Origin: Viridothelium virens
Taxonomy: Eukaryota > Ascomycota > Dothideomycetes > Trypetheliales > Trypetheliaceae
Length of the DNA: 64,000 nucleotides
NCBI GenBank assembly: GCA_010094025.1
Contig: ML991777.1
Span: 124,001 to 188,000 of the forward strand
Reading direction: 5' to 3'
How positions within the stretch are numbered: position 1 is the first letter of the stretch; each line of letters opens with the position of its first letter. The notes under the pieces are model-generated. The model was not told where the DNA came from and ran no database searches. It worked only from the letters and a program-made list of their open reading frames with translations. The position numbers and the translations under genes are program-made. Positions 1 through 64,000 of this stretch are shown in pieces.

Positions 1-1
1 C

Positions 2-449
2 AGTTCGGGGGAGAATAATAAGGCGGAGTTGCATGCAAGGCTGGGCGAGCTGGTCAAGGCGGCGCCGGTGATGCTGTTTATGAAGGGGACACCCAGCGCG
101 CCACAGTGTGGGTTCAGTCGACAGACGGTGAGCATACTGCGGGAGCGGGGCGTGCGGTACGGGTTCTTCAATATCTTGGCGGATGATGAGGTGAGGCAGG
201 GCTTGAAGGAGTTTGCGGACTGGCCGACTTTCCCGCAGTTGTGGGTGGATGGGGAGTTGGTCGGGGGATTGGATATTGTGAGCGTGGCTGTTCCTTGATA
301 AGCTTGCATTTTGACTTGGTTTGCTAACGTGAGGATAGGTTAAGGAGGAGATTGAGAATGATCCGGACTTCCTGAAGCAATATGCTGTGAGTACAGAGAG
401 GAATTCTGGTGGTCCGGCAGCTCCAGAGGCCCAGGCACAGCCTGCTTAG
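2..449 (+). CDS. Monothiol glutaredoxin, Grx3/Grx4 type (5' end outside window)
   Basis: This is the C-terminal glutaredoxin domain of a cytosolic/nuclear monothiol glutaredoxin, a family that binds a glutathione-ligated Fe-S cluster and takes part in iron sensing and cluster trafficking. The frame is open to the left edge, so the N-terminal part (a thioredoxin-like domain in this family) lies outside. Exons are 2..277 and 339..449. The 61-nt intron has donor GTGAGC and branch GCTAAC, and it joins GGLDI to [16 protein letters not shown]. The active site CGFS, the MKGTP motif before it and the WPTFPQLWV motif are all visible. The product ends in a short Gly/Pro/Ala-rich tail. The match to Grx3/4 rather than mitochondrial Grx5 rests on the motif [20 protein letters not shown]. 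Confidence 0.93.
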
Positions 450-756
450 CACGGTCTTCCCAAGTCAATCATTCACTTTTATAACGTGCAGGTCACTGGC
501 TCCTGGCTGTAGCATTGCTAGCGTAGTGTAAAGATTCCTCGAGACGAGTATGGCGCGATCAGTCGCAAAAGAATGATACTCACGAGGAATGTGGACTTGG
601 AAGTTTAAAGCATTCACGACCTATATCATGACTCGAAATAAGATACTGGTCTGTTTAGATCTATTATACATTTACATGTAATTGTTCATGTTCTTGCCTG
701 GTTGGTGGCGTCAGCTCCTGTGTCCCGTCAGATCAAAACTCTCTTGTTCCCTTCGA
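450..756. other. Intergenic, convergent 3' ends
   Basis: Short AT-richer stretch between the convergent glutaredoxin and C2H2 genes. It probably holds only the two 3' UTRs. Confidence 0.6.
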
Positions 757-2184
757 TTACGAGTTAATGCCAATTAAATTGTGATGAGCCTCCTGCAGAT
801 GTTCGGCCCACCGTTTTCGCTCGTCGAATAGAGCACCACACTCTGTGTGTGCGCATTCATAGGAGACATTTGAGTGAGCATCCGTGTGTACGAGCATTTC
901 CGATGAGTTTCTGAACCGGTGATGACAGCTGATCCATGGACAGTGGAACGGTGCCACTGGCATCTCCTCTTCGTCCTTTTGTGACGTTTGAGTCTGGTTG
1001 TTTGAACGATGAGTGTTAGTATAGTTGACGTATTTGGGCTGATTCTGTCCTCTAGAGTCCGGTTTCGAATGATCCTCTATTGGCCAAACGTGACGCGGCG
1101 AATTTTGGACGGTACCCCGAGCAATATGGCCACAGAGCAAGTCAAGCCTTCGTGATGCTGACATCTTCAAGTAGCCGGTCTTCTGTTGAGAAATCCCAGA
1201 AGCATTGACTTCTGTTTTGGCAGCATTCATTGCGGGCAAAAGGTCACCCCAGATCCCGTTCGTATAGCAATCAAGAACGTGCTTCCAATCTGAAAGGAGT
1301 TCATCGGCATTTGCACCATACGCAGACGTGTTAGACAGGCCTTCGGTGCAGATCCCCCTCTGATAGGACGGTTTAGGGAGTTCAGCGTGGCTTGTGTCGA
1401 CGAAGCCTTGCTCGTCAGGAGCAGGGAGCTGTTCCATTGCTGTTTCCGGTGATTTGCTATAATTACGATCCATAGGCGTCAGATCTGTGTTAAGGTTGGT
1501 ATCTGGAAGAAGCATTCTAACTTCAGATCCGTCCTCTAGGCTGAAGTGGCCATCTCTTGCGGAATGATGCTGGTCATAATTGTTACGCCCGCTGGACGAG
1601 CCACTTAATGCAGTGTCCGTTGGGGTACTCTCCCACGTAGGAATAACAGGTTCGCCTTTCCTGTCGATGATTGGACGGGTTTTGCTATTTCCAGGCAGAT
1701 CAAAATGCTCAATTGGCGTGGCAGGAGTGATATTCTGATTTCCTTGGAGGAAAGCCTGAAAGTCGAATTGCAGATTTGTTTCATCCTCGCTTTTTTGAAT
1801 GGCGTCTCCTTCAAAGCCCTTTGGACTCTTCGACCGAAATCCCTCGTGCGCATGATTGCGGATATGCGTCCTTTTTGGGAGCAACGCTAGCTTCTCTGAA
1901 CAAAGCCGGTAATTCCTATGTCCATTGGAGTAGGTCTGCGTCTTCGTAGCGGAAGCAGCTAGAGGGGAGGAAGCACCACCTTCTAAGCCTGCACTCGTGC
2001 CGCCCAGTAGGCCTTTCGATAGTCCTTGTGCCGATGCCTTTAGATTCGACACGAAGGACGGCTTTGGCTCTTGAAGCCGGTCTTTATGGGGCATGCTTTC
2101 CGATGCTGTGACTGCTTCTCTTATCTTCTCTCTTCGATCTCTCTTCGAATAGGCGCGAGACATCAACCCGTCCCACTTCGCCAC
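757..2184 (-). CDS. C2H2 zinc-finger protein, two C-terminal fingers
   Basis: Single-exon 475-aa protein. About 400 residues are polar and low in order, followed by two C2H2-like fingers at the C-terminus, from about residue 410: CPWISCHHRFRNSSEMLVH...H and CAHTECGALFDERKRWAEH...H. The rest has no recognised domain, though a basic start (SRAYSKRDRREKIREAV) could serve as a localisation signal. Such fungal proteins are usually presumed DNA-binding regulators, but nothing here shows a target. The ATG is followed by an unbroken frame, and no intron is needed. Confidence 0.8.
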   Translation of the reverse strand: MAKWDGLMSRAYSKRDRREKIREAVTASESMPHKDRLQEPKPSFVSNLKASAQGLSKGLLGGTSAGLEGGASSPLAASATKTQTYSNGHRNYRLCSEKLALLPKRTHIRNHAHEGFRSKSPKGFEGDAIQKSEDETNLQFDFQAFLQGNQNITPATPIEHFDLPGNSKTRPIIDRKGEPVIPTWESTPTDTALSGSSSGRNNYDQHHSARDGHFSLEDGSEVRMLLPDTNLNTDLTPMDRNYSKSPETAMEQLPAPDEQGFVDTSHAELPKPSYQRGICTEGLSNTSAYGANADELLSDWKHVLDCYTNGIWGDLLPAMNAAKTEVNASGISQQKTGYLKMSASRRLDLLCGHIARGTVQNSPRHVWPIEDHSKPDSRGQNQPKYVNYTNTHRSNNQTQTSQKDEEEMPVAPFHCPWISCHHRFRNSSEMLVHTDAHSNVSYECAHTECGALFDERKRWAEHLQEAHHNLIGINS

Positions 2185-2652
2185 TAGATTTTCTGGGATG
2201 CATTGATAGAATTGCTTTGACAGCTCTGCACGAAAGTAAGTTGATTCAGAGCTTTACAACACTGATTCTCACGATTGTTATAAGGTACTCAGGCAAACAC
2301 CATGGTATTCTTGTTTCATCATCAACTCAAGTCCACGACGAAAGTGAGTTGGAGCAGTGGCGTGAAAATCTCCTCGGTTCATTGCTCTCAAAGCAGTCAT
2401 GGTTACCGGGACTCGCGTGGGATCTCCCGAAATGTGGGGGAACGGGGCCCCAAGCCGGACCAATTAGAAATTTTCCATTTTACATTTCGTTTCGATGACT
2501 CTTTGGACTAGACTTTCAATGCTATGGTTTGGTTTCAAATTTGCTAGATCGACAATCTAAAAATTCTATTTCGGTGTCCCGAATAGTTTGAACGCCGCTG
2601 CTATGCAAGAAAAGAGAAGACAAGAGAAAATATTATTTACAGTACAAGGAAT
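2185..2652. other. Intergenic region upstream of the C2H2 gene
   Basis: Lies between two minus-strand genes and should hold the promoter of the C2H2 gene and the 3' UTR of the protease. I see no convincing coding sequence; short frames here lack family signals. Confidence 0.5.
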
Positions 2653-4098
2653 TCAAGATGATATCAAGATCTTCCGAGCATGGTTCCTCGAGCTTCGTCG
2701 AGATTTTGTGAGATGGTCCTTCATATGTGAATGAGCGTGGTACGGCATCGCAGCTCGCCGAGACAACGCTGGAGTAGAGCTCGTACCAAGTATCCCACTT
2801 AGTCCAGCACCTGCGATGCCATTGTTGAGGATTGTTTGCTGGCCACCCGCTTTATCTCCTTTGATTTTACCTCCCGTAGATGAAGAGGTGAGGTATTGTT
2901 TGAGGGCCGCAGGACTTCCGGCTAGCGTAGCATTCGAGGCCATCAAATAAGCCATGACGCCCGTGACGTGAGGCGTTGCCATGGATGTCCCACTCAAAGT
3001 ATTAACAATATTATCCCCGCCAATCCAGGCACTGACAACGTCCTCTCCGGGAGCATAAATGTCAACACAAGATCCGGTATTGGAAAAGCTGGATACGGCG
3101 TCGGACATGCCAATACTACCAACCGTGATAGCAGGACCACTCCCACCAGCAGACGCTGGCGAGTAGTTACAAGCATCTTTCCCATCATTTCCAGCAGCAA
3201 CACTAACGTGGACACCCGCCTTCACAGCTGCAGAAACTGCTTGGTCGACAGAAGGAGTGACGGCGGAGAGACCCCAGCTCATGCTCATGACACTTCCAAC
3301 GTATCCCTGCTCGCTTTGCCTCGCATCGTGCTGTTGTATCACCCAATCCATCCCAGCTATCGTGTCAGAGCTCAACCCAGTACCATTGGCGCCAAGCACT
3401 TTTACCCCGATCAGGTTAGCTTGAGAAGCAACGCCAAAGACAGCGCTTGCTGCGGTCCCACTGACGTGAGTGCCATGCCCGTCTTGGTCCGTTGCGTCCT
3501 GTTCGAAAGAGAAACCCATTCGTGCACGGCCTTCAAAAGCAGCATGCTGCGTGTTGATACCTGTGTCGACAATATAGATATCGACGCCAGAACCAAGCTT
3601 AGGATCGTCGTACGAATAGGTGAAGCTCATCGTGCCGACATTTCCACTGACTGCGCTTTGAGAAGAGATTCTCTGGAGACCCCAGGGACTATTGGAGCGA
3701 GCTATTTCCGAACGTGATTCGATATGAATGGTTTCCTCCACAACGGATACATCTGTCATGTTGTTCAATGCATTGATACAGTGAGACTTCATGTTAGCGG
3801 CGAACCCCCGGAAGGCCGAATTGTTGAATGTGTAGCGCACATCGCTGTGGTTCGAGGAAAGTCCTAGGCGCGATAAGACCTCTTCAACTTGAGGGGGAAC
3901 CGGCGCGGAGCTGTTAAAAAGGACAATGTGTTCCGCTCCACCAGAGCTGTGGCTCAAACTAGTAGAGTTTGGATGGATAGTGCCGCCAGCATTTGATGCT
4001 GGAAAGGATGTTGTATTTGATTGCGTGGGATCGCTCGGGATAGCTAATGCTAGGGGCGCACATATAAACAGAATGCTCAATGATGAGGAGATTCTCAT
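2653..4098 (-). CDS. Secreted subtilisin-like serine protease (S8, proteinase K group)
   Basis: Single-exon 481-aa preproenzyme. Residues 1-19 form a secretion signal. Residues about 55-125 look like the inhibitor_I9 propeptide (EHIVLFN...RGFAANM). The mature domain follows from about residue 140. The catalytic triad is complete: Asp178 in IVDTGIN, His208 in GHGTHVSG and Ser372 in GTSMATPHV, with the oxyanion Asn304 in AAGND. Several N-x-S/T sites suggest glycosylation. A basic, His/Arg/Ser-rich tail of about 40 residues (from near SRRAAMPYHAHSH) extends past the catalytic domain and is unusual for the group. The enzyme should act outside the cell in protein breakdown. Two further Ser/Asn-rich segments lie between the signal and propeptide. 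Confidence 0.95.
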   Translation of the reverse strand: MRISSSLSILFICAPLALAIPSDPTQSNTTSFPASNAGGTIHPNSTSLSHSSGGAEHIVLFNSSAPVPPQVEEVLSRLGLSSNHSDVRYTFNNSAFRGFAANMKSHCINALNNMTDVSVVEETIHIESRSEIARSNSPWGLQRISSQSAVSGNVGTMSFTYSYDDPKLGSGVDIYIVDTGINTQHAAFEGRARMGFSFEQDATDQDGHGTHVSGTAASAVFGVASQANLIGVKVLGANGTGLSSDTIAGMDWVIQQHDARQSEQGYVGSVMSMSWGLSAVTPSVDQAVSAAVKAGVHVSVAAGNDGKDACNYSPASAGGSGPAITVGSIGMSDAVSSFSNTGSCVDIYAPGEDVVSAWIGGDNIVNTLSGTSMATPHVTGVMAYLMASNATLAGSPAALKQYLTSSSTGGKIKGDKAGGQQTILNNGIAGAGLSGILGTSSTPALSRRAAMPYHAHSHMKDHLTKSRRSSRNHARKILISS

Positions 4099-5157
4099 GA
4101 TGTTTCTCGTGCAGATTCGTATAAAAAATCAAAGTAGGCAGGAATGATTTTGGGTAGAAGCAGAAGAGCTTCAAGAATGTAGTGGTGTAAATTGAATTAG
4201 TTCGAAGAATAGGCCAGACGTGCCAGCACGCGGATATGAACGAAAGAATGGGTGAATCTCGAGGACTGAGTAGTGAATGGGATGAGCTAGGGGAAACTGC
4301 ATGCTTTTGAGACCTACCGCTCTGCCGACAATGGACAGGCTCGACAATCGCATTGTTGCGAGGGTCAGTACAAAGGCGTCTTGTGATGGACCGGTTTAGT
4401 AACAAAAGGCTCGTGTTTGCCATTGTTCGTAAATGTCCGACGCCTATGGGAACACACGGCGAGCCTTCTTCTGATGCTGGTGCTAAACATTGTTTCAGTG
4501 AGCACTGCCATGGTTGCAGCGGTTGTGGCTGCGAAGCAAGAATAATTGGCTTGGAGAGCCTGACTGTTCAGGTCTGCAGGGACGTTTGACGGGTGCTATT
4601 GATTGATTGGTGAGGGCAATCTGAAACAGGCCCAGGCTGTAACCGCCCGTACCGGTTTCGAGGGCGCGTCGCCATCAAACTGAGGCCGGAGGCTCACGCG
4701 TCCGAAGACGATTGACATTGTGGGCCACTGTGCCGGCGTTTGGTCAAGGTCTCCTCCAGCACTCCTGCTTCGCGCAGGCTGAAGAAAATCAAAAAGGAGG
4801 CAGGTTGACGCGATATCGTGATCGTATCCGGCTGAACTGGTAGACAGCGTCACTGTGGGTCCATTGTAGCGGGGATTGTCGGCGGTTTTTCTTCCAGATG
4901 CCGCTTTGAGCTTCCTCTGGGCCGGTACCTGGCTCTTGTACGTACCTCAATTATCGATGCGTCCCACTATGAGAGAACTCACTCTAGTTTTCCGACCCCT
5001 TTTGCATGACCCTTCTGATGGGTTTGTGAACTTCGTGCGCATCCAAAAGACCAATCCTTCGGACGTGCTGTCATTCAATATGCTTGCTGCGAGCTAACCG
5101 ACTATCCAAATCATCTTCAGAGCCTTCCGCCAAGAACAGGAATCTTAGGCCTCCAAC
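4099..5157. other. Divergent promoter region, protease and 400-aa gene
   Basis: About 1.06 kb between the divergent protease and the plus-strand gene at 5158. It contains only short frames without family resemblance. I see no RNA gene. Confidence 0.5.
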
Positions 5158-6360
5158 ATGGTTCAGTTTATACCTGCTCCTGAGCCCCGGGAGCTTCTAA
5201 CCCCACTGCTGGCCTGCCTTCCTACAGCATTCGTTGCACCACGGCCGCCCCCAGACTTTCTTCCTCTCCTTTCGCCCATTCTGCGGCAACGAGTGCAGCT
5301 ACTTGCGGGCAATGGCTCTACTGCATCAGGCTCGTGGCTCCCTTTACTTTGTTGGGATTCCCAGCACGCTTCGAAACTGCCTGAAATCGTCGAAAATATT
5401 CAGCTAGAGCCACACCCTGTTTCCGGAGAAGTAGAGCTTGGCGATGTTGCTCCCGCAACCTACAGACGCTCCGACCCAGAGACCTTACACGCTCGATTAG
5501 AGTTGGAAGAGCATGGACTTGCCCCTATATATCTTTGGTGTATGGGTGACGATTCGGCTGGAGGCCATGCCTGGCGCCTGGCAGAATTACGCACACTGGG
5601 GGAAGTGCCAGAAACTGGGAGACCATGGACTCGAAGCATTACTGAAGCCGATGAAGCATTCAAGCAGGCGGCTGTAGATGACGCAATTCAGGACGGAAAC
5701 AGTGTACCTGGTGGAGGCCTTTCTGCTAGATCTGGGCAATTGCAGAACAACGGACTGGAAGACGATGACGATGACGATGACGGATATTGGGATTCTTATG
5801 ACAGAACGCCAGGCCGCACCCCATCAAAGCGTTCGCCTGCCCCGGTATCCCTATCAGCTATGATGACGGATCGGAAACGCTCGACGTCAGAGCTCGACTA
5901 CTACGCACGATACGAAAATGAGGTTCAACCAGCTTTGGACACCGAGGATCCCTCGGAAAAGGATGCCGGAATACATGAGTCGACACTCAACGGCAATGAG
6001 CTTACCCAGCGAATGGAGTCGAGTCATGCAATGGAACCCCTGCCAACTGCCAATGGTGGATTATCAAATGTCAACTCGTCTTTATTACCACCACTACAAA
6101 CTCAAGGATCCCACGACACGGAAAATGAAAGATTCAGTCATCCTCAGCCTATGTCAGCTTCATCTGCTGAGCATATCGCTAGGCTGGAGGCAAGCGTAGC
6201 TAATCACTCGCAAGCCGAAGTCGGTATTCGACAACACATTAGTTTTGAGTTGAAGAACTTGTTTCGTCTAGCGCGATCGGCGGGTATTGAACGAGATGAG
6301 TTTGACCAAATCATTAATAGGGAACTTCAAACCCTGAGCATTTTTGACATCGATGAATAG
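5158..6360 (+). CDS. Conserved-looking fungal hypothetical protein, 400 aa
   Basis: Single-exon 400-aa protein of unknown function. The N-terminal 190 residues look folded and carry the stretch HARLELEEHGLAPIYLWCM followed by a WRLAELR motif. An Asp run (residues about 202-208, encoded by a GAC/GAT repeat) separates this from a Ser/Pro/Thr-rich linker. The last 60 residues are again ordered and helical (EHIARLEASVANHSQAEVG...IRQHISFELKNLFRLA) and could form a coiled coil. There is no signal peptide or membrane segment. The two ordered ends joined by a linker argue for a real gene, but I cannot name its role. Confidence 0.75.
   Translation: MVQFIPAPEPRELLTPLLACLPTAFVAPRPPPDFLPLLSPILRQRVQLLAGNGSTASGSWLPLLCWDSQHASKLPEIVENIQLEPHPVSGEVELGDVAPATYRRSDPETLHARLELEEHGLAPIYLWCMGDDSAGGHAWRLAELRTLGEVPETGRPWTRSITEADEAFKQAAVDDAIQDGNSVPGGGLSARSGQLQNNGLEDDDDDDDGYWDSYDRTPGRTPSKRSPAPVSLSAMMTDRKRSTSELDYYARYENEVQPALDTEDPSEKDAGIHESTLNGNELTQRMESSHAMEPLPTANGGLSNVNSSLLPPLQTQGSHDTENERFSHPQPMSASSAEHIARLEASVANHSQAEVGIRQHISFELKNLFRLARSAGIERDEFDQIINRELQTLSIFDIDE
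5761..5781 (+). repeat. GAC/GAT repeat encoding seven Asp
   Basis: Six-base units alternate between GAC and GAT inside the 400-aa gene, giving an acidic run. Confidence 0.9.
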
Positions 6361-6984
6361 TCATGATACCAATTCCATGTATTTTGCTTGTCCTATCACA
6401 AAATGCAAGTCAAGTCACATTAATGTGCACAGCCGCTTCTTCTCAGTTCTTCACTTCCCCTGATGACCCCCGAATGTATTCCTCACCAAATCAAATGAGT
6501 CTACTACTTTAAAGCCATGAATAGATCGATATAAAAGTTACAAATCTCGGGTAAAAGATCAAGATTCTTCCGCGAGTGCCATCTTCGGAATTGAAAGCTT
6601 TTCGTCGCATCAGACCTAACCGGATTCGTCAACGGCTTCGCTCCTTTTGGCAAGATGTGGAGAGATGGGACAAAGCCTATCAGACTTGATTCTCGATGGA
6701 CAACGGAAGAGTCCGATAATGATCTCTACATCACAATGCATTGTCTAAGCGGCATAAGGAATGATCCATGAACAAAGAACTTGTGACGCGCGAATGAGCT
6801 ATCTAGTCTGTCCCTAATATATGGCAAGAATGTAATTCGCAAGTCCGAATCTATTATATCGCACAGTACAGGGAAGCAGGCTTCGTTGAAGGGAAGCTCT
6901 ACAAAAAGCTGGTCTTTTTGGACTGGTGTTTCCATCTCATACCCTACATTGTTCGTACACTGCATATACAGAGGTGTAAACGGC
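6361..6984. other. Intergenic region
   Basis: 3' UTR of the 400-aa gene and promoter of the membrane-protein gene, both plus strand. No coding signal is convincing. An in-frame upstream ATG at 6886 exists but is not preferred as start. Confidence 0.5.
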
Positions 6985-7689
6985 ATGGCTTCCATGCAAA
7001 ACCCTCCGCTTGCCTTGGTGTTTGGCGTGGCGATTATTTTGATCCTGGTTTTCATGGCTTTGCCTATTTGCATTCTTTACTGCTGCAACGGTGGGTGCTC
7101 TCGAATGGTTCAAAAGCTTACAGGTTCAGGCAGAGAAACACCCAGAGACGTGGAAGCACCTCCTCCGATCGAGTCCACAAATGCTATTGTAATGACTCAA
7201 GAAGAAATCCCGAAGGCCGAGGAGGGTCCAGACGCTTTTGGGAAGGAAGATTACAATGACATTTTTGTGATTGGCGACGATGCGGAAGACCCGTTCACCG
7301 ATGACTTCGAAAAGGACAGACCATCCGTTACTGAATCAATCTCTAAAGCCTATTTCGAAGGGCAGGACGAAAGGACAGAGCATAGGCCACTCACTCCGGA
7401 TAGTTACTATGAAGAGGACTTCCAAGCTCCTCGAGATGACGCTTGTGGACCCAGCGGGTGCAAAGACAACGGAGGATGGAATGCAATGAACGCGGCTCAG
7501 GACTATCAACGACCACCCTCTTACAATCCTTATGCTGCCCCTTGGCGGATCAGTGTGGAACAGACCAGTATGTCAGCTGACATAGTAGGTAGGGATTCCT
7601 TTGAGTCTGTGTCCCTTGCCTCTACCCAACCGGTCAGCTGCGTCTATCCAAAGCTCACAGAGCCAGCAAAGTCCCGTCTCCGTCAATGA
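6985..7689 (+). CDS. Single-pass membrane protein with long acidic cytosolic tail
   Basis: I choose the ATG at 6985 because it puts the one hydrophobic segment (LALVFGVAIILILVFMALP, about residues 8-27) near the N-terminus. It is followed at once by Cys residues (ILYCCNGGC) that could be palmitoylated. That start gives 234 aa; an upstream in-frame ATG at 6886 would add 33 residues. The rest is acidic and disordered (AEDPFTDDFEKD, Pro/Tyr-rich end). The topology suggests a signal-anchor protein whose tail faces the cytosol. I do not recognise the family. Confidence 0.65.
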   Translation: MASMQNPPLALVFGVAIILILVFMALPICILYCCNGGCSRMVQKLTGSGRETPRDVEAPPPIESTNAIVMTQEEIPKAEEGPDAFGKEDYNDIFVIGDDAEDPFTDDFEKDRPSVTESISKAYFEGQDERTEHRPLTPDSYYEEDFQAPRDDACGPSGCKDNGGWNAMNAAQDYQRPPSYNPYAAPWRISVEQTSMSADIVGRDSFESVSLASTQPVSCVYPKLTEPAKSRLRQ

Positions 7690-8563
7690 AATCCTCTCCT
7701 ACTACTATTACCAGTATCTGACGATCATGCATTGAGATTCACATTCTGAACTCCATCTTGCACACAATATTTCTGCTTCCAGATCCGCGAAAAAGGCAAA
7801 CAAGATGAGAATCTTGCAGTTTCACTGCTTGCATGGTTTATTTCTGGAATACTAGCATAGTAATTCTAGGATAATGTCTAAAGAACGTGTTCAGGATCCG
7901 CAATTTATACCCCACTAATTTATGTCTTGTTACCTCAGTCAGCACACTGTGTCTTTAGTCCATTTCTTGCTCCCTTCGGTGAGGACTTCCCCGGCTCAAA
8001 TTCCCTCGCTGTTGAGAGGACAGAAACTGATCTTCTCTATCCAATACTGGTCGTGGCAATCGACATGCTTAGGCACTGGTCTTTGGACTCGCTCGAAGCG
8101 TTGAACCGCACAGCGTGTCAGGAAGGACAACTTCCCGATCAGTGGTAGCGAAGAAGCTCTGGCTCCGTTCCGAGCTTTGTATCTAATTGGATGCCGTCTC
8201 AGTTCTAGCATCAGTGATCGTGACTTTGATTGGAAGTTCGAGGACAAAGGCCTATGCCATGGAGGCTTAATTCTTTCACTATATTCTTTCACTACCGGTA
8301 ATTGATCTGTCTTTGTTTCCTTGTCACCCGCTCGTGTCTATGTCGTTCCCTTTGAACGCGAATTGACTTTACAATGCTTTAGGCCGAAAAGTATCTTGAT
8401 CAATATTTGCTTTATTATCAGAATCCCTATTTGATCTCGACTGCATCTTTCACTGAACCAAGTCTCCTGATCCAACTGTATTCACACGCTCCATACTTCC
8501 GCCACACATTCACCTGCATACACACATACACAAGCTTCGAAAAAGACCACTTCATCTCTCACA
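7690..8563. other. Intergenic region
   Basis: About 870 bp between two plus-strand genes, AT-rich toward 8400. The part just before 8564 is C-rich and pyrimidine-rich, typical of fungal 5' leaders. No gene is supported. Confidence 0.5.
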
Positions 8564-8986
8564 ATGTGCCTCTTCAGCTCCGGCAGCTCCTCCTCCAAAA
8601 CCCCTTCCAAGAAGCAGGTCACCGGCCCCCGTCCCATCTCCCCAACCAGCAACCCCAACTACTTCAACACTCCCAACCATGGATCCCGCCCTGCCGCGCG
8701 GGACCCCCGCAAGTTTATCCCCCACCACCCTGCCCCTCCCCCTGCCACTGCTCGCCCCAGTCGCTTCGCGGACCAAGGATCTTATGAGCGCGCGGTGCGA
8801 GCGCGGAAGCCAGATTATGCGTATCGCGATCTCGTGGCACAGCGTACAGAAATGGCGAGTATGCCCGGGTATCATGGAGATAAGGGGGGACTGAGGGAGC
8901 AGGCGAGACGGGCTGATCAGTCGAAGAGAGTAACGATATATGCGGTGGAGGGGATGAGTGCGATGCCAGGGTATTATGGGAGGTGA
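8564..8986 (+). CDS. Small hypothetical protein with repeated MPGYxG motif
   Basis: Intronless 140-aa protein. It begins MCLFSSGSSSSK, continues with a Pro-rich, basic, disordered half, and then has a helical stretch (YERAVRARKPDYAYRDLVAQ). The motif MPGYHGD occurs near residue 102 and MPGYYGR forms the exact C-terminus. It has no signal peptide or transmembrane segment. The leader and the codon use of the N-terminal half are typical of a strongly expressed fungal gene. The paired motif and terminal position support it as a true gene. Function is unknown. Confidence 0.6.
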   Translation: MCLFSSGSSSSKTPSKKQVTGPRPISPTSNPNYFNTPNHGSRPAARDPRKFIPHHPAPPPATARPSRFADQGSYERAVRARKPDYAYRDLVAQRTEMASMPGYHGDKGGLREQARRADQSKRVTIYAVEGMSAMPGYYGR

Positions 8987-9178
8987 GTGAGTGAATAAGT
9001 AAGCGAGAAATTGGGTGGGTCAGAGTTGATAAGGTCGAAATCGAAGTTCGTCTTTCTTTTCCTTTTCGATAAAGTCTTAGGTAGAACAAGTCCCTAAATA
9101 TCGATCGCTATTTCCTTTTGGAAGAATTTTTGTTTATTTGAGATTGCCGCGCATAATGACATGGGTGGTACTTGGAAA

Positions 9179-9920
9179 CTAAGCTTTCCTTCGTGACCGC
9201 GTGCTCCCGGCCTTCTGACTCGAAGGGCTCTTGCTCTCCAGTGTTGTATTGAGAGAATTGCTTGATCCTCTTCCGATATCTTCCACTACGTTTGAAGGGT
9301 CTGCCTCGCCCACTACTCCAATCTCTGACGCCAGCCATTGTTGAAACGGCTTTGGTACAAAAAAGCCGTCGGCGCTGAACCACCGAGTGAATGGCGCTTT
9401 TATTTTGCTCTCTTTCCATGTTCCAGACGATGATTTCTTGGAGCGGACGGTGAGGTAGTATGTTGGAACATGCTGCTCAGTCCGCGAGCTGATAGTCAAC
9501 TGATCCCCCCAAAGCATTAGCGATAGATACCAATATGTGAAGGCAAGGTTCTGCAGACCTGAATCCCATCCTTTTCTCCAGTAAATATGAGTCCCTTTTC
9601 CACATACCACATCCAGTATGTGAAGGCGCCATTGAGCCCAAAGTAGAAGACAACAGCCCAGGCTGTCCAGTATTTGGTCTTGTCCCACCCAAGCGTCCAG
9701 TCGAAATAGAATGTTGCGGCAGCAATGACAACGGCAGTATAGCCCAATGCTAGTCTCACATCGGCGTAGAAGTGCGATTGCTTAAATTTGAGGGAGGTCA
9801 GGTAATTTGGGAGCGCATCGTCAGTGGTGTTCTTAAGATCTGGTTTGCGCTGTTAGCTTGCATAACGATCAGACCATAGAAAATACCTGGCAAAGAATGC
9901 AGAGTGATTTTGTTGGCCAT
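9179..9920 (-). CDS. SPC2: Signal peptidase complex subunit 2
   Basis: Accessory subunit of the ER signal peptidase, which links the complex to the translocon. Three exons, reading leftward: 9920..9887, 9839..9559 and 9499..9179, giving 211 aa. The first junction rebuilds PDLKNTTDDALPNYL. The second joins EKGLIFTGEKDGIQ to LTISSRTEQHVPTYYL, as expected in the family. Two transmembrane helices follow each other (VRLALGYTAVVIAAATFYF and TAWAVVFYFGLNGAFTYWMW). The second intron uses the weak donor GTCTGC but has a good GCTAAT branch site. The C-terminal tail is basic. It is divergent from EMC3, another ER membrane-insertion gene. Confidence 0.9.
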
Positions 9921-10173
9921 GATCCGCAAGCCTTTGTCTCAATAGTTTTGACGCAGCCTTGGGGAATTGTTTACTGCTGCGTTATTGTGAAAAAGACGAT
10001 AGTAAGCACGTCTAGGTGGCCCTAAGCTCCCCTGCTCGGCGCTTTGAAGTCAGGGTCCGCCGACACTACCTAGGAGTAGGCGAAACTTTCAAGCTTCAGC
10101 GCAACATCTCCCAAGTTTGGCAGCAAATCTCTAGCTCCTTGACCTTGGATCTTTGCTGTCGCTTGTGTACATT

Positions 10174-11179
10174 ATGGCTCAGCCAGTTGTGCAGACGATC
10201 CCTCGGGATCCTGCCCTCTTGTATGCTTCTCACCTCAACCAAATAGTAGCGAGCTAAATCATCAAAAGTTACTGGATCCTGCTTCCCATCACAGTTGTAA
10301 TGGTAAGCAGAAGGAGTACAAGCCTCATGGACGGCCAGTGTTGACTTTCTTCCCAGATACTTACCGGCGTCCTCCGGCATTATGCATCGATTCTCCTACA
10401 GACCGCCCCTAAGAAGCAGACATTACCTCAAATGCGGCAAACACGGTCACTCTTGCGGGGCGTAAACTTGAGGACGAACAGCCACGCTATCTCGCCGTCG
10501 TCTTTTGCAACACGAAGAAATTACTTGGTCACGGCGTTCAAGGACGGAACCTTCCTTGCAGAGCCAGAAAATAGGGGAAAGCCACGACCAAATCCGATGA
10601 CGGATCCGGCAGCAATGGAGGGCATGATGGGGATGATGAAGGGTAATGTAGCGATGATGGTTCCTCAGACTCTTATCATGGGTTGGATTAATGCTTTCTT
10701 CTCGGGATTCGTGATAAGTGAGTTTATCAACTGTTCAGTATTCGATAATCGCTAAACCGTCCTTCCCTAGTGAGGCTTCCGTTTCCATTGACACCGCAGT
10801 TCAAGGCGATGTTACAGTCTGGTGTTGGCACACGAGATTTGGACGTGCGATGGGTGTCGAGCTTGTCGTGGTATTTTCTGACACTCTTCGGCTTGCAGCC
10901 GGTCTACAATTTCATCCTTGGAAGCAACAATGGTAAGAAGCTTGCACCTTTTTTGTGCATGCCAATCTAAGGCAGATTGTTTTTTTGGGACTGACAATCG
11001 CCGCAGCTGCCAACCAGATGACTCAGCAGATGGCACAGGCCCAAGTCGGAGCCGGCATGATGGGCCCCGAGCAAGATCCAGACAAGCTTTTTATGAGCGA
11101 AGCCGAGAATCTGGAGGTTGTCGAGCATTATTACATTCTGGATGGCGTTGAGGAGCGATTGCTGAGCAAGCTCACTTAA
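10174..11179 (+). CDS. EMC3: ER membrane protein complex subunit 3
   Basis: Subunit of the EMC insertase and a member of the Oxa1/YidC-like superfamily, inserting membrane proteins into the ER. Five exons: 10174..10220, 10269..10302, 10357..10717, 10771..10932 and 11007..11179, for 258 aa. Splicing rebuilds RDPALFYWILLPITVVM, the conserved first membrane helix, then the LRHYA and LLRGVNLRTN motifs. Also seen are NPMTDPAAMEGMMGMMKGN, WINAFFSGFVIMRLPFPLTP and GVGTRDLDVRWVSSLSWYF. All exon phases agree. It shares a 253-bp divergent promoter with SPC2, which may help to coordinate two ER biogenesis genes. Confidence 0.95.
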
Positions 11180-13129
11180 CCTCTTTACGTTTCTCCCTAT
11201 AGTTCTACCACGACAATTAGCCAATCGACGATACGAGCCTAAGGTATTTTAGATCATTTTCGAACTCAGTCAGCTGGTTAGCATTTCGATCCATGTCTTG
11301 GTTACGTGCCAGTCAGAAGCAGTTGGTCAGAGTTTGACCAAGGGCAAGTTTCGTCATTCCGGTGCGCTCTGCTGTCCTGATTAGGAGAACTGTGGAGGGC
11401 CGAAATGATCGTCATCGCCCCAGGCAAATTGCGCGTGACCATGAAAAGAGGGACGATTGGCGAAAGCCATCTGACGAGGGCTGATGGAGCTCGCGATGGC
11501 TTTGAACGTTATTTCCGTACGACGAGAAGGGGTAATTGCGGACGAATAAAGGTGATGGCGTCGCCTGCGGCATTAGTTGTGAAGGTCCAGCTCACGCATC
11601 AAACCGTGAAGCGCAAGGCAGAAACGAGATGTAATGTCGTACAGCATAATCTGATGCTTGAGGCCCGAGCGGGCATGGCGTGATTGGGGTGATTGGGTTG
11701 GTTAGTGGTGGTGGCTTGCTGCCTAGGCCTTTGCCTACTTTTGTCGGCGAGCGGGAGCTGCTTCCTAGGCTGCGTGGGGGGGCTGAGCGCGGCCTCTCCA
11801 GGCTGACACGCCAGGCACCACCGACAACAGGAAGGCGTGGCAGCCTACCTCGAGCCTGCCTCAAGCCCGCTCCACACAATCCATTCGATCCTGCCACAAA
11901 TGACAAACCCGCTCACCTCGACCACTTCTGCAATGCGGCCTCAATTGCAGGTTCCCTACAGTCGCATGGCCACACTAAATAGCTGCTGTATAGTGAGCTG
12001 CCACATCGAGCCAGATCTCCAGCCAAGACAACACGATCCCCAGTAGGTATCGTCGTCTTCTCACTTCCATCCCGTCGACTCCGTACAGGGCAACCTAAGA
12101 CCATGCCAGCGCCCTGCACCTTTGCTCCGAGTCCAGGATGATTTGAATCCCATGTTGCAAAGACCAACAATTCCCCGCTTTTCATCCCTTTCTGTTTGGA
12201 AGACTGTCAAATTTCACGGCGACCACAATCATCTGCATGGAACCTCGGGAATGCAGACGCTCCCTTCTTATTGCTTCCCCCAGTTTCGCTTGCCGCACAC
12301 GCGCTCAGCCGCACCTCTGTACCCTCCGTGTCCTGGCATGCTCTGATCGATCAAGGCTCCAGCCGCCGCCAGCCCGGGGGGGAGCAGGTTTGCCCGGCAG
12401 CAATTCAAATATGCCTAGGCGTGGGTGCGGCCACAGATGCCATCCAATGGCCATTCAATGAGTCGCCCTTCCCGCCAGTTCTCTCTCTCCACTCTCAGCA
12501 TCTCCACACTTGGCTGCCACTAATGCGAGTGCGACCTCATTTGGCAGTGCCCTGAGATAGCGAGTTGGATCCACCAGGCGTTCGGTACGCCGAGCTGCAA
12601 GACCGAGCTGATGCTCCTGCTATAATGACGGCACTGCATAACTGTCCCGCTCAAGCATCGCTTCGTCCGCAGGGGCCGCCCTGCGCCATGGGGGATCTCT
12701 CCCATGCGTCTCCAACGCAAGCATCTTCGAACCCTAGCTTCCACATGAGGCTCTGCGGGCGCTTAGCGTACCTCTTGCAATGAAAGGATCGAATAGGTAG
12801 AGGTGGGTGAGGCCGCAGAAGGCGATGCAGATACTTGTTGTCCAAGTCTGCCCACCTAAATTTTTGCATTGCCCCATTTTCAACTTGTTTCGTCTTCTCG
12901 TGCGTTCTTTGTTTACAGCAATTGTCGTGTCTCTCAGAATTGTCACCGTATATACAGAGTCAGGATTAGCTGCTCACCGACTAGCATCTGTCATGTGCGC
13001 TTAAGCAGCGATCCTCCCTCGCACGTCGATTTGAAACTTTGAATTTGGAATTGACTTCTTCAGCCATTCCTGAAAGCTTTAAAAAATAAAGAAACAAGCA
13101 TTTGCCTGTTTGATTGAACACTTCTCATC
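11180..13129. other. Long intergenic region (about 1.95 kb)
   Basis: Probably the EMC3 3' UTR and a long promoter and leader for the C2H2 gene at 13130. The part from about 11650 to 12550 is C-rich on the plus strand and gives several open frames, but none has family-like sequence or consistent splice partners. No RNA gene was recognised. Confidence 0.5.
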
Positions 13130-14854
13130 ATGGAAACGCCCATGCAAGTGTTTGAGGACCTTCCAGGTATTAACTGGTGCCAGGCCGAATACCTCGTTGG
13201 CAGCGGCATTCGCACCGCTGACATAAATCCTTACATGGGAGATGTCCCATTGGGAACAGCAGTTCTAGGGCATCAAACACATTTTGGTTTTAACGCGCCT
13301 TTGAAAGTACCCGCTATGACCCGCTATCTGGAGGGCCCTGACTCCAATCCTCTATACCGCAACTTCAGAAGAGTAAGGTACCAAGTTCAGCCGGATAGCC
13401 CAGAGCTTGGATCAGCTCAGGTTGCAGAGCCACACTGGCCATTCGCTGAAGACCATGATCGGCAGTCCTCTCCTGATAGTACAACCCGGTCTTGCTCTAG
13501 TGGGCAAAGTTTCAACCGCTTCACTGGCGAAGACCACATTTTGGATCGTAGCTATTGTCTTTCGCCCCGAAGCAATATGTTTAGCTGGAGCGACACTCAT
13601 GGAAGTGGATTTGAGCGAGGCGAAAGCCGTTCATACTCCCATGGCAGTTTCGCTGACACAGTTGCTTGCATCTCTCCTTGCGACCTACAGCATTACCCAG
13701 ACGCACCACAAGAGCACACGGATTTGGACGCCTTGGAGATTAGACCAGACCCACGAGCGAGGCCTTCATGGCCTGCACGTTATCCCGCTGAAGTAACAGA
13801 GATCGAGCTTGGCGACGCAGATGAAAATCACGACAGCCAGGACGGCACAGTAATGAGCGAAAACGAGACGCTAATTGATGCCGAAGGTGACGACATTGAT
13901 GAAAACGAACGAGATGATATCGACGACGACACGTACTCACCCCGGAAAACACGCGCTTCGACCATGAGCGCACGACGCCGCTCTGGGCCCCAACAAAAAC
14001 TCAAGTCCACCACCCGTGGCCACAAACGCAGCACCAGCGCCGCCTCCACCAGCAACAAAGTTACCAAGACTACCTCTGCACAAACGACTCGCGCCCGCTA
14101 CCGAGCATCTGCAAGGGGTGACGCCTCCACACACTCCCCCACGACCTCTCCTACCACCGCCGGCGGTGGCGGCCACTCTAACAGCAACAGCAGCGTCAAT
14201 GCGAACAATGCCGCCAACGCCGTTCGCCCCTTCCCCTGCCCCCTCGCGACGTACAACTGCCCGTCAGCCTTCGGCTCCAAGAACGAGTGGAAGCGCCACA
14301 TCAGCTCCCAGCACCTACGCCTCGGCTACTGGCGCTGCGACCTGTGCGTCGACCACGCCGACCGCCACAACGATTTCAACCGTAAGGACCTCTTCACCCA
14401 GCATCTGCGCCGTATGCACGCGGCGGAGCTGCAGCAGCAACAGCAGCAGTCTGTGTCCACCTCGGCCTCCGGACCTGGCGGCGCAGGTCAGAAGCAGGGC
14501 GAAGGGGGAGGAGGCGGGGGCAATGGAGGGGGTGGCAGTGGAGCAGGAAACTCTACCACGGATGCAGAGACGGAGATCGTGAAGAGGTGCTATCGTGAGC
14601 TGCGCCAGCCGCCGATGGTGTCCGCGTGTCTATTCTGTTCGAAGCGGTTTGAAGGCCCGGGGACCTGGGAGGAGCGGGTGGAGCACGTGGGGAAGCACTT
14701 TGAGCATGATCGGAAGGCTGGGCAGGATCCCGTCCCGACGGAGCGGTGGATGGTCGACCAGGATTTGCAGCGCTGGTTGCTGGATGAGGGGATGATTGGG
14801 CGGAATGGCGGCGATTGGGAGATCAGAGATGGGTCGGCGAAGGGGGAGATGTAG
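13130..14854 (+). CDS. C2H2 zinc-finger protein, three-finger fungal type
   Basis: Single-exon 574-aa protein. A disordered N-terminal half with acidic patches (DADENHDSQDGT, DDIDENERDDIDDDTYSP) leads to a basic Ser/Thr region. Three Cys/His units follow from about residue 365: CPLATYNCPSAFGSKNEW KRH...H, then CDLCVDHADRHNDFNRKDLF...H...H, then CLFCSKRFEGPGTWEERVEH...H near residue 500. A Gln run and Gly-rich spacers lie between units two and three. The same three-unit order recurs in the two C2H2 genes at 22 and 26.9 kb. It is presumed to be a nuclear DNA-binding regulator; the target is not visible. Confidence 0.85.
   Translation: METPMQVFEDLPGINWCQAEYLVGSGIRTADINPYMGDVPLGTAVLGHQTHFGFNAPLKVPAMTRYLEGPDSNPLYRNFRRVRYQVQPDSPELGSAQVAEPHWPFAEDHDRQSSPDSTTRSCSSGQSFNRFTGEDHILDRSYCLSPRSNMFSWSDTHGSGFERGESRSYSHGSFADTVACISPCDLQHYPDAPQEHTDLDALEIRPDPRARPSWPARYPAEVTEIELGDADENHDSQDGTVMSENETLIDAEGDDIDENERDDIDDDTYSPRKTRASTMSARRRSGPQQKLKSTTRGHKRSTSAASTSNKVTKTTSAQTTRARYRASARGDASTHSPTTSPTTAGGGGHSNSNSSVNANNAANAVRPFPCPLATYNCPSAFGSKNEWKRHISSQHLRLGYWRCDLCVDHADRHNDFNRKDLFTQHLRRMHAAELQQQQQQSVSTSASGPGGAGQKQGEGGGGGGNGGGGSGAGNSTTDAETEIVKRCYRELRQPPMVSACLFCSKRFEGPGTWEERVEHVGKHFEHDRKAGQDPVPTERWMVDQDLQRWLLDEGMIGRNGGDWEIRDGSAKGEM
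14432..14449 (+). repeat. CAG/CAA run encoding polyglutamine
   Basis: Six Gln codons inside the C2H2 gene, between its second and third Cys/His units. Confidence 0.9.
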
Positions 14855-15164
14855 AAGAGGTGTAAGGAGTGACAGGGCTTGTAAGGCGTTAAGCGGCTGA
14901 AAAATGCCTTGGCTTTCTAGGCTTGGGAAGCAGGACTAGCGTTTCTCTTCTTCAGTCTCCTTCGACTAAAACCACTTGATGGGTGTTTTGCGCCTTTTAT
15001 TGTTTCTTTTGTCTCGGTTCAATGTTTGGCGTAAAGGGTAGAGGGTCGGAAAGACTTGGTACTCCCATTCCCAAGGATACCTTTGTACTAGGAATAGTAT
15101 GCATAATGACTCACGACATCAGAGGTTCCCTTCTCTCCCATACCTTAAAGAAGGTCGTGCTTAA
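14855..15164. other. Intergenic, convergent 3' ends
   Basis: About 310 bp between the convergent C2H2 gene and the minus-strand gene ending at 15165. Nothing else is seen. Confidence 0.6.
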
Positions 15165-17618
15165 TCAGTCTCGCTTGCCTTGCCTGGCATAATCATCATC
15201 GTCGTCGTCGTCATCGACACGCGCAAACTCATACCTGACTGCGTCTCCCGGACGCGCCTTCCTCACCTCAACCCGACGATCCGCCCTCAACCTCTCGCCC
15301 CGCTTTAGCGACCTCTGTCGCGCTCGGGAGCGCCATTTCTCCATCTCGTCCCCACTGCTCGAACTTTCTCGTCTCCTTTCCTTCCACTCTTCAAAACGTG
15401 TTCTTTCTCTCTCGTGATCTCCATCATTCCGACGTCTGCGCGGCCGAAACCCGTTTGGATGCATCGTCTTTTCAGAGTCACTAAACCCATCACCGGCTCC
15501 CAAACCCCTTAAACGCTCCATCCACGCCTCGCTCCCTCCCCTTTCTTCCCTTTTCCTCCACCTCCCACGCGCTCGCTCTTCTGCAGGCTTGACATCACTA
15601 ATCGTGTTCCGCCTCCATTTCGAACCCGCTCCTCTCTCAGGCCTGCTGCTGTAATCGCGCATCGCGGCCCTCCGTCTCCACCCCTCACCCTTATTCTCAC
15701 TCTGCCTCTCCACCTCCACCGCCGCTTCTTCATCCGAGGGCGAGTAGGACCGCAGCGCAAACTTCACACGCGGACCTGCTGCGCTGCTCTCGCGCGAGAT
15801 AGTGCGGTGTCGAGACTGGCTGGGAGTGCGAAGAATGCCGCGGAGGCGGACTTCACGAGTGCGGCCACGTGGAAGCGGGGGTGGCGAAGAGAGTCTTCGG
15901 GTCTGCTGGGGGCGAAGGGGAGCGGTGGCTGAGTAGGTGGAGTGGGAGGAGGTGGTATTTGAGGCGCGGCGGGAAAATTCGTCGTAGTCGTCGGCGTAGT
16001 AGGCATGGTGGTCTGAGCGATGGTTCGGGGCGGTGCGGATGTGAGAGGGAGGGTTGGAGGCGGCAGAGGTGGAGGGAGGGACGGGACGGGCGTACCGGGT
16101 GTTTTCGAAAGGTCGGGGGCGGGAAGGAGGGGGAGAGTTTGTCTCGGAGTCGGACTCGTCGACTTGCTCTTCGCGGTGAGAGTCGTGGTGAAGACGTTCA
16201 TGACGTTTTGAGCGGAGTCTGTGACTCGGTTCGGATAAGCCTAATGGAGGACTCTGTGTTTACAGTAAGTGGCTACCGGGAGACCCCTCTGTGTTGATAT
16301 GACGTACAATATAGCTGTATCGACACTCTGGTATGCTTGGATCTGTTGTATCACGTCGTGCGGACGCCGCCCTATCGGCAGCCAAAGTCTGGGCGTCCTG
16401 AGATAGACGTCTACATTGACGTAGCCTGTGCCTCGCTTCTTCGGCTACCCAGCGTGCAGTCTCCACATCTTCCATGGCTCCATCGTATGTCTGTTTTGGT
16501 TCCTGATCAGGCTTGTCAGAATCGGTGCGTTTTGGCGGTCGTGACTGTCTTTCTATAGCACGTCCTCTGGATTGCATTCGAGTCTCGAAGCTAGTAGCTC
16601 GTTTAGCGCTTGTCGGCTCGTTGCCATCGCTGATTGAATCTCTGCGTTGGGACTTTGACTCATCTCGCAAGCCATTCTTCCCAATCCTGTTGTTTCTAGA
16701 TGCTGGAATTCGCACCACCTTGATCCCCCTGATGACTTCACCTGCTTCATTCGATGGAGGGCTTGGGCTTCTCGCATCCTCCGTCATATTCGCGTCTCCC
16801 TTTACTCCTGTTGTCGTCCGCTGATGATCCAAATTGACCATCTTCCTTTTCTGGTTCTTGTCGGCTTTAGTAGTGTTGTTACTGGAGGCAACAGAAGCAA
16901 TGTTGCTTCTCGGCTCATTAGACGTCACGTCTTGTACCCTACATCGACGGCAAATGGTAGACTGTGGCACTTGTTCTTCTGGCTTGATTGCACGCTGTAT
17001 TTGATACTGCTTCGACCTCGGCTTGTAGCAGACCGAACAGATATGAGGTTGAACTCCATCAAATACGATTGGCGGAGGCGGAATATTTGGAAAGCTTGAA
17101 GGCATTGGAGGAAAGGGTGTGGGAAGACTTTGAAACTGTGTCATTCCGTTAAGCTAGACAATCGACTCATATCGGCCTCGTTATGATTCGAGAAATAAGG
17201 CGTCGTACCTTGATGCCATTTTCTAGGCGCGACGTAGCTGCTTGTGCCCCGTCCGTACTTGCTGGATTCCTGCGAGCGGAATCTATAGGTGCGAAATAGA
17301 AAGCCCCATTATGGCCCCTAGAGCTCATTAGTCATGAAAACGAAATAGTGAACACTCAAGATAGGTCATGAGCGTTTGGGCTACTGAACAAGCCCACTTG
17401 TATAGTTCCCTTTGCTCTGCAAAACGAGAGAAGATTGGTAGAGAACTTAAGGCAGGGAAGAAACGATGTTATACAAGCACGCTGATCCAGTAGTCGCGTC
17501 AAGTGCGAATGAAAAGATGCTTCGACTATAGATTTGTACGAACTGAATCTTACGTAGTCGGCTGGGGTACGCCTGATTGAGGTGGAATATAGTAATAGGT
17601 ATGCGCTGGTGGACTCAT
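15165..17618 (-). CDS. Large disordered protein with zinc-ribbon-like N-terminus, 706 aa
   Basis: Five-exon model, reading leftward: 17618..17554, 17414..17385, 17317..17209, 17135..16308 and 16253..15165; phases agree throughout. It starts MSPPAHTYYYIPP, runs through GHNGAFYFAP, and then has two CxxC pairs (CSVC...CRRC, about residues 97-130) that may bind zinc. A charged middle is followed by GRTREVRLRGILRTPSQSR and RVKFALRSYSPSDEE. The basic, Arg-rich C-terminal third ends in an Asp run. The ATG at 17144 lies just inside an intron and is not the start. The first acceptor is uncertain (CAG or GAG, 2 nt apart). No family is recognised. Composition suggests a nuclear or RNA-associated role, which is inference only. 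Confidence 0.7.
15191..15216 (-). repeat. Trinucleotide run encoding C-terminal poly-Asp
   Basis: ATC/GTC units on the plus strand encode eight Asp residues near the C-terminus of the 706-aa protein. Confidence 0.85.
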
Positions 17619-17643
17619 TGCGATAGGGTGTAGGGTAGAACAG

Positions 17644-18115
17644 CTAGTATGATCCACTGGTCTTCAAAGCAGAAAGAGCGTTGGACCCAAGCCGTGGTGG
17701 AGCGAGCGGTGGTGCACGAGATCCTAGGTCGGGTGGATCATTAATTGGCCAAGAAATCTGTTTCATCAACGAAGCGAGTGTGGGTGGTGAGAGTGGGCGA
17801 GTAGTGTTAAAGGAATATGGAGCCTGGTCTGAAGGAGATTGTTCTATGGAATCCGCAATCTCGGTAGAGTATTGACTGAGCTGTGCTTGCCGTGGAAAGC
17901 CGTTCGGGGAAGGAGGTCTGGCTTTCGCATCACGAGCTATGCCATTTCACTGTGACGAGTGAGATCAAAGAAACGCGTATTTACAGGTTTCGCAGAGATG
18001 AGAATGACTTTACTAACGCTCGTGCCCGCTGCACATGCAAACTCGAGTAGGTCACCAGAAGCAAGCATCCCGCCAACAGGATCACATACAAAATATTGGA
18101 AGAATACGTACGCAT
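17644..18115 (-). CDS. Small single-pass membrane protein, two exons, 134 aa
   Basis: Model built here from two short exons, 18115..17985 and 17917..17644, with a 67-nt intron (donor GTAAAT, acceptor GCCAG, branch CTCAC). The phases fit exactly (131 + 274 = 405 nt). The product begins MRTYSSNILYVILLAGCLLL, so one transmembrane helix lies at about residues 8-24. A basic stretch (HVQRARALVKSF) follows, then a Pro/Ser-rich tail ending in SALKTSGSY. The second exon is a clean frame with fungal low-complexity character (TTRPLSPPTLASLMKQISWP). It lies 104 bp downstream of STT3 and 25 bp upstream of the next ATG, all on the same strand. No family is recognised. A competing frame over exon 1 has no ATG. 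Confidence 0.55.
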
Positions 18116-18219
18116 AGATGGAAATAGTATTTTGTCGCTTTTGTATCGGAAGCGCCCATACGCTGTCCAGCTATATTATACAAACCTGCACGTCGTAACT
18201 CTCTCAACCACAAGCGAAT

Positions 18220-20704
18220 CTATTCTACACGAAGAACTCTCGGACCCCTTCGCTTCGTTGATCTCTTCTTCTTGTTGCCCTTGTCAAATGCCACGGCACT
18301 AGCATGGTCTCTGCCGAAGTTATCGAGATCTTTGACCTTATAGATCCTAATGATCCAGTTCTCGCTCGTGAACGCTTCCTCCACAGTGGTCAACTCGGGT
18401 CCTTGAGCTGGCATCTTTGACCCCCGAACTCGGTCCTGGGCCTGACCAGCAGGGAAGAGCGTATTGTAGTTGTAGTAGGACATCTTGTACCTATCGGGTA
18501 TTAGTCATCTCTCTTCATCTGTGCTTCAGCGCCAAACATACATCAAGCTGTTCCTCATTGTCGGCGTTGCCTCATCATCAACGCGGTACTCTCCTCTTGC
18601 GGTAAAGTAGTCACGTTCCTTTACTTCATCTGGCCACACGCCTTCAGCAATGCGGACCATCCAAAGAAATTTATTGATATCATCTCCAGAGTATCCGAGG
18701 AGGCCACCGAAGACAACAAGCACGTAATCCACTTCATGCTGACGCATGATAGGGTAGCTGACCTCCTCGCGGGAGCTCATTGCTTTTCCGACCGTTGCAA
18801 TATGAGTGTTGTTCCAGGTATTATTATCGACGAGCGTCGGGCGATCAGCCATTCCACCGATTTGGTACCCGTAATCCCACCACGACATGATCTTTGCATT
18901 CTCGGGGGTGTTTTGCCGCAACCAGTAATACGCTTCACGGTAGTCGTCAATGATGTGTTGGCTTCCATCGGGCAGTCGGCTGGCAAGCACCACGGAGGGG
19001 GAAGAATAAGCGTTAGATGTCACCCAAGTACAGTGAGCAACAAACAAAAGGAGATAACAAGTCGTAACACCGACCATGGCGAACTTGGAAAGGTTAGAAA
19101 AGATACCCACTACTGGGGTTCTTGTAGATTTTAGAGTATCGGGAACGGCCGCAGCAAGACCTTTGTTGCTGGGGGCCGCGGTTCCATTAGCCTGCTCCTT
19201 TGGATCAGGAGTTTTGGTGACGGAAAATGAGTCTAAAATTTGAGACAAGGCCATGGCAGCTGCAACACACACAATAGGCGTTAATGTAAGCATCAGACGA
19301 ACCATGACACCAGCAAAGTAACTCGCAAGCACGGCGTAAATGATGACGAAGACCTGTTCATCCTTGAGTGTCCGGAAACACATGTAGACGCCAGCTGGGA
19401 AAAGCCAGATCAACATATTCAGATCGAAAAAGAAGGCAGGCCAGGCGGTAGGTTGATGTTCAGAAACCGAGGCTATGATGGGAATGTGAATCTTGGCATA
19501 TCCGGTATCCCAAAGGGAATAGAATCGACCAGACCATGGGGCGATTGTTCCGGCAAAGGTTAGGAGAACCAAGCCGCCGAGGGCAACAACGAAGATGACA
19601 AGGACCAAAGTTCGGAGTAGAGTTTGAAATTGCTTGCTTGGTAACTGAGTGCGTAGATACTCCGCAAAAGCTACGATCTGTATGAGGCCGAAAACGCCTA
19701 GCCTAAGTTAGTCGAAAGGTGCCTTAAGTCCAGTCAACTTTGAATACATACCAAGGGCAGACATATGCTCGCTGGTGCGCAGTGGTAGGAAGCCAACAAA
19801 CGGGATCTGCATGCTAGCCAAAGTACCAAGAGCATACCAGCTCGTGTAGCTGACATACAGGCGCGGACTATATCGGCCCATGCAGATCAAGACGAAAGCG
19901 TGGAGTGGAAGTAGATTGGTAATAAAGACATAGCCACCCCAGGAGGAGACCATATAGCCATAGAACAAGGCAGTCAGACCCCCCCAGAGTACGGAGCCGA
20001 GCTTGAGTGCTTTGATCCATAGGTAGAAGGTGAAGACCAAAAGAAAGATGGCAATGGCCTCGTTGTCGTAACTTCCTGCCACCGAGCGAGATATGTAGCC
20101 TGGGGTGATTCCCATGAATGCAGCTGCCAAGAGACCCGCAGATGGCGAGGTTGACATCTCCGATGTGAAGAGGTATGTAGCGAATGCTGTAAGGCCCGAA
20201 AAGCCAGGGGCGAGAAGAACGCAAATGTTTCGAATATCAACTGGTAATGTCAAAAATCTTAGGATATGGTAGATGACGCCGCTGGTGACCATGAGGCCTG
20301 GGTAGAGCGTGCCTCCAGTGACACGACCGAGAGGATGCCAAGTTCCTGCAGACTACAATCAGCATCACCACTGGCTCATCGGCATGAGGAGGAGAGAAAG
20401 ATGCATTCACGTACGATCATCAAACCAATCCCAGAATTTAAAGAAGCCATGCTGCACGAGGTATCGCGTTGCGCGAAAGTTGAACCAGGGATCGACTGGG
20501 ACATAAAGTCAGCATTTGGGTACGAGCATGCTGTGATTCAGAAGGCATACATTCGTGGATGATGCTTTCGAACCTAATGACGGAAAAAAGTCGACTCGAG
20601 ATGGCCGCAGCAGCGATTGTACACAGGATGATGACACGGAGCAGGCCCCTCGTATTTCGACCGGTGTTCCCCTCGAAGAACTGACTGCCCACGGTCGCAG
20701 CCAT
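18220..20704 (-). CDS. STT3: Oligosaccharyltransferase catalytic subunit STT3
   Basis: Catalytic subunit of the ER oligosaccharyltransferase, transferring the dolichol-linked glycan to Asn in N-x-S/T. Five exons, reading leftward: 20704..20551, 20495..20415, 20345..19752, 19697..18542 and 18490..18220; phases agree and give 751 aa. The catalytic motif near the N-terminus ([17 protein letters not shown]) spans the first junction. [13 protein letters not shown] follows the second. The acceptor-binding WWDYG lies at residues 549-553 in [12 protein letters not shown], with [14 protein letters not shown] downstream. Many membrane helices fill the N-terminal two thirds. The C-terminus ([13 protein letters not shown], then a basic end) is typical. 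Length matches fungal STT3. Confidence 0.97.
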
Positions 20705-22042
20705 TGTGGAATTGGAGATGAAAGAATTGCGTCCCGTGGAGAGCGATGTCTTCTACTGTCGAGCTCAAGACAGCTGGCGTGTAGGAGCAGAAGCAAGCCT
20801 GCCTATTCGGGCTTAGCTCTAGTAGGGATATGGGCCGGCGACGCGCACCAAGAGTGCGAACTCGGGGCAAGTACCAGCAGGCTCAAAGTGCTCCATCCAA
20901 AACTCTATTCTACGCGAGTTCGTGGTTTCAATTTAGTGCTAAATAAATTTGTCCGATGAAGAACTGTAATCTACGTACATCTCTTTGCTGAATGTTCTGT
21001 AGCCCATTTTCTCAAAGTCCTCCTCAGTGGGTTTGTCTTGCTTATGACTACTACCATGCAATGATCCACTATGTTTGAGCGGCCTCACCTGCTCGTACTT
21101 AATGGTGAGTTAGCCATGGGGTCCTGCCTCTTCGTTTCCGCCGTTGCCTCTTTTTTTGCCTTGACCGATCCGGTTGTCTAGTCCCGAGGCAATGGTCGAG
21201 AGTCATGTAGTTCATGTTCTCGTCTTGCCTCGAGAGAGAAACATGACATAGCCCTCGGTGTTCCGCCAAGGCGCAGCTCCCCAAGCGCCTCAGCCGGCTA
21301 CTCCAAGTCTGCCTCGAACTAGGAACTTTGCACTTGCACTGTCTCTTCATGCTTGGAGTGACCCCCTTCGCCGCTTACACGCTCTTGCCACTGCGTTAGC
21401 ATTATCGCATCGTTGGCGCCACCGGTGGATGCGACCGTCTGTTGAAAGGACCACCGAATCCGCCAGAGTCAGCCTGAAGGACGACAGGACCTCCGCCAGC
21501 CTGCAGCTCAGCGTCATATCAACGACAGCCTGGCATCATTAGAATCTGCGTCCTTTTCTGATACCAGTTCGGACAGTCTCCGACTTGCTTCAAGTTTCTA
21601 CGCTGTTACCTCGTCTTTCAGACTGTTCGCGCTAGCCCAGCGTCTGACAGCCGTGTGATGCGACTTGTCCTATCTGCTACTAACCAACAATTATTGCAAT
21701 ATCAAAGCAGTGCATGCGCTGCCATTGATCTTTCTGTTGTTCATTGTCATCGTGTGCGCCTTTTATCACTTCGTCCAAACAGTCGATCACGCTCAAGTAC
21801 GCAATATTCTAAGTGTGGATCAACATCAGAAAGCAGCGTCAGTCTTGCCTTCCAAATCACTCCTGCACCTGTTCCACCTCGTTTGATCTCCAGAAACGAC
21901 TCTTAGTCGGGAAGTGACACCCTCTCCTGGAAAAAGTCTTGCATAAAACAAAGAATTGGCTGTCTAATTCCTTGATTAAGCGTATCAGAAGGGCCTGGTT
22001 CGTCTTTGACTGGGTTGCTGAGAAGCTGCCACAGACAAATAA
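20705..22042. other. Long divergent intergenic region
   Basis: About 1.34 kb between STT3 and the plus-strand C2H2 gene. Only short frames without family resemblance occur. It should hold both promoters and a long pyrimidine-rich 5' leader for the C2H2 gene. Confidence 0.5.
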
Positions 22043-25000
22043 ATGGCCTTCCCTTCTCAGCGTGGAGACAGTGAAGTAAATGACCGAGGCTCTACCGTTT
22101 TCTGGAAGTCTCGAAGATCTGATATCTACCCCGAGGCTACACAGATGGAGACTCAACAAGCACCACCCCAGATGCTATTCCCCGGCTACTCAGAGAGTGG
22201 GGGTCAGATAAATTGGCAGCAACTTCAGCAGCCTCAAGCGCAGAACGAGTACGGCGATTTCGTGCTCGGTCTCCAACCTCCCCATAGCTCATCCAACAGC
22301 CATCTTATGCAGTCGCCTTCGGCATTCCAAGATCGACGGAGTTCGGCCGGTCTAATCTCAGATTATGGATTCCCTGATTTAAGCAATCAAGCAAGCCCTG
22401 CTTACCTGGATGATCAACTGGACGAGAGTTTCGGACCGAGATTAGTACTCGATGATGATGGTAGCACGCCCAACCCGGATGCCACGTCCCATCCCATATC
22501 GACATCCAATTTATCTTGGAATTCTTCATTTGACGGCAAATATCGAGGAAATACACAGCTCTTAAGCCCGGAGTTGACTGGAACCTCGAGTCCTGCTTCG
22601 GGAACTGGGGAACACGCGTTTGCACCACCTATGCCCATTTCAAGTACCGAGCCGAATCTAGTTTCTGGGCCGCCAGTATTAACACCACCGATAGCTTCCT
22701 TACCGCCCTATACACATGGAATCACTCATCATTACAGCCCGGCGGCAAGCGCTAGTCCTGCGAATCAGCAAACATCTCAACTCCAAGAAGACACAGCCCA
22801 ACTGACGAGTCCATATCACGTATCAAACTATGGAGATATGACTTTATCCGAAGATCAGACTCAGTACGTTCCGTATACTGAAATCATGGGACCCCAGGTA
22901 TCCCAGGCTCAGGCCGGCCAAGTCAGTAATAGTGGGTCTCAGAACCGTACCACTCGGAAACGATCCTCTCCGAACACCACCAATGGCCAAAGTGCAGCTG
23001 CGTACACCGTTGAACGCTCTATTGATGGCTCATGGATACCCAATGAAAGTACTGGCCAGTCGGGTGTGGCACCGGAATCTCGTGGCAAAATAAGCAATGC
23101 CGTCGTCCCTACCATCCAAGAGCAAGAGCAGCAGCGATTTCTAGATGAACGTAATGCCGACGTAGAGGAATGGCTCAGTAGCAATGAGGTTGAGAAGTCT
23201 ATAGCGACTGATCGATCACAACTAGCACCTCCGGCCAAAGAAAATAAACTTCGCCGGAGGGCTAAGAGTACAGGGGATCCTTATACCTACGAGCAAGAGG
23301 ACTTCGATGATGATTCCCACATCCCAGGACCCGGAATCAAGATTCAAGAGCAAAGTGATCTCGAAGATGACGCGGACAGATCGTCCTTCAGCGCTGATAA
23401 GGATGACTCGCCTCCCGCGGACATCGACGCCTCAGTCGAGGTGCAGAGAAGCCCCTCACCCTCACCTCCTAATTACCAAGAGCAGTCTCGGCGATACAAC
23501 TCTCTACCTTGGAATGATGGTCCGAAAGACTCGACATATACTGGTGAAAGGTACCAACCTGCAACGTCAAATGCTGCAATGATGAAATTCTATCAGCGAT
23601 CAAGAGACATAGAGACTGCCTCCCGCTCTGCTACAATAGGATCTCGACGTCGTAGCGATACTGACCTCGAAAGTATAGCCTCTATCCCAATAGGCGTAGC
23701 ATCCTCAGCGAGAGGGAAATCAGCAGCAAGATCAAAAGCAGAGGCGCAAAAATCTAGTGGCCTCTTTACCAATCTCATAGCCAAACGTCCGAATAGCAGT
23801 CTTCTTAAGCGAAAGAGCACAAACTCGATGACTCCCAACCAAAACCAGCCGCGTCCTGAGAATCAGTCCCAAAACAGCGATACTAGGCTACAGGCACCGA
23901 AGCTCAATGTGAATACTCGTCGACCGCGATCACCTCGGATTGATACTAATACTGGGGGAACTCGTTCTCCTCATGAACCCTCAAGTGCTGTCTCTTCTAG
24001 CTCTCTGACTCCTTGGACGCAAGCGAAAAACATCGTACTCCACCGAAGCAGAAGCAAGAGCGACATCTCGCGATCTCCGGGCCTCACAGATCTCATGACT
24101 CAACATGGCGGTCCCCCAATGCTGAAACTCGCTTCTCCCGGTAATGAGTTGGAGCATTTGCAATCATTGTCGCTTGATCCAGAAGCCGATGACGCAGATT
24201 TCGACACAAGCATTGAGCCATCTCAGACCAATTCAGTAGCCATGAACATGGACGTCCGTTTTGAGCGAATCGTCCCAACATTTGAAGGCTTCAAGAGTCA
24301 TGTCCTCTCACTAAATCCCCGGCTCGCTCCATATCTGGCTGATCGAATTGCCACTGAGCAGGTGAGAAGATACAAGAAACTTCTTGACGCTCGAACAGAG
24401 CATGCGAAATACGTCAAGGGTCGAAAATGCTCATCTGGGGATCGCTGTTTTGACCTCGGCGGCTCTTCAAAACTGTTACCTCTACGAACCAACAATAAGA
24501 ATACTGCAACAACGACGGCAGGGTTTCAAGTCTTGACATCTCCTATATCCGAGGACGATAGAGATAATGCAAATTCTAATGATGGCTTGATCGTCCCGGC
24601 ACAATTCCCTTCCGGCATTCCTCTCCCGCCAGTTGAAAGGTTACCGGCAGAATTCGAATGTCCGCTGTGCTTCAAAGTAAAAGCATTTATCAAGCCTTCG
24701 GATTGGACCAAGCACGTTCATGAGGATGTGTCGCCATTTACATGCACGTTTGAGCTATGTACAGAGACCAAATCGTTCAAGCGTAAGGCGGACTGGGTCA
24801 GACACGAAAACGAACGACACCGTCATCTGGAGTCTTGGAACTGCAATCATCAGGACTGTACTCACTCATGCCATCGGAAAGACAATTTCGTGCAACATCT
24901 AGTGCGGGAGCATGCGCTTCCGGAGCCGAAAGTGCGCACTGGCAAGTCTGTGTCTGGGGTAGTTCCAGCCGGCCCCATACAGGTTGGGGGGCGATATTAC

Positions 25001-25717
25001 AAAGATATCTGGGAATTGATCGATTCGTGTAAGCAAGATACTACTAAGAGTGCGGAAGAGGAGGCCTGCTGCTTCTGTGGGAATATCTGCAGTAGCTGGA
25101 AGAAGCTCACAGTCCACCTTGCAAAACATCTGGAGCAGATCAGTCTCCCCGTCCTCGGCCTTCTCGAGCAGAGTCGGGCAGGTGGTGGCAGAGGTTCGGT
25201 GGCAAATCCACCGTCTACTCAGAATTTTGGCTTACCCCAGCAAATCGATTTTCGACCACCGCCAGCTGTTAGAGTGCCGTCGCAGAATTGGATGAGGCAG
25301 GGGCTGTCTCCTGCTGAAAGTGGATTTCCCCTGCACGTCGACACCAAACCCGATGTTGGTCTGGCAGTGCAAGCGCCGCTTGTGCCCTCGTCCACTTCAG
25401 CACATACCTATCCACCCGTCCAACTCCATCACCAAGTGACTGGCGGTGCCCAGGGCTTTTTTCCAAACCAACCCTCAATCTACACCGGTAATGGGTTGAA
25501 TGCTGCTATAGCCCGACAGTATTCTCCCCATCCCCTCCAGACAGGCTATTCTCACCCGTCCTCCGACGCCCAGCCAGGCGCATTCTCCATCAGCAATGCA
25601 GTCGCAGCTGGAAGCGGACAGCAGTCGTTCGTCACATCCCCATTAGATGCGAGCGACTTCGGTGAGGGCGCGCTCGGCGGGCACCACACCCATTCGTCCA
25701 CCTACCCGGGGAGCTGA
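22043..25717 (+). CDS. Large C2H2 zinc-finger protein, 1224 aa
   Basis: Single long exon. The first 850 residues are mostly disordered and rich in Ser, Pro, Gln and Asn, with a basic Ser/Arg section around residues 530-690. The segment around residues 740-790 (FERIVPTFEGFKSHVLSLNP, then a helix before RKCSSG) looks folded. The zinc units begin near residue 870: CPLCFKVKAFIKPSDWTKHVH, CTFELCTETKSFKRKADW VRH, CNHQDCTHSCHRKDNFVQH...H, then CCFCGNICSSWKKLTVHLAKH. A Pro/Ser/Gln-rich tail follows. This KRKADWVRHENERH class is common in filamentous ascomycetes and presumed regulatory. The ATG at 22043 begins the uninterrupted frame; no intron is needed. Confidence 0.85.
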   Translation: MAFPSQRGDSEVNDRGSTVFWKSRRSDIYPEATQMETQQAPPQMLFPGYSESGGQINWQQLQQPQAQNEYGDFVLGLQPPHSSSNSHLMQSPSAFQDRRSSAGLISDYGFPDLSNQASPAYLDDQLDESFGPRLVLDDDGSTPNPDATSHPISTSNLSWNSSFDGKYRGNTQLLSPELTGTSSPASGTGEHAFAPPMPISSTEPNLVSGPPVLTPPIASLPPYTHGITHHYSPAASASPANQQTSQLQEDTAQLTSPYHVSNYGDMTLSEDQTQYVPYTEIMGPQVSQAQAGQVSNSGSQNRTTRKRSSPNTTNGQSAAAYTVERSIDGSWIPNESTGQSGVAPESRGKISNAVVPTIQEQEQQRFLDERNADVEEWLSSNEVEKSIATDRSQLAPPAKENKLRRRAKSTGDPYTYEQEDFDDDSHIPGPGIKIQEQSDLEDDADRSSFSADKDDSPPADIDASVEVQRSPSPSPPNYQEQSRRYNSLPWNDGPKDSTYTGERYQPATSNAAMMKFYQRSRDIETASRSATIGSRRRSDTDLESIASIPIGVASSARGKSAARSKAEAQKSSGLFTNLIAKRPNSSLLKRKSTNSMTPNQNQPRPENQSQNSDTRLQAPKLNVNTRRPRSPRIDTNTGGTRSPHEPSSAVSSSSLTPWTQAKNIVLHRSRSKSDISRSPGLTDLMTQHGGPPMLKLASPGNELEHLQSLSLDPEADDADFDTSIEPSQTNSVAMNMDVRFERIVPTFEGFKSHVLSLNPRLAPYLADRIATEQVRRYKKLLDARTEHAKYVKGRKCSSGDRCFDLGGSSKLLPLRTNNKNTATTTAGFQVLTSPISEDDRDNANSNDGLIVPAQFPSGIPLPPVERLPAEFECPLCFKVKAFIKPSDWTKHVHEDVSPFTCTFELCTETKSFKRKADWVRHENERHRHLESWNCNHQDCTHSCHRKDNFVQHLVREHALPEPKVRTGKSVSGVVPAGPIQVGGRYYKDIWELIDSCKQDTTKSAEEEACCFCGNICSSWKKLTVHLAKHLEQISLPVLGLLEQSRAGGGRGSVANPPSTQNFGLPQQIDFRPPPAVRVPSQNWMRQGLSPAESGFPLHVDTKPDVGLAVQAPLVPSSTSAHTYPPVQLHHQVTGGAQGFFPNQPSIYTGNGLNAAIARQYSPHPLQTGYSHPSSDAQPGAFSISNAVAAGSGQQSFVTSPLDASDFGEGALGGHHTHSSTYPGS

Positions 25718-26864
25718 AGTGGGAGCGTGCTCACGGCTGCACGAGGGTTACCTGCCCTTCTCTCCTCAGCGATGCAGATCATGGTATAGATGTTATTGGG
25801 AGTAGCTGAGGAGGACCCGGATCTCGATGCAGCATGGAACGAGCTTGATGGAAAGGGAGATGCTTTCCGACGTTCAATCAGAAATTGGACAGAAATTGGG
25901 GCTGTAAATTGTTAGCGCTTTCTGGTGTATCTGACGCAGATGCTCAGGCCAACCGGCGGGTGGATTAGGTGGATTAGTGCGTTAGCGGCGGGCGCTGATT
26001 GGGCGCGGGCGCGGGTGGCGACCAATGGCGATCCAATGGCAGGGCTGATACACAGACGACGCCCAAGCCCACCTCCAGGCAGCAACAGAGACATTTCTGC
26101 CTTGTTGGCCCTGCATCACGCCATGCCACGCTCAACACCACGTCCTACCTGCCACCCTACCTACTCACAGGCCTACCTCCTAATACGGGCCTCCACGGGC
26201 CTCCACGGGCCCTCGGTCTCGTCCGTCTCCACACGTCGCCGTCATCAGACGCATCACGCACTCTCTCCGCATCGCGCGCGAATAGATGAACTGCTAGCCG
26301 CGGCCCTTCGACCAACACGGGCGACCTCTGTCCTGTACCACCATAAGCAGCTCGTAGCAAAATGCCGCAACCGTCCTCTTCATCTCTCTTCTTCCCTGTC
26401 TAGGTGTATGCCGGGGCGGCTGGCTGAACTGGTGACTGCAGTAAACTATCTTGGCCACTTTCCATCACACTGTCCTGCATCATTTCCATTCGTCCCTATC
26501 TCAACTCACTCCACCCGCTAGCCCTCAAACTAGACGGGGCGCGCTGCCGACTTTTTCTTTCGGCATTCATCTTCCCACGCTGCCACTTTGTTGCGCTAAG
26601 CTTGACGTCTTTATCTCCCCTTGACTCACATCCATTATCCTGGGTGACCCATCCTCAATTCTCGACACTATGATCTGGGTCTGGACGGGTTGACAATGTC
26701 AGAAGATAACCGGCTGCCGAGTCACAGCCCCCAGTCTGTAAGGCTGATCGCTTCGCTCAGCCGCATTCCGCCTCTTTAATGACAAAATCGTACAGTACGG
26801 TGACCCGCATCGAGACCCAAGTCGCAACCAATTCGTTCCAAGTCAATGGAGAAATCCTCGAGCA
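25718..26864. other. Intergenic region (about 1.15 kb)
   Basis: Lies between two plus-strand C2H2 genes. It is C-rich around 26000-26500 and pyrimidine-rich before the next start. Frames here are short and unconvincing. It includes a small tandem repeat at 26187. Confidence 0.5.
26187..26206 (+). repeat. 10-bp unit repeated twice
   Basis: Two exact copies of GGGCCTCCAC, followed by a partial third, in the leader region of the next C2H2 gene. Confidence 0.85.
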
Positions 26865-29684
26865 ATGCCCCCACCCGGTCGACCTACGCCGATTGACCCT
26901 CCGGTCCTCACCCAGTCCGCTTGGGATAACTTCAATTTGAACACTCCAAGTGCGAATCGAGGCAATTATCCATTGAGCATCCCCATCGATGATTTGAACG
27001 ATGCTCCTAGACCTTCGCTGTTGCAGCCTGAGCAGACCGACACAGATCCATTAACGCGATTTTACGCAGGGCGTGACGACCCATGGATACCCCAGCAATC
27101 TCTACCATCGTATACGATGCCGGTCCCTCCTCAAAGAACTCTAACGTCGCAGCCGCGCTCTGCCGCTCCAGATGTAGCAGGTTATGACCACCACAGTAGC
27201 GCGCCCTCGTCAGAAGTGGGCAGTTCTGTTGCGGTACCATGTAGATCTGACTCGGGTTACATTACGCAAGCTGCTACTACACGATCTGTACATAGCTTTG
27301 ATTCTGGCGGTGAAACAAACGATCTATCCGCGCGCTTAGGTAGCATGCAACCGTATAGCGGCCAGTCTCGCCATGGTCATCATGGTGTTCTTCAATTTCC
27401 GACCACTCAACAAGCTCTCGGCGCAAGACAAACGCTGGCAATAAATTCGCTCAGGTGTCCTCATTGTGGGGAAATACAGAAATGCAAATCAGAGTTCAAG
27501 TACGCTTCATGCTCTCCTCAAATAGGCTCCAGACTGATAAGAATAGAAAACATGTCACGAGGCATGAGAAGCCTCACAAATGCGATGTCCCTGGCTGCCA
27601 ACGCAAAGAAGGCTTCACGTCAGCAAACGATCTTGATCGGCACAAAAAGAGCAAACATAATATTGCCCCCACTCATGGCTCAGATCGCAGCTATAAATGT
27701 GCGTCGGAGCAGTGTAGAAAGAAATCTAAAATTTGGCCGCGGCTTGATAACTTCCGGCAACATGTAATCAAGATTCACCCTGACGAGAATACCGAGGAAC
27801 TAATACGAAAGTGGGTCGTTCGAATCTACGCACGTGAAAGGCAAAGTATTGACTAAAAGCAGATCTGAAGAGCTTGCGATCAAACTTCGGGCAGAGGCGA
27901 CTTTCGCGTCAAAAGCGCTTTCGAATGGGGCACTAAATCCACAATCCACTGCAAATCATGAGCCAGATGTACAGCAACTTGCACCTTTACATTTCAACCC
28001 GTCCCCCGTGCCACCTTCGCGACAATATCACCCGTCTCCCGCATGGCCATTACCAAGCCAAAATGGTGTCCAAAGTACACAACAGCACAATCACTCCGCT
28101 CCGGTTGGTGCGCGGTCTAGTTCGCTTATGAATGGCACAGCCGAGTCTAATACGAGTTCCCAACGGAACTCAATATCTCATGCCAATGCAGCGCCAATTG
28201 CAGGTCAGCTGAAATCTCGTGGCGGCAGTGATGGTCTGGATGCCTTAGCAAATGCTGCTGTCAACCACTGGCAGCCATCCATGGTTGTCAACGGGGAGCA
28301 GCCAACGGCAAACGGCGGGTGGCCAGGTCCCGATCTGTTGCGGTCATCACAGCAGAGCCTCGATATAGATCCAAAGCAGGCCTTATCAGTTATTGCTAGG
28401 ACGTTAGCCGAGAAAACAAGAGCCAATAACAAGCTTACCGAAGCAGTAATGCAAGTTCTCGAGACTGCAGTCACATCGCAATTGAATGAAACCATGTACG
28501 AGCAGTCTGATACTGGAGATGCGCAGACGGCAGCTAGCCCGGAAGAAATAAACGAGATCAAAAATCGAATGGAGGCTATGCTTGCTAAGCTCATGACGGA
28601 TAATTCCCAGAAGCAACGAGCAGCACCTGCTCGGCCGCGAACGAACGGCAGTATCGGAGGCGAGGAATGTCCAATGTGTCACAAGCAATTGCCTCGTAAT
28701 TGCGAATTGAAGTCAGTATCGCCATGAGTCCATTCACCTCAGCCCTGCTAACTAGCAACAGCAAACACATGAAACGCCATACTCGGCCCTATGGATGTAC
28801 CTTTCCGCGGTGTAAGAAAAGATTCGGCTCCAAAAACGACTGGAAGCGGCACGAAAACTCGCAGCACTTCCAACAGGAGACGTATCGCTGCCGGTGTCGA
28901 GACAGTTCCGGCCAGGAATGCTGTCTGGTCTTCTACGAAAAGGACATCTTCTGCACCCACCTCCTCAAAACCCACGGCTGCACCGAAGACCAGGCCAAGG
29001 ACGAGTGCCGCGACCGGCACATCGGCCGCAACGGCCAGGGCCGCTTCTGGTGCGGCTTCTGCCGCGACGTCATCAAGCTCGACCACCGCGGCCGCGAGGC
29101 CTGGGATGAGCGCTTCAAGCACATTGGCGACCACTTCAATAAGGAGAACGCAAATATCCAGGACTGGCTGTGCCTAGAGACGAATAAGTTGAAGGGCCAG
29201 CAGGCGCGGGAGATGGAGAGCAACATGTTCGAGTATTCGAATGGTGGTGCGGCGCTGTCGTCCTCGACAGCAGAGGGGAAGGGTGCGCCGACGCAGAATG
29301 GGACGGGGTCGGGACCTGCGCCAGGGCCTGGACCGGCGGATTTCAGAAATCCGGAGGGGCCAGGGGTCGGGGCGGGGACCGCGAGGAAGAGGCAGCGGTC
29401 GGAGAACGAGGTGATAAATGGAGAGGCATACGGCGTTGCTCGCGGTCAGGAGATTGTGGAGATGTATTGTGTAAGTGTCGCCCACCCTGTCCAAAGTTGC
29501 TCGTTCCATCGATTACTAATTTGACGTGTAGTGTCGATGCAGTGGGGGTCCATATAATTATCATCTTTACAAGAATTGCCAGGGCTATGGGGCGGGTTGC
29601 AGTCATGTGTTCTGCCCTCAATGCTCGGCAAAGAAGAGAAAGGTGGGAACGCAAGACGAGCTCCTGGATTTCTTTGGCACCTGA
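26865..29684 (+). CDS. C2H2 zinc-finger protein with Cys-rich C-terminus, 869 aa
   Basis: Five exons: 26865..27499, 27547..27810, 27863..28711, 28762..29470 and 29532..29684; all phases agree. One finger set lies at about residues 197-295 (CPHCGEIQKCKSEFKKH, then CDVPGCQRKEGFTSANDL, then CASEQCRKKSKIWPR). A disordered linker follows. A second set starts near residue 575: CPMCHKQLPRNCEL NKH, CTFPRCKKRFGSKNDWKRH, CRCRDSSGQECCLVF, YEKDIFCTHLLKTHG and CGFCRDV. The last exon adds a Cys-rich motif (CCRCSGGPYNYHLYKNCQG then CSHVFCPQC) that could bind zinc. A basic patch (ARKRQRSENEV) may be a nuclear signal. Intron 2 has a textbook TTGACTAAAA branch. Presumed nuclear regulator; target unknown. Confidence 0.85.
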
Positions 29685-30961
29685 TCATCAAAGGTGCCCA
29701 TTTAATCGTTTGACCAAATGTCTTCGCTGAAGATAATGCATTTCTTACGCTTTGTGGCGCTTCGAAAAGACGAAATTCCGCTTCTGAAGAAGGTGGAGAC
29801 AAAAAGTCCAGCCCCGCAGAAGTGCGGGTCACACCAGGGGAAGAAAGTGTTGAGGAGCTGGCGAGACATATCTGGCTAGATTTGAAGCGTCGTGGCGCAG
29901 ACCGGGTAAAATCTTGTCTGCATAAAAGGATTTTATCTGAATGATTCGATCTCAAACGCTCAGCTCACAATCACGATTTTCGCCGCCTCCTGCTCATCGT
30001 TTTCCACCATCGGCTCAATACTATGAATAGGAAATGGCACTTGAGGCAACATCAGTTCTCCATATCCCACCCTCAAGTCTCTCTAATTGCCTTTCGTGTA
30101 CCAGTACATGCTTGTACAACTAGCATTTTAATCTAGATATAGGACGGTATGTTCTACACTCGATCATCTTCTTCACCTCTACATACGATATCTGCGCCCA
30201 CTCTCTGCTCTCGTGATATTCACGCCGCGGAGGACTGATGATTTTTCTAAAGCGGGTTCTATTTCTCTAGGTTTCGTCCATTACTACGTAAGCGTTACCA
30301 CCTAAGTGTTACATGGAAGTATCACCTTTTTGGCCCTTTCTAGAACCGTCTCAACTGCAAATTTGGTCCTCGTTCATCGCCGAGCTCTGAGAGCAATCTA
30401 TGAAGCAAAATATTCAGCCATATTGATCACTGGAGTTTTTGACGACAAAAAAAGAGGGAGAAAGCAACGCACGACAACGACGGCCCCGAGAGTCGAATCC
30501 GGCCCCACGAATGGGATAGGTGTCACCAGTCTCGCTACTAATATCATGCTAATGATAAATTAACAAATACCCCATAACGAGTGATGTCCTCGACCTCAGC
30601 CTACTGCGTTTCCCGCCCCGCCCATCCGTGCCGGACAATGATCGAATAATTCAAGCCATTGTACTTATACTGACCCAAAAGAACTTGATATGCTAGATTC
30701 TAGGCTTTTCCCAGGTTACGTGTAGGCGTCGGGGGAAGGATTTGCCGGTACGCTACTGAGGTCCTTTCCATGGTAACCTCCAAAGTCACCTCCACCTGCT
30801 TCGCACCATACACGCGGGATCCCACTAATAATAATCCTATTTCCCTCCATGTCGTCACCTCGGAGATCTAATTGCTCTTTATGAGGTCAGGGTCCTACTC
30901 CATCTCTAGCCCTACACATACTTTAAACCGCGCAGTCTTTTAGGCTCTTTATCTAGGCGTC
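29685..30961. other. Intergenic region at the edge of an accessory island
   Basis: About 1.28 kb without a supported gene. Its right part should be the promoter of the DEDDh gene. A TTCGAAT-like string near 30490 does not fold into a tRNA arm. Confidence 0.5.
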
Positions 30962-31986
30962 ATGTTGCTCGGAAAGGAACTACCTTTCGTCAAGCGGCTT
31001 GGTTCGCTTTGGCATTCATCTGTCGCACACATAACAGATCTTGAAATGCTAAGAAAGTGTGTCTTAGGCTCAACATTAGTGGCATTTGATATTGAAGGTC
31101 CTGTCACCAGGGTCAACGAAGTCGGCCTTGCCTGTATCACAGCCTCTGCCGAAAGATCATCCTCCCTGTCTCACGATGGTACACTGAAAATATTCTACGA
31201 CCAAAACGCTGTTCAGGCGTATACTATTAGCGTTCGCGAGATGGACTTGAAGAAAAGGCACGAATGTATCAAGTACGGAGACCGTATTACTGTTAACAGC
31301 GATCAAGTCAGCGGAACACTAACCCATTTCCTATCTACTGTCGAATCTTCAAGTACTCGCCAGCTTATTCTCGTTGGCTTTGACGTGTACACGGAATTTG
31401 ACTGGATATCTCGAGAATGCCCATCGTTTTTATCACGATTTAAATATTGGGTAGATACGCAGGAAATCGTCGAAGAGAGATGTGGCTCACGTCCAAGCCT
31501 TCTTAAAACGATGGCGGCGATGGGCCTTAGAGATCGAGCTCTGGGGAAAGGTCGGCCTCATGGTCACAGAGCGTCCAATGAGGCTGTAAGGATGTTGGCG
31601 GTGGTCTCTGGTCTCATTTCTTTGGGCACCTTTAAGTATGAAAAAGCTCCGGAAACGAGACTATACTCGACTCCTCCACGGAACTGGAAACGTTTGCCAT
31701 TCAAGGTACGCATTACGGCAAGTCATGGCGATATCCTACCAACCTCCGTTAAAACACCTCGCGCTCTTTCGGCTTTTTTTTTTTTGAAGAATATCAGCTA
31801 AGGGCTGTTCTCATAAATGGCAGCAGAGTTGCTCGGTCAAAGGGCGTACGCGTCTGGTGGGTGTGCCTTCCAACTGAGGCCTTGTTTGACGAATTCGTAT
31901 CTAATGCCGAAGGTTCGGTTCTGAATGGTAAACAGCTTGCTGGTGAAAAGATTGTTGCTTCTTGGATAATGTATCAAGGCCTATAA
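30962..31986 (+). pseudogene. DEDDh exonuclease-like gene (Gfd2/YDR514C C-terminal type) with frameshift
   Basis: The first 840 nt encode an RNase-H-fold domain of the kind found in fungal Gfd2/YDR514C-like proteins. AFDIEG (Asp43, Glu45) and VGFDVYTEFDW (Asp141) supply three acidic residues. The last motif reads HRASNEA, so His202 is kept but the usual Asp is Glu207. After a run of 12 T (31774-31785) the coding sense moves to another frame and continues as EEYQLRAVLINGSRVA and VRVWWVCLPTEALFDEF to a stop at 31984-31986. That continuation is clearly coding in character, so the gene has one frame break in a homopolymer. It could be a sequencing or assembly error or a true recent lesion. An intron from a GTACGC donor near 31706 is a less likely explanation. 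Confidence 0.65.
31774..31785 (+). repeat. T12 homopolymer inside the DEDDh gene
   Basis: Twelve T in a row; the reading frame changes across this run. Confidence 0.95.
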
Positions 31987-33069
31987 CATCGAATCACAGA
32001 GGCTGGTAAAGAAAATAAAATTTATGCCGACCAGGACTTTGGGGAAGCTAAAAGGTTAGCTGTGCCCGCTCAGAGCTTGCTCGCGTAAAGACCAAGGAAC
32101 TCTGTGCATTGCCCTGACCTGGTAGCAGTTGGCTGCATCCTTGGTTGGAGTCTTAACTCTCCCATTTGGGACAAAATTACTTCGTCAAGCACTAGGACCT
32201 GACTGGACTACGTCCTTGAAGTCTTCGAGGCCGCCTTTATGTCGGCTTTTACGATGGCGAGAACATTGGAGCTTAAATCAAGGGTCATTGCGGTATTCCA
32301 AATAACCAAACTGGTCTGACCATGTATCTCATGAGCAGCAGCAAGCATTCAGCTAGTAAGTTGAGGATAAGGTCACACATATTACCAGCGTGACCACCCT
32401 GGGAGATGCATTGACAAGGATGTGAAGCCTGAGTGCAAGTCCCCTCCTCAGCGATGAATTCGGTCAGTCCAATCAGTTTACCAAGGGTTACACATCTCGT
32501 AAATGGGCATGTCTAGCTCGACGTGCCAGGTACGTATACTTTTAGCGCGCAGCAAAATTTGACGACCGTGGGAAATTTGGTAGTACCTTGGGATACCCTG
32601 GCATAACACTCTAGACTATAGGGCAATAAGCAAGCGCTTGCGATACAGGGGTCCAGCCATGCGTGAACTTGGTGTTTAAACGGTTTGTTATGTAGTAGTT
32701 CTAACACCCCAAATTCCGTCCTGATTACATCGAAGGGTGGTCTCGCCATTCAACCGAGTCAACGCGCATCAGCTGCAATGTATACCCTACATTCGGTAGA
32801 GTGCATACAGGCTGGTCACACCGCCTCGCAGGCTCGCACTATCTTGGCACTCCCGTCTTCGTCGTCCACAGTCCACAAGCCAGCAACAATGCTCAGCTTC
32901 TTGCGCCCTCTGGAGCAGCAGTATCCTCTGTCTCAGCCAGTCAAAGCATCGCTACTTCACCCGGCAGTCAGTGACATTTACGAGGCTGGCCAACTGCCAG
33001 GACAAGTGCCATCCCCTTCTACTCGCCGAGCGACGCATCCGGAGCAGCCGATGCTAGACTTTCCGCACA
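31987..33069. other. Intergenic region before the NLR gene
   Basis: About 1.08 kb. Frames overlapping the NLR start are not family-like. No gene or repeat is supported. Confidence 0.5.
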
Positions 33070-36000
33070 ATGCCAAAACGTCGACTGAATTTGGGCGAAT
33101 ACACGGTAGGATGGATCTGCGCATTGCCGATCGAACTTGCCGCAGCTACCGAAATGCTAGATGAAGAACACAAAAGCCCTCCCCCAGACCAAAGCGATCC
33201 AAATCTATACACCCTTGGACGGATAGGTGATCACAACGTCGTCCTAGTTTGCCTCTCGGCAGGACAGATAGGCGGGAGTTCTGCGGCTGCAGTTGCCGCG
33301 CGGTTGAAGTCGAAGTTCAAGTCCTTCCAGTTCGGCTTGATGGTTGGCGTAGGAGGTGGTGTTCCAAGCGATAAAGTTGATATCAGGCTAGGAGATGTCG
33401 TCATTAGTCATCCGACTGGCGAATTTGGAGGTGTGGTACAGTATGACCTTGGCAAAGTGGAAAAAACGGGCCAGCTCATTCGCACTGGTTCCCTCAATGC
33501 GCCACCGCAGGTCCTCCTCCAGGCCGTCTCGAAGCTACGATCCAATCATGATCGTCGCAGAAGTACAGTTTCTCACCATCTCGCACGGTTCAGTCATGTC
33601 GAGACTGGTAAGTTTGACCGGGACCAGGCCGGACTTGACAGGTTATTTGAGTCCAGCTATGATCATAACCAGGGTGCAACTTGCGACGACTGTAGTATCA
33701 AGAGATTAGTGAAACGGAAGCCGAGGATGGCCAACGAGACTGTCATACATTACGGAACAATAGCATCTGGTAACAGAGTGATGAAGGATGGCACTACAAG
33801 GGACAAATTAAGCACTGATCTTAAGGACGTGCTTTGTTACGAAATGGAAGCCGCCGGACTTATGAATTTTTTTCCGTGCCTGGTCATCCGAGGAATATGC
33901 GACTACTCTGACTCGCATAAAAACAAAGGATGGCAGCCTTTCGCTGCAGCGACGGCAGCAGCATGTGCAAGAGAGATATTGTCATTGATTCCTGGGACTG
34001 GGACATTGTTAGAAGCGGGTGAGTAGTCGACGTGATCACAAATGCTGCAATAGTCTTACTGACGTGACTGGTCAGATCGTGAAGATGGCCAGATCCTGCA
34101 AAACTGGTCCTCCAAAAACCCTGAAGTCGAAAAGATGAGAATTCTGGAACACAAAGATCCATTAATCGAAGGCTCGTGCAACTGGGTCTTCGATGATCCA
34201 TCTTTCATCAGCTGGTGGAAGAATGACGGCGATGAATATAGGATTCTGTGGATACATGGCGATCCAGGCAAAGGGAAGACCATGATGATGATGGCCATAA
34301 TTGATGAATTATCTGAAAGAATCCAACAAACGTCTGACAGAAGGACGATATCATACTTCTTCTGCCAGAGCACAGTGCCGGAATTGAGTAGCACAGAAGG
34401 GATTATTCGCGGTCTCACATACTCTCTCGCCCACAGCAACCGACAGTTGATCAAAATCCTTCAAACTAAGCTGAAAAATGGGATTGACAGAGAAAATCTA
34501 CTCGTTGAACTGTGGGATACACTTTCGGCGATGATAAAGGACCCAAGTATTGACCGAGTGTACTTGCTTGTGGACGCTCTTGATGAGTGCAGACACTCTC
34601 CTCTCGAGAAAAATAAGGGTGAGGAGGACCTTCTTGAGATATTCCTTAATCTTCTTACACGAATTGACCTGAGTCCATGGCGCAAAGTGAAATGGATACT
34701 GACAAGCCGCAATGAGCCGAAAATTAGTGAATCCCTTCGGAACCTCTGTCAGGATACGAGCCTTGAGGTGAATTCAACCAATGTCTCCAAAGCAGTTGAC
34801 AGATTCATCGACATCAAGTGTGAGCAGCTAGCGTGTCGAAAAAACTACAGCTCAGAGCTTCTCCAATTCGTGAAGAAGTATCTTACCGATAACGCTGGGG
34901 GTACGTTTCTTTGGGTAGCTTTAATTTGCAAGGAACTCGGACGGCGCCACGGACTAGTGACGAGCGACATCAAAGCTCTCCTTCGAACTTTCCCAAGAGA
35001 TCTTGTCCCTCTCTACGATCGTATGCTCGAGCTTGTACGCGAAAGCCAAAATGCAGAAAGAGTCGATATCTCTCTAAGAATTCTCCGCATCATCAAAATA
35101 GCATACCGTCCACTCCATCTGGACGAACTTGCTAAGTTTGCCGAGCTCCCAGTTGATGCAGTTAATCCTACTCAGGGAAAGCAAGACACGCAAACTCTGG
35201 TCGAACAGTGCGGTTCGTTCCTCACGATTCGCGGAGAAACGATCCATTTTCTCCATCAGTCTACGCGCGACTACTTCGACAAAGGCCCCGGCTCTGGAAT
35301 CTTCTCGGGAAGAAACAGAGAATCAAAGATTCATTGGTGGATTGCAACTCGGGCGTTGAATTACATGGGCTGTTCCTTGAAAAGAAACATATGCAATCTA
35401 AAAAAGCAAGAAATCGTCCAGTCTCAGGTCAATCACGCTAACGTGACTGAGTGCATTCCGCGACATGTGCAGTATTCTGTGCCCTTCGGATTCTACCATC
35501 TCTCATTCCACGACACTCCTAGCCAAGTAGTCGTAAACTTCCTCCAGAAGCATTTTTTACATTGGGTCGAAGCCGTGTACGTGTTGGGCAAACCTGAAAT
35601 TTTTTATTCGTTTAGCTTCATGCTAGATTTTGGCTTTGGATTCGGTTACAGTAGAGAGTTCATGGAACTTTTGCTATCGATCCTGCCCGTTAGTGCTCGT
35701 TTGAAGCGTTTAAGAGGTTTGTCAAAGGTAACATCGGCCCGAAAACTTCTACATTATCGGCTGGCCATCGATCAATTTGTTTCTAATAGAGATCTACATA
35801 AAACTCCACTACAGATCTACGACTTAGCCTTCATGCATCCCGCCATTAGTGGGTTATTGGAGGGACAAGTACCTCTTGACGAAAAGCCTTCTTGGCTAAA
35901 AACGACCTCATTTCTGGAGATACCAACCTCGAAATGCTTACGACCGCTTTCTACGAAACCCTGTGGTGAATACCCGATATCAAAGTTCGTAATATCGATT

Positions 36001-36924
36001 TCGTCGGACTCCAAACAGATCGCATTGGCCATGGGGCATGATATTGTACTCGGATGTATGGAGAGACGATCGCATCATTATTTTCCAAGAAAGCCTCAAG
36101 ATTTGAAGAAGCTTGCACAGCGCCGCAGTATGGTCAGTGACGTTGCGTTTTCACCTGATAACAAGAAGCTAGCGGTCGCGTCGGGGCAGATTGAGCTCTA
36201 CGAAATCGCCAGAGGGCAATTTGTAACAATATCCAGACATGAAGAAGGAGCAGACTGCCATGCCGTCTCATTCTCACTAGATAGCCGCTTTCTGGCATCC
36301 TACTCGACTAGGGTTCAAGTCAACTCCTCCACGGGTGATGATCCTCCTAGTAAAGCCCCTAGTGTGGTCCGTGTATGGGATCTAAATGTGAACGCGATAT
36401 CCAAGGAGTTTGGGAGTAGTCTATATTCGATGGCCGATTCCGTCATAGCCTTTTCTCCTGATAGAACAATTATGGCACTAAGTGGCAAGAGCACCCGCCA
36501 AAATGTCACTATCAACACGGTTGAATTATGCAGTATAGCGACGGGCGAACGGATCCAGCAGCTTAACCTCAGTGATCACGGGGGCATCGAGAGAATTTTG
36601 TCCTTCAGGGACAGGCTTTTCGTTTTCACTGGTGAAGGGCCTATTGATATCACGGATCCAGGTTCAGTAATATTTGCACCTCGGAGCACTTCTTTACCTG
36701 GTTTATATCTTGAGCGTAACCGGCTGATTTGTGGCTCCGAACCGATTTTCATGCTTCCAACAGGTATCGGACTACTCGGGCTGCGTGAAAGAAAGCCAGC
36801 ATGCGTTCAGGATAACATCTTGGTGTTTGGTGGTGCATATGAAAATTTCAATTCGTCAAGGACTCATAGAGGGTTTGTCTTTGCTGAGATCGATCCGCTA
36901 CAAGACTCCAATTCCGGGTACTAG
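33070..36924 (+). CDS. NLR-like STAND protein: nucleoside phosphorylase-NACHT-beta-propeller
   Basis: Two exons, 33070..34018 and 34076..36924 (57-nt intron, donor GTGAGT), for 1265 aa. Residues about 10-315 form a PNP_UDP domain (YTVGWICALPIELAAA, MVGVGGGVPSD, LGDVVIS, CYEMEAAGLM, IRGICDYSDSHKNKGWQPFA). A NACHT NTPase follows, with Walker A GDPGKGKT at 378-385 and Walker B LLVDALDEC at 480-488. A helical region is next, ending about residue 720. The C-terminus is beta-propeller-like, with degenerate WD repeats (VAFSPDNKKLAVASG, VSFSLDSRFLASYS, VIAFSPDRTIMALSG). This architecture is known in fungal NLR-like receptors tied to non-self recognition, where the PNP domain acts as N-terminal effector. 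The gene appears intact, and its propeller repeats are diverged rather than nearly identical. Confidence 0.92.
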
Positions 36925-37085
36925 TCCAGGCTGCATTGACTCCTTAAAAGTTTGGGATAAGACTCCTTTAATGTCATTAATGAAATCAATCATACATTTT
37001 AATACAAACAATTTAGAAATTTGCACTGAGCTATAAGTTAATGTATACTACTAGTACATATAATGTAGTGTAGCTTGAAGAAAAG

Positions 37086-37121
<36 letters not shown>

Positions 37122-37731
37122 AACCTAGCCACCCAAAGCTAATATTGACGACTCTTGATCCATTCGTTGCTGCCTGCAAGTTGGTTGGACCGTGGTCATG
37201 GCTTACGGTGCGGTGATGATATAAGAGTGGTGAAAGCTTGTAGATTAAGCAACTTACGACCCTCACTCACCTGTAGAGTATTACAAAGATTCGAGATTTA
37301 CCTATGTACGATTGTTGACATGGAAGATACGGAGTGTTGAACATGCCACGGAGCCATATGTCATGGCTTGAGGTTGGGTTCGCCGGAACAGTGACAGCTA
37401 CTAGCTTTATATATAGTACTAGGCATATCAAGCCGCTGGCTTGATATTCTAGTCTTTTGTTATTTTACCTGCGTTCTCTTCATCTCTTGTCTAGTGGGGT
37501 GCTCGGACCGTGACACCATACTCTATACCGGGCACGCGATAGTGCATATTGAGTTTGAATATTTAACGTGTAATTAAGGCGACTTGTCGGCTCTATAAAA
37601 TCAAAACAACACAATGCCTATTAGAACAGAGCAAGCGGTCATTGAACAAGTGTTCCGCTGATTGCTGTGTGCAAATTGTCTAGAGCTAAGGACCAGAGAC
37701 GCTGTCACGCCTCTCGCGATTCGCCTGACAA
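36925..37731. other. Intergenic region with A29 tract
   Basis: Between the convergent NLR and FAD-oxidase genes. It is AT-rich, holds the A tract at 37091-37119, and has no supported gene. Confidence 0.55.
37091..37119 (+). repeat. A29 homopolymer tract
   Basis: Twenty-nine A in a row about 165 bp past the NLR stop codon. Confidence 0.97.
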
Positions 37732-39480
37732 TCAGAAAAGCTTCAAGCCTCCGATGACACACCGTTGGAAAACACCATCACCGTCATACTTTTTACTGAC
37801 GCCCTGCAAAAATTCCTTCCTTTGTCCATTATTGATTGAGTCATCGCCAAATACATCTTGACCGGGGTGCGCGTAGTTAAGATACAAATAGCCAGTCTGC
37901 ATTTTCTCATCCTCGACAGCATCCTCGATGTCACTTATGAGTTTCAAAGCTGCTTTTTCAGCTGCTGGCGAGTCTTTAGCGTCTTTCCATGTGCCGGTAA
38001 GCTGTGCTACTATGATGCTACCCCGTTCGGCTGTATAAGCAGGAATTGCGTCTTGCAAGAATCCCGATTTAGCTACTATGGCCGGGAAAATTGTTTGCAG
38101 TGTCATAGACCAGACCAGGCCAGCGAGGTTTTTGACGCTCTCTTGCGAAGCGAGCCAGAGCTCGTAAGTGCGAGTAAGCAGCGTCTCGCTAAGGTAGTAG
38201 GTCGTTGAGATTGCGACCTGGCTTTCGGAGCGTCAGATCTGTTATTTAATATACATATAGCTCTAGTACTTTATGATTGCGACCTGGAATGTGAGACAAA
38301 ATTTTAGATCTGGAAAGTGATGGAAAAAAAGAGAAAAATTGAAGTCAGCGCTACGTACCAGAGGCCATTCTCATTGAAAGCATCCTGCTGTTGTGTAAGT
38401 TCCGTCAGACTCAGCTCTCGAAGGCTATTCATGTAGACCGGGTTGAGGTTCAGGAAGGGCTGAATCACGACCGGTTCGTGAGTGGGCTTCGTATACACAA
38501 TGCCATTAACAAACCCAGAACCTCTTTCTGCACTCATTCCAAAGCCATGGATCAACGAGGCGCATGGATCAGGCTCAGGATTGCTGGCAAAATTGAAGAA
38601 AGTATTGAGATGTTGTTCATTGGTTTCAGGACCATGTATGAGGGTACCGCCCCATAGATGTCCTTGGCGAAAAGCGCGGAAAGTAAATTCAGTTACAACG
38701 CCAAAATTGTTTCCGCTGCCGCGCAGAGCAAGATAAAGATCTGAATGAGTCGAGCCCTCCTTCTTGATTCGAACAATGGCCCCCGTTGCAAGGACCACCT
38801 CATATTCATCTACATTGTCGCAGGCCAGACCGACGTGCCCCGAGAAGTGAGAAAGCCCGCCTACTATTCTTAGCTGATTCTGAGTACCTTGCGATGAATA
38901 GTTTGATGGGGGGTCAGAGACGGCTTTCGAGAAAGGAAGACTTACCTCCAAGCGTTAGGCCTCCAACGCCAACTTGTGAGTGTCGTCCGCCGGGAATGGC
39001 CAAGCCTAGAGGATCCAGTTTGCGATACACCTGTCCCCACGAAGCTCCAGCACCGACAATGACTTGATTTTGATCATCTGTGACGTGAATACTGTTTAGC
39101 TTGCGGAGATCAATAGTAACTCCATTAGGTTCGTTCGCGCTCCGAACGAACGACGCGTGGCCTCCGCTGCGAATCGCAAATTTGATGGAGCCCAATCCGT
39201 ACTCGTAGTTGGCCTTGACTAGATGAGAGACAACATTCGACACATCAGCAGTCGAGCTGGGACGAACGATACATCTCGGCCTGATTTCACTCTCTTGAGC
39301 AGAGAAGTAGGAGTGAACTGATTGATCATATTTCCTGACTGTCACGCTGGAACACTGCCTGGCAGAGCCTGAGATAGACTTTCCACGACGGTTTCCATCT
39401 CCAGCACATGCACGAAAAATCGAATACTGGCTTACTGATGGGAAGCTCGAAGATTGTGTTGTAGTAATTGTGAGTAGCAT
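37732..39480 (-). CDS. FAD-linked oxidase, berberine-bridge-enzyme-like
   Basis: Three-exon model, reading leftward: 39480..38946, 38860..38355 and 38160..37732, 489 aa; phases agree. The FAD_binding_4 domain is clear: RPRCIVRPSSTADVSNVV, then FAIRSGGHASF with His108, the usual site of covalent flavin attachment, then VGAGASWGQVYRKLD and IPGGRHSQVGVGGLTLGG. The junction gives LGGGLSHFSGHVGLACDNV. LYLALRGSGNNFGVVTEFTF follows. The C-terminus carries the BBE-like motif GYLYLNYAHPGQD. Such enzymes oxidise alcohols, sugars or secondary metabolites, often secreted. No strong signal peptide follows the chosen ATG, so an upstream exon is possible. The second intron is long (194 nt) and its donor choice (38354 over 38358) rests on phase. 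Confidence 0.85.
38209..38287. repeat. 13-bp direct repeat in an intron
   Basis: GATTGCGACCTGG occurs at 38209-38221 and again at 38275-38287, inside the long intron of the FAD-oxidase model. Confidence 0.85.
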
Positions 39481-39909
39481 CGGCCGCTGTGCGGCTGGAT
39501 CGCACGCTGTGCCGCCCAAATCACATCCTAACTTCCTGCCAGCACAGACCAGTCGGCTCTAGGTTCCTGATCATACTGTGACTATGCAGAACAGAGTAAA
39601 TGGCCCCAGACCAGGCTCGTATCCTGGGTTCATGATCTTTCAAGTCCGCAAAAACCCGATAGCTCTTCCACTTGCTGTTAAAAACCCGATAGTAGCACAG
39701 AACAGGGCCACATTGGCCACAATGCATCAAATTGATCTTCTAGTCAGCGAAGTGAAGAACTGACTGAGTCCCTTGCCCTTCGATAAATCTTTTAGCTCCA
39801 TTCCTGGTTTGCTCTCGATCCGAGTCACTCACCGAGACTTCACTATTCGGAGAACAGGATAAGATACTAATCATTATAGAATCTGTCTTGCTTCCTCGTC
39901 TACCTTCAA
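39481..39909. other. Divergent intergenic region
   Basis: Between the FAD oxidase and the SDR relic. A minus-strand frame here ends just before the oxidase start but has no family signal. It could hold a missing first exon of the oxidase. Confidence 0.4.
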
Positions 39910-40824
39910 ATGACGGTATGTCCGACTCAAGGAATTCAGAGTTACATGACCTCTGCCTGCCTTGCTTGGACGAGCTTCACTCCTCCTAACTTAAGGGCGC
40001 AGCTAAGCCAATTTCAAGGGGTGACATTGGTCAAAACACTCCACCGCACGGCCTTTCCTTCTGTTAATCATTCGAAATATACCCTCCATGGCAAATCTGT
40101 AATGATTAACGGCGCAACAAAGGGATACGGTCATGCCATGACTGTTAATTATGCCTTAGCCGGTGTTTCTCGAATGATGCTCGCCGCTCCGCTATCTGTC
40201 CTAACAAAGAAGATTATTGGAGCTGCAAGTTCTGGTGGCCACGCTGAGCCCAGCGGACACCACTAATCGTGACAATGTAGAAAGTGCGGCTAAATGTGTG
40301 CAAGAGGATTTTGGAAAACTCGATATTCTGATTGGCAACGCTGGGTATCTAAGCAGATTCGATCGGCTGGTAGACGCGAGTCCAGATGATTGTTAGCGTA
40401 ATTGGGAGCTTAATATCAAGGGCACTTATCTCATGTCTCGCGCTACGATCCCTGTACTTCTGAAATCTTACTTAAAGACTCCGATCAATCTCTCCTCTGA
40501 AGGCGCACACGGGGTAATTCCAGGAGCATCGGCCTACATGACCACCAAGCTAATGATTTGCAATCTCTCGGAGTTTCTCAGGATCGACTATGGCAGTCAG
40601 GACCTCCTGGCATATACTGTGAATGTTGGCGACGTGTATGTAGATTCAGCCCACCATATACTTGAAGGAACACTGGCAGATCATCCTCGTCGACGAATCG
40701 GAGCTGGAGGAAAGAGTGGCTAGCGGGTAGGTATGTCAGTTGGCCCTGGGATACGGAGGAATTGGACGTACAGAAAGATGAGATCTTAGAGAAGGATTTA
40801 CTGAAGGTGCGGTTCTCAGTTTGA
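39910..40824 (+). pseudogene. Short-chain dehydrogenase/reductase (SDR) pseudogene
   Basis: Host-gene relic of a classical SDR. The cofactor-binding glycine motif is recognisable (HGKSVMINGATKGYGHAM), as are LDILIGNAG, NIKGTYLMSRA and the YxxxK active site in ASAYMTTKLMICNLSEFL. The pieces lie in different frames: one break falls between the glycine motif and the NAG motif (near 40240), and another lies in the C-terminal part (near 40670-40740). An in-frame TAG at 40394 replaces what is usually Trp in this subfamily (DCxRNWELN region). The C-terminal piece (SWPWDTEELDVQKDE...KVRFSV) ends with a stop at 40822-40824. At least three lesions make a working enzyme unlikely. Functional parent unknown. 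Confidence 0.75.
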
Positions 40825-41349
40825 CTGGCCCTGATCGGAGGTGTTTGAAATTTTTGCTTAGCCTTCCGGCCAACACAGCGGGAAACAAGAACGCATATGT
40901 AAGTTGGCTCTTTCTTAACTCGTGCTTCCATCCTCTCCCCCCTCTGTGATCGAATTGATTCCTGGTCAAAGGTCAATGTATCTGGAAAAAGTACTATGGG
41001 CCCTCTGAATTTGAAGACGCGCAAGATTCGAATATATCGGCGCTCGCCGAATTCTGGTGAGCGGCAGCCTTTGGATCTCCCAATTTCCGGGCGCCCCAAA
41101 TCGAAAATATCATGAACTTGGGTTTTTTGTTATTATGACACCCTCTTTCAAGCAGGATCGTCTCAAATGCTCCGACACAGACCGCCATGTAGCATTACGC
41201 AGGTAGTAATAATTCGTGAGAATATCAACTCGAGCACCACTGAGGTAGTTCAGTGCCCGAGACGCCAAAAAGCGCAGTTCGATAAAACAGAGGACGTGAG
41301 GATCTGTGAATGACACCAATCACAAAACGAAGCCGCACCTGGTAAAGTT
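40825..41349. other. Intergenic region
   Basis: About 525 bp between the SDR relic and the 3' end of the PX gene. Nothing is recognised. Confidence 0.5.
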
Positions 41350-44300
41350 CTACTCTGCTAGCACCGCCCTCAGCATATGCAAAAACCCGGGATGCAATCG
41401 ATGCAGCTCTTCTTCCACATCTGGCTTCACTGGCTCGCCCGCAGTCCGCTTCAACAGGTCCTGTTTCTTAGCTCTTCGCCTCCGCTCCGCCGCAATGGGA
41501 TCCAAGCCGTCTTCCTCCTCCTCACTATCACTATCGTCCTCGGCACTCCCATCAAGCTCCAACTCCTGCAGATCCGTCTCATTAAGTCCAAAATCCCCCG
41601 CCTTAAACGATTTCATCCCCGCGGGGAGATCCAACCCACCATTCCCCGCCGCGCCCGGCGCCCCCTCGGCCGCCATCTTCTGACGCGTTTTATCCTGATG
41701 CCACTTCTTCCTCGCCGTCTGCCACTTGATCAAGGCATTCGTATCTCTGACGACAGCTTCCTTCTCAATGACGCCCTGATCGATGGCACCCTGCACCAGG
41801 GCATTCATATCCAGCTTCCCGCCCTTGGGCCCCTTCCTCAAGAACTCGAGGATGCCCTCGACCCAGCCCATGAGCTGGTCGAACAGGCCGTTGTCGTGGA
41901 TGTGGACCTCGTGCACGAACTTGTAGAAGTTGTGCTCGTGGCGGGCGCAGAGGTCGATGAAGGACTGGACGGTTTGGTTGGGGTCGGCGGAGACGTCCTG
42001 CCGCTGGGCGGCTTCGATGACGCGGATAGCGTCGTCGGCGAAGAGGGCGAAGTCTGTGACGGAGCTGTAGACGTTGGCGGATTTGTAGACGCGCACGAGT
42101 GGCTCGTAGAAGATGGTAAAGAGGTCGCGGAAAAGATGGAGGGTTGTGGGCTATAGGGCGCACATTGGGTCAGCTGATGGGTAAGATACGGAGCTCGGGT
42201 CGCCATACCTCTTCTATCATTTTTTGCATCATGATCTTGTCGCGTTGTCGGGTGTGTAGCTTCAGGAGTTGCTTGAGGTGAGCGTATAGTTCGGCGCCTT
42301 GTCTCATCTGATCGTCCACCTGGGTGATACAAGGTTAGAATCGAATACCAAACTCTAGAGCAGCAAATACCACCTACATTTTCAACGGCATTGTTCCACG
42401 CAACAAATGCATTGAAGATGGTCTCCGTCTGTTTTGACTCAAGCTCTGGCTCGAGTTCATCTGATCGCATGATGGCAACGACAAGATCTACACCGTCGGA
42501 AATTGCTTCATTGCGTATTGCAATCTTCACATTTTCTTCCGCATTAGTATAAGCCTGAATCTTCTCGCTAAATGTCGGGTCATCGATATTAGCATGCAGG
42601 CTATCTATTGATTTCTGCAACGACCTGATCCCGTCTCCGAGAACCATTCCCAGTACACGCTGCATCAGAGAGCGAGCGCCGAATGGCTGAGCAAGGAAGA
42701 TATCGAGGACACCACTCATTACTGCTGCGGGATTGGCCAGTCGGATGACATTTTTGAGGACACTATATGGTATATTTGTGTGTATCCGCTTTGCCTGGGC
42801 AAACAGTTCTGGAGAATTGTCCTCAGCCAAGAAGAGGTGATATAGAGTGGCAGCGACCCTGTCGACAGTCAGAATGATGCAGATTTGACAAAGAATCCCC
42901 AACTTACTCTATTCGCAGCCATTCTGCAAACTTCTTGTACTCTGGTGAAAGATCCTCTATCTTGTTCTTCGCACGAATTTCCCCGAAAAGTTTAGACAGT
43001 CCGTCTATTGTCCAGTCTTAGCTCAAAGTTTCTTTGATTGTTGTCAGAACTTACTGTTCTCAACAACATCCCTTCGAAATTTTTCCATATGAACATCCAA
43101 TTCTTTGGCTCGTTCTCTGGCAATTTCGTAAAACTGCCTTTGCTCTTCGATGCGCTTCTCATCCATTTCCATTCGTCGCCGAATGTCTTGTCTTTCCTCT
43201 TCATTTGGCAGAATCGGATTACCTGTCAAAAATTCGGCCATTGCATTGGACTGTGCGATTTGTTCGTTTTGTAAGAACGTCCTCAAGAAAGCTCGAAGAG
43301 AAACTCGCTGCTCCTCGCGGTGAAGAATTACAGAATCATGTTGTCGTTCATCTAACGAAGGTCTAGGGGATGCCCTTGGTGAATTAACGGAGGCGGTTCG
43401 TCGGTGACTACTTGCAAATGGCAGGTAGCTCCGAAAAGTACTTGGAGTAGAGCCTTCGTCTGTTGCCAAGCTCCTGGTATCCTGTGTATCTACCGAGGAG
43501 ACGGACTCTGCATCGTCACCCGCCGTTGTCCAGAAGGAGTGTGACTTGTTTTTCCGCGGTAACGGAGGTAAGACTTTGCCGGGTAATTCGAGCCGTAACC
43601 GTTTATGCAATCTTACAAAATCGCCGTACCGTCGGCCAACGTATGTCTCGCGTCTTTCTCCACGCTTTACTCGAAGGATGAATTCCTGTGATCCAGGTAC
43701 ATTAATATGCTTCACGTGAAGGATCTGGGGAAGCGTGATACTTACCGCATGCTGATGATATCTCATGTGCCTCTTTACGGACATTGTCCTCACTCCTGCA
43801 ACATTGACGTCCCATCCATTAATTTCGTGGCCTTGGGGAACATTGACCACCAGTCCCTGCTCATTTGCACCACGGTCAACCACTTCCATTTCAGCGAATC
43901 TTATCCGTTCTTCATAGCCAGATGCTGTTGGTATGCCGGAGACCATCATGAGCTCTACTAGCTTTTCTGCCTTCATTGCCAACTTCCTTCGTTTTGTCTC
44001 TTCCAATCGATCTTCCGATGAGGATATGTGTTTGCCCGCGAATGACTCGAGGAACTGGATTGCACCCAAAAATATGAGTCTATCGGTCTAGCTCATACAA
44101 AATGCCAGGACTTACAACTTGTAGTTTGTCCTGCCAGAATTCCTTTTCCCGCGCTCGATCTAGGAAAGGAAAATTCCGAATGTGATGGACGAATATGTAG
44201 CGAAGGATGGGAAGCTCGGAGTCCTCCGGAGGAACTTCCCCTGCATCCGATCTGAAGGGCGCGCCGAATCTTTGTAGAGCAGTGGGAGAGGCCAGTTCGC

Positions 44301-44652
44301 TCACTTCATATTTGACCTGTTGAGACATGAGCTCACGCTTTAAGTCTGTTCATATTTAGTGTTGCCATTGCATGCTTGTTCCTGAATACCCACAATGTTC
44401 TTGTTTTCCAGTGAGGATGGAGCCCGGAGGAGGGATTGACGCTTTTGAGAGGATGGACATTTTTGATTGCTCGGATCTCTGTAGTTGTTGGCGGGCATTC
44501 ATCGAGTCCTTTGGATTACCTCCGTCATCTCTTATTGGCGCGGTTGTAGTGAAGGTATCCGGCTTTGCGCCTGGGGTTCCATTTGCTATTGAATGCGCAG
44601 CTGAAGTGCTAACCTCTGGGGCTAAATGATAGGAAGCGGCTCCTTCAGTCAT
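41350..44652 (-). CDS. PX/PXB/DUF3818 protein, YPR097W (LEC1)-like, 972 aa
   Basis: Eight exons, reading leftward: 44652..44394, 44345..44116, 44054..43746, 43685..43055, 43004..42908, 42858..42378, 42319..42209 and 42150..41350. All phases agree. The first junction rebuilds KQEHYLKRELMSQQVKYEVSEL, a family hallmark, followed by SPTALQRFGAPF and LPILRYIFVHHIRNFPFLD (PXB region). The PX domain follows (EFILRVKRG, YVGRRYGDFVRLHKRL, LPPLPRKNK) with a Ser-rich insert. DUF3818 fills the rest (VAATLYHLFLAEDNSPELFA through HEHNFYKFVHEVHIHD). The C-terminus is acidic then basic. The yeast relative is implicated in lipid homeostasis. PX domains bind phosphoinositides. Intron 3 is 60 nt and free of stops, so it might be retained. 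Confidence 0.92.
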
Positions 44653-45354
44653 GTCTGGAAACTGCCGCAACGATGACAGCTGCTCTGACGCGTCGAATTA
44701 CGAAGTCTAGGTCTATGCAGTAAGAAACTAACTCGAAGGTAGTAACGAAAGGATTAACGGGTATCTTCTTGAATGTGACTCGGGAATAGTGGTGGTGAGA
44801 TGCACGAGACGAGCTTCCCTATCGAAGCCAGGGTTGAGTAACTCGCTCAGACATAGTGGAACGGTCATATATGAATGGTAGGGCCGTAGAAAGGAGGGGC
44901 AAGAATGGATCTGAGGGCGGAATGGATTTCGATCACAACCATAGCATGGTGAGGACTGAGGACAATGCGGAATGACGTTGATGCGCGGTGGATGACCACC
45001 TGCACTAAGCCAAGACTCCCAACCCGACAAGTTTCAACCGCATGAACGCAGAATGGGGGGAAACGTTATGATCTGGGCTGGTAGGGGAAATTCGTAAAGA
45101 GGATTATAAACTTTTCTTGCGGAGATGCTAGAAAACATAGCATCAGAGCATCAGAGCTCGGGCACTCAAGCCAGATGCAGGGAAACGGGTTGCTGATCAA
45201 GTCTTGGCATTGAATTAACTAAGTTATGCTAGCATCCTATCGTACGACCTTATCAAGATGGGATCCTGCTGTGGCAGCCTCAAATGCCAACCTCTTTTTA
45301 TCACAAATCTGCCACCCATAATTTCATGCCCAATTCCCACGATATGCATATCGT
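44653..45354. other. Intergenic region
   Basis: About 700 bp between two minus-strand genes, taken as the PX gene promoter and the ARS2 3' UTR. No supported gene. Confidence 0.5.
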
Positions 45355-48128
45355 TCAGTAGTCGAGCTCGCCATTCGCGTTTCCATCCGCTGCATCCAAG
45401 TCCTCGTAGCTCTTGAGACTCCGTCCTTGCACCGCCTCTCGTGGTCCTACACTCGCGGCCCCGCCTTCCCCAAAGCGAGCGGCGCCACCGCCTCGTCCAC
45501 CAGCGCCTCGAGGTGGAGTCAACCGACCATTATTGTTCCACCGCTGGTTACGCGAGTCTCGAGGCTGTCGATCGTACGGTCCACCTGAGCGGTTGTTGTT
45601 GTAACGATTTTGTCGTCGCATAGGTCCGCCTGAGCGCTCATCGGTGAAATCTGTTCCCGGTCCAGCCCAATTCGCTGGCATCGAGGCCTGATGACCAAAC
45701 ATGTTTTGGATTGCCGCTGCATTTGGCAGGCCTGGGAGTCCGCCTGGCAATCCAAATGGCATGTTGGTAAGCTGGAACCCGCGAGGAGTCCCCGTCTGCG
45801 TATTGCTGTTCACGGCGAAATGGCCATTACTAGTGGCATCGCTCTTTGATGGTGCAATGTGAGCAGGATCCAAGACGTAGGAATTCACTAGATCAATCTG
45901 TAAAGTAGACTAAGTTAGGATCTGCAAAAAATCGAGGGGGGGTTGCACAAGTATTTACCTCTTGCTTCAAGTTGCGGAACCATTCATCATGCCTCTTTTC
46001 AACGTGCTTTCTCCAGAAATTCTCTCCCTTGAAGAGTTTAGTACAGTCTGGTACTTTGCATCTGAACTTCGATTCGTCCTCCTGCTTGACAAACTTGCTC
46101 AACTCCTCTTCAAGCCCTTCGTCTGGAGGCTTCCCGCCAAGCTTTTTGAGGTCCACGCTCTCCGGATCCAGAATCTGGAGAAGCTTGTCCTCGTAAGTTT
46201 TGACCCAGTTGAACGCTCGAAGAAGCTGCTGGGCATTCTTGCCTGCAGTCTTCCCAAACCTCTTCTCTTCCACGGGAGAACCAACTTCAGCGTCAACGTT
46301 CGACGCACTGTTTTCATGTTTTTTGAGAGGGAACGGCTCGCCGGTCGCACTAGCGTGAGCAGCAGCTTTCGCGGAACTCGTCAAGCTCGCTCGTGGACGA
46401 CGCAGGTGTCCTCCCGGGCATTTGCGTATCATTTCGTGTACCGAGTCGCTCTCAAAGACGCAGAAGAAACAAAAGTTGAAGACACGTCGGAGATATTCCA
46501 CCAGCAAGTCCAGAGTCTTCTTCTTAGCTAGGAGATCTTCATCGTCTGTTTCGTCATCATACTCGCCTTCCTCTCCCTCTTCACCCTCCTCCATACCGTC
46601 ATCTTCGCCCTCTTCCATGTCAGAGGGATCTTTCTTGGCCTTCTTAGCACCGCTCGACGCAGTGATTGGTGGCTGTAACCATCCCTTGCTCCTGACATCC
46701 TCGACCCGTTGTTCAACTTTGTCGACCCCATTATACTCTGACCCCAATTCTGCGTCCAGTTTGTGAACCAACCGTACAGCGAGCTGTAGGTCACGGTCAA
46801 TCCGTTCTGGTGCGGAGAAGAGGTCCCATAAAGCTTTTTTCCTAGGCGCCTCAGGAGGCTTATGGACGCCTACGTGACATGTGAAATCCCCGTGTTCCTC
46901 GTCATGGATGGTCTTCCCATTGATCTCGGCCAAAGCTTGCTCGGATGTACTTTTTGCTCCGTTCTCTGTACCTTCGGCCACAGCGCCATCCTCAATCATG
47001 TCTTCATCTTCATCTCGTCCATCGCTTCGTCCATCCTTGAGTTCTGGTTCGGACGCTGGCTTGAGGATGATCCAACCCATTCGATGACATCGCTTCTGTG
47101 GATTCGGGTCGCTGAGGCTCAGCCATCTAAATCCACCATCCTCTTCTCCGAGATGTTCTTTACACCAAGCCTCCATCTTCTCTCGGCTAACCGTTGGGGC
47201 AATAGTTTTGACAAGCAGCGTAGGCTGAAGCGCAACCTCGTCCCGAATATCACCTCCTCTAAGAGGTAGAAGGTCACCCACACCAAGCACTTCAGCAGCT
47301 GCCACAGTCTCACCCTCTTCCTTCTCGACAATGCCACCAGCACCGTTACTGTCACTCTTGTAGATACCTTCAAGAGTGAATTCGTCAAATGTACCTGCTT
47401 CCAGGTCGCGCTCCCAGATGGAATACAAGCTTCGCCTAAACTCCGCTAGCTTTTGACGCAAGGCAACCCGATTCTCCGGGACGTATCGCTCTCGGAACCA
47501 GTCTTCGTTCTTGTGCAGTTGAACAAACGACTGCGCCATCTTGACTTGAAGCTTCTCCTTGTATGCATCATAAGATGCTTGTATCTTTTCGCGCTCCTTT
47601 TGCTGTTCCTCCTTCATTTCCCGCTCGCCTCGTATCGGAGCTGGCCGGCGACCACCATTCTTTTGTCGCTCCTTTTCTTCTTTAATAGCTTGATCCTTGC
47701 GCCACCATTCAGAGTACCACGTAAAGCCAACTTGGAAGTCGAGTGTCATGGGATTCGGGAGAGGATTAGTCAGGACGGCAGGCGGAGGTGGCTCCTGACC
47801 TGGAACATATCGGTCAATGGTTCCTTGAGGTGAAGAGCGACGGCGATGTTGGTTGTCCCGATCACGATAGTAGTCATCTCGACCGGATCTGTCTGGCTGA
47901 TAGCGATCAATCTGGGGAGAGCGTGACCGTCGACGACCTCCACCACCTCGGCGATCTGTCCAATGGTTTAGAGAGGGCTATGAATTGATGACACATGCAG
48001 TGAATGAACCTACCAGGCGACCGACGCCTATAACCTTCGTTTGCAGTCCTAGTAACCTCTTCTCGGCCACTGTAGCTCGGCTCTCTGCCCAATGCCGGAG
48101 GCGAATTACTGTACGGGTAAGTTTCCAT
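45355..48128 (-). CDS. ARS2/SERRATE-type RNA effector, 884 aa
   Basis: Three exons, reading leftward: 48128..48014, 47955..45959 and 45897..45355; phases agree. The protein starts with an Arg/Ser/Tyr-rich section (METYPYSNSPPALGREPSYS, then YRRRSP and RRRSRSP). The SERRATE/ARS2 N-terminal helical region follows (DFQVGFTWYSEWWRKDQAIK, KEDW-type MAQSFVQLHKNEDWFRERY). Acidic and Glu/Asp-rich stretches come next. The hallmark ARS2 zinc finger is complete: FRCKVPDCTKLFKGENFWRK then HVEKRHDEW, joined across the last intron to IDLVNSYVLDPAHIAP. The C-terminus is Gly/Arg-rich. ARS2 links the nuclear cap-binding complex to RNA processing and decay. The locus is divergent from TspO. Confidence 0.93.
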
Positions 48129-48885
48129 TTCGAGGATGGAGATTGTGAAGCAAGCTCGCAAACTGGGTCAGATGAAGGAGAAGACTTCTTCAACGAGCGG
48201 AGGGGTCGGACTAGGTATATAGGGACACGCAAGCCGAACGCCTCGATAGGCTCAAGTAATCGGAGGGGAATAGTAGAGGACGACAGCCGTACTGAATGAG
48301 CTGTTTGCCAGCATGGCTATACGTTAGAGAAGGTCTTCAAGGTTTGAAAAAGTCAATGAGAAGTAGGTAGACGTAAAATGAGTGCTATCAGGGTATAAAT
48401 GATAAAAAGAGAAGATAGGGATCAGCCATTGCTTAGGGCACCTGGCAAAGAACGGCTGCTGGAGTGAAAGGCGCAAGGGCGCGAGGAGCGCGGAAGAAGT
48501 AGAGAGTAACAAGCAGATGGCACAAATGTGCGGAAACGAGAAAGGGTCTTATCAAGCAGTCGACAATGTGCACTCACGATGAAAATTGTAGAGAACGCGG
48601 AGGCACAGCTCGCGAAGATGCTGGCCGTGAAGGTGTGGAGTTGCAGGCGGAACAAGTGCAGCTGCAGCCCAACGTTCCGCGCTTGCTTAGTGTGTCCTCT
48701 TTAGTCAGCGGCGTGGACATCTACATCCCTGCCCGTGGAGCTCGGACCATCCGTACCTGCGGGCACCACCTCTCACGCCTCCGCGTTTCCGTGCTTACCT
48801 CTGATAGTGAGGATAAGTGAAGGAGCTACTGGTACGTAACTTCGGGCTTCACTTCTCAACCACGCTCTAATCTTGTCAAGCCGCA
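48129..48885. other. Divergent promoter region, ARS2 and TspO
   Basis: About 760 bp. Short frames on both strands have no family features. It should hold both 5' UTRs. Confidence 0.55.
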
Positions 48886-49663
48886 ATGACCGCCTACATT
48901 CCCTCCATCACTATCCCGGGTTTCATCCTGGAGAAGCCCGCGGCTTCAATCCTTCTCCCTGTTGGTCTTGGGACCGCGATTGGCTTCAGTGTTTCACGTA
49001 AGATATTCTTGCGAACGATTCAATTATCTCACTGCTCATGTCCTTTTCCGTCTAGCGAAGCGAACCCAAGAAAAGTACCTTGCACTTAAGCAACCACCAT
49101 ATCATCCTCCTCCCCAGATATTCGGTCCAATGTGGACAGTCCTATATGCTTGCATGGGATACTCTGCATATCGAGCGTGGACCACTGGCATGAACTCCTT
49201 CGACGTGCGGAAAGTCTCTCTTGCAAAGGTCAGCTCTACTCGGCACCAAAAAACATCCTCTGCTAATGGGATCGTTATAGCAAGGAGCAACATTGTACAC
49301 CATCCAACTTGGGCTGAATCTGATCTGGATGCCACTGTTTTTTGGCTTCAAGCGACCAATTGAAGCTACTGCAGACATCGTTGCCCTCACTGGAGTCACT
49401 GGCTACCTTGCATATGTATGGGGACAAGTTGATGAGGTTGCCGGTTGGGCATTAGCGCCTTACCTTGGCTGGCTTGGATTTGCCACATACCTAAGCGTAT
49501 GGATCTTTCTCGAAGAACTTCGGATGCACGAGGATAGAATTTGTACTGATTTGATCTACAGGCTGGCGCTGGGTACCTGAACCAGTGGGACTTCTCTGGC
49601 AAGGAACGCCCCATGTCTGAAAGGAAAAAGGAGACAACCTATGTTGACGAGAAGGACTCATAA
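48886..49663 (+). CDS. TspO/MBR family membrane protein (translocator protein)
   Basis: Five-helix membrane protein of the TspO/peripheral benzodiazepine receptor family, which binds porphyrins and sterols and is usually in the outer mitochondrial membrane in eukaryotes. Four exons: 48886..48997, 49056..49228, 49281..49496 and 49562..49663; phases agree and give 200 aa. Family motifs: KQPPYHPPPQIFGPMWTVLY, CMGYSAYRAW, YTIQLGLNLIWMPLFFGF and YLGWLGFATYL, joined by the last intron to SAGAGYLNQWDF. A short charged tail (SERKKETTYVDEKDS) ends the protein. Confidence 0.94.
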
Positions 49664-50200
49664 ACGATTTAAGACACCTAAACTCCTCTTTTCCACAACC
49701 AACGCGCAAATTAAGAGGTCTCTTCCGCCAAGATACATACGCAATGATGAACGGAATAGTTAACCTACCCCGCTTGCTTACTGTTTTTGTAGAATACCTG
49801 GCGATTACGTTACTTGTCGCGGTCCTAGAATGACAGAATCAAACAGGACACTGGATACTACTTCGGCGAAATGAGATCACGAAGGAAAGCTACCGCTTCT
49901 GATTGGGTCTCGATGTATTTCCCACGTCAAGTCACGCGGACCAGCGAATGAAATGATATCAGTCCGGCACAACCCCGTCCAGTACGAGCTGAGTCATCTT
50001 TGCATTGAATGTATCTTCAGATACCATATAGAGGTATCAAGCTACCGTGTATCACCATAGAATAAGTCGCTCTTCTTATGACCAATCTCATGGTCAATCC
50101 TATTCATGTATGAACTCCGAACATAATCACTCTGCATGATTCTCCCTTTTTGTAAGCAATCTTCTATCCTCCAGTCCTTGACACTTGACATACATTGGAC
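49664..50200. other. Intergenic, convergent 3' ends
   Basis: About 540 bp between the convergent TspO and 306-aa genes. No gene is seen. Confidence 0.55.
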
Positions 50201-51121
50201 TCATTCTCCTTCCTCTAGTCCTCCAGGGATTAGATACGTCTGGCCATCCACCTCGGCTCCATTTTTGAGTAACTTTACCACCTCGTCCTCATCGTCTTCC
50301 TCGTCCTCCCCGTCTTCTTCATCAGTCATTTCCCTGTCATCTTTAGCAGCGAGGTCATCTACAAGGTCCAGGCTTCCGAACTCCTCCGCCTCTGAAGTTC
50401 CGCGCTTCTCACCAAGTATTGACCACGTGATCTCATCGTCCAGAACAGCTTTGTCGATTTCTTTCTTCTTGAAGCCCCAGCTCTTCCACATGACCTTCTT
50501 GTAGCCAATAGCAAAGATGCCTCCACCCTCTAAGCTCATGCTCTTCTGGTTCTCTGTGGATCTGAGATAGCCTGCGCCGACACCAACGTCGAGTGCAGCT
50601 CCGACCCCCAAGATATCTGCACCACCGGTGGCGATCGTGCTGACAGGCACCGTCACGTCCGCGTCTGTTTGGTGGCTCTTGGTCTTCTTTGCCGACAGTG
50701 TAGGATTTTCGGCAATCTGCAGCTCCACTACTAAGTAGCTCTTATTGCCAGCTTGGATCCCGTCATTCAACCAGTTTCGAGCTTCTTCATCCTCTTGACA
50801 GAGTTTCTTAAAGATCTGCTTGGGTTGCTTGAGCTGATAGCGGTTGACTTTCATTGATTGCAAAGATACGTCAGATCCATCTTGTATGTTGTGGGAGGTT
50901 TTCAGCAATTTTGTTAATGCTAGTCGAAAAGATGTTGAATTGTTGGACGACAGGAGTGCTTGGAATGACTTCGCAGGCATAGAAAGAATCGAGTCCTCCA
51001 GCAAAGGGATCTTAGGCATGTACGCATCCATGACCGGATTCTTGACCGACTCGACAAGGCCACCCAAATTCAGTGCATTTGCGGGAAGGAACTCGTTCAA
51101 AAGCATTAGTTGGGACGCCAT
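50201..51121 (-). CDS. Unknown fungal protein, possibly gasdermin-like, next to a CHAT gene
   Basis: Single-exon frame. The ATG at 51121 gives 306 aa. The frame is open up to a GTG at 51247, so an upstream exon is possible. The N-terminus (MASQLMLLNEFLPANALNLG then GLVESVKNP) resembles a family of uncharacterised fungal proteins. The centre (VNRYQLKQPKQIFKKLC...WL...GNKSYLVVELQIAE) and a following strand pair (GAALDVGVGAGYL, SLEGGGIFAIGYKKVMW) resemble the beta-strand order of gasdermin pore-forming domains. These have a YVVTE-like strand, an insertion, then a Gly-rich strand. An acidic tail of about 70 residues (EEDGEDEEDDEDE) could act as a removable inhibitory end. It is divergent from a TPR-CHAT protease-like gene. 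The gasdermin idea is inference from pattern and context; the gene itself is well supported. Confidence 0.75.
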   Translation of the reverse strand: MASQLMLLNEFLPANALNLGGLVESVKNPVMDAYMPKIPLLEDSILSMPAKSFQALLSSNNSTSFRLALTKLLKTSHNIQDGSDVSLQSMKVNRYQLKQPKQIFKKLCQEDEEARNWLNDGIQAGNKSYLVVELQIAENPTLSAKKTKSHQTDADVTVPVSTIATGGADILGVGAALDVGVGAGYLRSTENQKSMSLEGGGIFAIGYKKVMWKSWGFKKKEIDKAVLDDEITWSILGEKRGTSEAEEFGSLDLVDDLAAKDDREMTDEEDGEDEEDDEDEVVKLLKNGAEVDGQTYLIPGGLEEGE

Positions 51122-52517
51122 AGTGTACACTGGTCTACCCTGACAGCCTTTTGTGGCTTCAAGGAATTCCCCGATACCAGTTACGTAGTGGAGAGAATGT
51201 GCAAGCAGCTCGTTGATTGACTTAGACAATGCGCGACATCGAGTCACATAAAGCTTTCAGCAAGGGTAGAGAAATTGCATCTATTAATCCTTGGCTATAG
51301 CTACGTATGGTCTAACGCTAGCCTAGTAAATTTCCCCTCCGCCCTAACATCTAGTACAGTCTTAGAATAGTGCCCCACTCATGGTGACTCGCTGGCTCGA
51401 AACTACTCCGTACTGTCATGCGAAGACTGACGTCCCATTCTTTCATGGCTCTGCGTCCGACTAGAAAATGTCCGAGTTTGACACGGACCACCACACCCTA
51501 AAACCTCTCATCTCAGCCAATCTGGTGATTTAATATTTGCTCATCTTGCTGTTCGCTCTGCGAACTTCGTGCAACCTTTTACAGCAGCTATTGTGACACC
51601 AAAAATAAATAAGACGAGGGATGTAGGAGGTATAGAAGCGTGAGGACGTTGTTATGATTTGTTGTTGGTCCGTGTGTCAGATTCCGACATTTTCTACTCT
51701 GGTCGGACGTACGGGGTAAAGAATGGCACATCTCAACGCGCGACTGTGTGTTCATTTGTGAAGGGAATGATGACACTGGATCAGTTGATGACTCTATTTT
51801 GGAAACGAAGAGGCGTCTCTTACGAAAGGGTCTTCCAGGCTTTCCGGAACTTGATGTTCAAGGCGCAACAGCCGGGTGGTTAGTCGAACGTTGCGGCCAG
51901 GCCAGCTGAGACACCAAGAAAAGACAAGAGATAGACCACGCGATGAAGGAGACGCGTCCAGCTAAAGCCGAGACCAAGACGGTTTTCCCAGGTGGGGGCC
52001 AATTTCAGGTTCGACTGCCCCCGTCAGCATTTCATTTTTCTTTCCCTGCTATCATCTCCGCTAATGTCTCATTATTTTCCTACCCATCATATTTTGATTC
52101 AGCTTTCAAGAGGGAGAAGAGCATTTAATACACATTCTCTGGAGCTTCAATGGCAAAGTCCGAAATGCTTTGATGCTCTGAAATTTTGTCGAGCTGACGG
52201 AGGTGATATAGGAAGGAAGTGAGAAACGAAACATGATTCTTGCAGAACTACGTTGTAGCTGATTCCAACTCCTACGTGAAAGATCGTGCTGAAATTTTTC
52301 ATGTGTTCGCAACTCAAGAGAACTTCTGCCAGAAACCCCACGCCTATACAAGGCCAATCTGTCAAAGTCTGTGCCCAACAATACTGTCAAATACAGATTC
52401 ATCAATCCTTTGTATTGAATTTTGCCTGCTAATATTTTACCGCGGCTCTCTCCGATTGCATTTCTCCTTTCTTGAGCTGTGTCTCGATAAGGAAGTTCTT
52501 AGTTACAGTCAGCAACA
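51122..52517. other. Shared divergent promoter region (about 1.4 kb)
   Basis: Lies between the start of the 306-aa gene and the start of the TPR-CHAT gene. It may drive both. No other gene is supported. Confidence 0.5.
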
Positions 52518-55500
52518 ATGGGTAGTGCTGAGGAAGCCCCAGGAGCTGGAGAGCTCAACCGGAGATATCATGAACTCGCAGAAAAATATCGTCGAACCTC
52601 GAACCTTGAAGTTCTTCAAAGCGCGCTAGGATCCATTCAGAAAGCAGTGGAGTTGACCGCGACAGAGTCTCTTGCGGAGAGTGCTGCTCGGGCAGCTTAT
52701 CTCAACAATCTCGGTCGATGCTATCGGATGCTTTACGAGGCAACGGGTGGTACCAGCCATCTGGACGATGCTGTTGAAGCAGGAAGATTGAGCCTTGTGG
52801 CCGCTCCATCGCCGTCGGAATTGCGGTCACTATGCTGTTCGAACCTGAGCGATGCCTTATCTGAGCGTTACTTCGCTAAGGGCGCAACCGATCGAGTTGA
52901 TTTTGAGGAAGCGCTCGAAATTGCTCGTGCCGCCGTTGCTTATTCCAGTGAAGACGGTGAATATCATGACGCCGCACAATCTACTCTGGCATCCCGTCTA
53001 GGATTGTACTTTGACTACATTGACTCTGATGAGAAATATCTCAATGAAGCTATCCAGCTTGCACAGGGCCTCGTCCACAAGACACCCAAGGCAGATGACA
53101 TGTACGCTGTGTATGTTTATAACCTTGCTGGCGATCTCAAGAACCGTTCTCATCGATATGGCCGGGTCGCAGACCTCGTTTCTGCCAAGGAGCATTTCAA
53201 AGCCGCTGCTGACGCAGTTCCACTGGGCCACACGCTTCATGCCAAGGCAGTCAGGATGGTTGCGGACTCAATCATCGATCTCGCAGACATGACAAATAGT
53301 CCTTTAGAGATTGAAGAGGCTCTCAAATCATTGATATCCGTTGAAAAGGACACGACGAATCCAAATGATCTTGCCAAGCTCAGACACACTAAAAGCAAAG
53401 TATACAACGCAAGATACAGGTGGTCCTCCAGCGTTGACGACCTCAATCGGGCTGTGGAAGCAGAACAGGCCGCCCTGAGTCTAGTTGGAAATGACAGTGC
53501 TCTTAAAGGCCATTTTCTTGATAGCCTTAGTCAAAGACTGGCCTCCCGTGCCGAGATGGAAATGTCAGAGCAGGATATGGATGCCGCGATCAATTATGGA
53601 AGGGAGAGAATGGAACTTGCGCATGGACTTTCCGCGCTGGAAGCTGGGGCATACCGCACACTCGGGAATATGCTAAGGACCAAGTTTAAACTCTTTGGTG
53701 GTTTGCAGAATCTAAGTGACTCGCTGAACGCACAGCGAAATGTGTTAACGGCGTTGCCTCCAGACCACAAGGAACGACCTACTGCTTTACACGGAGTCGC
53801 CCTTAGTCTGAGAGATCACTTCGAATACTATGGAAGCATCAGATATTTGGACGAGAGCATCGAGTTGGAGAGAGAGGCTGCAAGTAACATATCAAAGGAC
53901 GATCCCGATCGATGTATGATCCTCGATGGATTGAGTCTAAGCTTATCTAGGCGGAGCAGGCTCACTGGAAGCTCACAAGACTTAGATGAGGCTGTCACCG
54001 CATCAGAAAGTGCTGTTGAAGGGTCTCCAATTGGTCATATCGAGCGACCTACCTACTTGAACGGACTATGCAATCGCTTAAACTCCCGGTTCCAGAGGAG
54101 TAATAATACTGCGGACTTGAGCAAAGCAATACAAGCAATCTCGGAAGCTGTTTCAGTTTCTCATGAGGGCTCTTCATCTGAGATTATCTATTTAACGACC
54201 TTTTCGAATGTACTATTCTCCAGGTATCACGCAATTCGTGATCTAGGAGATCTGGATAAGGCCATTGAAATTGGCAGGAAGGTTGTTGCGAAGGTGCCCA
54301 CTTCCAATCCCTCCCGGCCCGCCTTTCTCCACAACCTCGGACTTAGACTATATTCTAAATACGAATGCTCTGCAGACAAGGCAGAGAAGCATGAGTATTT
54401 GAGAGAGGCTCACGACCTGGCGTTGCAGAGTGTTAACGCAACTCCGGAGAAACATCCTGATCTGCCCGATTATCTAATGCAGCTGGCCACAAGGCAGTTA
54501 ATGCTGGGCATGTTCATGGACGAGTCGGACGAGCCGAAGATTCTGGCTCAGCTTCAACTCTCAGCCACGACGTATGAGCGAGCCTTCTCAAAGACTTACA
54601 TGCCGCCGCTAAGCAGAATCAAGAATGGCGAGTTGTGTGGATATCTTAATATGCAATTAAAAAACTGGGATGTAGCTAGTAAGACACTATCAGAGAGTGT
54701 GCGCCTATTTAGGAAGACTAGTCCGTTGTCCCTGGATGAGAATGACCGCCAACGTCAGCTACGTGGTTTGTCGGGCATTTCATCTCTTGGTTGCGCAGCT
54801 TTAATCTCGGCGGGAAAGCCCGAGCAAGCAATAGAGATCCTTGAAGCTGGCCGAGGCATCATGGCCAACATCACAATGGGAAACCACGCTGATCTCTCAG
54901 AGGTGAAGGAGGCTGATCCGAAATTGCATTCCCGATACGTCTTTCTGCGCGATGCAATCTCCCAGCCGTTTCCGACTACGGAGACTACGACATCCCAAAG
55001 GCAGGACATTGTATCAAAGCGTACTATAGAGCTGACTGAGCTAGAAGAGATTGAAAGACAAATTCGTGATTTGCCTGGACTAAGTGGCTTCAACCAAAGC
55101 CTCTCAGCGGAGAAGATTCGAGAATTGGCAGCAGATGGACCCCTGGTATCTTTCTGTACAGTCGACCAGCGCTGTGATGCAGTCATTGTTACTCCAGGGG
55201 GAATTGAAGCATTGCCTTTGCCTAGCCTGCAAAATTTTGAGATCAAGAAGCGAATAGGCATGGTAATCGGATCATCACGACTCAGTAAATCAGCTCCCTC
55301 AAAAAGAGCGCTGGCGAACAAGAAAATGCGGAACTTACTAGCTTGGCTATGGGATAATGCTGTCCATCCCGTGCTGAAGCATCTCGAACTTTTAAAAGAC
55401 ACTGACTTCCCCCCAAGTACTCGCCTCTGGTGGGTTACAAGCGGTCCTTTGGGCCTCTTACCCCTACACGCAGCGGGGAAAGGCCATACAGCTCCTTTAG

Positions 55501-56324
55501 AGAACGTGTATGCTCACGTCATCTCCTCCTACATCTCCAGCTTCTCAGCCCTTGCATTTGCCCGGCAATGCCAAGCCAAAGTCCAAACAACTCGTCCCAC
55601 TATGGCTCTCATCACCATGCCCCAAACCGCAGGCGGTCTCGCCCCTCTCCAGACTGAAGGCGAGTCCAGCGCCATCAGGGAAGCATTCGGCTCTTCCGAA
55701 GCCTCAGCAGACCCCTCTTCCCCATCTCCTGGCCTAATCGAGCTCCGCCAACCCCCCGCCGCCACTGTCGTCGCCCAAGCCGGCAGCAACACAGCTTCGA
55801 TCCTCCACTTCGCCTGCCACGCCGAACCGTCCCTATCCGACCCTTCCAACACTTCGCTTCTCCTTGGAGCGGATCCCACAGCGCCGGACCCAGAATTGCT
55901 CCCTGTACGCACCCTGCGAAATGCACAGCTCACCTCGGGATCTCCAGCTCAGCAATCGCCGCGGCTGGCGTACCTCTCTGCGTGCTGCACCGCGCAGCAG
56001 TATGACTTGAAGCTCATTGATGAGAATATCCACTTGGCGACGGCGTTCCAGCTGCTGGGGTTCCCGAGCGTGGTGGGGACTTTGTGGGAAGCGGATGATA
56101 GGGCGGCGGTGGTGGTTGCGAGTGAGTTTTATAAGGAGCTTTTAATGGGGGTCAGGGAGGATGAGCGGACGGAAGAGGAGGAGAGAAAGGGGCAAAAGGA
56201 GACTGAGAGGGTGGCGAGGGCGTTGTATGCGGCTACGGCAGCTTGTCGAGGGCGAAAAGTAGGCAGGGGGAACGCGGCGGAGGATGTGTTGGCTTGGGCG
56301 AGTTTTGTGCATATTGGAGCTTGA
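52518..56324 (+). CDS. TPR-CHAT protein (caspase/separase-like peptidase fold), 1268 aa
   Basis: Single long exon. Residues about 55-790 are a string of TPR-like helical repeats, with units such as AYLNNLGRCYRMLYEATGG, FLHNLGLRLYSKYECSADKA and TALHGVALSLRDHFEYYG. The C-terminal region from about 870 is a CHAT domain (caspase HetF associated with TPRs). It carries the His motif ILHFACHA, with His1101, and the Cys motif LAYLSACCTA, with Cys1156, then FQLLGFPSVVGTLWEADDRA. Both catalytic positions are kept, so activity is plausible. In fungi, TPR-CHAT proteins are widespread and mostly uncharacterised; in bacteria, CHAT proteases can process neighbouring proteins, including gasdermins. An acidic/basic insert sits near residue 1220. 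The first ATG in good context was chosen. Confidence 0.92.
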   Translation: MGSAEEAPGAGELNRRYHELAEKYRRTSNLEVLQSALGSIQKAVELTATESLAESAARAAYLNNLGRCYRMLYEATGGTSHLDDAVEAGRLSLVAAPSPSELRSLCCSNLSDALSERYFAKGATDRVDFEEALEIARAAVAYSSEDGEYHDAAQSTLASRLGLYFDYIDSDEKYLNEAIQLAQGLVHKTPKADDMYAVYVYNLAGDLKNRSHRYGRVADLVSAKEHFKAAADAVPLGHTLHAKAVRMVADSIIDLADMTNSPLEIEEALKSLISVEKDTTNPNDLAKLRHTKSKVYNARYRWSSSVDDLNRAVEAEQAALSLVGNDSALKGHFLDSLSQRLASRAEMEMSEQDMDAAINYGRERMELAHGLSALEAGAYRTLGNMLRTKFKLFGGLQNLSDSLNAQRNVLTALPPDHKERPTALHGVALSLRDHFEYYGSIRYLDESIELEREAASNISKDDPDRCMILDGLSLSLSRRSRLTGSSQDLDEAVTASESAVEGSPIGHIERPTYLNGLCNRLNSRFQRSNNTADLSKAIQAISEAVSVSHEGSSSEIIYLTTFSNVLFSRYHAIRDLGDLDKAIEIGRKVVAKVPTSNPSRPAFLHNLGLRLYSKYECSADKAEKHEYLREAHDLALQSVNATPEKHPDLPDYLMQLATRQLMLGMFMDESDEPKILAQLQLSATTYERAFSKTYMPPLSRIKNGELCGYLNMQLKNWDVASKTLSESVRLFRKTSPLSLDENDRQRQLRGLSGISSLGCAALISAGKPEQAIEILEAGRGIMANITMGNHADLSEVKEADPKLHSRYVFLRDAISQPFPTTETTTSQRQDIVSKRTIELTELEEIERQIRDLPGLSGFNQSLSAEKIRELAADGPLVSFCTVDQRCDAVIVTPGGIEALPLPSLQNFEIKKRIGMVIGSSRLSKSAPSKRALANKKMRNLLAWLWDNAVHPVLKHLELLKDTDFPPSTRLWWVTSGPLGLLPLHAAGKGHTAPLENVYAHVISSYISSFSALAFARQCQAKVQTTRPTMALITMPQTAGGLAPLQTEGESSAIREAFGSSEASADPSSPSPGLIELRQPPAATVVAQAGSNTASILHFACHAEPSLSDPSNTSLLLGADPTAPDPELLPVRTLRNAQLTSGSPAQQSPRLAYLSACCTAQQYDLKLIDENIHLATAFQLLGFPSVVGTLWEADDRAAVVVASEFYKELLMGVREDERTEEEERKGQKETERVARALYAATAACRGRKVGRGNAAEDVLAWASFVHIGA

Positions 56325-56673
56325 GTGGTGGGTTTTCAGACTTCTTGCCTAGACTAGACTGCATGAACATGCATCGAATGCTGATTATCGAGAGTTAGGC
56401 GGTAGAGATTGCTAGTTAACAATAGCAAACACAAACTCACCTAGATATAGTGGTGGGCGACTGTTTATTCCCACCCTCAACCCAGTCTCCTCAATTTTGG
56501 ATGCTCAAATAGGAATAAAATGTGAAGGCGCTCTTTCTTGCCATCCTATAAATGCTCCGATTTGACATCATTGGACAACACCATCGCGAGCTATGTGCAG
56601 TCTCAGGGACAATATCCGTCTCCCAGAGCAATTTCGGTTCCATCAACTATTTACCCTTTTTTTGAACCTATGT
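56325..56673. other. Intergenic, convergent 3' ends
   Basis: About 350 bp between the convergent CHAT and adhesin-like genes; nothing is seen. Confidence 0.55.
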
Positions 56674-59600
56674 TCAACTGTAGATCTGGGACAGGAAAGC
56701 AAGGAGAGACGTGGAAATGACGATTTCCAAAGATAGGAATGGGAGTCTCGAGGCCGTACTTGCTGCTGTAGAGCTGGCTGTAACCCCTGAGGTCGGACTG
56801 CTCATCTCGGTGCTCTTGACATCAACTATACTTCCTGCTGCTCCGTCTAAGGATGAGCCCTGCACTGTTGTTGCCGTTATAAGCACTTCCGTGACACTTC
56901 CGTTCACGACCAATCCCCCAGACGCTAAGGAAACGACATCCTCATCAATTGTCGCATCTGCTCCTCCCACATTTAACGTATGTCCATCAACAACGGCATC
57001 TGTAGCACCGGATGTCTCGAACACAGTAAAGACTTTACCGTCTGGCGCTGTAATCAGTGTTTCTTTTCTCTTCAGTCCCACTTCTTGAGCCGGCGTCCAC
57101 AACGCCGTCTTTGACCCATCAACAACGACTCTATTACTCCCATCGCTTAGAACATGGCCATTTATAGTGAGAGGCGGCCCACCAACCGAAAGGGTCTGAG
57201 CCCCTACGACCATGTCTCCGTCATTTTCTTCGAATACTGTCAAGGAGCCAGGAATAATAATTGCTGTGGCCTTAATCATTGTTCTGGAGTACGCGGCTTC
57301 AGGCGTGCTCAGTGGTATTGTAGAGCTCCCATCAACTACCAGGCCATTGCTTCCGAAGCTTAAAATAGGTCCGTCCACGGTCACTGGAGTTCCACCAAGC
57401 GATGCAGTTTGAGACCCAATCACAATGGCGTTGCTAGACTCCTGAAGCGCCGTCAAGATCCTGGAACCAATTGTCACTGTGGCTACAGATGCTCCGTCAG
57501 GCGCCGCATCCTTAGCTAAAGAGATAGTCGAGGCTTGCTCGTCACTACCCACGACCACGCGATCAGTGCCTATTGAAATAGGAGTACCGAACAGACGCGT
57601 CTGCTCGCCAGGATGAAGTGTAACTTTGCCGATTTCTATAGCAGCTGGATCATTCGGAACACGATACATCGTTTGTCCTCCCACGATTGCAATTGCTGGT
57701 GGATTTGGAGGTTTAGAATCGTCGGAGAAAGAGCCAGAATCCTGGCCGGAGGTTCCAGAACTCGAACCATCATCGGAGAGCATGGAAATAATCTTGTCGG
57801 CTTCATTGTCTGATCCGTCATCTCCAAGCACGTTGGCTACCGCTACATTCCCTGGATTCTGGTTTGTCTCTTGGTCTGGAGACCCCACGGGACCTCTTCC
57901 AGGGTCGTTCATTATTCCTGCAATCTTACTGCCAGCGCTCTGTCCTGAGTCTTCCTGATTGTCTCCACTATTGCTGGAAATATCTAAGGGATCTGAGTCC
58001 TGCTTAGGAGAAGTCGTGTCAGGGTCGTCTTCATCGTCAGAGCCAGGATCTGACTTTGGATCGTTGTTGACATTGGATGACACGGTCCCACCTGGAGGTT
58101 GGCGGATTGCTGGTACCGGTCGGTGTGGGTCATCCTGAGGTGGATTTGAATCGCTTCCAGAAGGGCCTCCTGATGGAATCGGATGGGGATCCTGCTGTTC
58201 AGCGTTTGGAATATTTGTCGGAGGCGCTGTAGGACGCTGTTGCGTCGTTCGTGAGGGTGTCGGAGGTAGTGGTGGTGGTTTTGCAGATGCGGAGGGGCTT
58301 GGTTCCATCGTGGACTTGTCTGCTCCGCTCGATGAAGTGTGAGTCTGCGGATTTGGGTAAGGGGACTGTGAAATAGGCAATGCAGCCGACGGCTGCTGTT
58401 GTAATGCGTGGGGCGGATCATACACACCTGCATATGCATATTGCAATACGCAGGTTGAAAGTGAAGGATCAACAGATTGAATGAAGCTTTTAGGATACGC
58501 AAGTATTGGAGCGTATCTGTCGGGAGTCATCGTCGGACATTCAGCCCATGCGTCACCAAAACAGAACCAGACATTAGAGTAGGCTGAATAGGGCATTGGT
58601 GTATTCAAGTCACCGTAGTTGAAGGGATATGGTCCGTCGTAATTAATATATGGTACAGTAAGTCCTGGGAATGGTTCATTTCCTGGCCATGGCACAGATC
58701 TCAGGCTGGATACGTCACTTGGATTGACCGGTAAAAGAGTATTTGTCTTGATGGTACTCTGATTTGAGCACCAAGAAACGACAACACCGCCGAAGGACAT
58801 ATATGCTGTTGGAGAAGTTAGTATAGTACCATCGAAGTCTTGTGTATTTGGCCCGATGCCCGTTGGCTCCGCAGTGAAAGTAGTCAACTCCGTCGTGTTT
58901 GGACAAATGTGGTTGTTTGGCACAGCGGTCGAAGGCCAATAAAGTAGTCGTACCGATTGTGCAATGATGTTACATGTTGAGCAGACCGTGAAAGAGCAGG
59001 CTGGCGGGGTGGGTTCTGTCGGGTACGTTATCTCACCCGAGACATTGCATGCGAATGCCCTAGATGAGTCGGTGACAGCTCTGTCCTGGTCTTGGGAGCT
59101 CAGGCAGCTATCGTATGCATCCAAAGCGGCACCATAGGAAGCAAGGTCAGAGGTGAATACACTTTGTAAAATTTCACAGCCTCGTGTACCTAAGGTACAG
59201 GGAGTTGTGACCGGGTAAGGGGGTGCCAGAACCTGAGGCTCCTGATATCCGCGGCCTTTGTTTGTGTATATGACGGGGCTAGGATTGATAGCTCTCGGTA
59301 TTCCATCACACAATGTTGTGATAGTATAATTGTACGTGGTGGTAACCTCAGCACTGGGCAAAAAGGTTTGAGTCGTAGAGTAGGAATTATTACTGAACCA
59401 AGCATCACTGGCAGCAGAATAACTTTGCAGAGCACTGGCACAACTGCGAGCAGACTCCGAGCTATTTGCTCCAGAAAGAGGTATTGTAAGATTCTTCGAT
59501 GATGAAAAGGGGAGAGTTGAATTCTGTGTAGCGTTGGGTGAGGTGGAGAGTGTGGATATGAATGCGGCCTTTGAGGTTACATCGATCTCCAATTCAGTCG

Positions 59601-59885
59601 ATGATGTTCCTAGGCCTTGGAGAATGTAACTGCCTACACCGAGAGAACTCGACACAGGTGATTTGGTCGAAAGACTGCCGGAACTGACTCTCGATTTAGA
59701 CGTTGAATGGATGTAGCATTGGGAGCATGAACTGTTAAAGACCCCAGTCGCGTTCAATGACTGGCTTCCATCTTTACTGATTGTGAGCAGAGCATCCAAC
59801 AACAATTGCTTCTTTACTCACACGAGAAATCATTGAATAAAGTGAGACAAGTTAATAGTACAAAGAAAGAAAAGCTGGAGGTCAT
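56674..59885 (-). CDS. GPI-anchored repeat-containing cell-wall protein, 1056 aa
   Basis: Two exons, reading leftward: 59885..59818 and 59776..56674; the phase fits. The first exon supplies a secretion signal (MTSSFSFFVLLTCLTLFND, then FSC). The 41-nt intron has donor GTAAAG and acceptor ATCAG. The N-terminal half is Ser/Thr-rich with scattered Cys (CSQC, CSFTVCSTC) and many N-glycosylation sites. A Pro-rich and then an Asp/Ser-rich disordered linker follow. Residues about 725-1010 hold diverged repeats of 60-75 residues, seen as VVGSDEQ, IVIGSQTASLGGTPVTVDG, MVVGAQTLSVGGPPLTINGH and AVVDGHTLNVGG, each followed by a VVxGS end. A Ser/Ala stretch and hydrophobic C-terminus (LEIVISTSLLAFLSQIYS) indicate GPI anchoring. 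Likely a wall adhesin or structural protein. Confidence 0.85.
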
Positions 59886-60282
59886 TGTTTTGAATCTCCT
59901 TTGCAATAAAGCTGTGTTTCACGGCATAAAAATTTAAAGACTGGGAGCGAGGGGATGGCCTACACTAGATTCTCTATGGGAACTAGAGTATACTGTATCC
60001 GGTCAGCCAACTTCAGCACCCAGCTGGGCCAGCTCTGGACCTACACGGTCCGCCATCATCTCAAGCCCCAGAGCTAGATACATGTCAAAAATTGGCGAGT
60101 CGTTGGTCAGGCATATGCCGGCAAAAACTACATTTGCGCAGAATAAATTGCCATTGCAAGGACACGATATGAATGGCCAGCCAAGACTAGGCAGCTAAAT
60201 CATTTGCCTTGTAGCTTCATCCCGAAAGGGAAGGTGACCTGCACGTAGGAAACTTGGATCATGCCGAGCCAATTAGAACGCA
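59886..60282. other. Intergenic region
   Basis: About 400 bp upstream of the cell-wall protein gene, probably its promoter. Nothing else is seen. Confidence 0.5.
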
Positions 60283-62003
60283 TCAAACCAGGTCCCCCAG
60301 CTGAGGCAACTTGGCAGCGTGGATACTCATTTGGTCGCTTACTTGCAGTGCATCCATGTTATGTCTCAGAGATTCCGCTTGCGATACACCGACATTGATT
60401 GATGACCTCTCTGCCGTCTTCAGCTGCTCTCGTGTAAGAATGGGAGTTCCTACATCCATTTCAACCCCACCTCGCGCAGAATTTTCAGAAGTAGATAAGG
60501 GTCGAACAATCGTCGTTGTATTGTTACCGAAGCAGACGGGAACGTTTGCCAAGGGTGGAGCCAATAATGTCCATGCCAGATTCGACCTTTCGACATTATT
60601 GGCAAGGATGGGACTCCTCTAGATGGGATGGGGTCCATCAGATTTCTTTGCAACAGCAGATCTTGATGCTGATTATGACAGCTCGATGAACATAAGGGAC
60701 GCTTAGAGAGGAAGAGCACTCGTAATGTGGCAATTGTCTTGGATACGCCTACATCTACTGGCCGGAATCCAGTCAATGCCATCCTTGTACATGCTCGATG
60801 CTACTCACTGAAGCTCATTGAGCAAGAGCTTCAAAACTGCATGTGCCAACCCTGCGATCTCTTGCTGCTCCTCGGCTTCTGCCCTACTCGCGCTGAATCA
60901 TAAGCGATTCCGGTGGAGACGGGTCCTCCGCTAACTCAAAGATTGGGCGTTTACCCTTCGCCTTGTCTAGCTTGACCCTCGTTGAGCCCTGAGAATTTGA
61001 CGGGTCGCCATTTTGAGGTGCTGCTTGAGGGTTATTGTACACGGGAAACATGTCTTTCGGCATTGGCCCTCCCAACGAAGTAACGTGTGTATCGATCGTA
61101 ACACCCTCGAAAGTGGTTGGGAAAGCCTGACTCCGTACCCAGGCCTGCGTATTCATAATCTTCCGTTTTCGAGGACCTTGATCATACCATGCGTCCGTTT
61201 CGGATAGCGTACGAATGATAGGAACAATGTCATCACTATCTTCACCAGGAGTCGTTGCAAGTAACGGTGCCGGATCGACGTTGTGCTCGACAAGACAAAG
61301 CTGGCTATCTGCCTGACCGACTCTGTTCTCAAGGGTGATGGTTATCGACAAGGGGCAGAGAGCAAGGAATGCACTGGTCTGTGTTAACATTGTAGTTGCC
61401 CTGACTAACTGGAACGCACGCTTGTCCTGTTTCCGCATCTAAAGTTCATCAGTATGCCTCTATGAAAAAAAAGTCAAATCATTTTGGAAAGATTCATACC
61501 CCATGGAATTCGCTTATAGGTCTCTCCACCCTACAATATGTTAGAAGTTTTCTCATAGTGGATTCAGACTATCTTACAGCACCCATGATCATACGAATGT
61601 CATGTGATTGTTCATCTCGAGGATCGCCCTGAGAGCAGTGATAGTGGCAGGTGATGTCACGTAGCTCCTGTGTTGCTAATCGTTCTCGGTGCGCCTCGAT
61701 CGCGGGTTGGATTAGTGGAAAGAAAATCTCTTTTTGGCTCTCCCTGCGCCTAGCCTCTCTACGCCTTGCGCGTTCTGTACCATCAAATCTGATTGGAAAG
61801 TTGCTCTTTCTGCCAGCATTGAAGAAGGGCAGCGCAATGTCTTCATTGTTGCAAGCTCCAAGCCGAGAGGTAAGGTTAGTTAATTCGCTCTCGGTCAGAT
61901 GCTGCGCCAGCATCTGGGCGATTGGATATGCACTTTTTATGCCGATATCTTCCGCAATAATGACAAGAGTGTCTATGAGGATTTCTTTCACCCCATATAC
62001 CAT
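60283..62003 (-). CDS. Unresolved multi-exon hypothetical gene
   Basis: Several coding-like stretches follow each other on the minus strand. Exon A is 62003..61578 (MVYGVKEILIDTLVIIAEDI; basic helix RRREARRRESQKE), ending at a GTAAGA donor. A mini-exon lies near 61530..61500 with uncertain acceptor. Exon C runs from 61438, containing KRAFQLVRATTMLTQTSAFL and ITITLENRVGQADSQLCLVE. A probable intron begins with GTAAAC near 60955. The next piece is EAEEQQEIAGLAHAVLKLLL then NELQ, ending at a GTGAGT donor near 60807. A last stretch, 60564..60283, contains GVEMDVGTPILTREQLKTAE and MDALQ. I could not connect the final pieces with certainty. No family is recognised. The span may be one gene or two. 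Confidence 0.5.
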
Positions 62004-62794
62004 GATTCTAGATTTTTCGAATGCTCAGTATTTCCGTGATGGCCTAAGACCGACAATGATCTCTCTTGTGGGGATCTTCAGAAATTGAGAGAGATGCTCC
62101 AATAGGGTAGGGTTTACTAACGATCAAGAGTCGGAAAAAGTCTTAGTCCTTTGAGCGAAGAGAGCAAGACCTTGAAAAATGAAAGACCGACGATTCGATA
62201 GAACTATCGCACGAAAATGCTCATCTTGGAATTCGAAGCAGGCTCGAAGTGCCTGTTGGTGATCTGAAATGACGCATGGGGAATTGTGTGTTGTACCGCG
62301 GTCACAAGTGAGGAAGGAACCATTGAATGCTCCGCATGACAACACATCTATTCCTCACCATCCGATATGCGGCTTAATCCGATCCGCCTCCATGTTTTTG
62401 CTTTTCAATCGCTTTTTTTGCTTGAGGCGATTTGAGGCCCAAGGCCCTCAGGTGGTCCGCATGACACCCACGGCTGCACAAGGGAAATCGACTGTCCATC
62501 CGGCCTCCTTGATCTCTCAAGCAGATACCTACTCTGGCATGAGTTCGTCGCGTATATACCAGATCGACCCACGGATCATTTGTTGATTCAGTGAGTCTCC
62601 GTTGTTACGTGATTCTTTCGAGGGTACCGTTGAAGCCTTTGTCACTACAGACTATCCATTTGTTTTGACATTCGAGGCGTACGTTTGCCACAATCCCAGA
62701 CAGCTACACGTTGCTATTCTTCTACGCGTGCACACGTGATTTCTTTCAATCTCCACTTCTTCCCATCATTGTTTTGGCCATTGATTGACTTGAA
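62004..62794. other. Divergent intergenic region
   Basis: About 790 bp between the unresolved gene and the right-edge gene. A minus-strand frame at 62124-62345 has some coding-like character (EFQDEHFRAIVLSNRRSFIF) and might be an upstream exon, but no clean junction was found. Confidence 0.4.
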
Positions 62795-62845
62795 ATGCAG
62801 ATCCCGTCAATATCGTGTCTCCCCCTCTCTGGTCGAGGCAGCATA

Positions 62846-64000
62846 ATGCCGACGCTCAAGCAAATAAAGTGTCAGATCGAGCTCGCTGGGTCCGACTTGC
62901 CATTACGTGAGCATCAGACATCTTATGGCGATGGATTTGTTGAAACTTTTGTTGCCGTTCCAGACTTGCACAAAGGATTTACTATCCGCCTCACGTCTCA
63001 TGGCTACATCGCATCTGGAATTGGCATGTTTGTGTTCATGGATGGCGTCTACCAATGTAACCGATACCGCCAAGGGCTCATTGTCCCAACGATAGACTCT
63101 GCAGCTGCGAAGACCGAGGTAGATTTCCGGGTTCGTCAAAAAGAGGAAACTAAAGGGTCAGGCCACTTCATTGGGCGAGATTGGACGTTCGAGAAATTGA
63201 ATACAGGTGCGTAGCATAAGAGTTTGAATATGCCTGGAACCAATGCGCTGACCTCTAAAGTTTCTGCTGATCAAGCGCCGAATACAAATCTCGATATCCT
63301 GGGGAACGTAGGTACCATCGAAGTTGTGGTGCTGCGCTGCAAAGGTAGTACTCAACCAGGCCAAACTCAGCCAATATCAAAGACAGACATGAGCAACGAG
63401 GCCCAGGCAAAGGATGAAGCCAAGCAGGAGGTCATTGAGACTGCTATACCAGGAGTTGCCTCAGACGCTGCTAGCGTCATGGGAAGCTTTGCGGCGATTT
63501 TTGACGGACCCGCAAGTGAACTCCATCCCGACTTTGGCCATTACCGCGGAGACTGGAATGGAGGATATAATAGCCGTGAACCGCACCGCGAGCCCCCTAT
63601 TGGACAAAGAAGAGAGTCGACTCCACCATTTGCAAGGGTCAGGACTGTTACGACGTCTGCAGCACCTAGACCAGACCGAGATGCAGCCATCGTCATCGAT
63701 CAGTCCAGTATACCTACCGAGACTGATGTATATCGGGGTCGTTTCAGGAGAGGATGGCATGGACAAGAAAGATCTCCCGCTCCTCCCGGTAGTGTTCATG
63801 ACAGATCGAATGCTTGGGAAAACAGATTGGAGACTGAGCGTTATCCATACCGGTCAGACTTTGAACCCCAAGGAAGAAGCCACAAGGGAATTCGGGGTGC
63901 CCATCGCTATAAGTATACAGAAGACCCCTGGCCTCCACAGAGAGGAGCTGCGTTCCCAGGCACCCCTTACAGAACCCCAGAGTATGGCTACGAGGGTCTG
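62846..64000 (+). CDS. Hypothetical fungal protein, DUF7918-like layout (3' end outside window)
   Basis: Starts at the ATG at 62846 (MPTLKQIKCQIELAG); an in-frame ATG at 62795 would add 17 residues. Exons are 62846..63206 and 63261 to the right edge, with a 54-nt intron (donor GTGCGT). The N-terminal 170 residues look like one beta-rich domain: YGDGFVETFVAVPDLHKGFT, SGIGMFVFMDGVYQCNRYR, then VDFRVRQKEETKGSGHFIGR and, after splicing, GNVGTIEVVVLRCKG. This order, a substrate-like sandwich followed by a G-x-IEVxVxRC strand, resembles the uncharacterised fungal DUF7918 family, but I am not sure. The rest is disordered and basic with Arg/Gly/Tyr-rich sequence and remains open at the edge. Confidence 0.7.

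What the first reader, a model, noticed from the sequence alone, without database searches (positions are those of the whole stretch)
50201..56324. Divergent pair: candidate gasdermin-like gene and TPR-CHAT protease-like gene
Seen: a 306-aa protein with a central YLVVEL strand, a Gly-rich GGGIFAIGYKKV strand and a long acidic tail sits head-to-head with a 1268-aa TPR-CHAT protein whose His1101 and Cys1156 positions are intact. Known: fungal gasdermin-like genes are often linked to protease genes, and bacterial gasdermins often neighbour CHAT proteases that remove an inhibitory C-terminal end. Inference: this may be a two-gene regulated cell-death module in which CHAT processing frees the pore domain, with TPRs as sensor or scaffold. 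A CHAT protein without NACHT as the partner would be an unusual arrangement.
Basis: partly seen in the sequence, partly recalled or inferred. Interest (0 to 1): 0.85.

Follow-up and report, generated by a model that had tools for sequence, protein, structure and literature searches.

The report
Fungal gasdermin and TPR-CHAT protease pair
This is a fungal gene pair, probably a cell-killing pore protein and the caspase-like protease that switches it on; such pairs are already known in fungi, so it is a new member of a known kind.

Summary
The large protein is a TPR-CHAT protease (Pfam CHAT E 6e-31); His1101 and Cys1156 align with the published catalytic pair of Craspase TPR-CHAT, and its N-terminal part repeats every 45 residues. 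The small protein matched no curated family and no gasdermin in a plain PDB sequence search; two single-sequence AlphaFold2 runs failed (mean pLDDT 31.9 and 30.9). A profile from three fungal gasdermins (RCD-1-1, RCD-1-2, HET-Q1) does match it, above the 408 other window frames and 6000 of 6000 shuffles. The match is weak (14.6 bits; 17-24% identity), and smaller reference sets do worse: a distant but probable gasdermin. Its 66-residue acidic tail sits where HET-Q1 carries its removable end. Best reading: CHAT cleavage frees the pore domain. Cleavage, pores and cross-species linkage were untestable.

The parts
50402..51121 (-). predicted gasdermin-like pore-forming domain, P0001 residues 1-240 (the profile match covers residues 87-204; the N-terminal 86 residues found no counterpart, the references being read only from residue 65-97 on)
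   Evidence: three-sequence fungal gasdermin profile, 14.6 bits, above the 408 other window frames and 6000 of 6000 shuffles; hhalign aligned 92-207
50201..50401 (-). acidic C-terminal tail of P0001, residues 241-306 plus stop; candidate inhibitory end
   Evidence: net charge -23 over 66 residues, 41% D/E; position compares with the 40-residue end removed from HET-Q1 at F238; inhibitory role is inference
51122..52517 (.). divergent intergenic region, 1396 bp, possible shared control region
   Evidence: coordinates of the two starts; shared control is inference, no promoter scan was made
52518..55304 (+). N-terminal part of P0002 (residues 1-929), TPR-type repeats with a 45-residue period measured over 21-760
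   Evidence: period 45 at Z 10.9, no GxxxxGK[ST]; sub-threshold TPR_12 and TPR_10 matches
55335..56324 (+). CHAT (caspase-like) protease domain of P0002, residues 940-1268, with H1101 and C1156
   Evidence: PF12770 E 6e-31; NCBIfam Csx29 model E 4.4e-06, below its cut-off; alignment to H585/C627 of Craspase TPR-CHAT

Best explanation
A two-gene regulated-cell-death module of a filamentous fungus. P0002 is a sensor-protease: a long TPR-type repeat array (inferred sensor or scaffold) joined to a CHAT cysteine protease with its His-Cys pair in place. P0001 is a fungal gasdermin held inactive by its 66-residue acidic end. When the repeats perceive a trigger, the CHAT domain cuts P0001 near the end of the pore domain (about residues 236-255), the acidic end leaves, and the freed domains assemble into membrane pores that kill the cell, probably in allorecognition or defence. 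Shown here: both genes, the CHAT domain, the catalytic positions, the repeats, a significant but weak gasdermin match, adjacency. Inferred: cleavage and its place, inhibition by the tail, pore formation, trigger, purpose.
For: CHAT domain E 6e-31. H1101 and C1156 align, read by eye from the print, with residues 585 and 627 of PDB chain 7x8a_D (positions counted), the catalytic dyad named in PMC9729208 (passages). A profile from RCD-1-1, RCD-1-2 and HET-Q1 scores P0001 at 14.6 bits, first of 611 entries (P0001, 409 window frames of which one is its own parent frame, 200 shuffles, one reversed copy); after the parent frame the next entry, the reversed copy, has 5.4. 0 of 3000 whole-length and 0 of 3000 local shuffles reach it, maxima 6.7 and 8.6. 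Smith-Waterman against RCD-1-1: Z 8.1, 0 of 1000 shuffles. hhalign puts P0001 above the other 86 frames and 150 shuffles. Shared features in the alignment: QP...C.E..E...W with RCD-1-1, followed by a YLVV...IA / YMIT...VA strand. Published prior: about 80% of fungal gasdermin genes lie near protease genes; 19% of them near CHAT genes, about 17% of the linked proteases carrying CHAT; a TPR-CHAT activates a gasdermin in a P. anserina two-gene cluster.
Against: The gasdermin match is weak: no Pfam, NCBIfam, PADLOC or plain PDB phmmer gasdermin match; identity to the three references 16.5 to 23.8%; hhalign probability only 18%. Smaller reference sets do worse: RCD-1-1 plus RCD-1-2 gives 6.3 bits with 6 of 6000 shuffles reaching it, while HET-Q1 scores 22.6 on that profile; RCD-1-2 alone and HET-Q1 alone give negative scores reached by 1787 and 2000 of 6000; the two mammalian gasdermins give 2.2 bits, 97 of 6000. 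Smith-Waterman against RCD-1-2 (Z 0.0) and HET-Q1 (Z 1.0) is not significant, and two other window frames reach 59 and 53 against 69 for P0001 on RCD-1-1. AlphaFold2 gave no usable model. No relative was found in the prokaryote and viral collections, so conservation of the linkage is untested.
Confidence: 0.84

Rival explanations
1. P0001 is a gasdermin but P0002 is not its activator: the two genes are neighbours by chance, and P0001 works without cleavage (as RCD-1 does, by meeting another allele) or is cut by another protease.
For: RCD-1 is not controlled by cleavage; the gap is 1396 bp and linkage in other species could not be tested; an S8 subtilase lies in the same window at 2656-4128.
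Against: P0001 has a C-terminal extension at about the place where HET-Q1 is cut; CHAT linkage is a known pattern; the S8 gene is 46 kb away and has a sub-threshold I9 propeptide match, which I recall as typical of secreted subtilases.
Confidence: 0.08
2. P0001 is not a gasdermin but another, uncharacterised substrate or partner of the TPR-CHAT protease with an acidic tail.
For: No curated family hit and weak scores; poor scores on several reference subsets; TPR-CHAT of Craspase cuts another substrate, Csx30 (PMC9729208, passages).
Against: Profile and shuffle tests with the three references, rank first by two methods, shared features.
Confidence: 0.07
3. P0001 is a spurious open frame and the TPR-CHAT gene stands alone.
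For: No database relative was found with the tools on hand, which hold no fungal genomes.
Against: Codon usage favours the coding frame over the other five, and all seven 40-codon blocks of codons 1-280 are positive; the profile match would be a coincidence.
Confidence: 0.01

Closest known systems
P. anserina gasdermin / TPR-CHAT two-gene cluster (Clave et al. 2022, seen only through passages of reviews)
   Same: a fungal gasdermin gene clustered with a gene for a TPR-bearing CHAT protease
   Different: there activation was shown by experiment; here only sequence. Its sequences, orientation and any further domains were not seen (paper not held)
HET-Q1 / HET-Q2 of P. anserina
   Same: gasdermin with a short C-terminal end (278 aa, last 40 removed at F238) controlled by a protease
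   Different: HET-Q2 is an S8 subtilase, not CHAT; the tail of P0001 is longer (66 residues) and strongly acidic; the letters of the HET-Q1 tail were not seen
RCD-1-1 / RCD-1-2 of N. crassa
   Same: RCD-1-1 is the best pairwise match of P0001 among the three fungal gasdermins compared
   Different: RCD-1 needs no protease and is shorter, 257 and 244 aa
Craspase TPR-CHAT (Csx29)
   Same: TPR repeats plus CHAT with the same His-Cys pair
   Different: bacterial CRISPR component, RNA-activated; Csx29 model score 25.8 far below its cut-off of 300
A. fumigatus hetB CHAT protein (PMC11138114, passages)
   Same: a CHAT protein of 1327 residues acting in heterokaryon incompatibility
   Different: its alternate allele is a 149-residue protein without known domains; a gasdermin link is only suspected by its authors

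Membership tests
[quoted passage not shown]
   14.6 bits on a three-sequence profile, above the 408 other window frames and 6000 of 6000 shuffles; weak on subsets of the references; match covers residues 87-204 only
fungal gasdermins (fGSDM) | gasdermin fold of the pore domain | tested here: inconclusive
   single-sequence AlphaFold2, mean pLDDT 31.9 and 30.9; no fold search was made with such models
fungal gasdermins (fGSDM) | short C-terminal end after the pore domain in those controlled by cleavage (RCD-1 is not) | tested here: met
   66 residues after about residue 240, net charge -23; that it inhibits was not tested
fungal gasdermins (fGSDM) | membrane binding, oligomers, pores, cell death | not testable with these tools
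   needs experiment
CHAT proteases | CHAT domain | tested here: met
   PF12770, 108.4 bits against a cut-off of 24
CHAT proteases | His-Cys catalytic pair | tested here: met
   H1101 and C1156 align with H585 and C627; the phmmer alignment itself is weak, E 0.3, and was read by eye
CHAT proteases | protease activity | not testable with these tools
   needs experiment
fGSDM-protease two-gene cluster | gasdermin and protease genes within 10 kb | tested here: met
   1396 bp apart, divergent, given that P0001 is a gasdermin
fGSDM-protease two-gene cluster | linkage conserved in related genomes | not testable with these tools
   no fungal genomes held; scans of prokaryote contigs (both proteins) and viral contigs (P0001) found nothing
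NLR-type gasdermin sensor | NACHT or NB-ARC domain with P-loop | tested here: not met
   no NACHT or NB-ARC match in P0002 up to E 1; no GxxxxGK[ST], only one loose ALISAGK at 761
type III-E CRISPR Craspase (Csx29) | score above the family cut-off | tested here: not met
   25.8 bits against 300

The most novel reading that the evidence does not exclude
A divergent branch of fungal gasdermins kept inactive by a long, mostly disordered, acidic tail that shields basic membrane-binding patches, so that one CHAT cut switches charge as well as releasing the pore domain: an electrostatic latch. Whether other gasdermins are held by acidic tails was not searched for; disorder of the tail and shielding are inference.
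Probability: 0.15. Interest if true: 0.4.

Novelty: new member of a known kind. Interest (0 to 1): 0.25.

Why it matters
It adds a distant gasdermin that the curated libraries tried here miss, next to its likely protease, and gives a ready pair for testing how TPR-CHAT sensors trigger gasdermin death in fungi. The open question it touches, what such sensors detect, is general to the class (PMC12881547 names it as open) and is not settled by this pair.

Tried and rejected
Tried without result: Pfam, NCBIfam, PADLOC and PDB phmmer with P0001 (the only Pfam match up to E 10 was NOA36, E 2.6, on the acidic tail; the three PDB matches, E 0.18 to 3.2, are not gasdermins). AlphaFold2 of P0001 whole and of residues 1-245, both too poor for a fold search, which was not run. 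Relatives of P0001 in genome contigs and viral contigs and of P0002 in genome contigs (single-sequence queries reach close relatives only; P0002 was not sought in viral contigs). The window's own genome (none held). Paralogues inside the window (none for P0001; five chance-level pieces for P0002, best E 0.58). PDB phmmer with whole P0002 gave nothing at E 0.1; with the CHAT domain alone it gave weak CHAT matches. PMC11760362 (outline and section 6) gave no sequence detail that I could use. Alignment A1 was not used further.

Considered and rejected: CHAT without NACHT as an unusual partner (contradicted); the 122-aa plus-strand frame 50136-50504 as a gene (it lies opposite the acidic tail; over the whole P0001 gene the opposite-strand frames score below the coding frame); membership of P0002 in Csx29 (score far below cut-off).

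Full report
Observation. Both genes are present as described. The small gene is one uninterrupted frame of 306 codons on the minus strand (50201-51121), the large one 1268 codons on the plus strand (52518-56324), with 1396 bp between the start codons. A scan with one splice-site pattern found no intron-like stretch in either, and codon usage trained on three window genes (P0002, the NACHT gene and the Ars2 gene) prefers the coding frame of the small gene to the other five frames, with all seven 40-codon blocks of codons 1-280 positive. That the genome is a filamentous fungus is my inference from its neighbours (NACHT protein with WD40-type matches, Ars2, TspO exon, PX/DUF3818 protein); the species was not determined, and no whole genome is held.

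Large protein. Pfam places a CHAT domain at residues 940-1268 with E 6e-31 and 108.4 bits against a cut-off of 24. The NCBIfam model of the type III-E CRISPR TPR-CHAT protein Csx29 also matches, far below its cut-off (25.8 against 300 bits). A PDB search with residues 930-1268 lists six sequences, all named CHAT, TPR-CHAT or Csx29, at E 0.078 to 0.32. In the printed alignment to the 716-residue chain 7x8a_D, read by eye, H1101 and C1156 fall on residues 585 and 627; PMC9729208 (passages) names H585 and C627 as the catalytic dyad. Residues 21-760 repeat with a period of 45 residues (Z 10.9 against shuffles; next best period Z 3.3), which with the sub-threshold TPR matches suggests a TPR-type array; no GxxxxGK[ST] was found, only a loose ALISAGK at 761. 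So it is a TPR-CHAT protein and not an NLR by these tests.

Small protein, negative results. No match in Pfam up to E 10 apart from NOA36 at E 2.6 on the acidic tail, none in NCBIfam or PADLOC up to E 10, no PDB gasdermin by phmmer up to E 10. AlphaFold2 from the single sequence gave mean pLDDT 31.9 for the whole and 30.9 for residues 1-245, so no fold search was made.

Small protein, positive results. Three fungal gasdermins could be read, in part, from PDB search prints: RCD-1-1 (78-238), RCD-1-2 (97-235) and HET-Q1 (65-223) (the bait was made up). I built a profile from these three alone; it was the first profile tried. Among 611 entries (P0001, 409 stop-to-stop window frames of at least 60 residues including its own parent frame, 200 shuffles, one reversed copy), P0001 came first (14.6 bits, E 0.0007), its parent frame second, and the next entry, the reversed copy, had 5.4 bits. 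Against 3000 whole-length and 3000 local (15-residue block) shuffles none reached 14.6; maxima were 6.7 and 8.6. The two mammalian gasdermins score 3.7 and 0.8 on the same profile, so P0001 lies nearer to these fungal gasdermins than they do. hhalign puts P0001 (18.4%, score 28.5) above the other 86 frames of at least 120 residues and 150 shuffles, best control 9.3%; its parent frame gets 16.7%. The alignment keeps the order of features: QP followed by C.E..E...W, shared with RCD-1-1 and only in part with the other two, then the YLVV...IA strand (YMIT...VA in RCD-1-1), a variable region and the final strand region. Identity is 29 of 143, 22 of 133 and 35 of 147 aligned positions for RCD-1-1, RCD-1-2 and HET-Q1.

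Results against. Other reference sets do worse (all; shuffles out of 6000 that reach the score): RCD-1-1 plus RCD-1-2, 6.3 bits, 6, while HET-Q1 has 22.6 on that profile; RCD-1-1 plus HET-Q1, 8.9 bits, 1; RCD-1-2 plus HET-Q1, 2.5 bits, 130; RCD-1-1 alone, 7.0 bits, 7; RCD-1-2 alone, -1.1 bits, 1787; HET-Q1 alone, -0.9 bits, 2000; two mammalian gasdermins, 2.2 bits, 97; all five, 11.8 bits, 0. Smith-Waterman gives Z 8.1 with RCD-1-1 but 0.0 and 1.0 with RCD-1-2 and HET-Q1, and two other window frames reach 59 and 53 against 69 on RCD-1-1. I therefore call P0001 a probable, distant fungal gasdermin.

Tail. Residues 241-306 carry net charge -23, with 55% acidic residues in 241-280. HET-Q1 (278 aa) loses its last 40 residues after F238 (PMC10989679, passages). 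The tail of P0001 starts at about the same place, so it is the natural candidate for the inhibitory end; that it inhibits, and where it is cut, is inference.

Known context. [quoted passage not shown] anserina. PMC10197012 (passages) gives about 63% S8 and 19% CHAT among gasdermin genes, and dozens of NLR or NLR-like CHAT proteins among about 1500 linked proteases. PMC10989679 (passages) gives about 17% CHAT among the linked proteases. PMC11138114 (passages) reports a CHAT protein of 1327 residues at the A. fumigatus hetB incompatibility locus. The primary paper of Clave et al. 2022 is not held and was not read.

Verdict. A probable fungal gasdermin / TPR-CHAT two-gene module, a new member of a known kind. 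Linkage in other genomes could not be surveyed: the collections on hand are prokaryotic and viral, and the three scans made gave no relatives.

Noticed in passing
33058-36924 (+): A PNP_UDP phosphorylase frame (33058-34023) followed in the same frame by a NACHT match and sub-threshold WD40-type matches (34135-36924): probably one PNP-NACHT-WD40 NLR gene split by a short intron, about 13 kb from the pair.
   Followed up: partly
2656-4128 (-): S8 subtilase with a sub-threshold I9 propeptide match; S8 proteases are the commonest partners of fungal gasdermins, but this one is 46 kb away and the fungal gasdermin profile found no second convincing frame among the 409 window frames of 60 or more residues.
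   Followed up: partly
56674-59805 (-): 1043-codon frame, by eye rich in Ser, Pro and Thr with similar segments repeated near its C-terminal part, no Pfam match at E 0.01; possibly a secreted or wall protein.
   Followed up: no
22043-25717 (+): 1224-codon single frame with no Pfam match at E 0.01.
   Followed up: no
50136-50504 (+): 122-aa frame opposite the acidic tail, rich in serine; looks like a shadow of the D/E-rich stretch, not a gene.
   Followed up: partly
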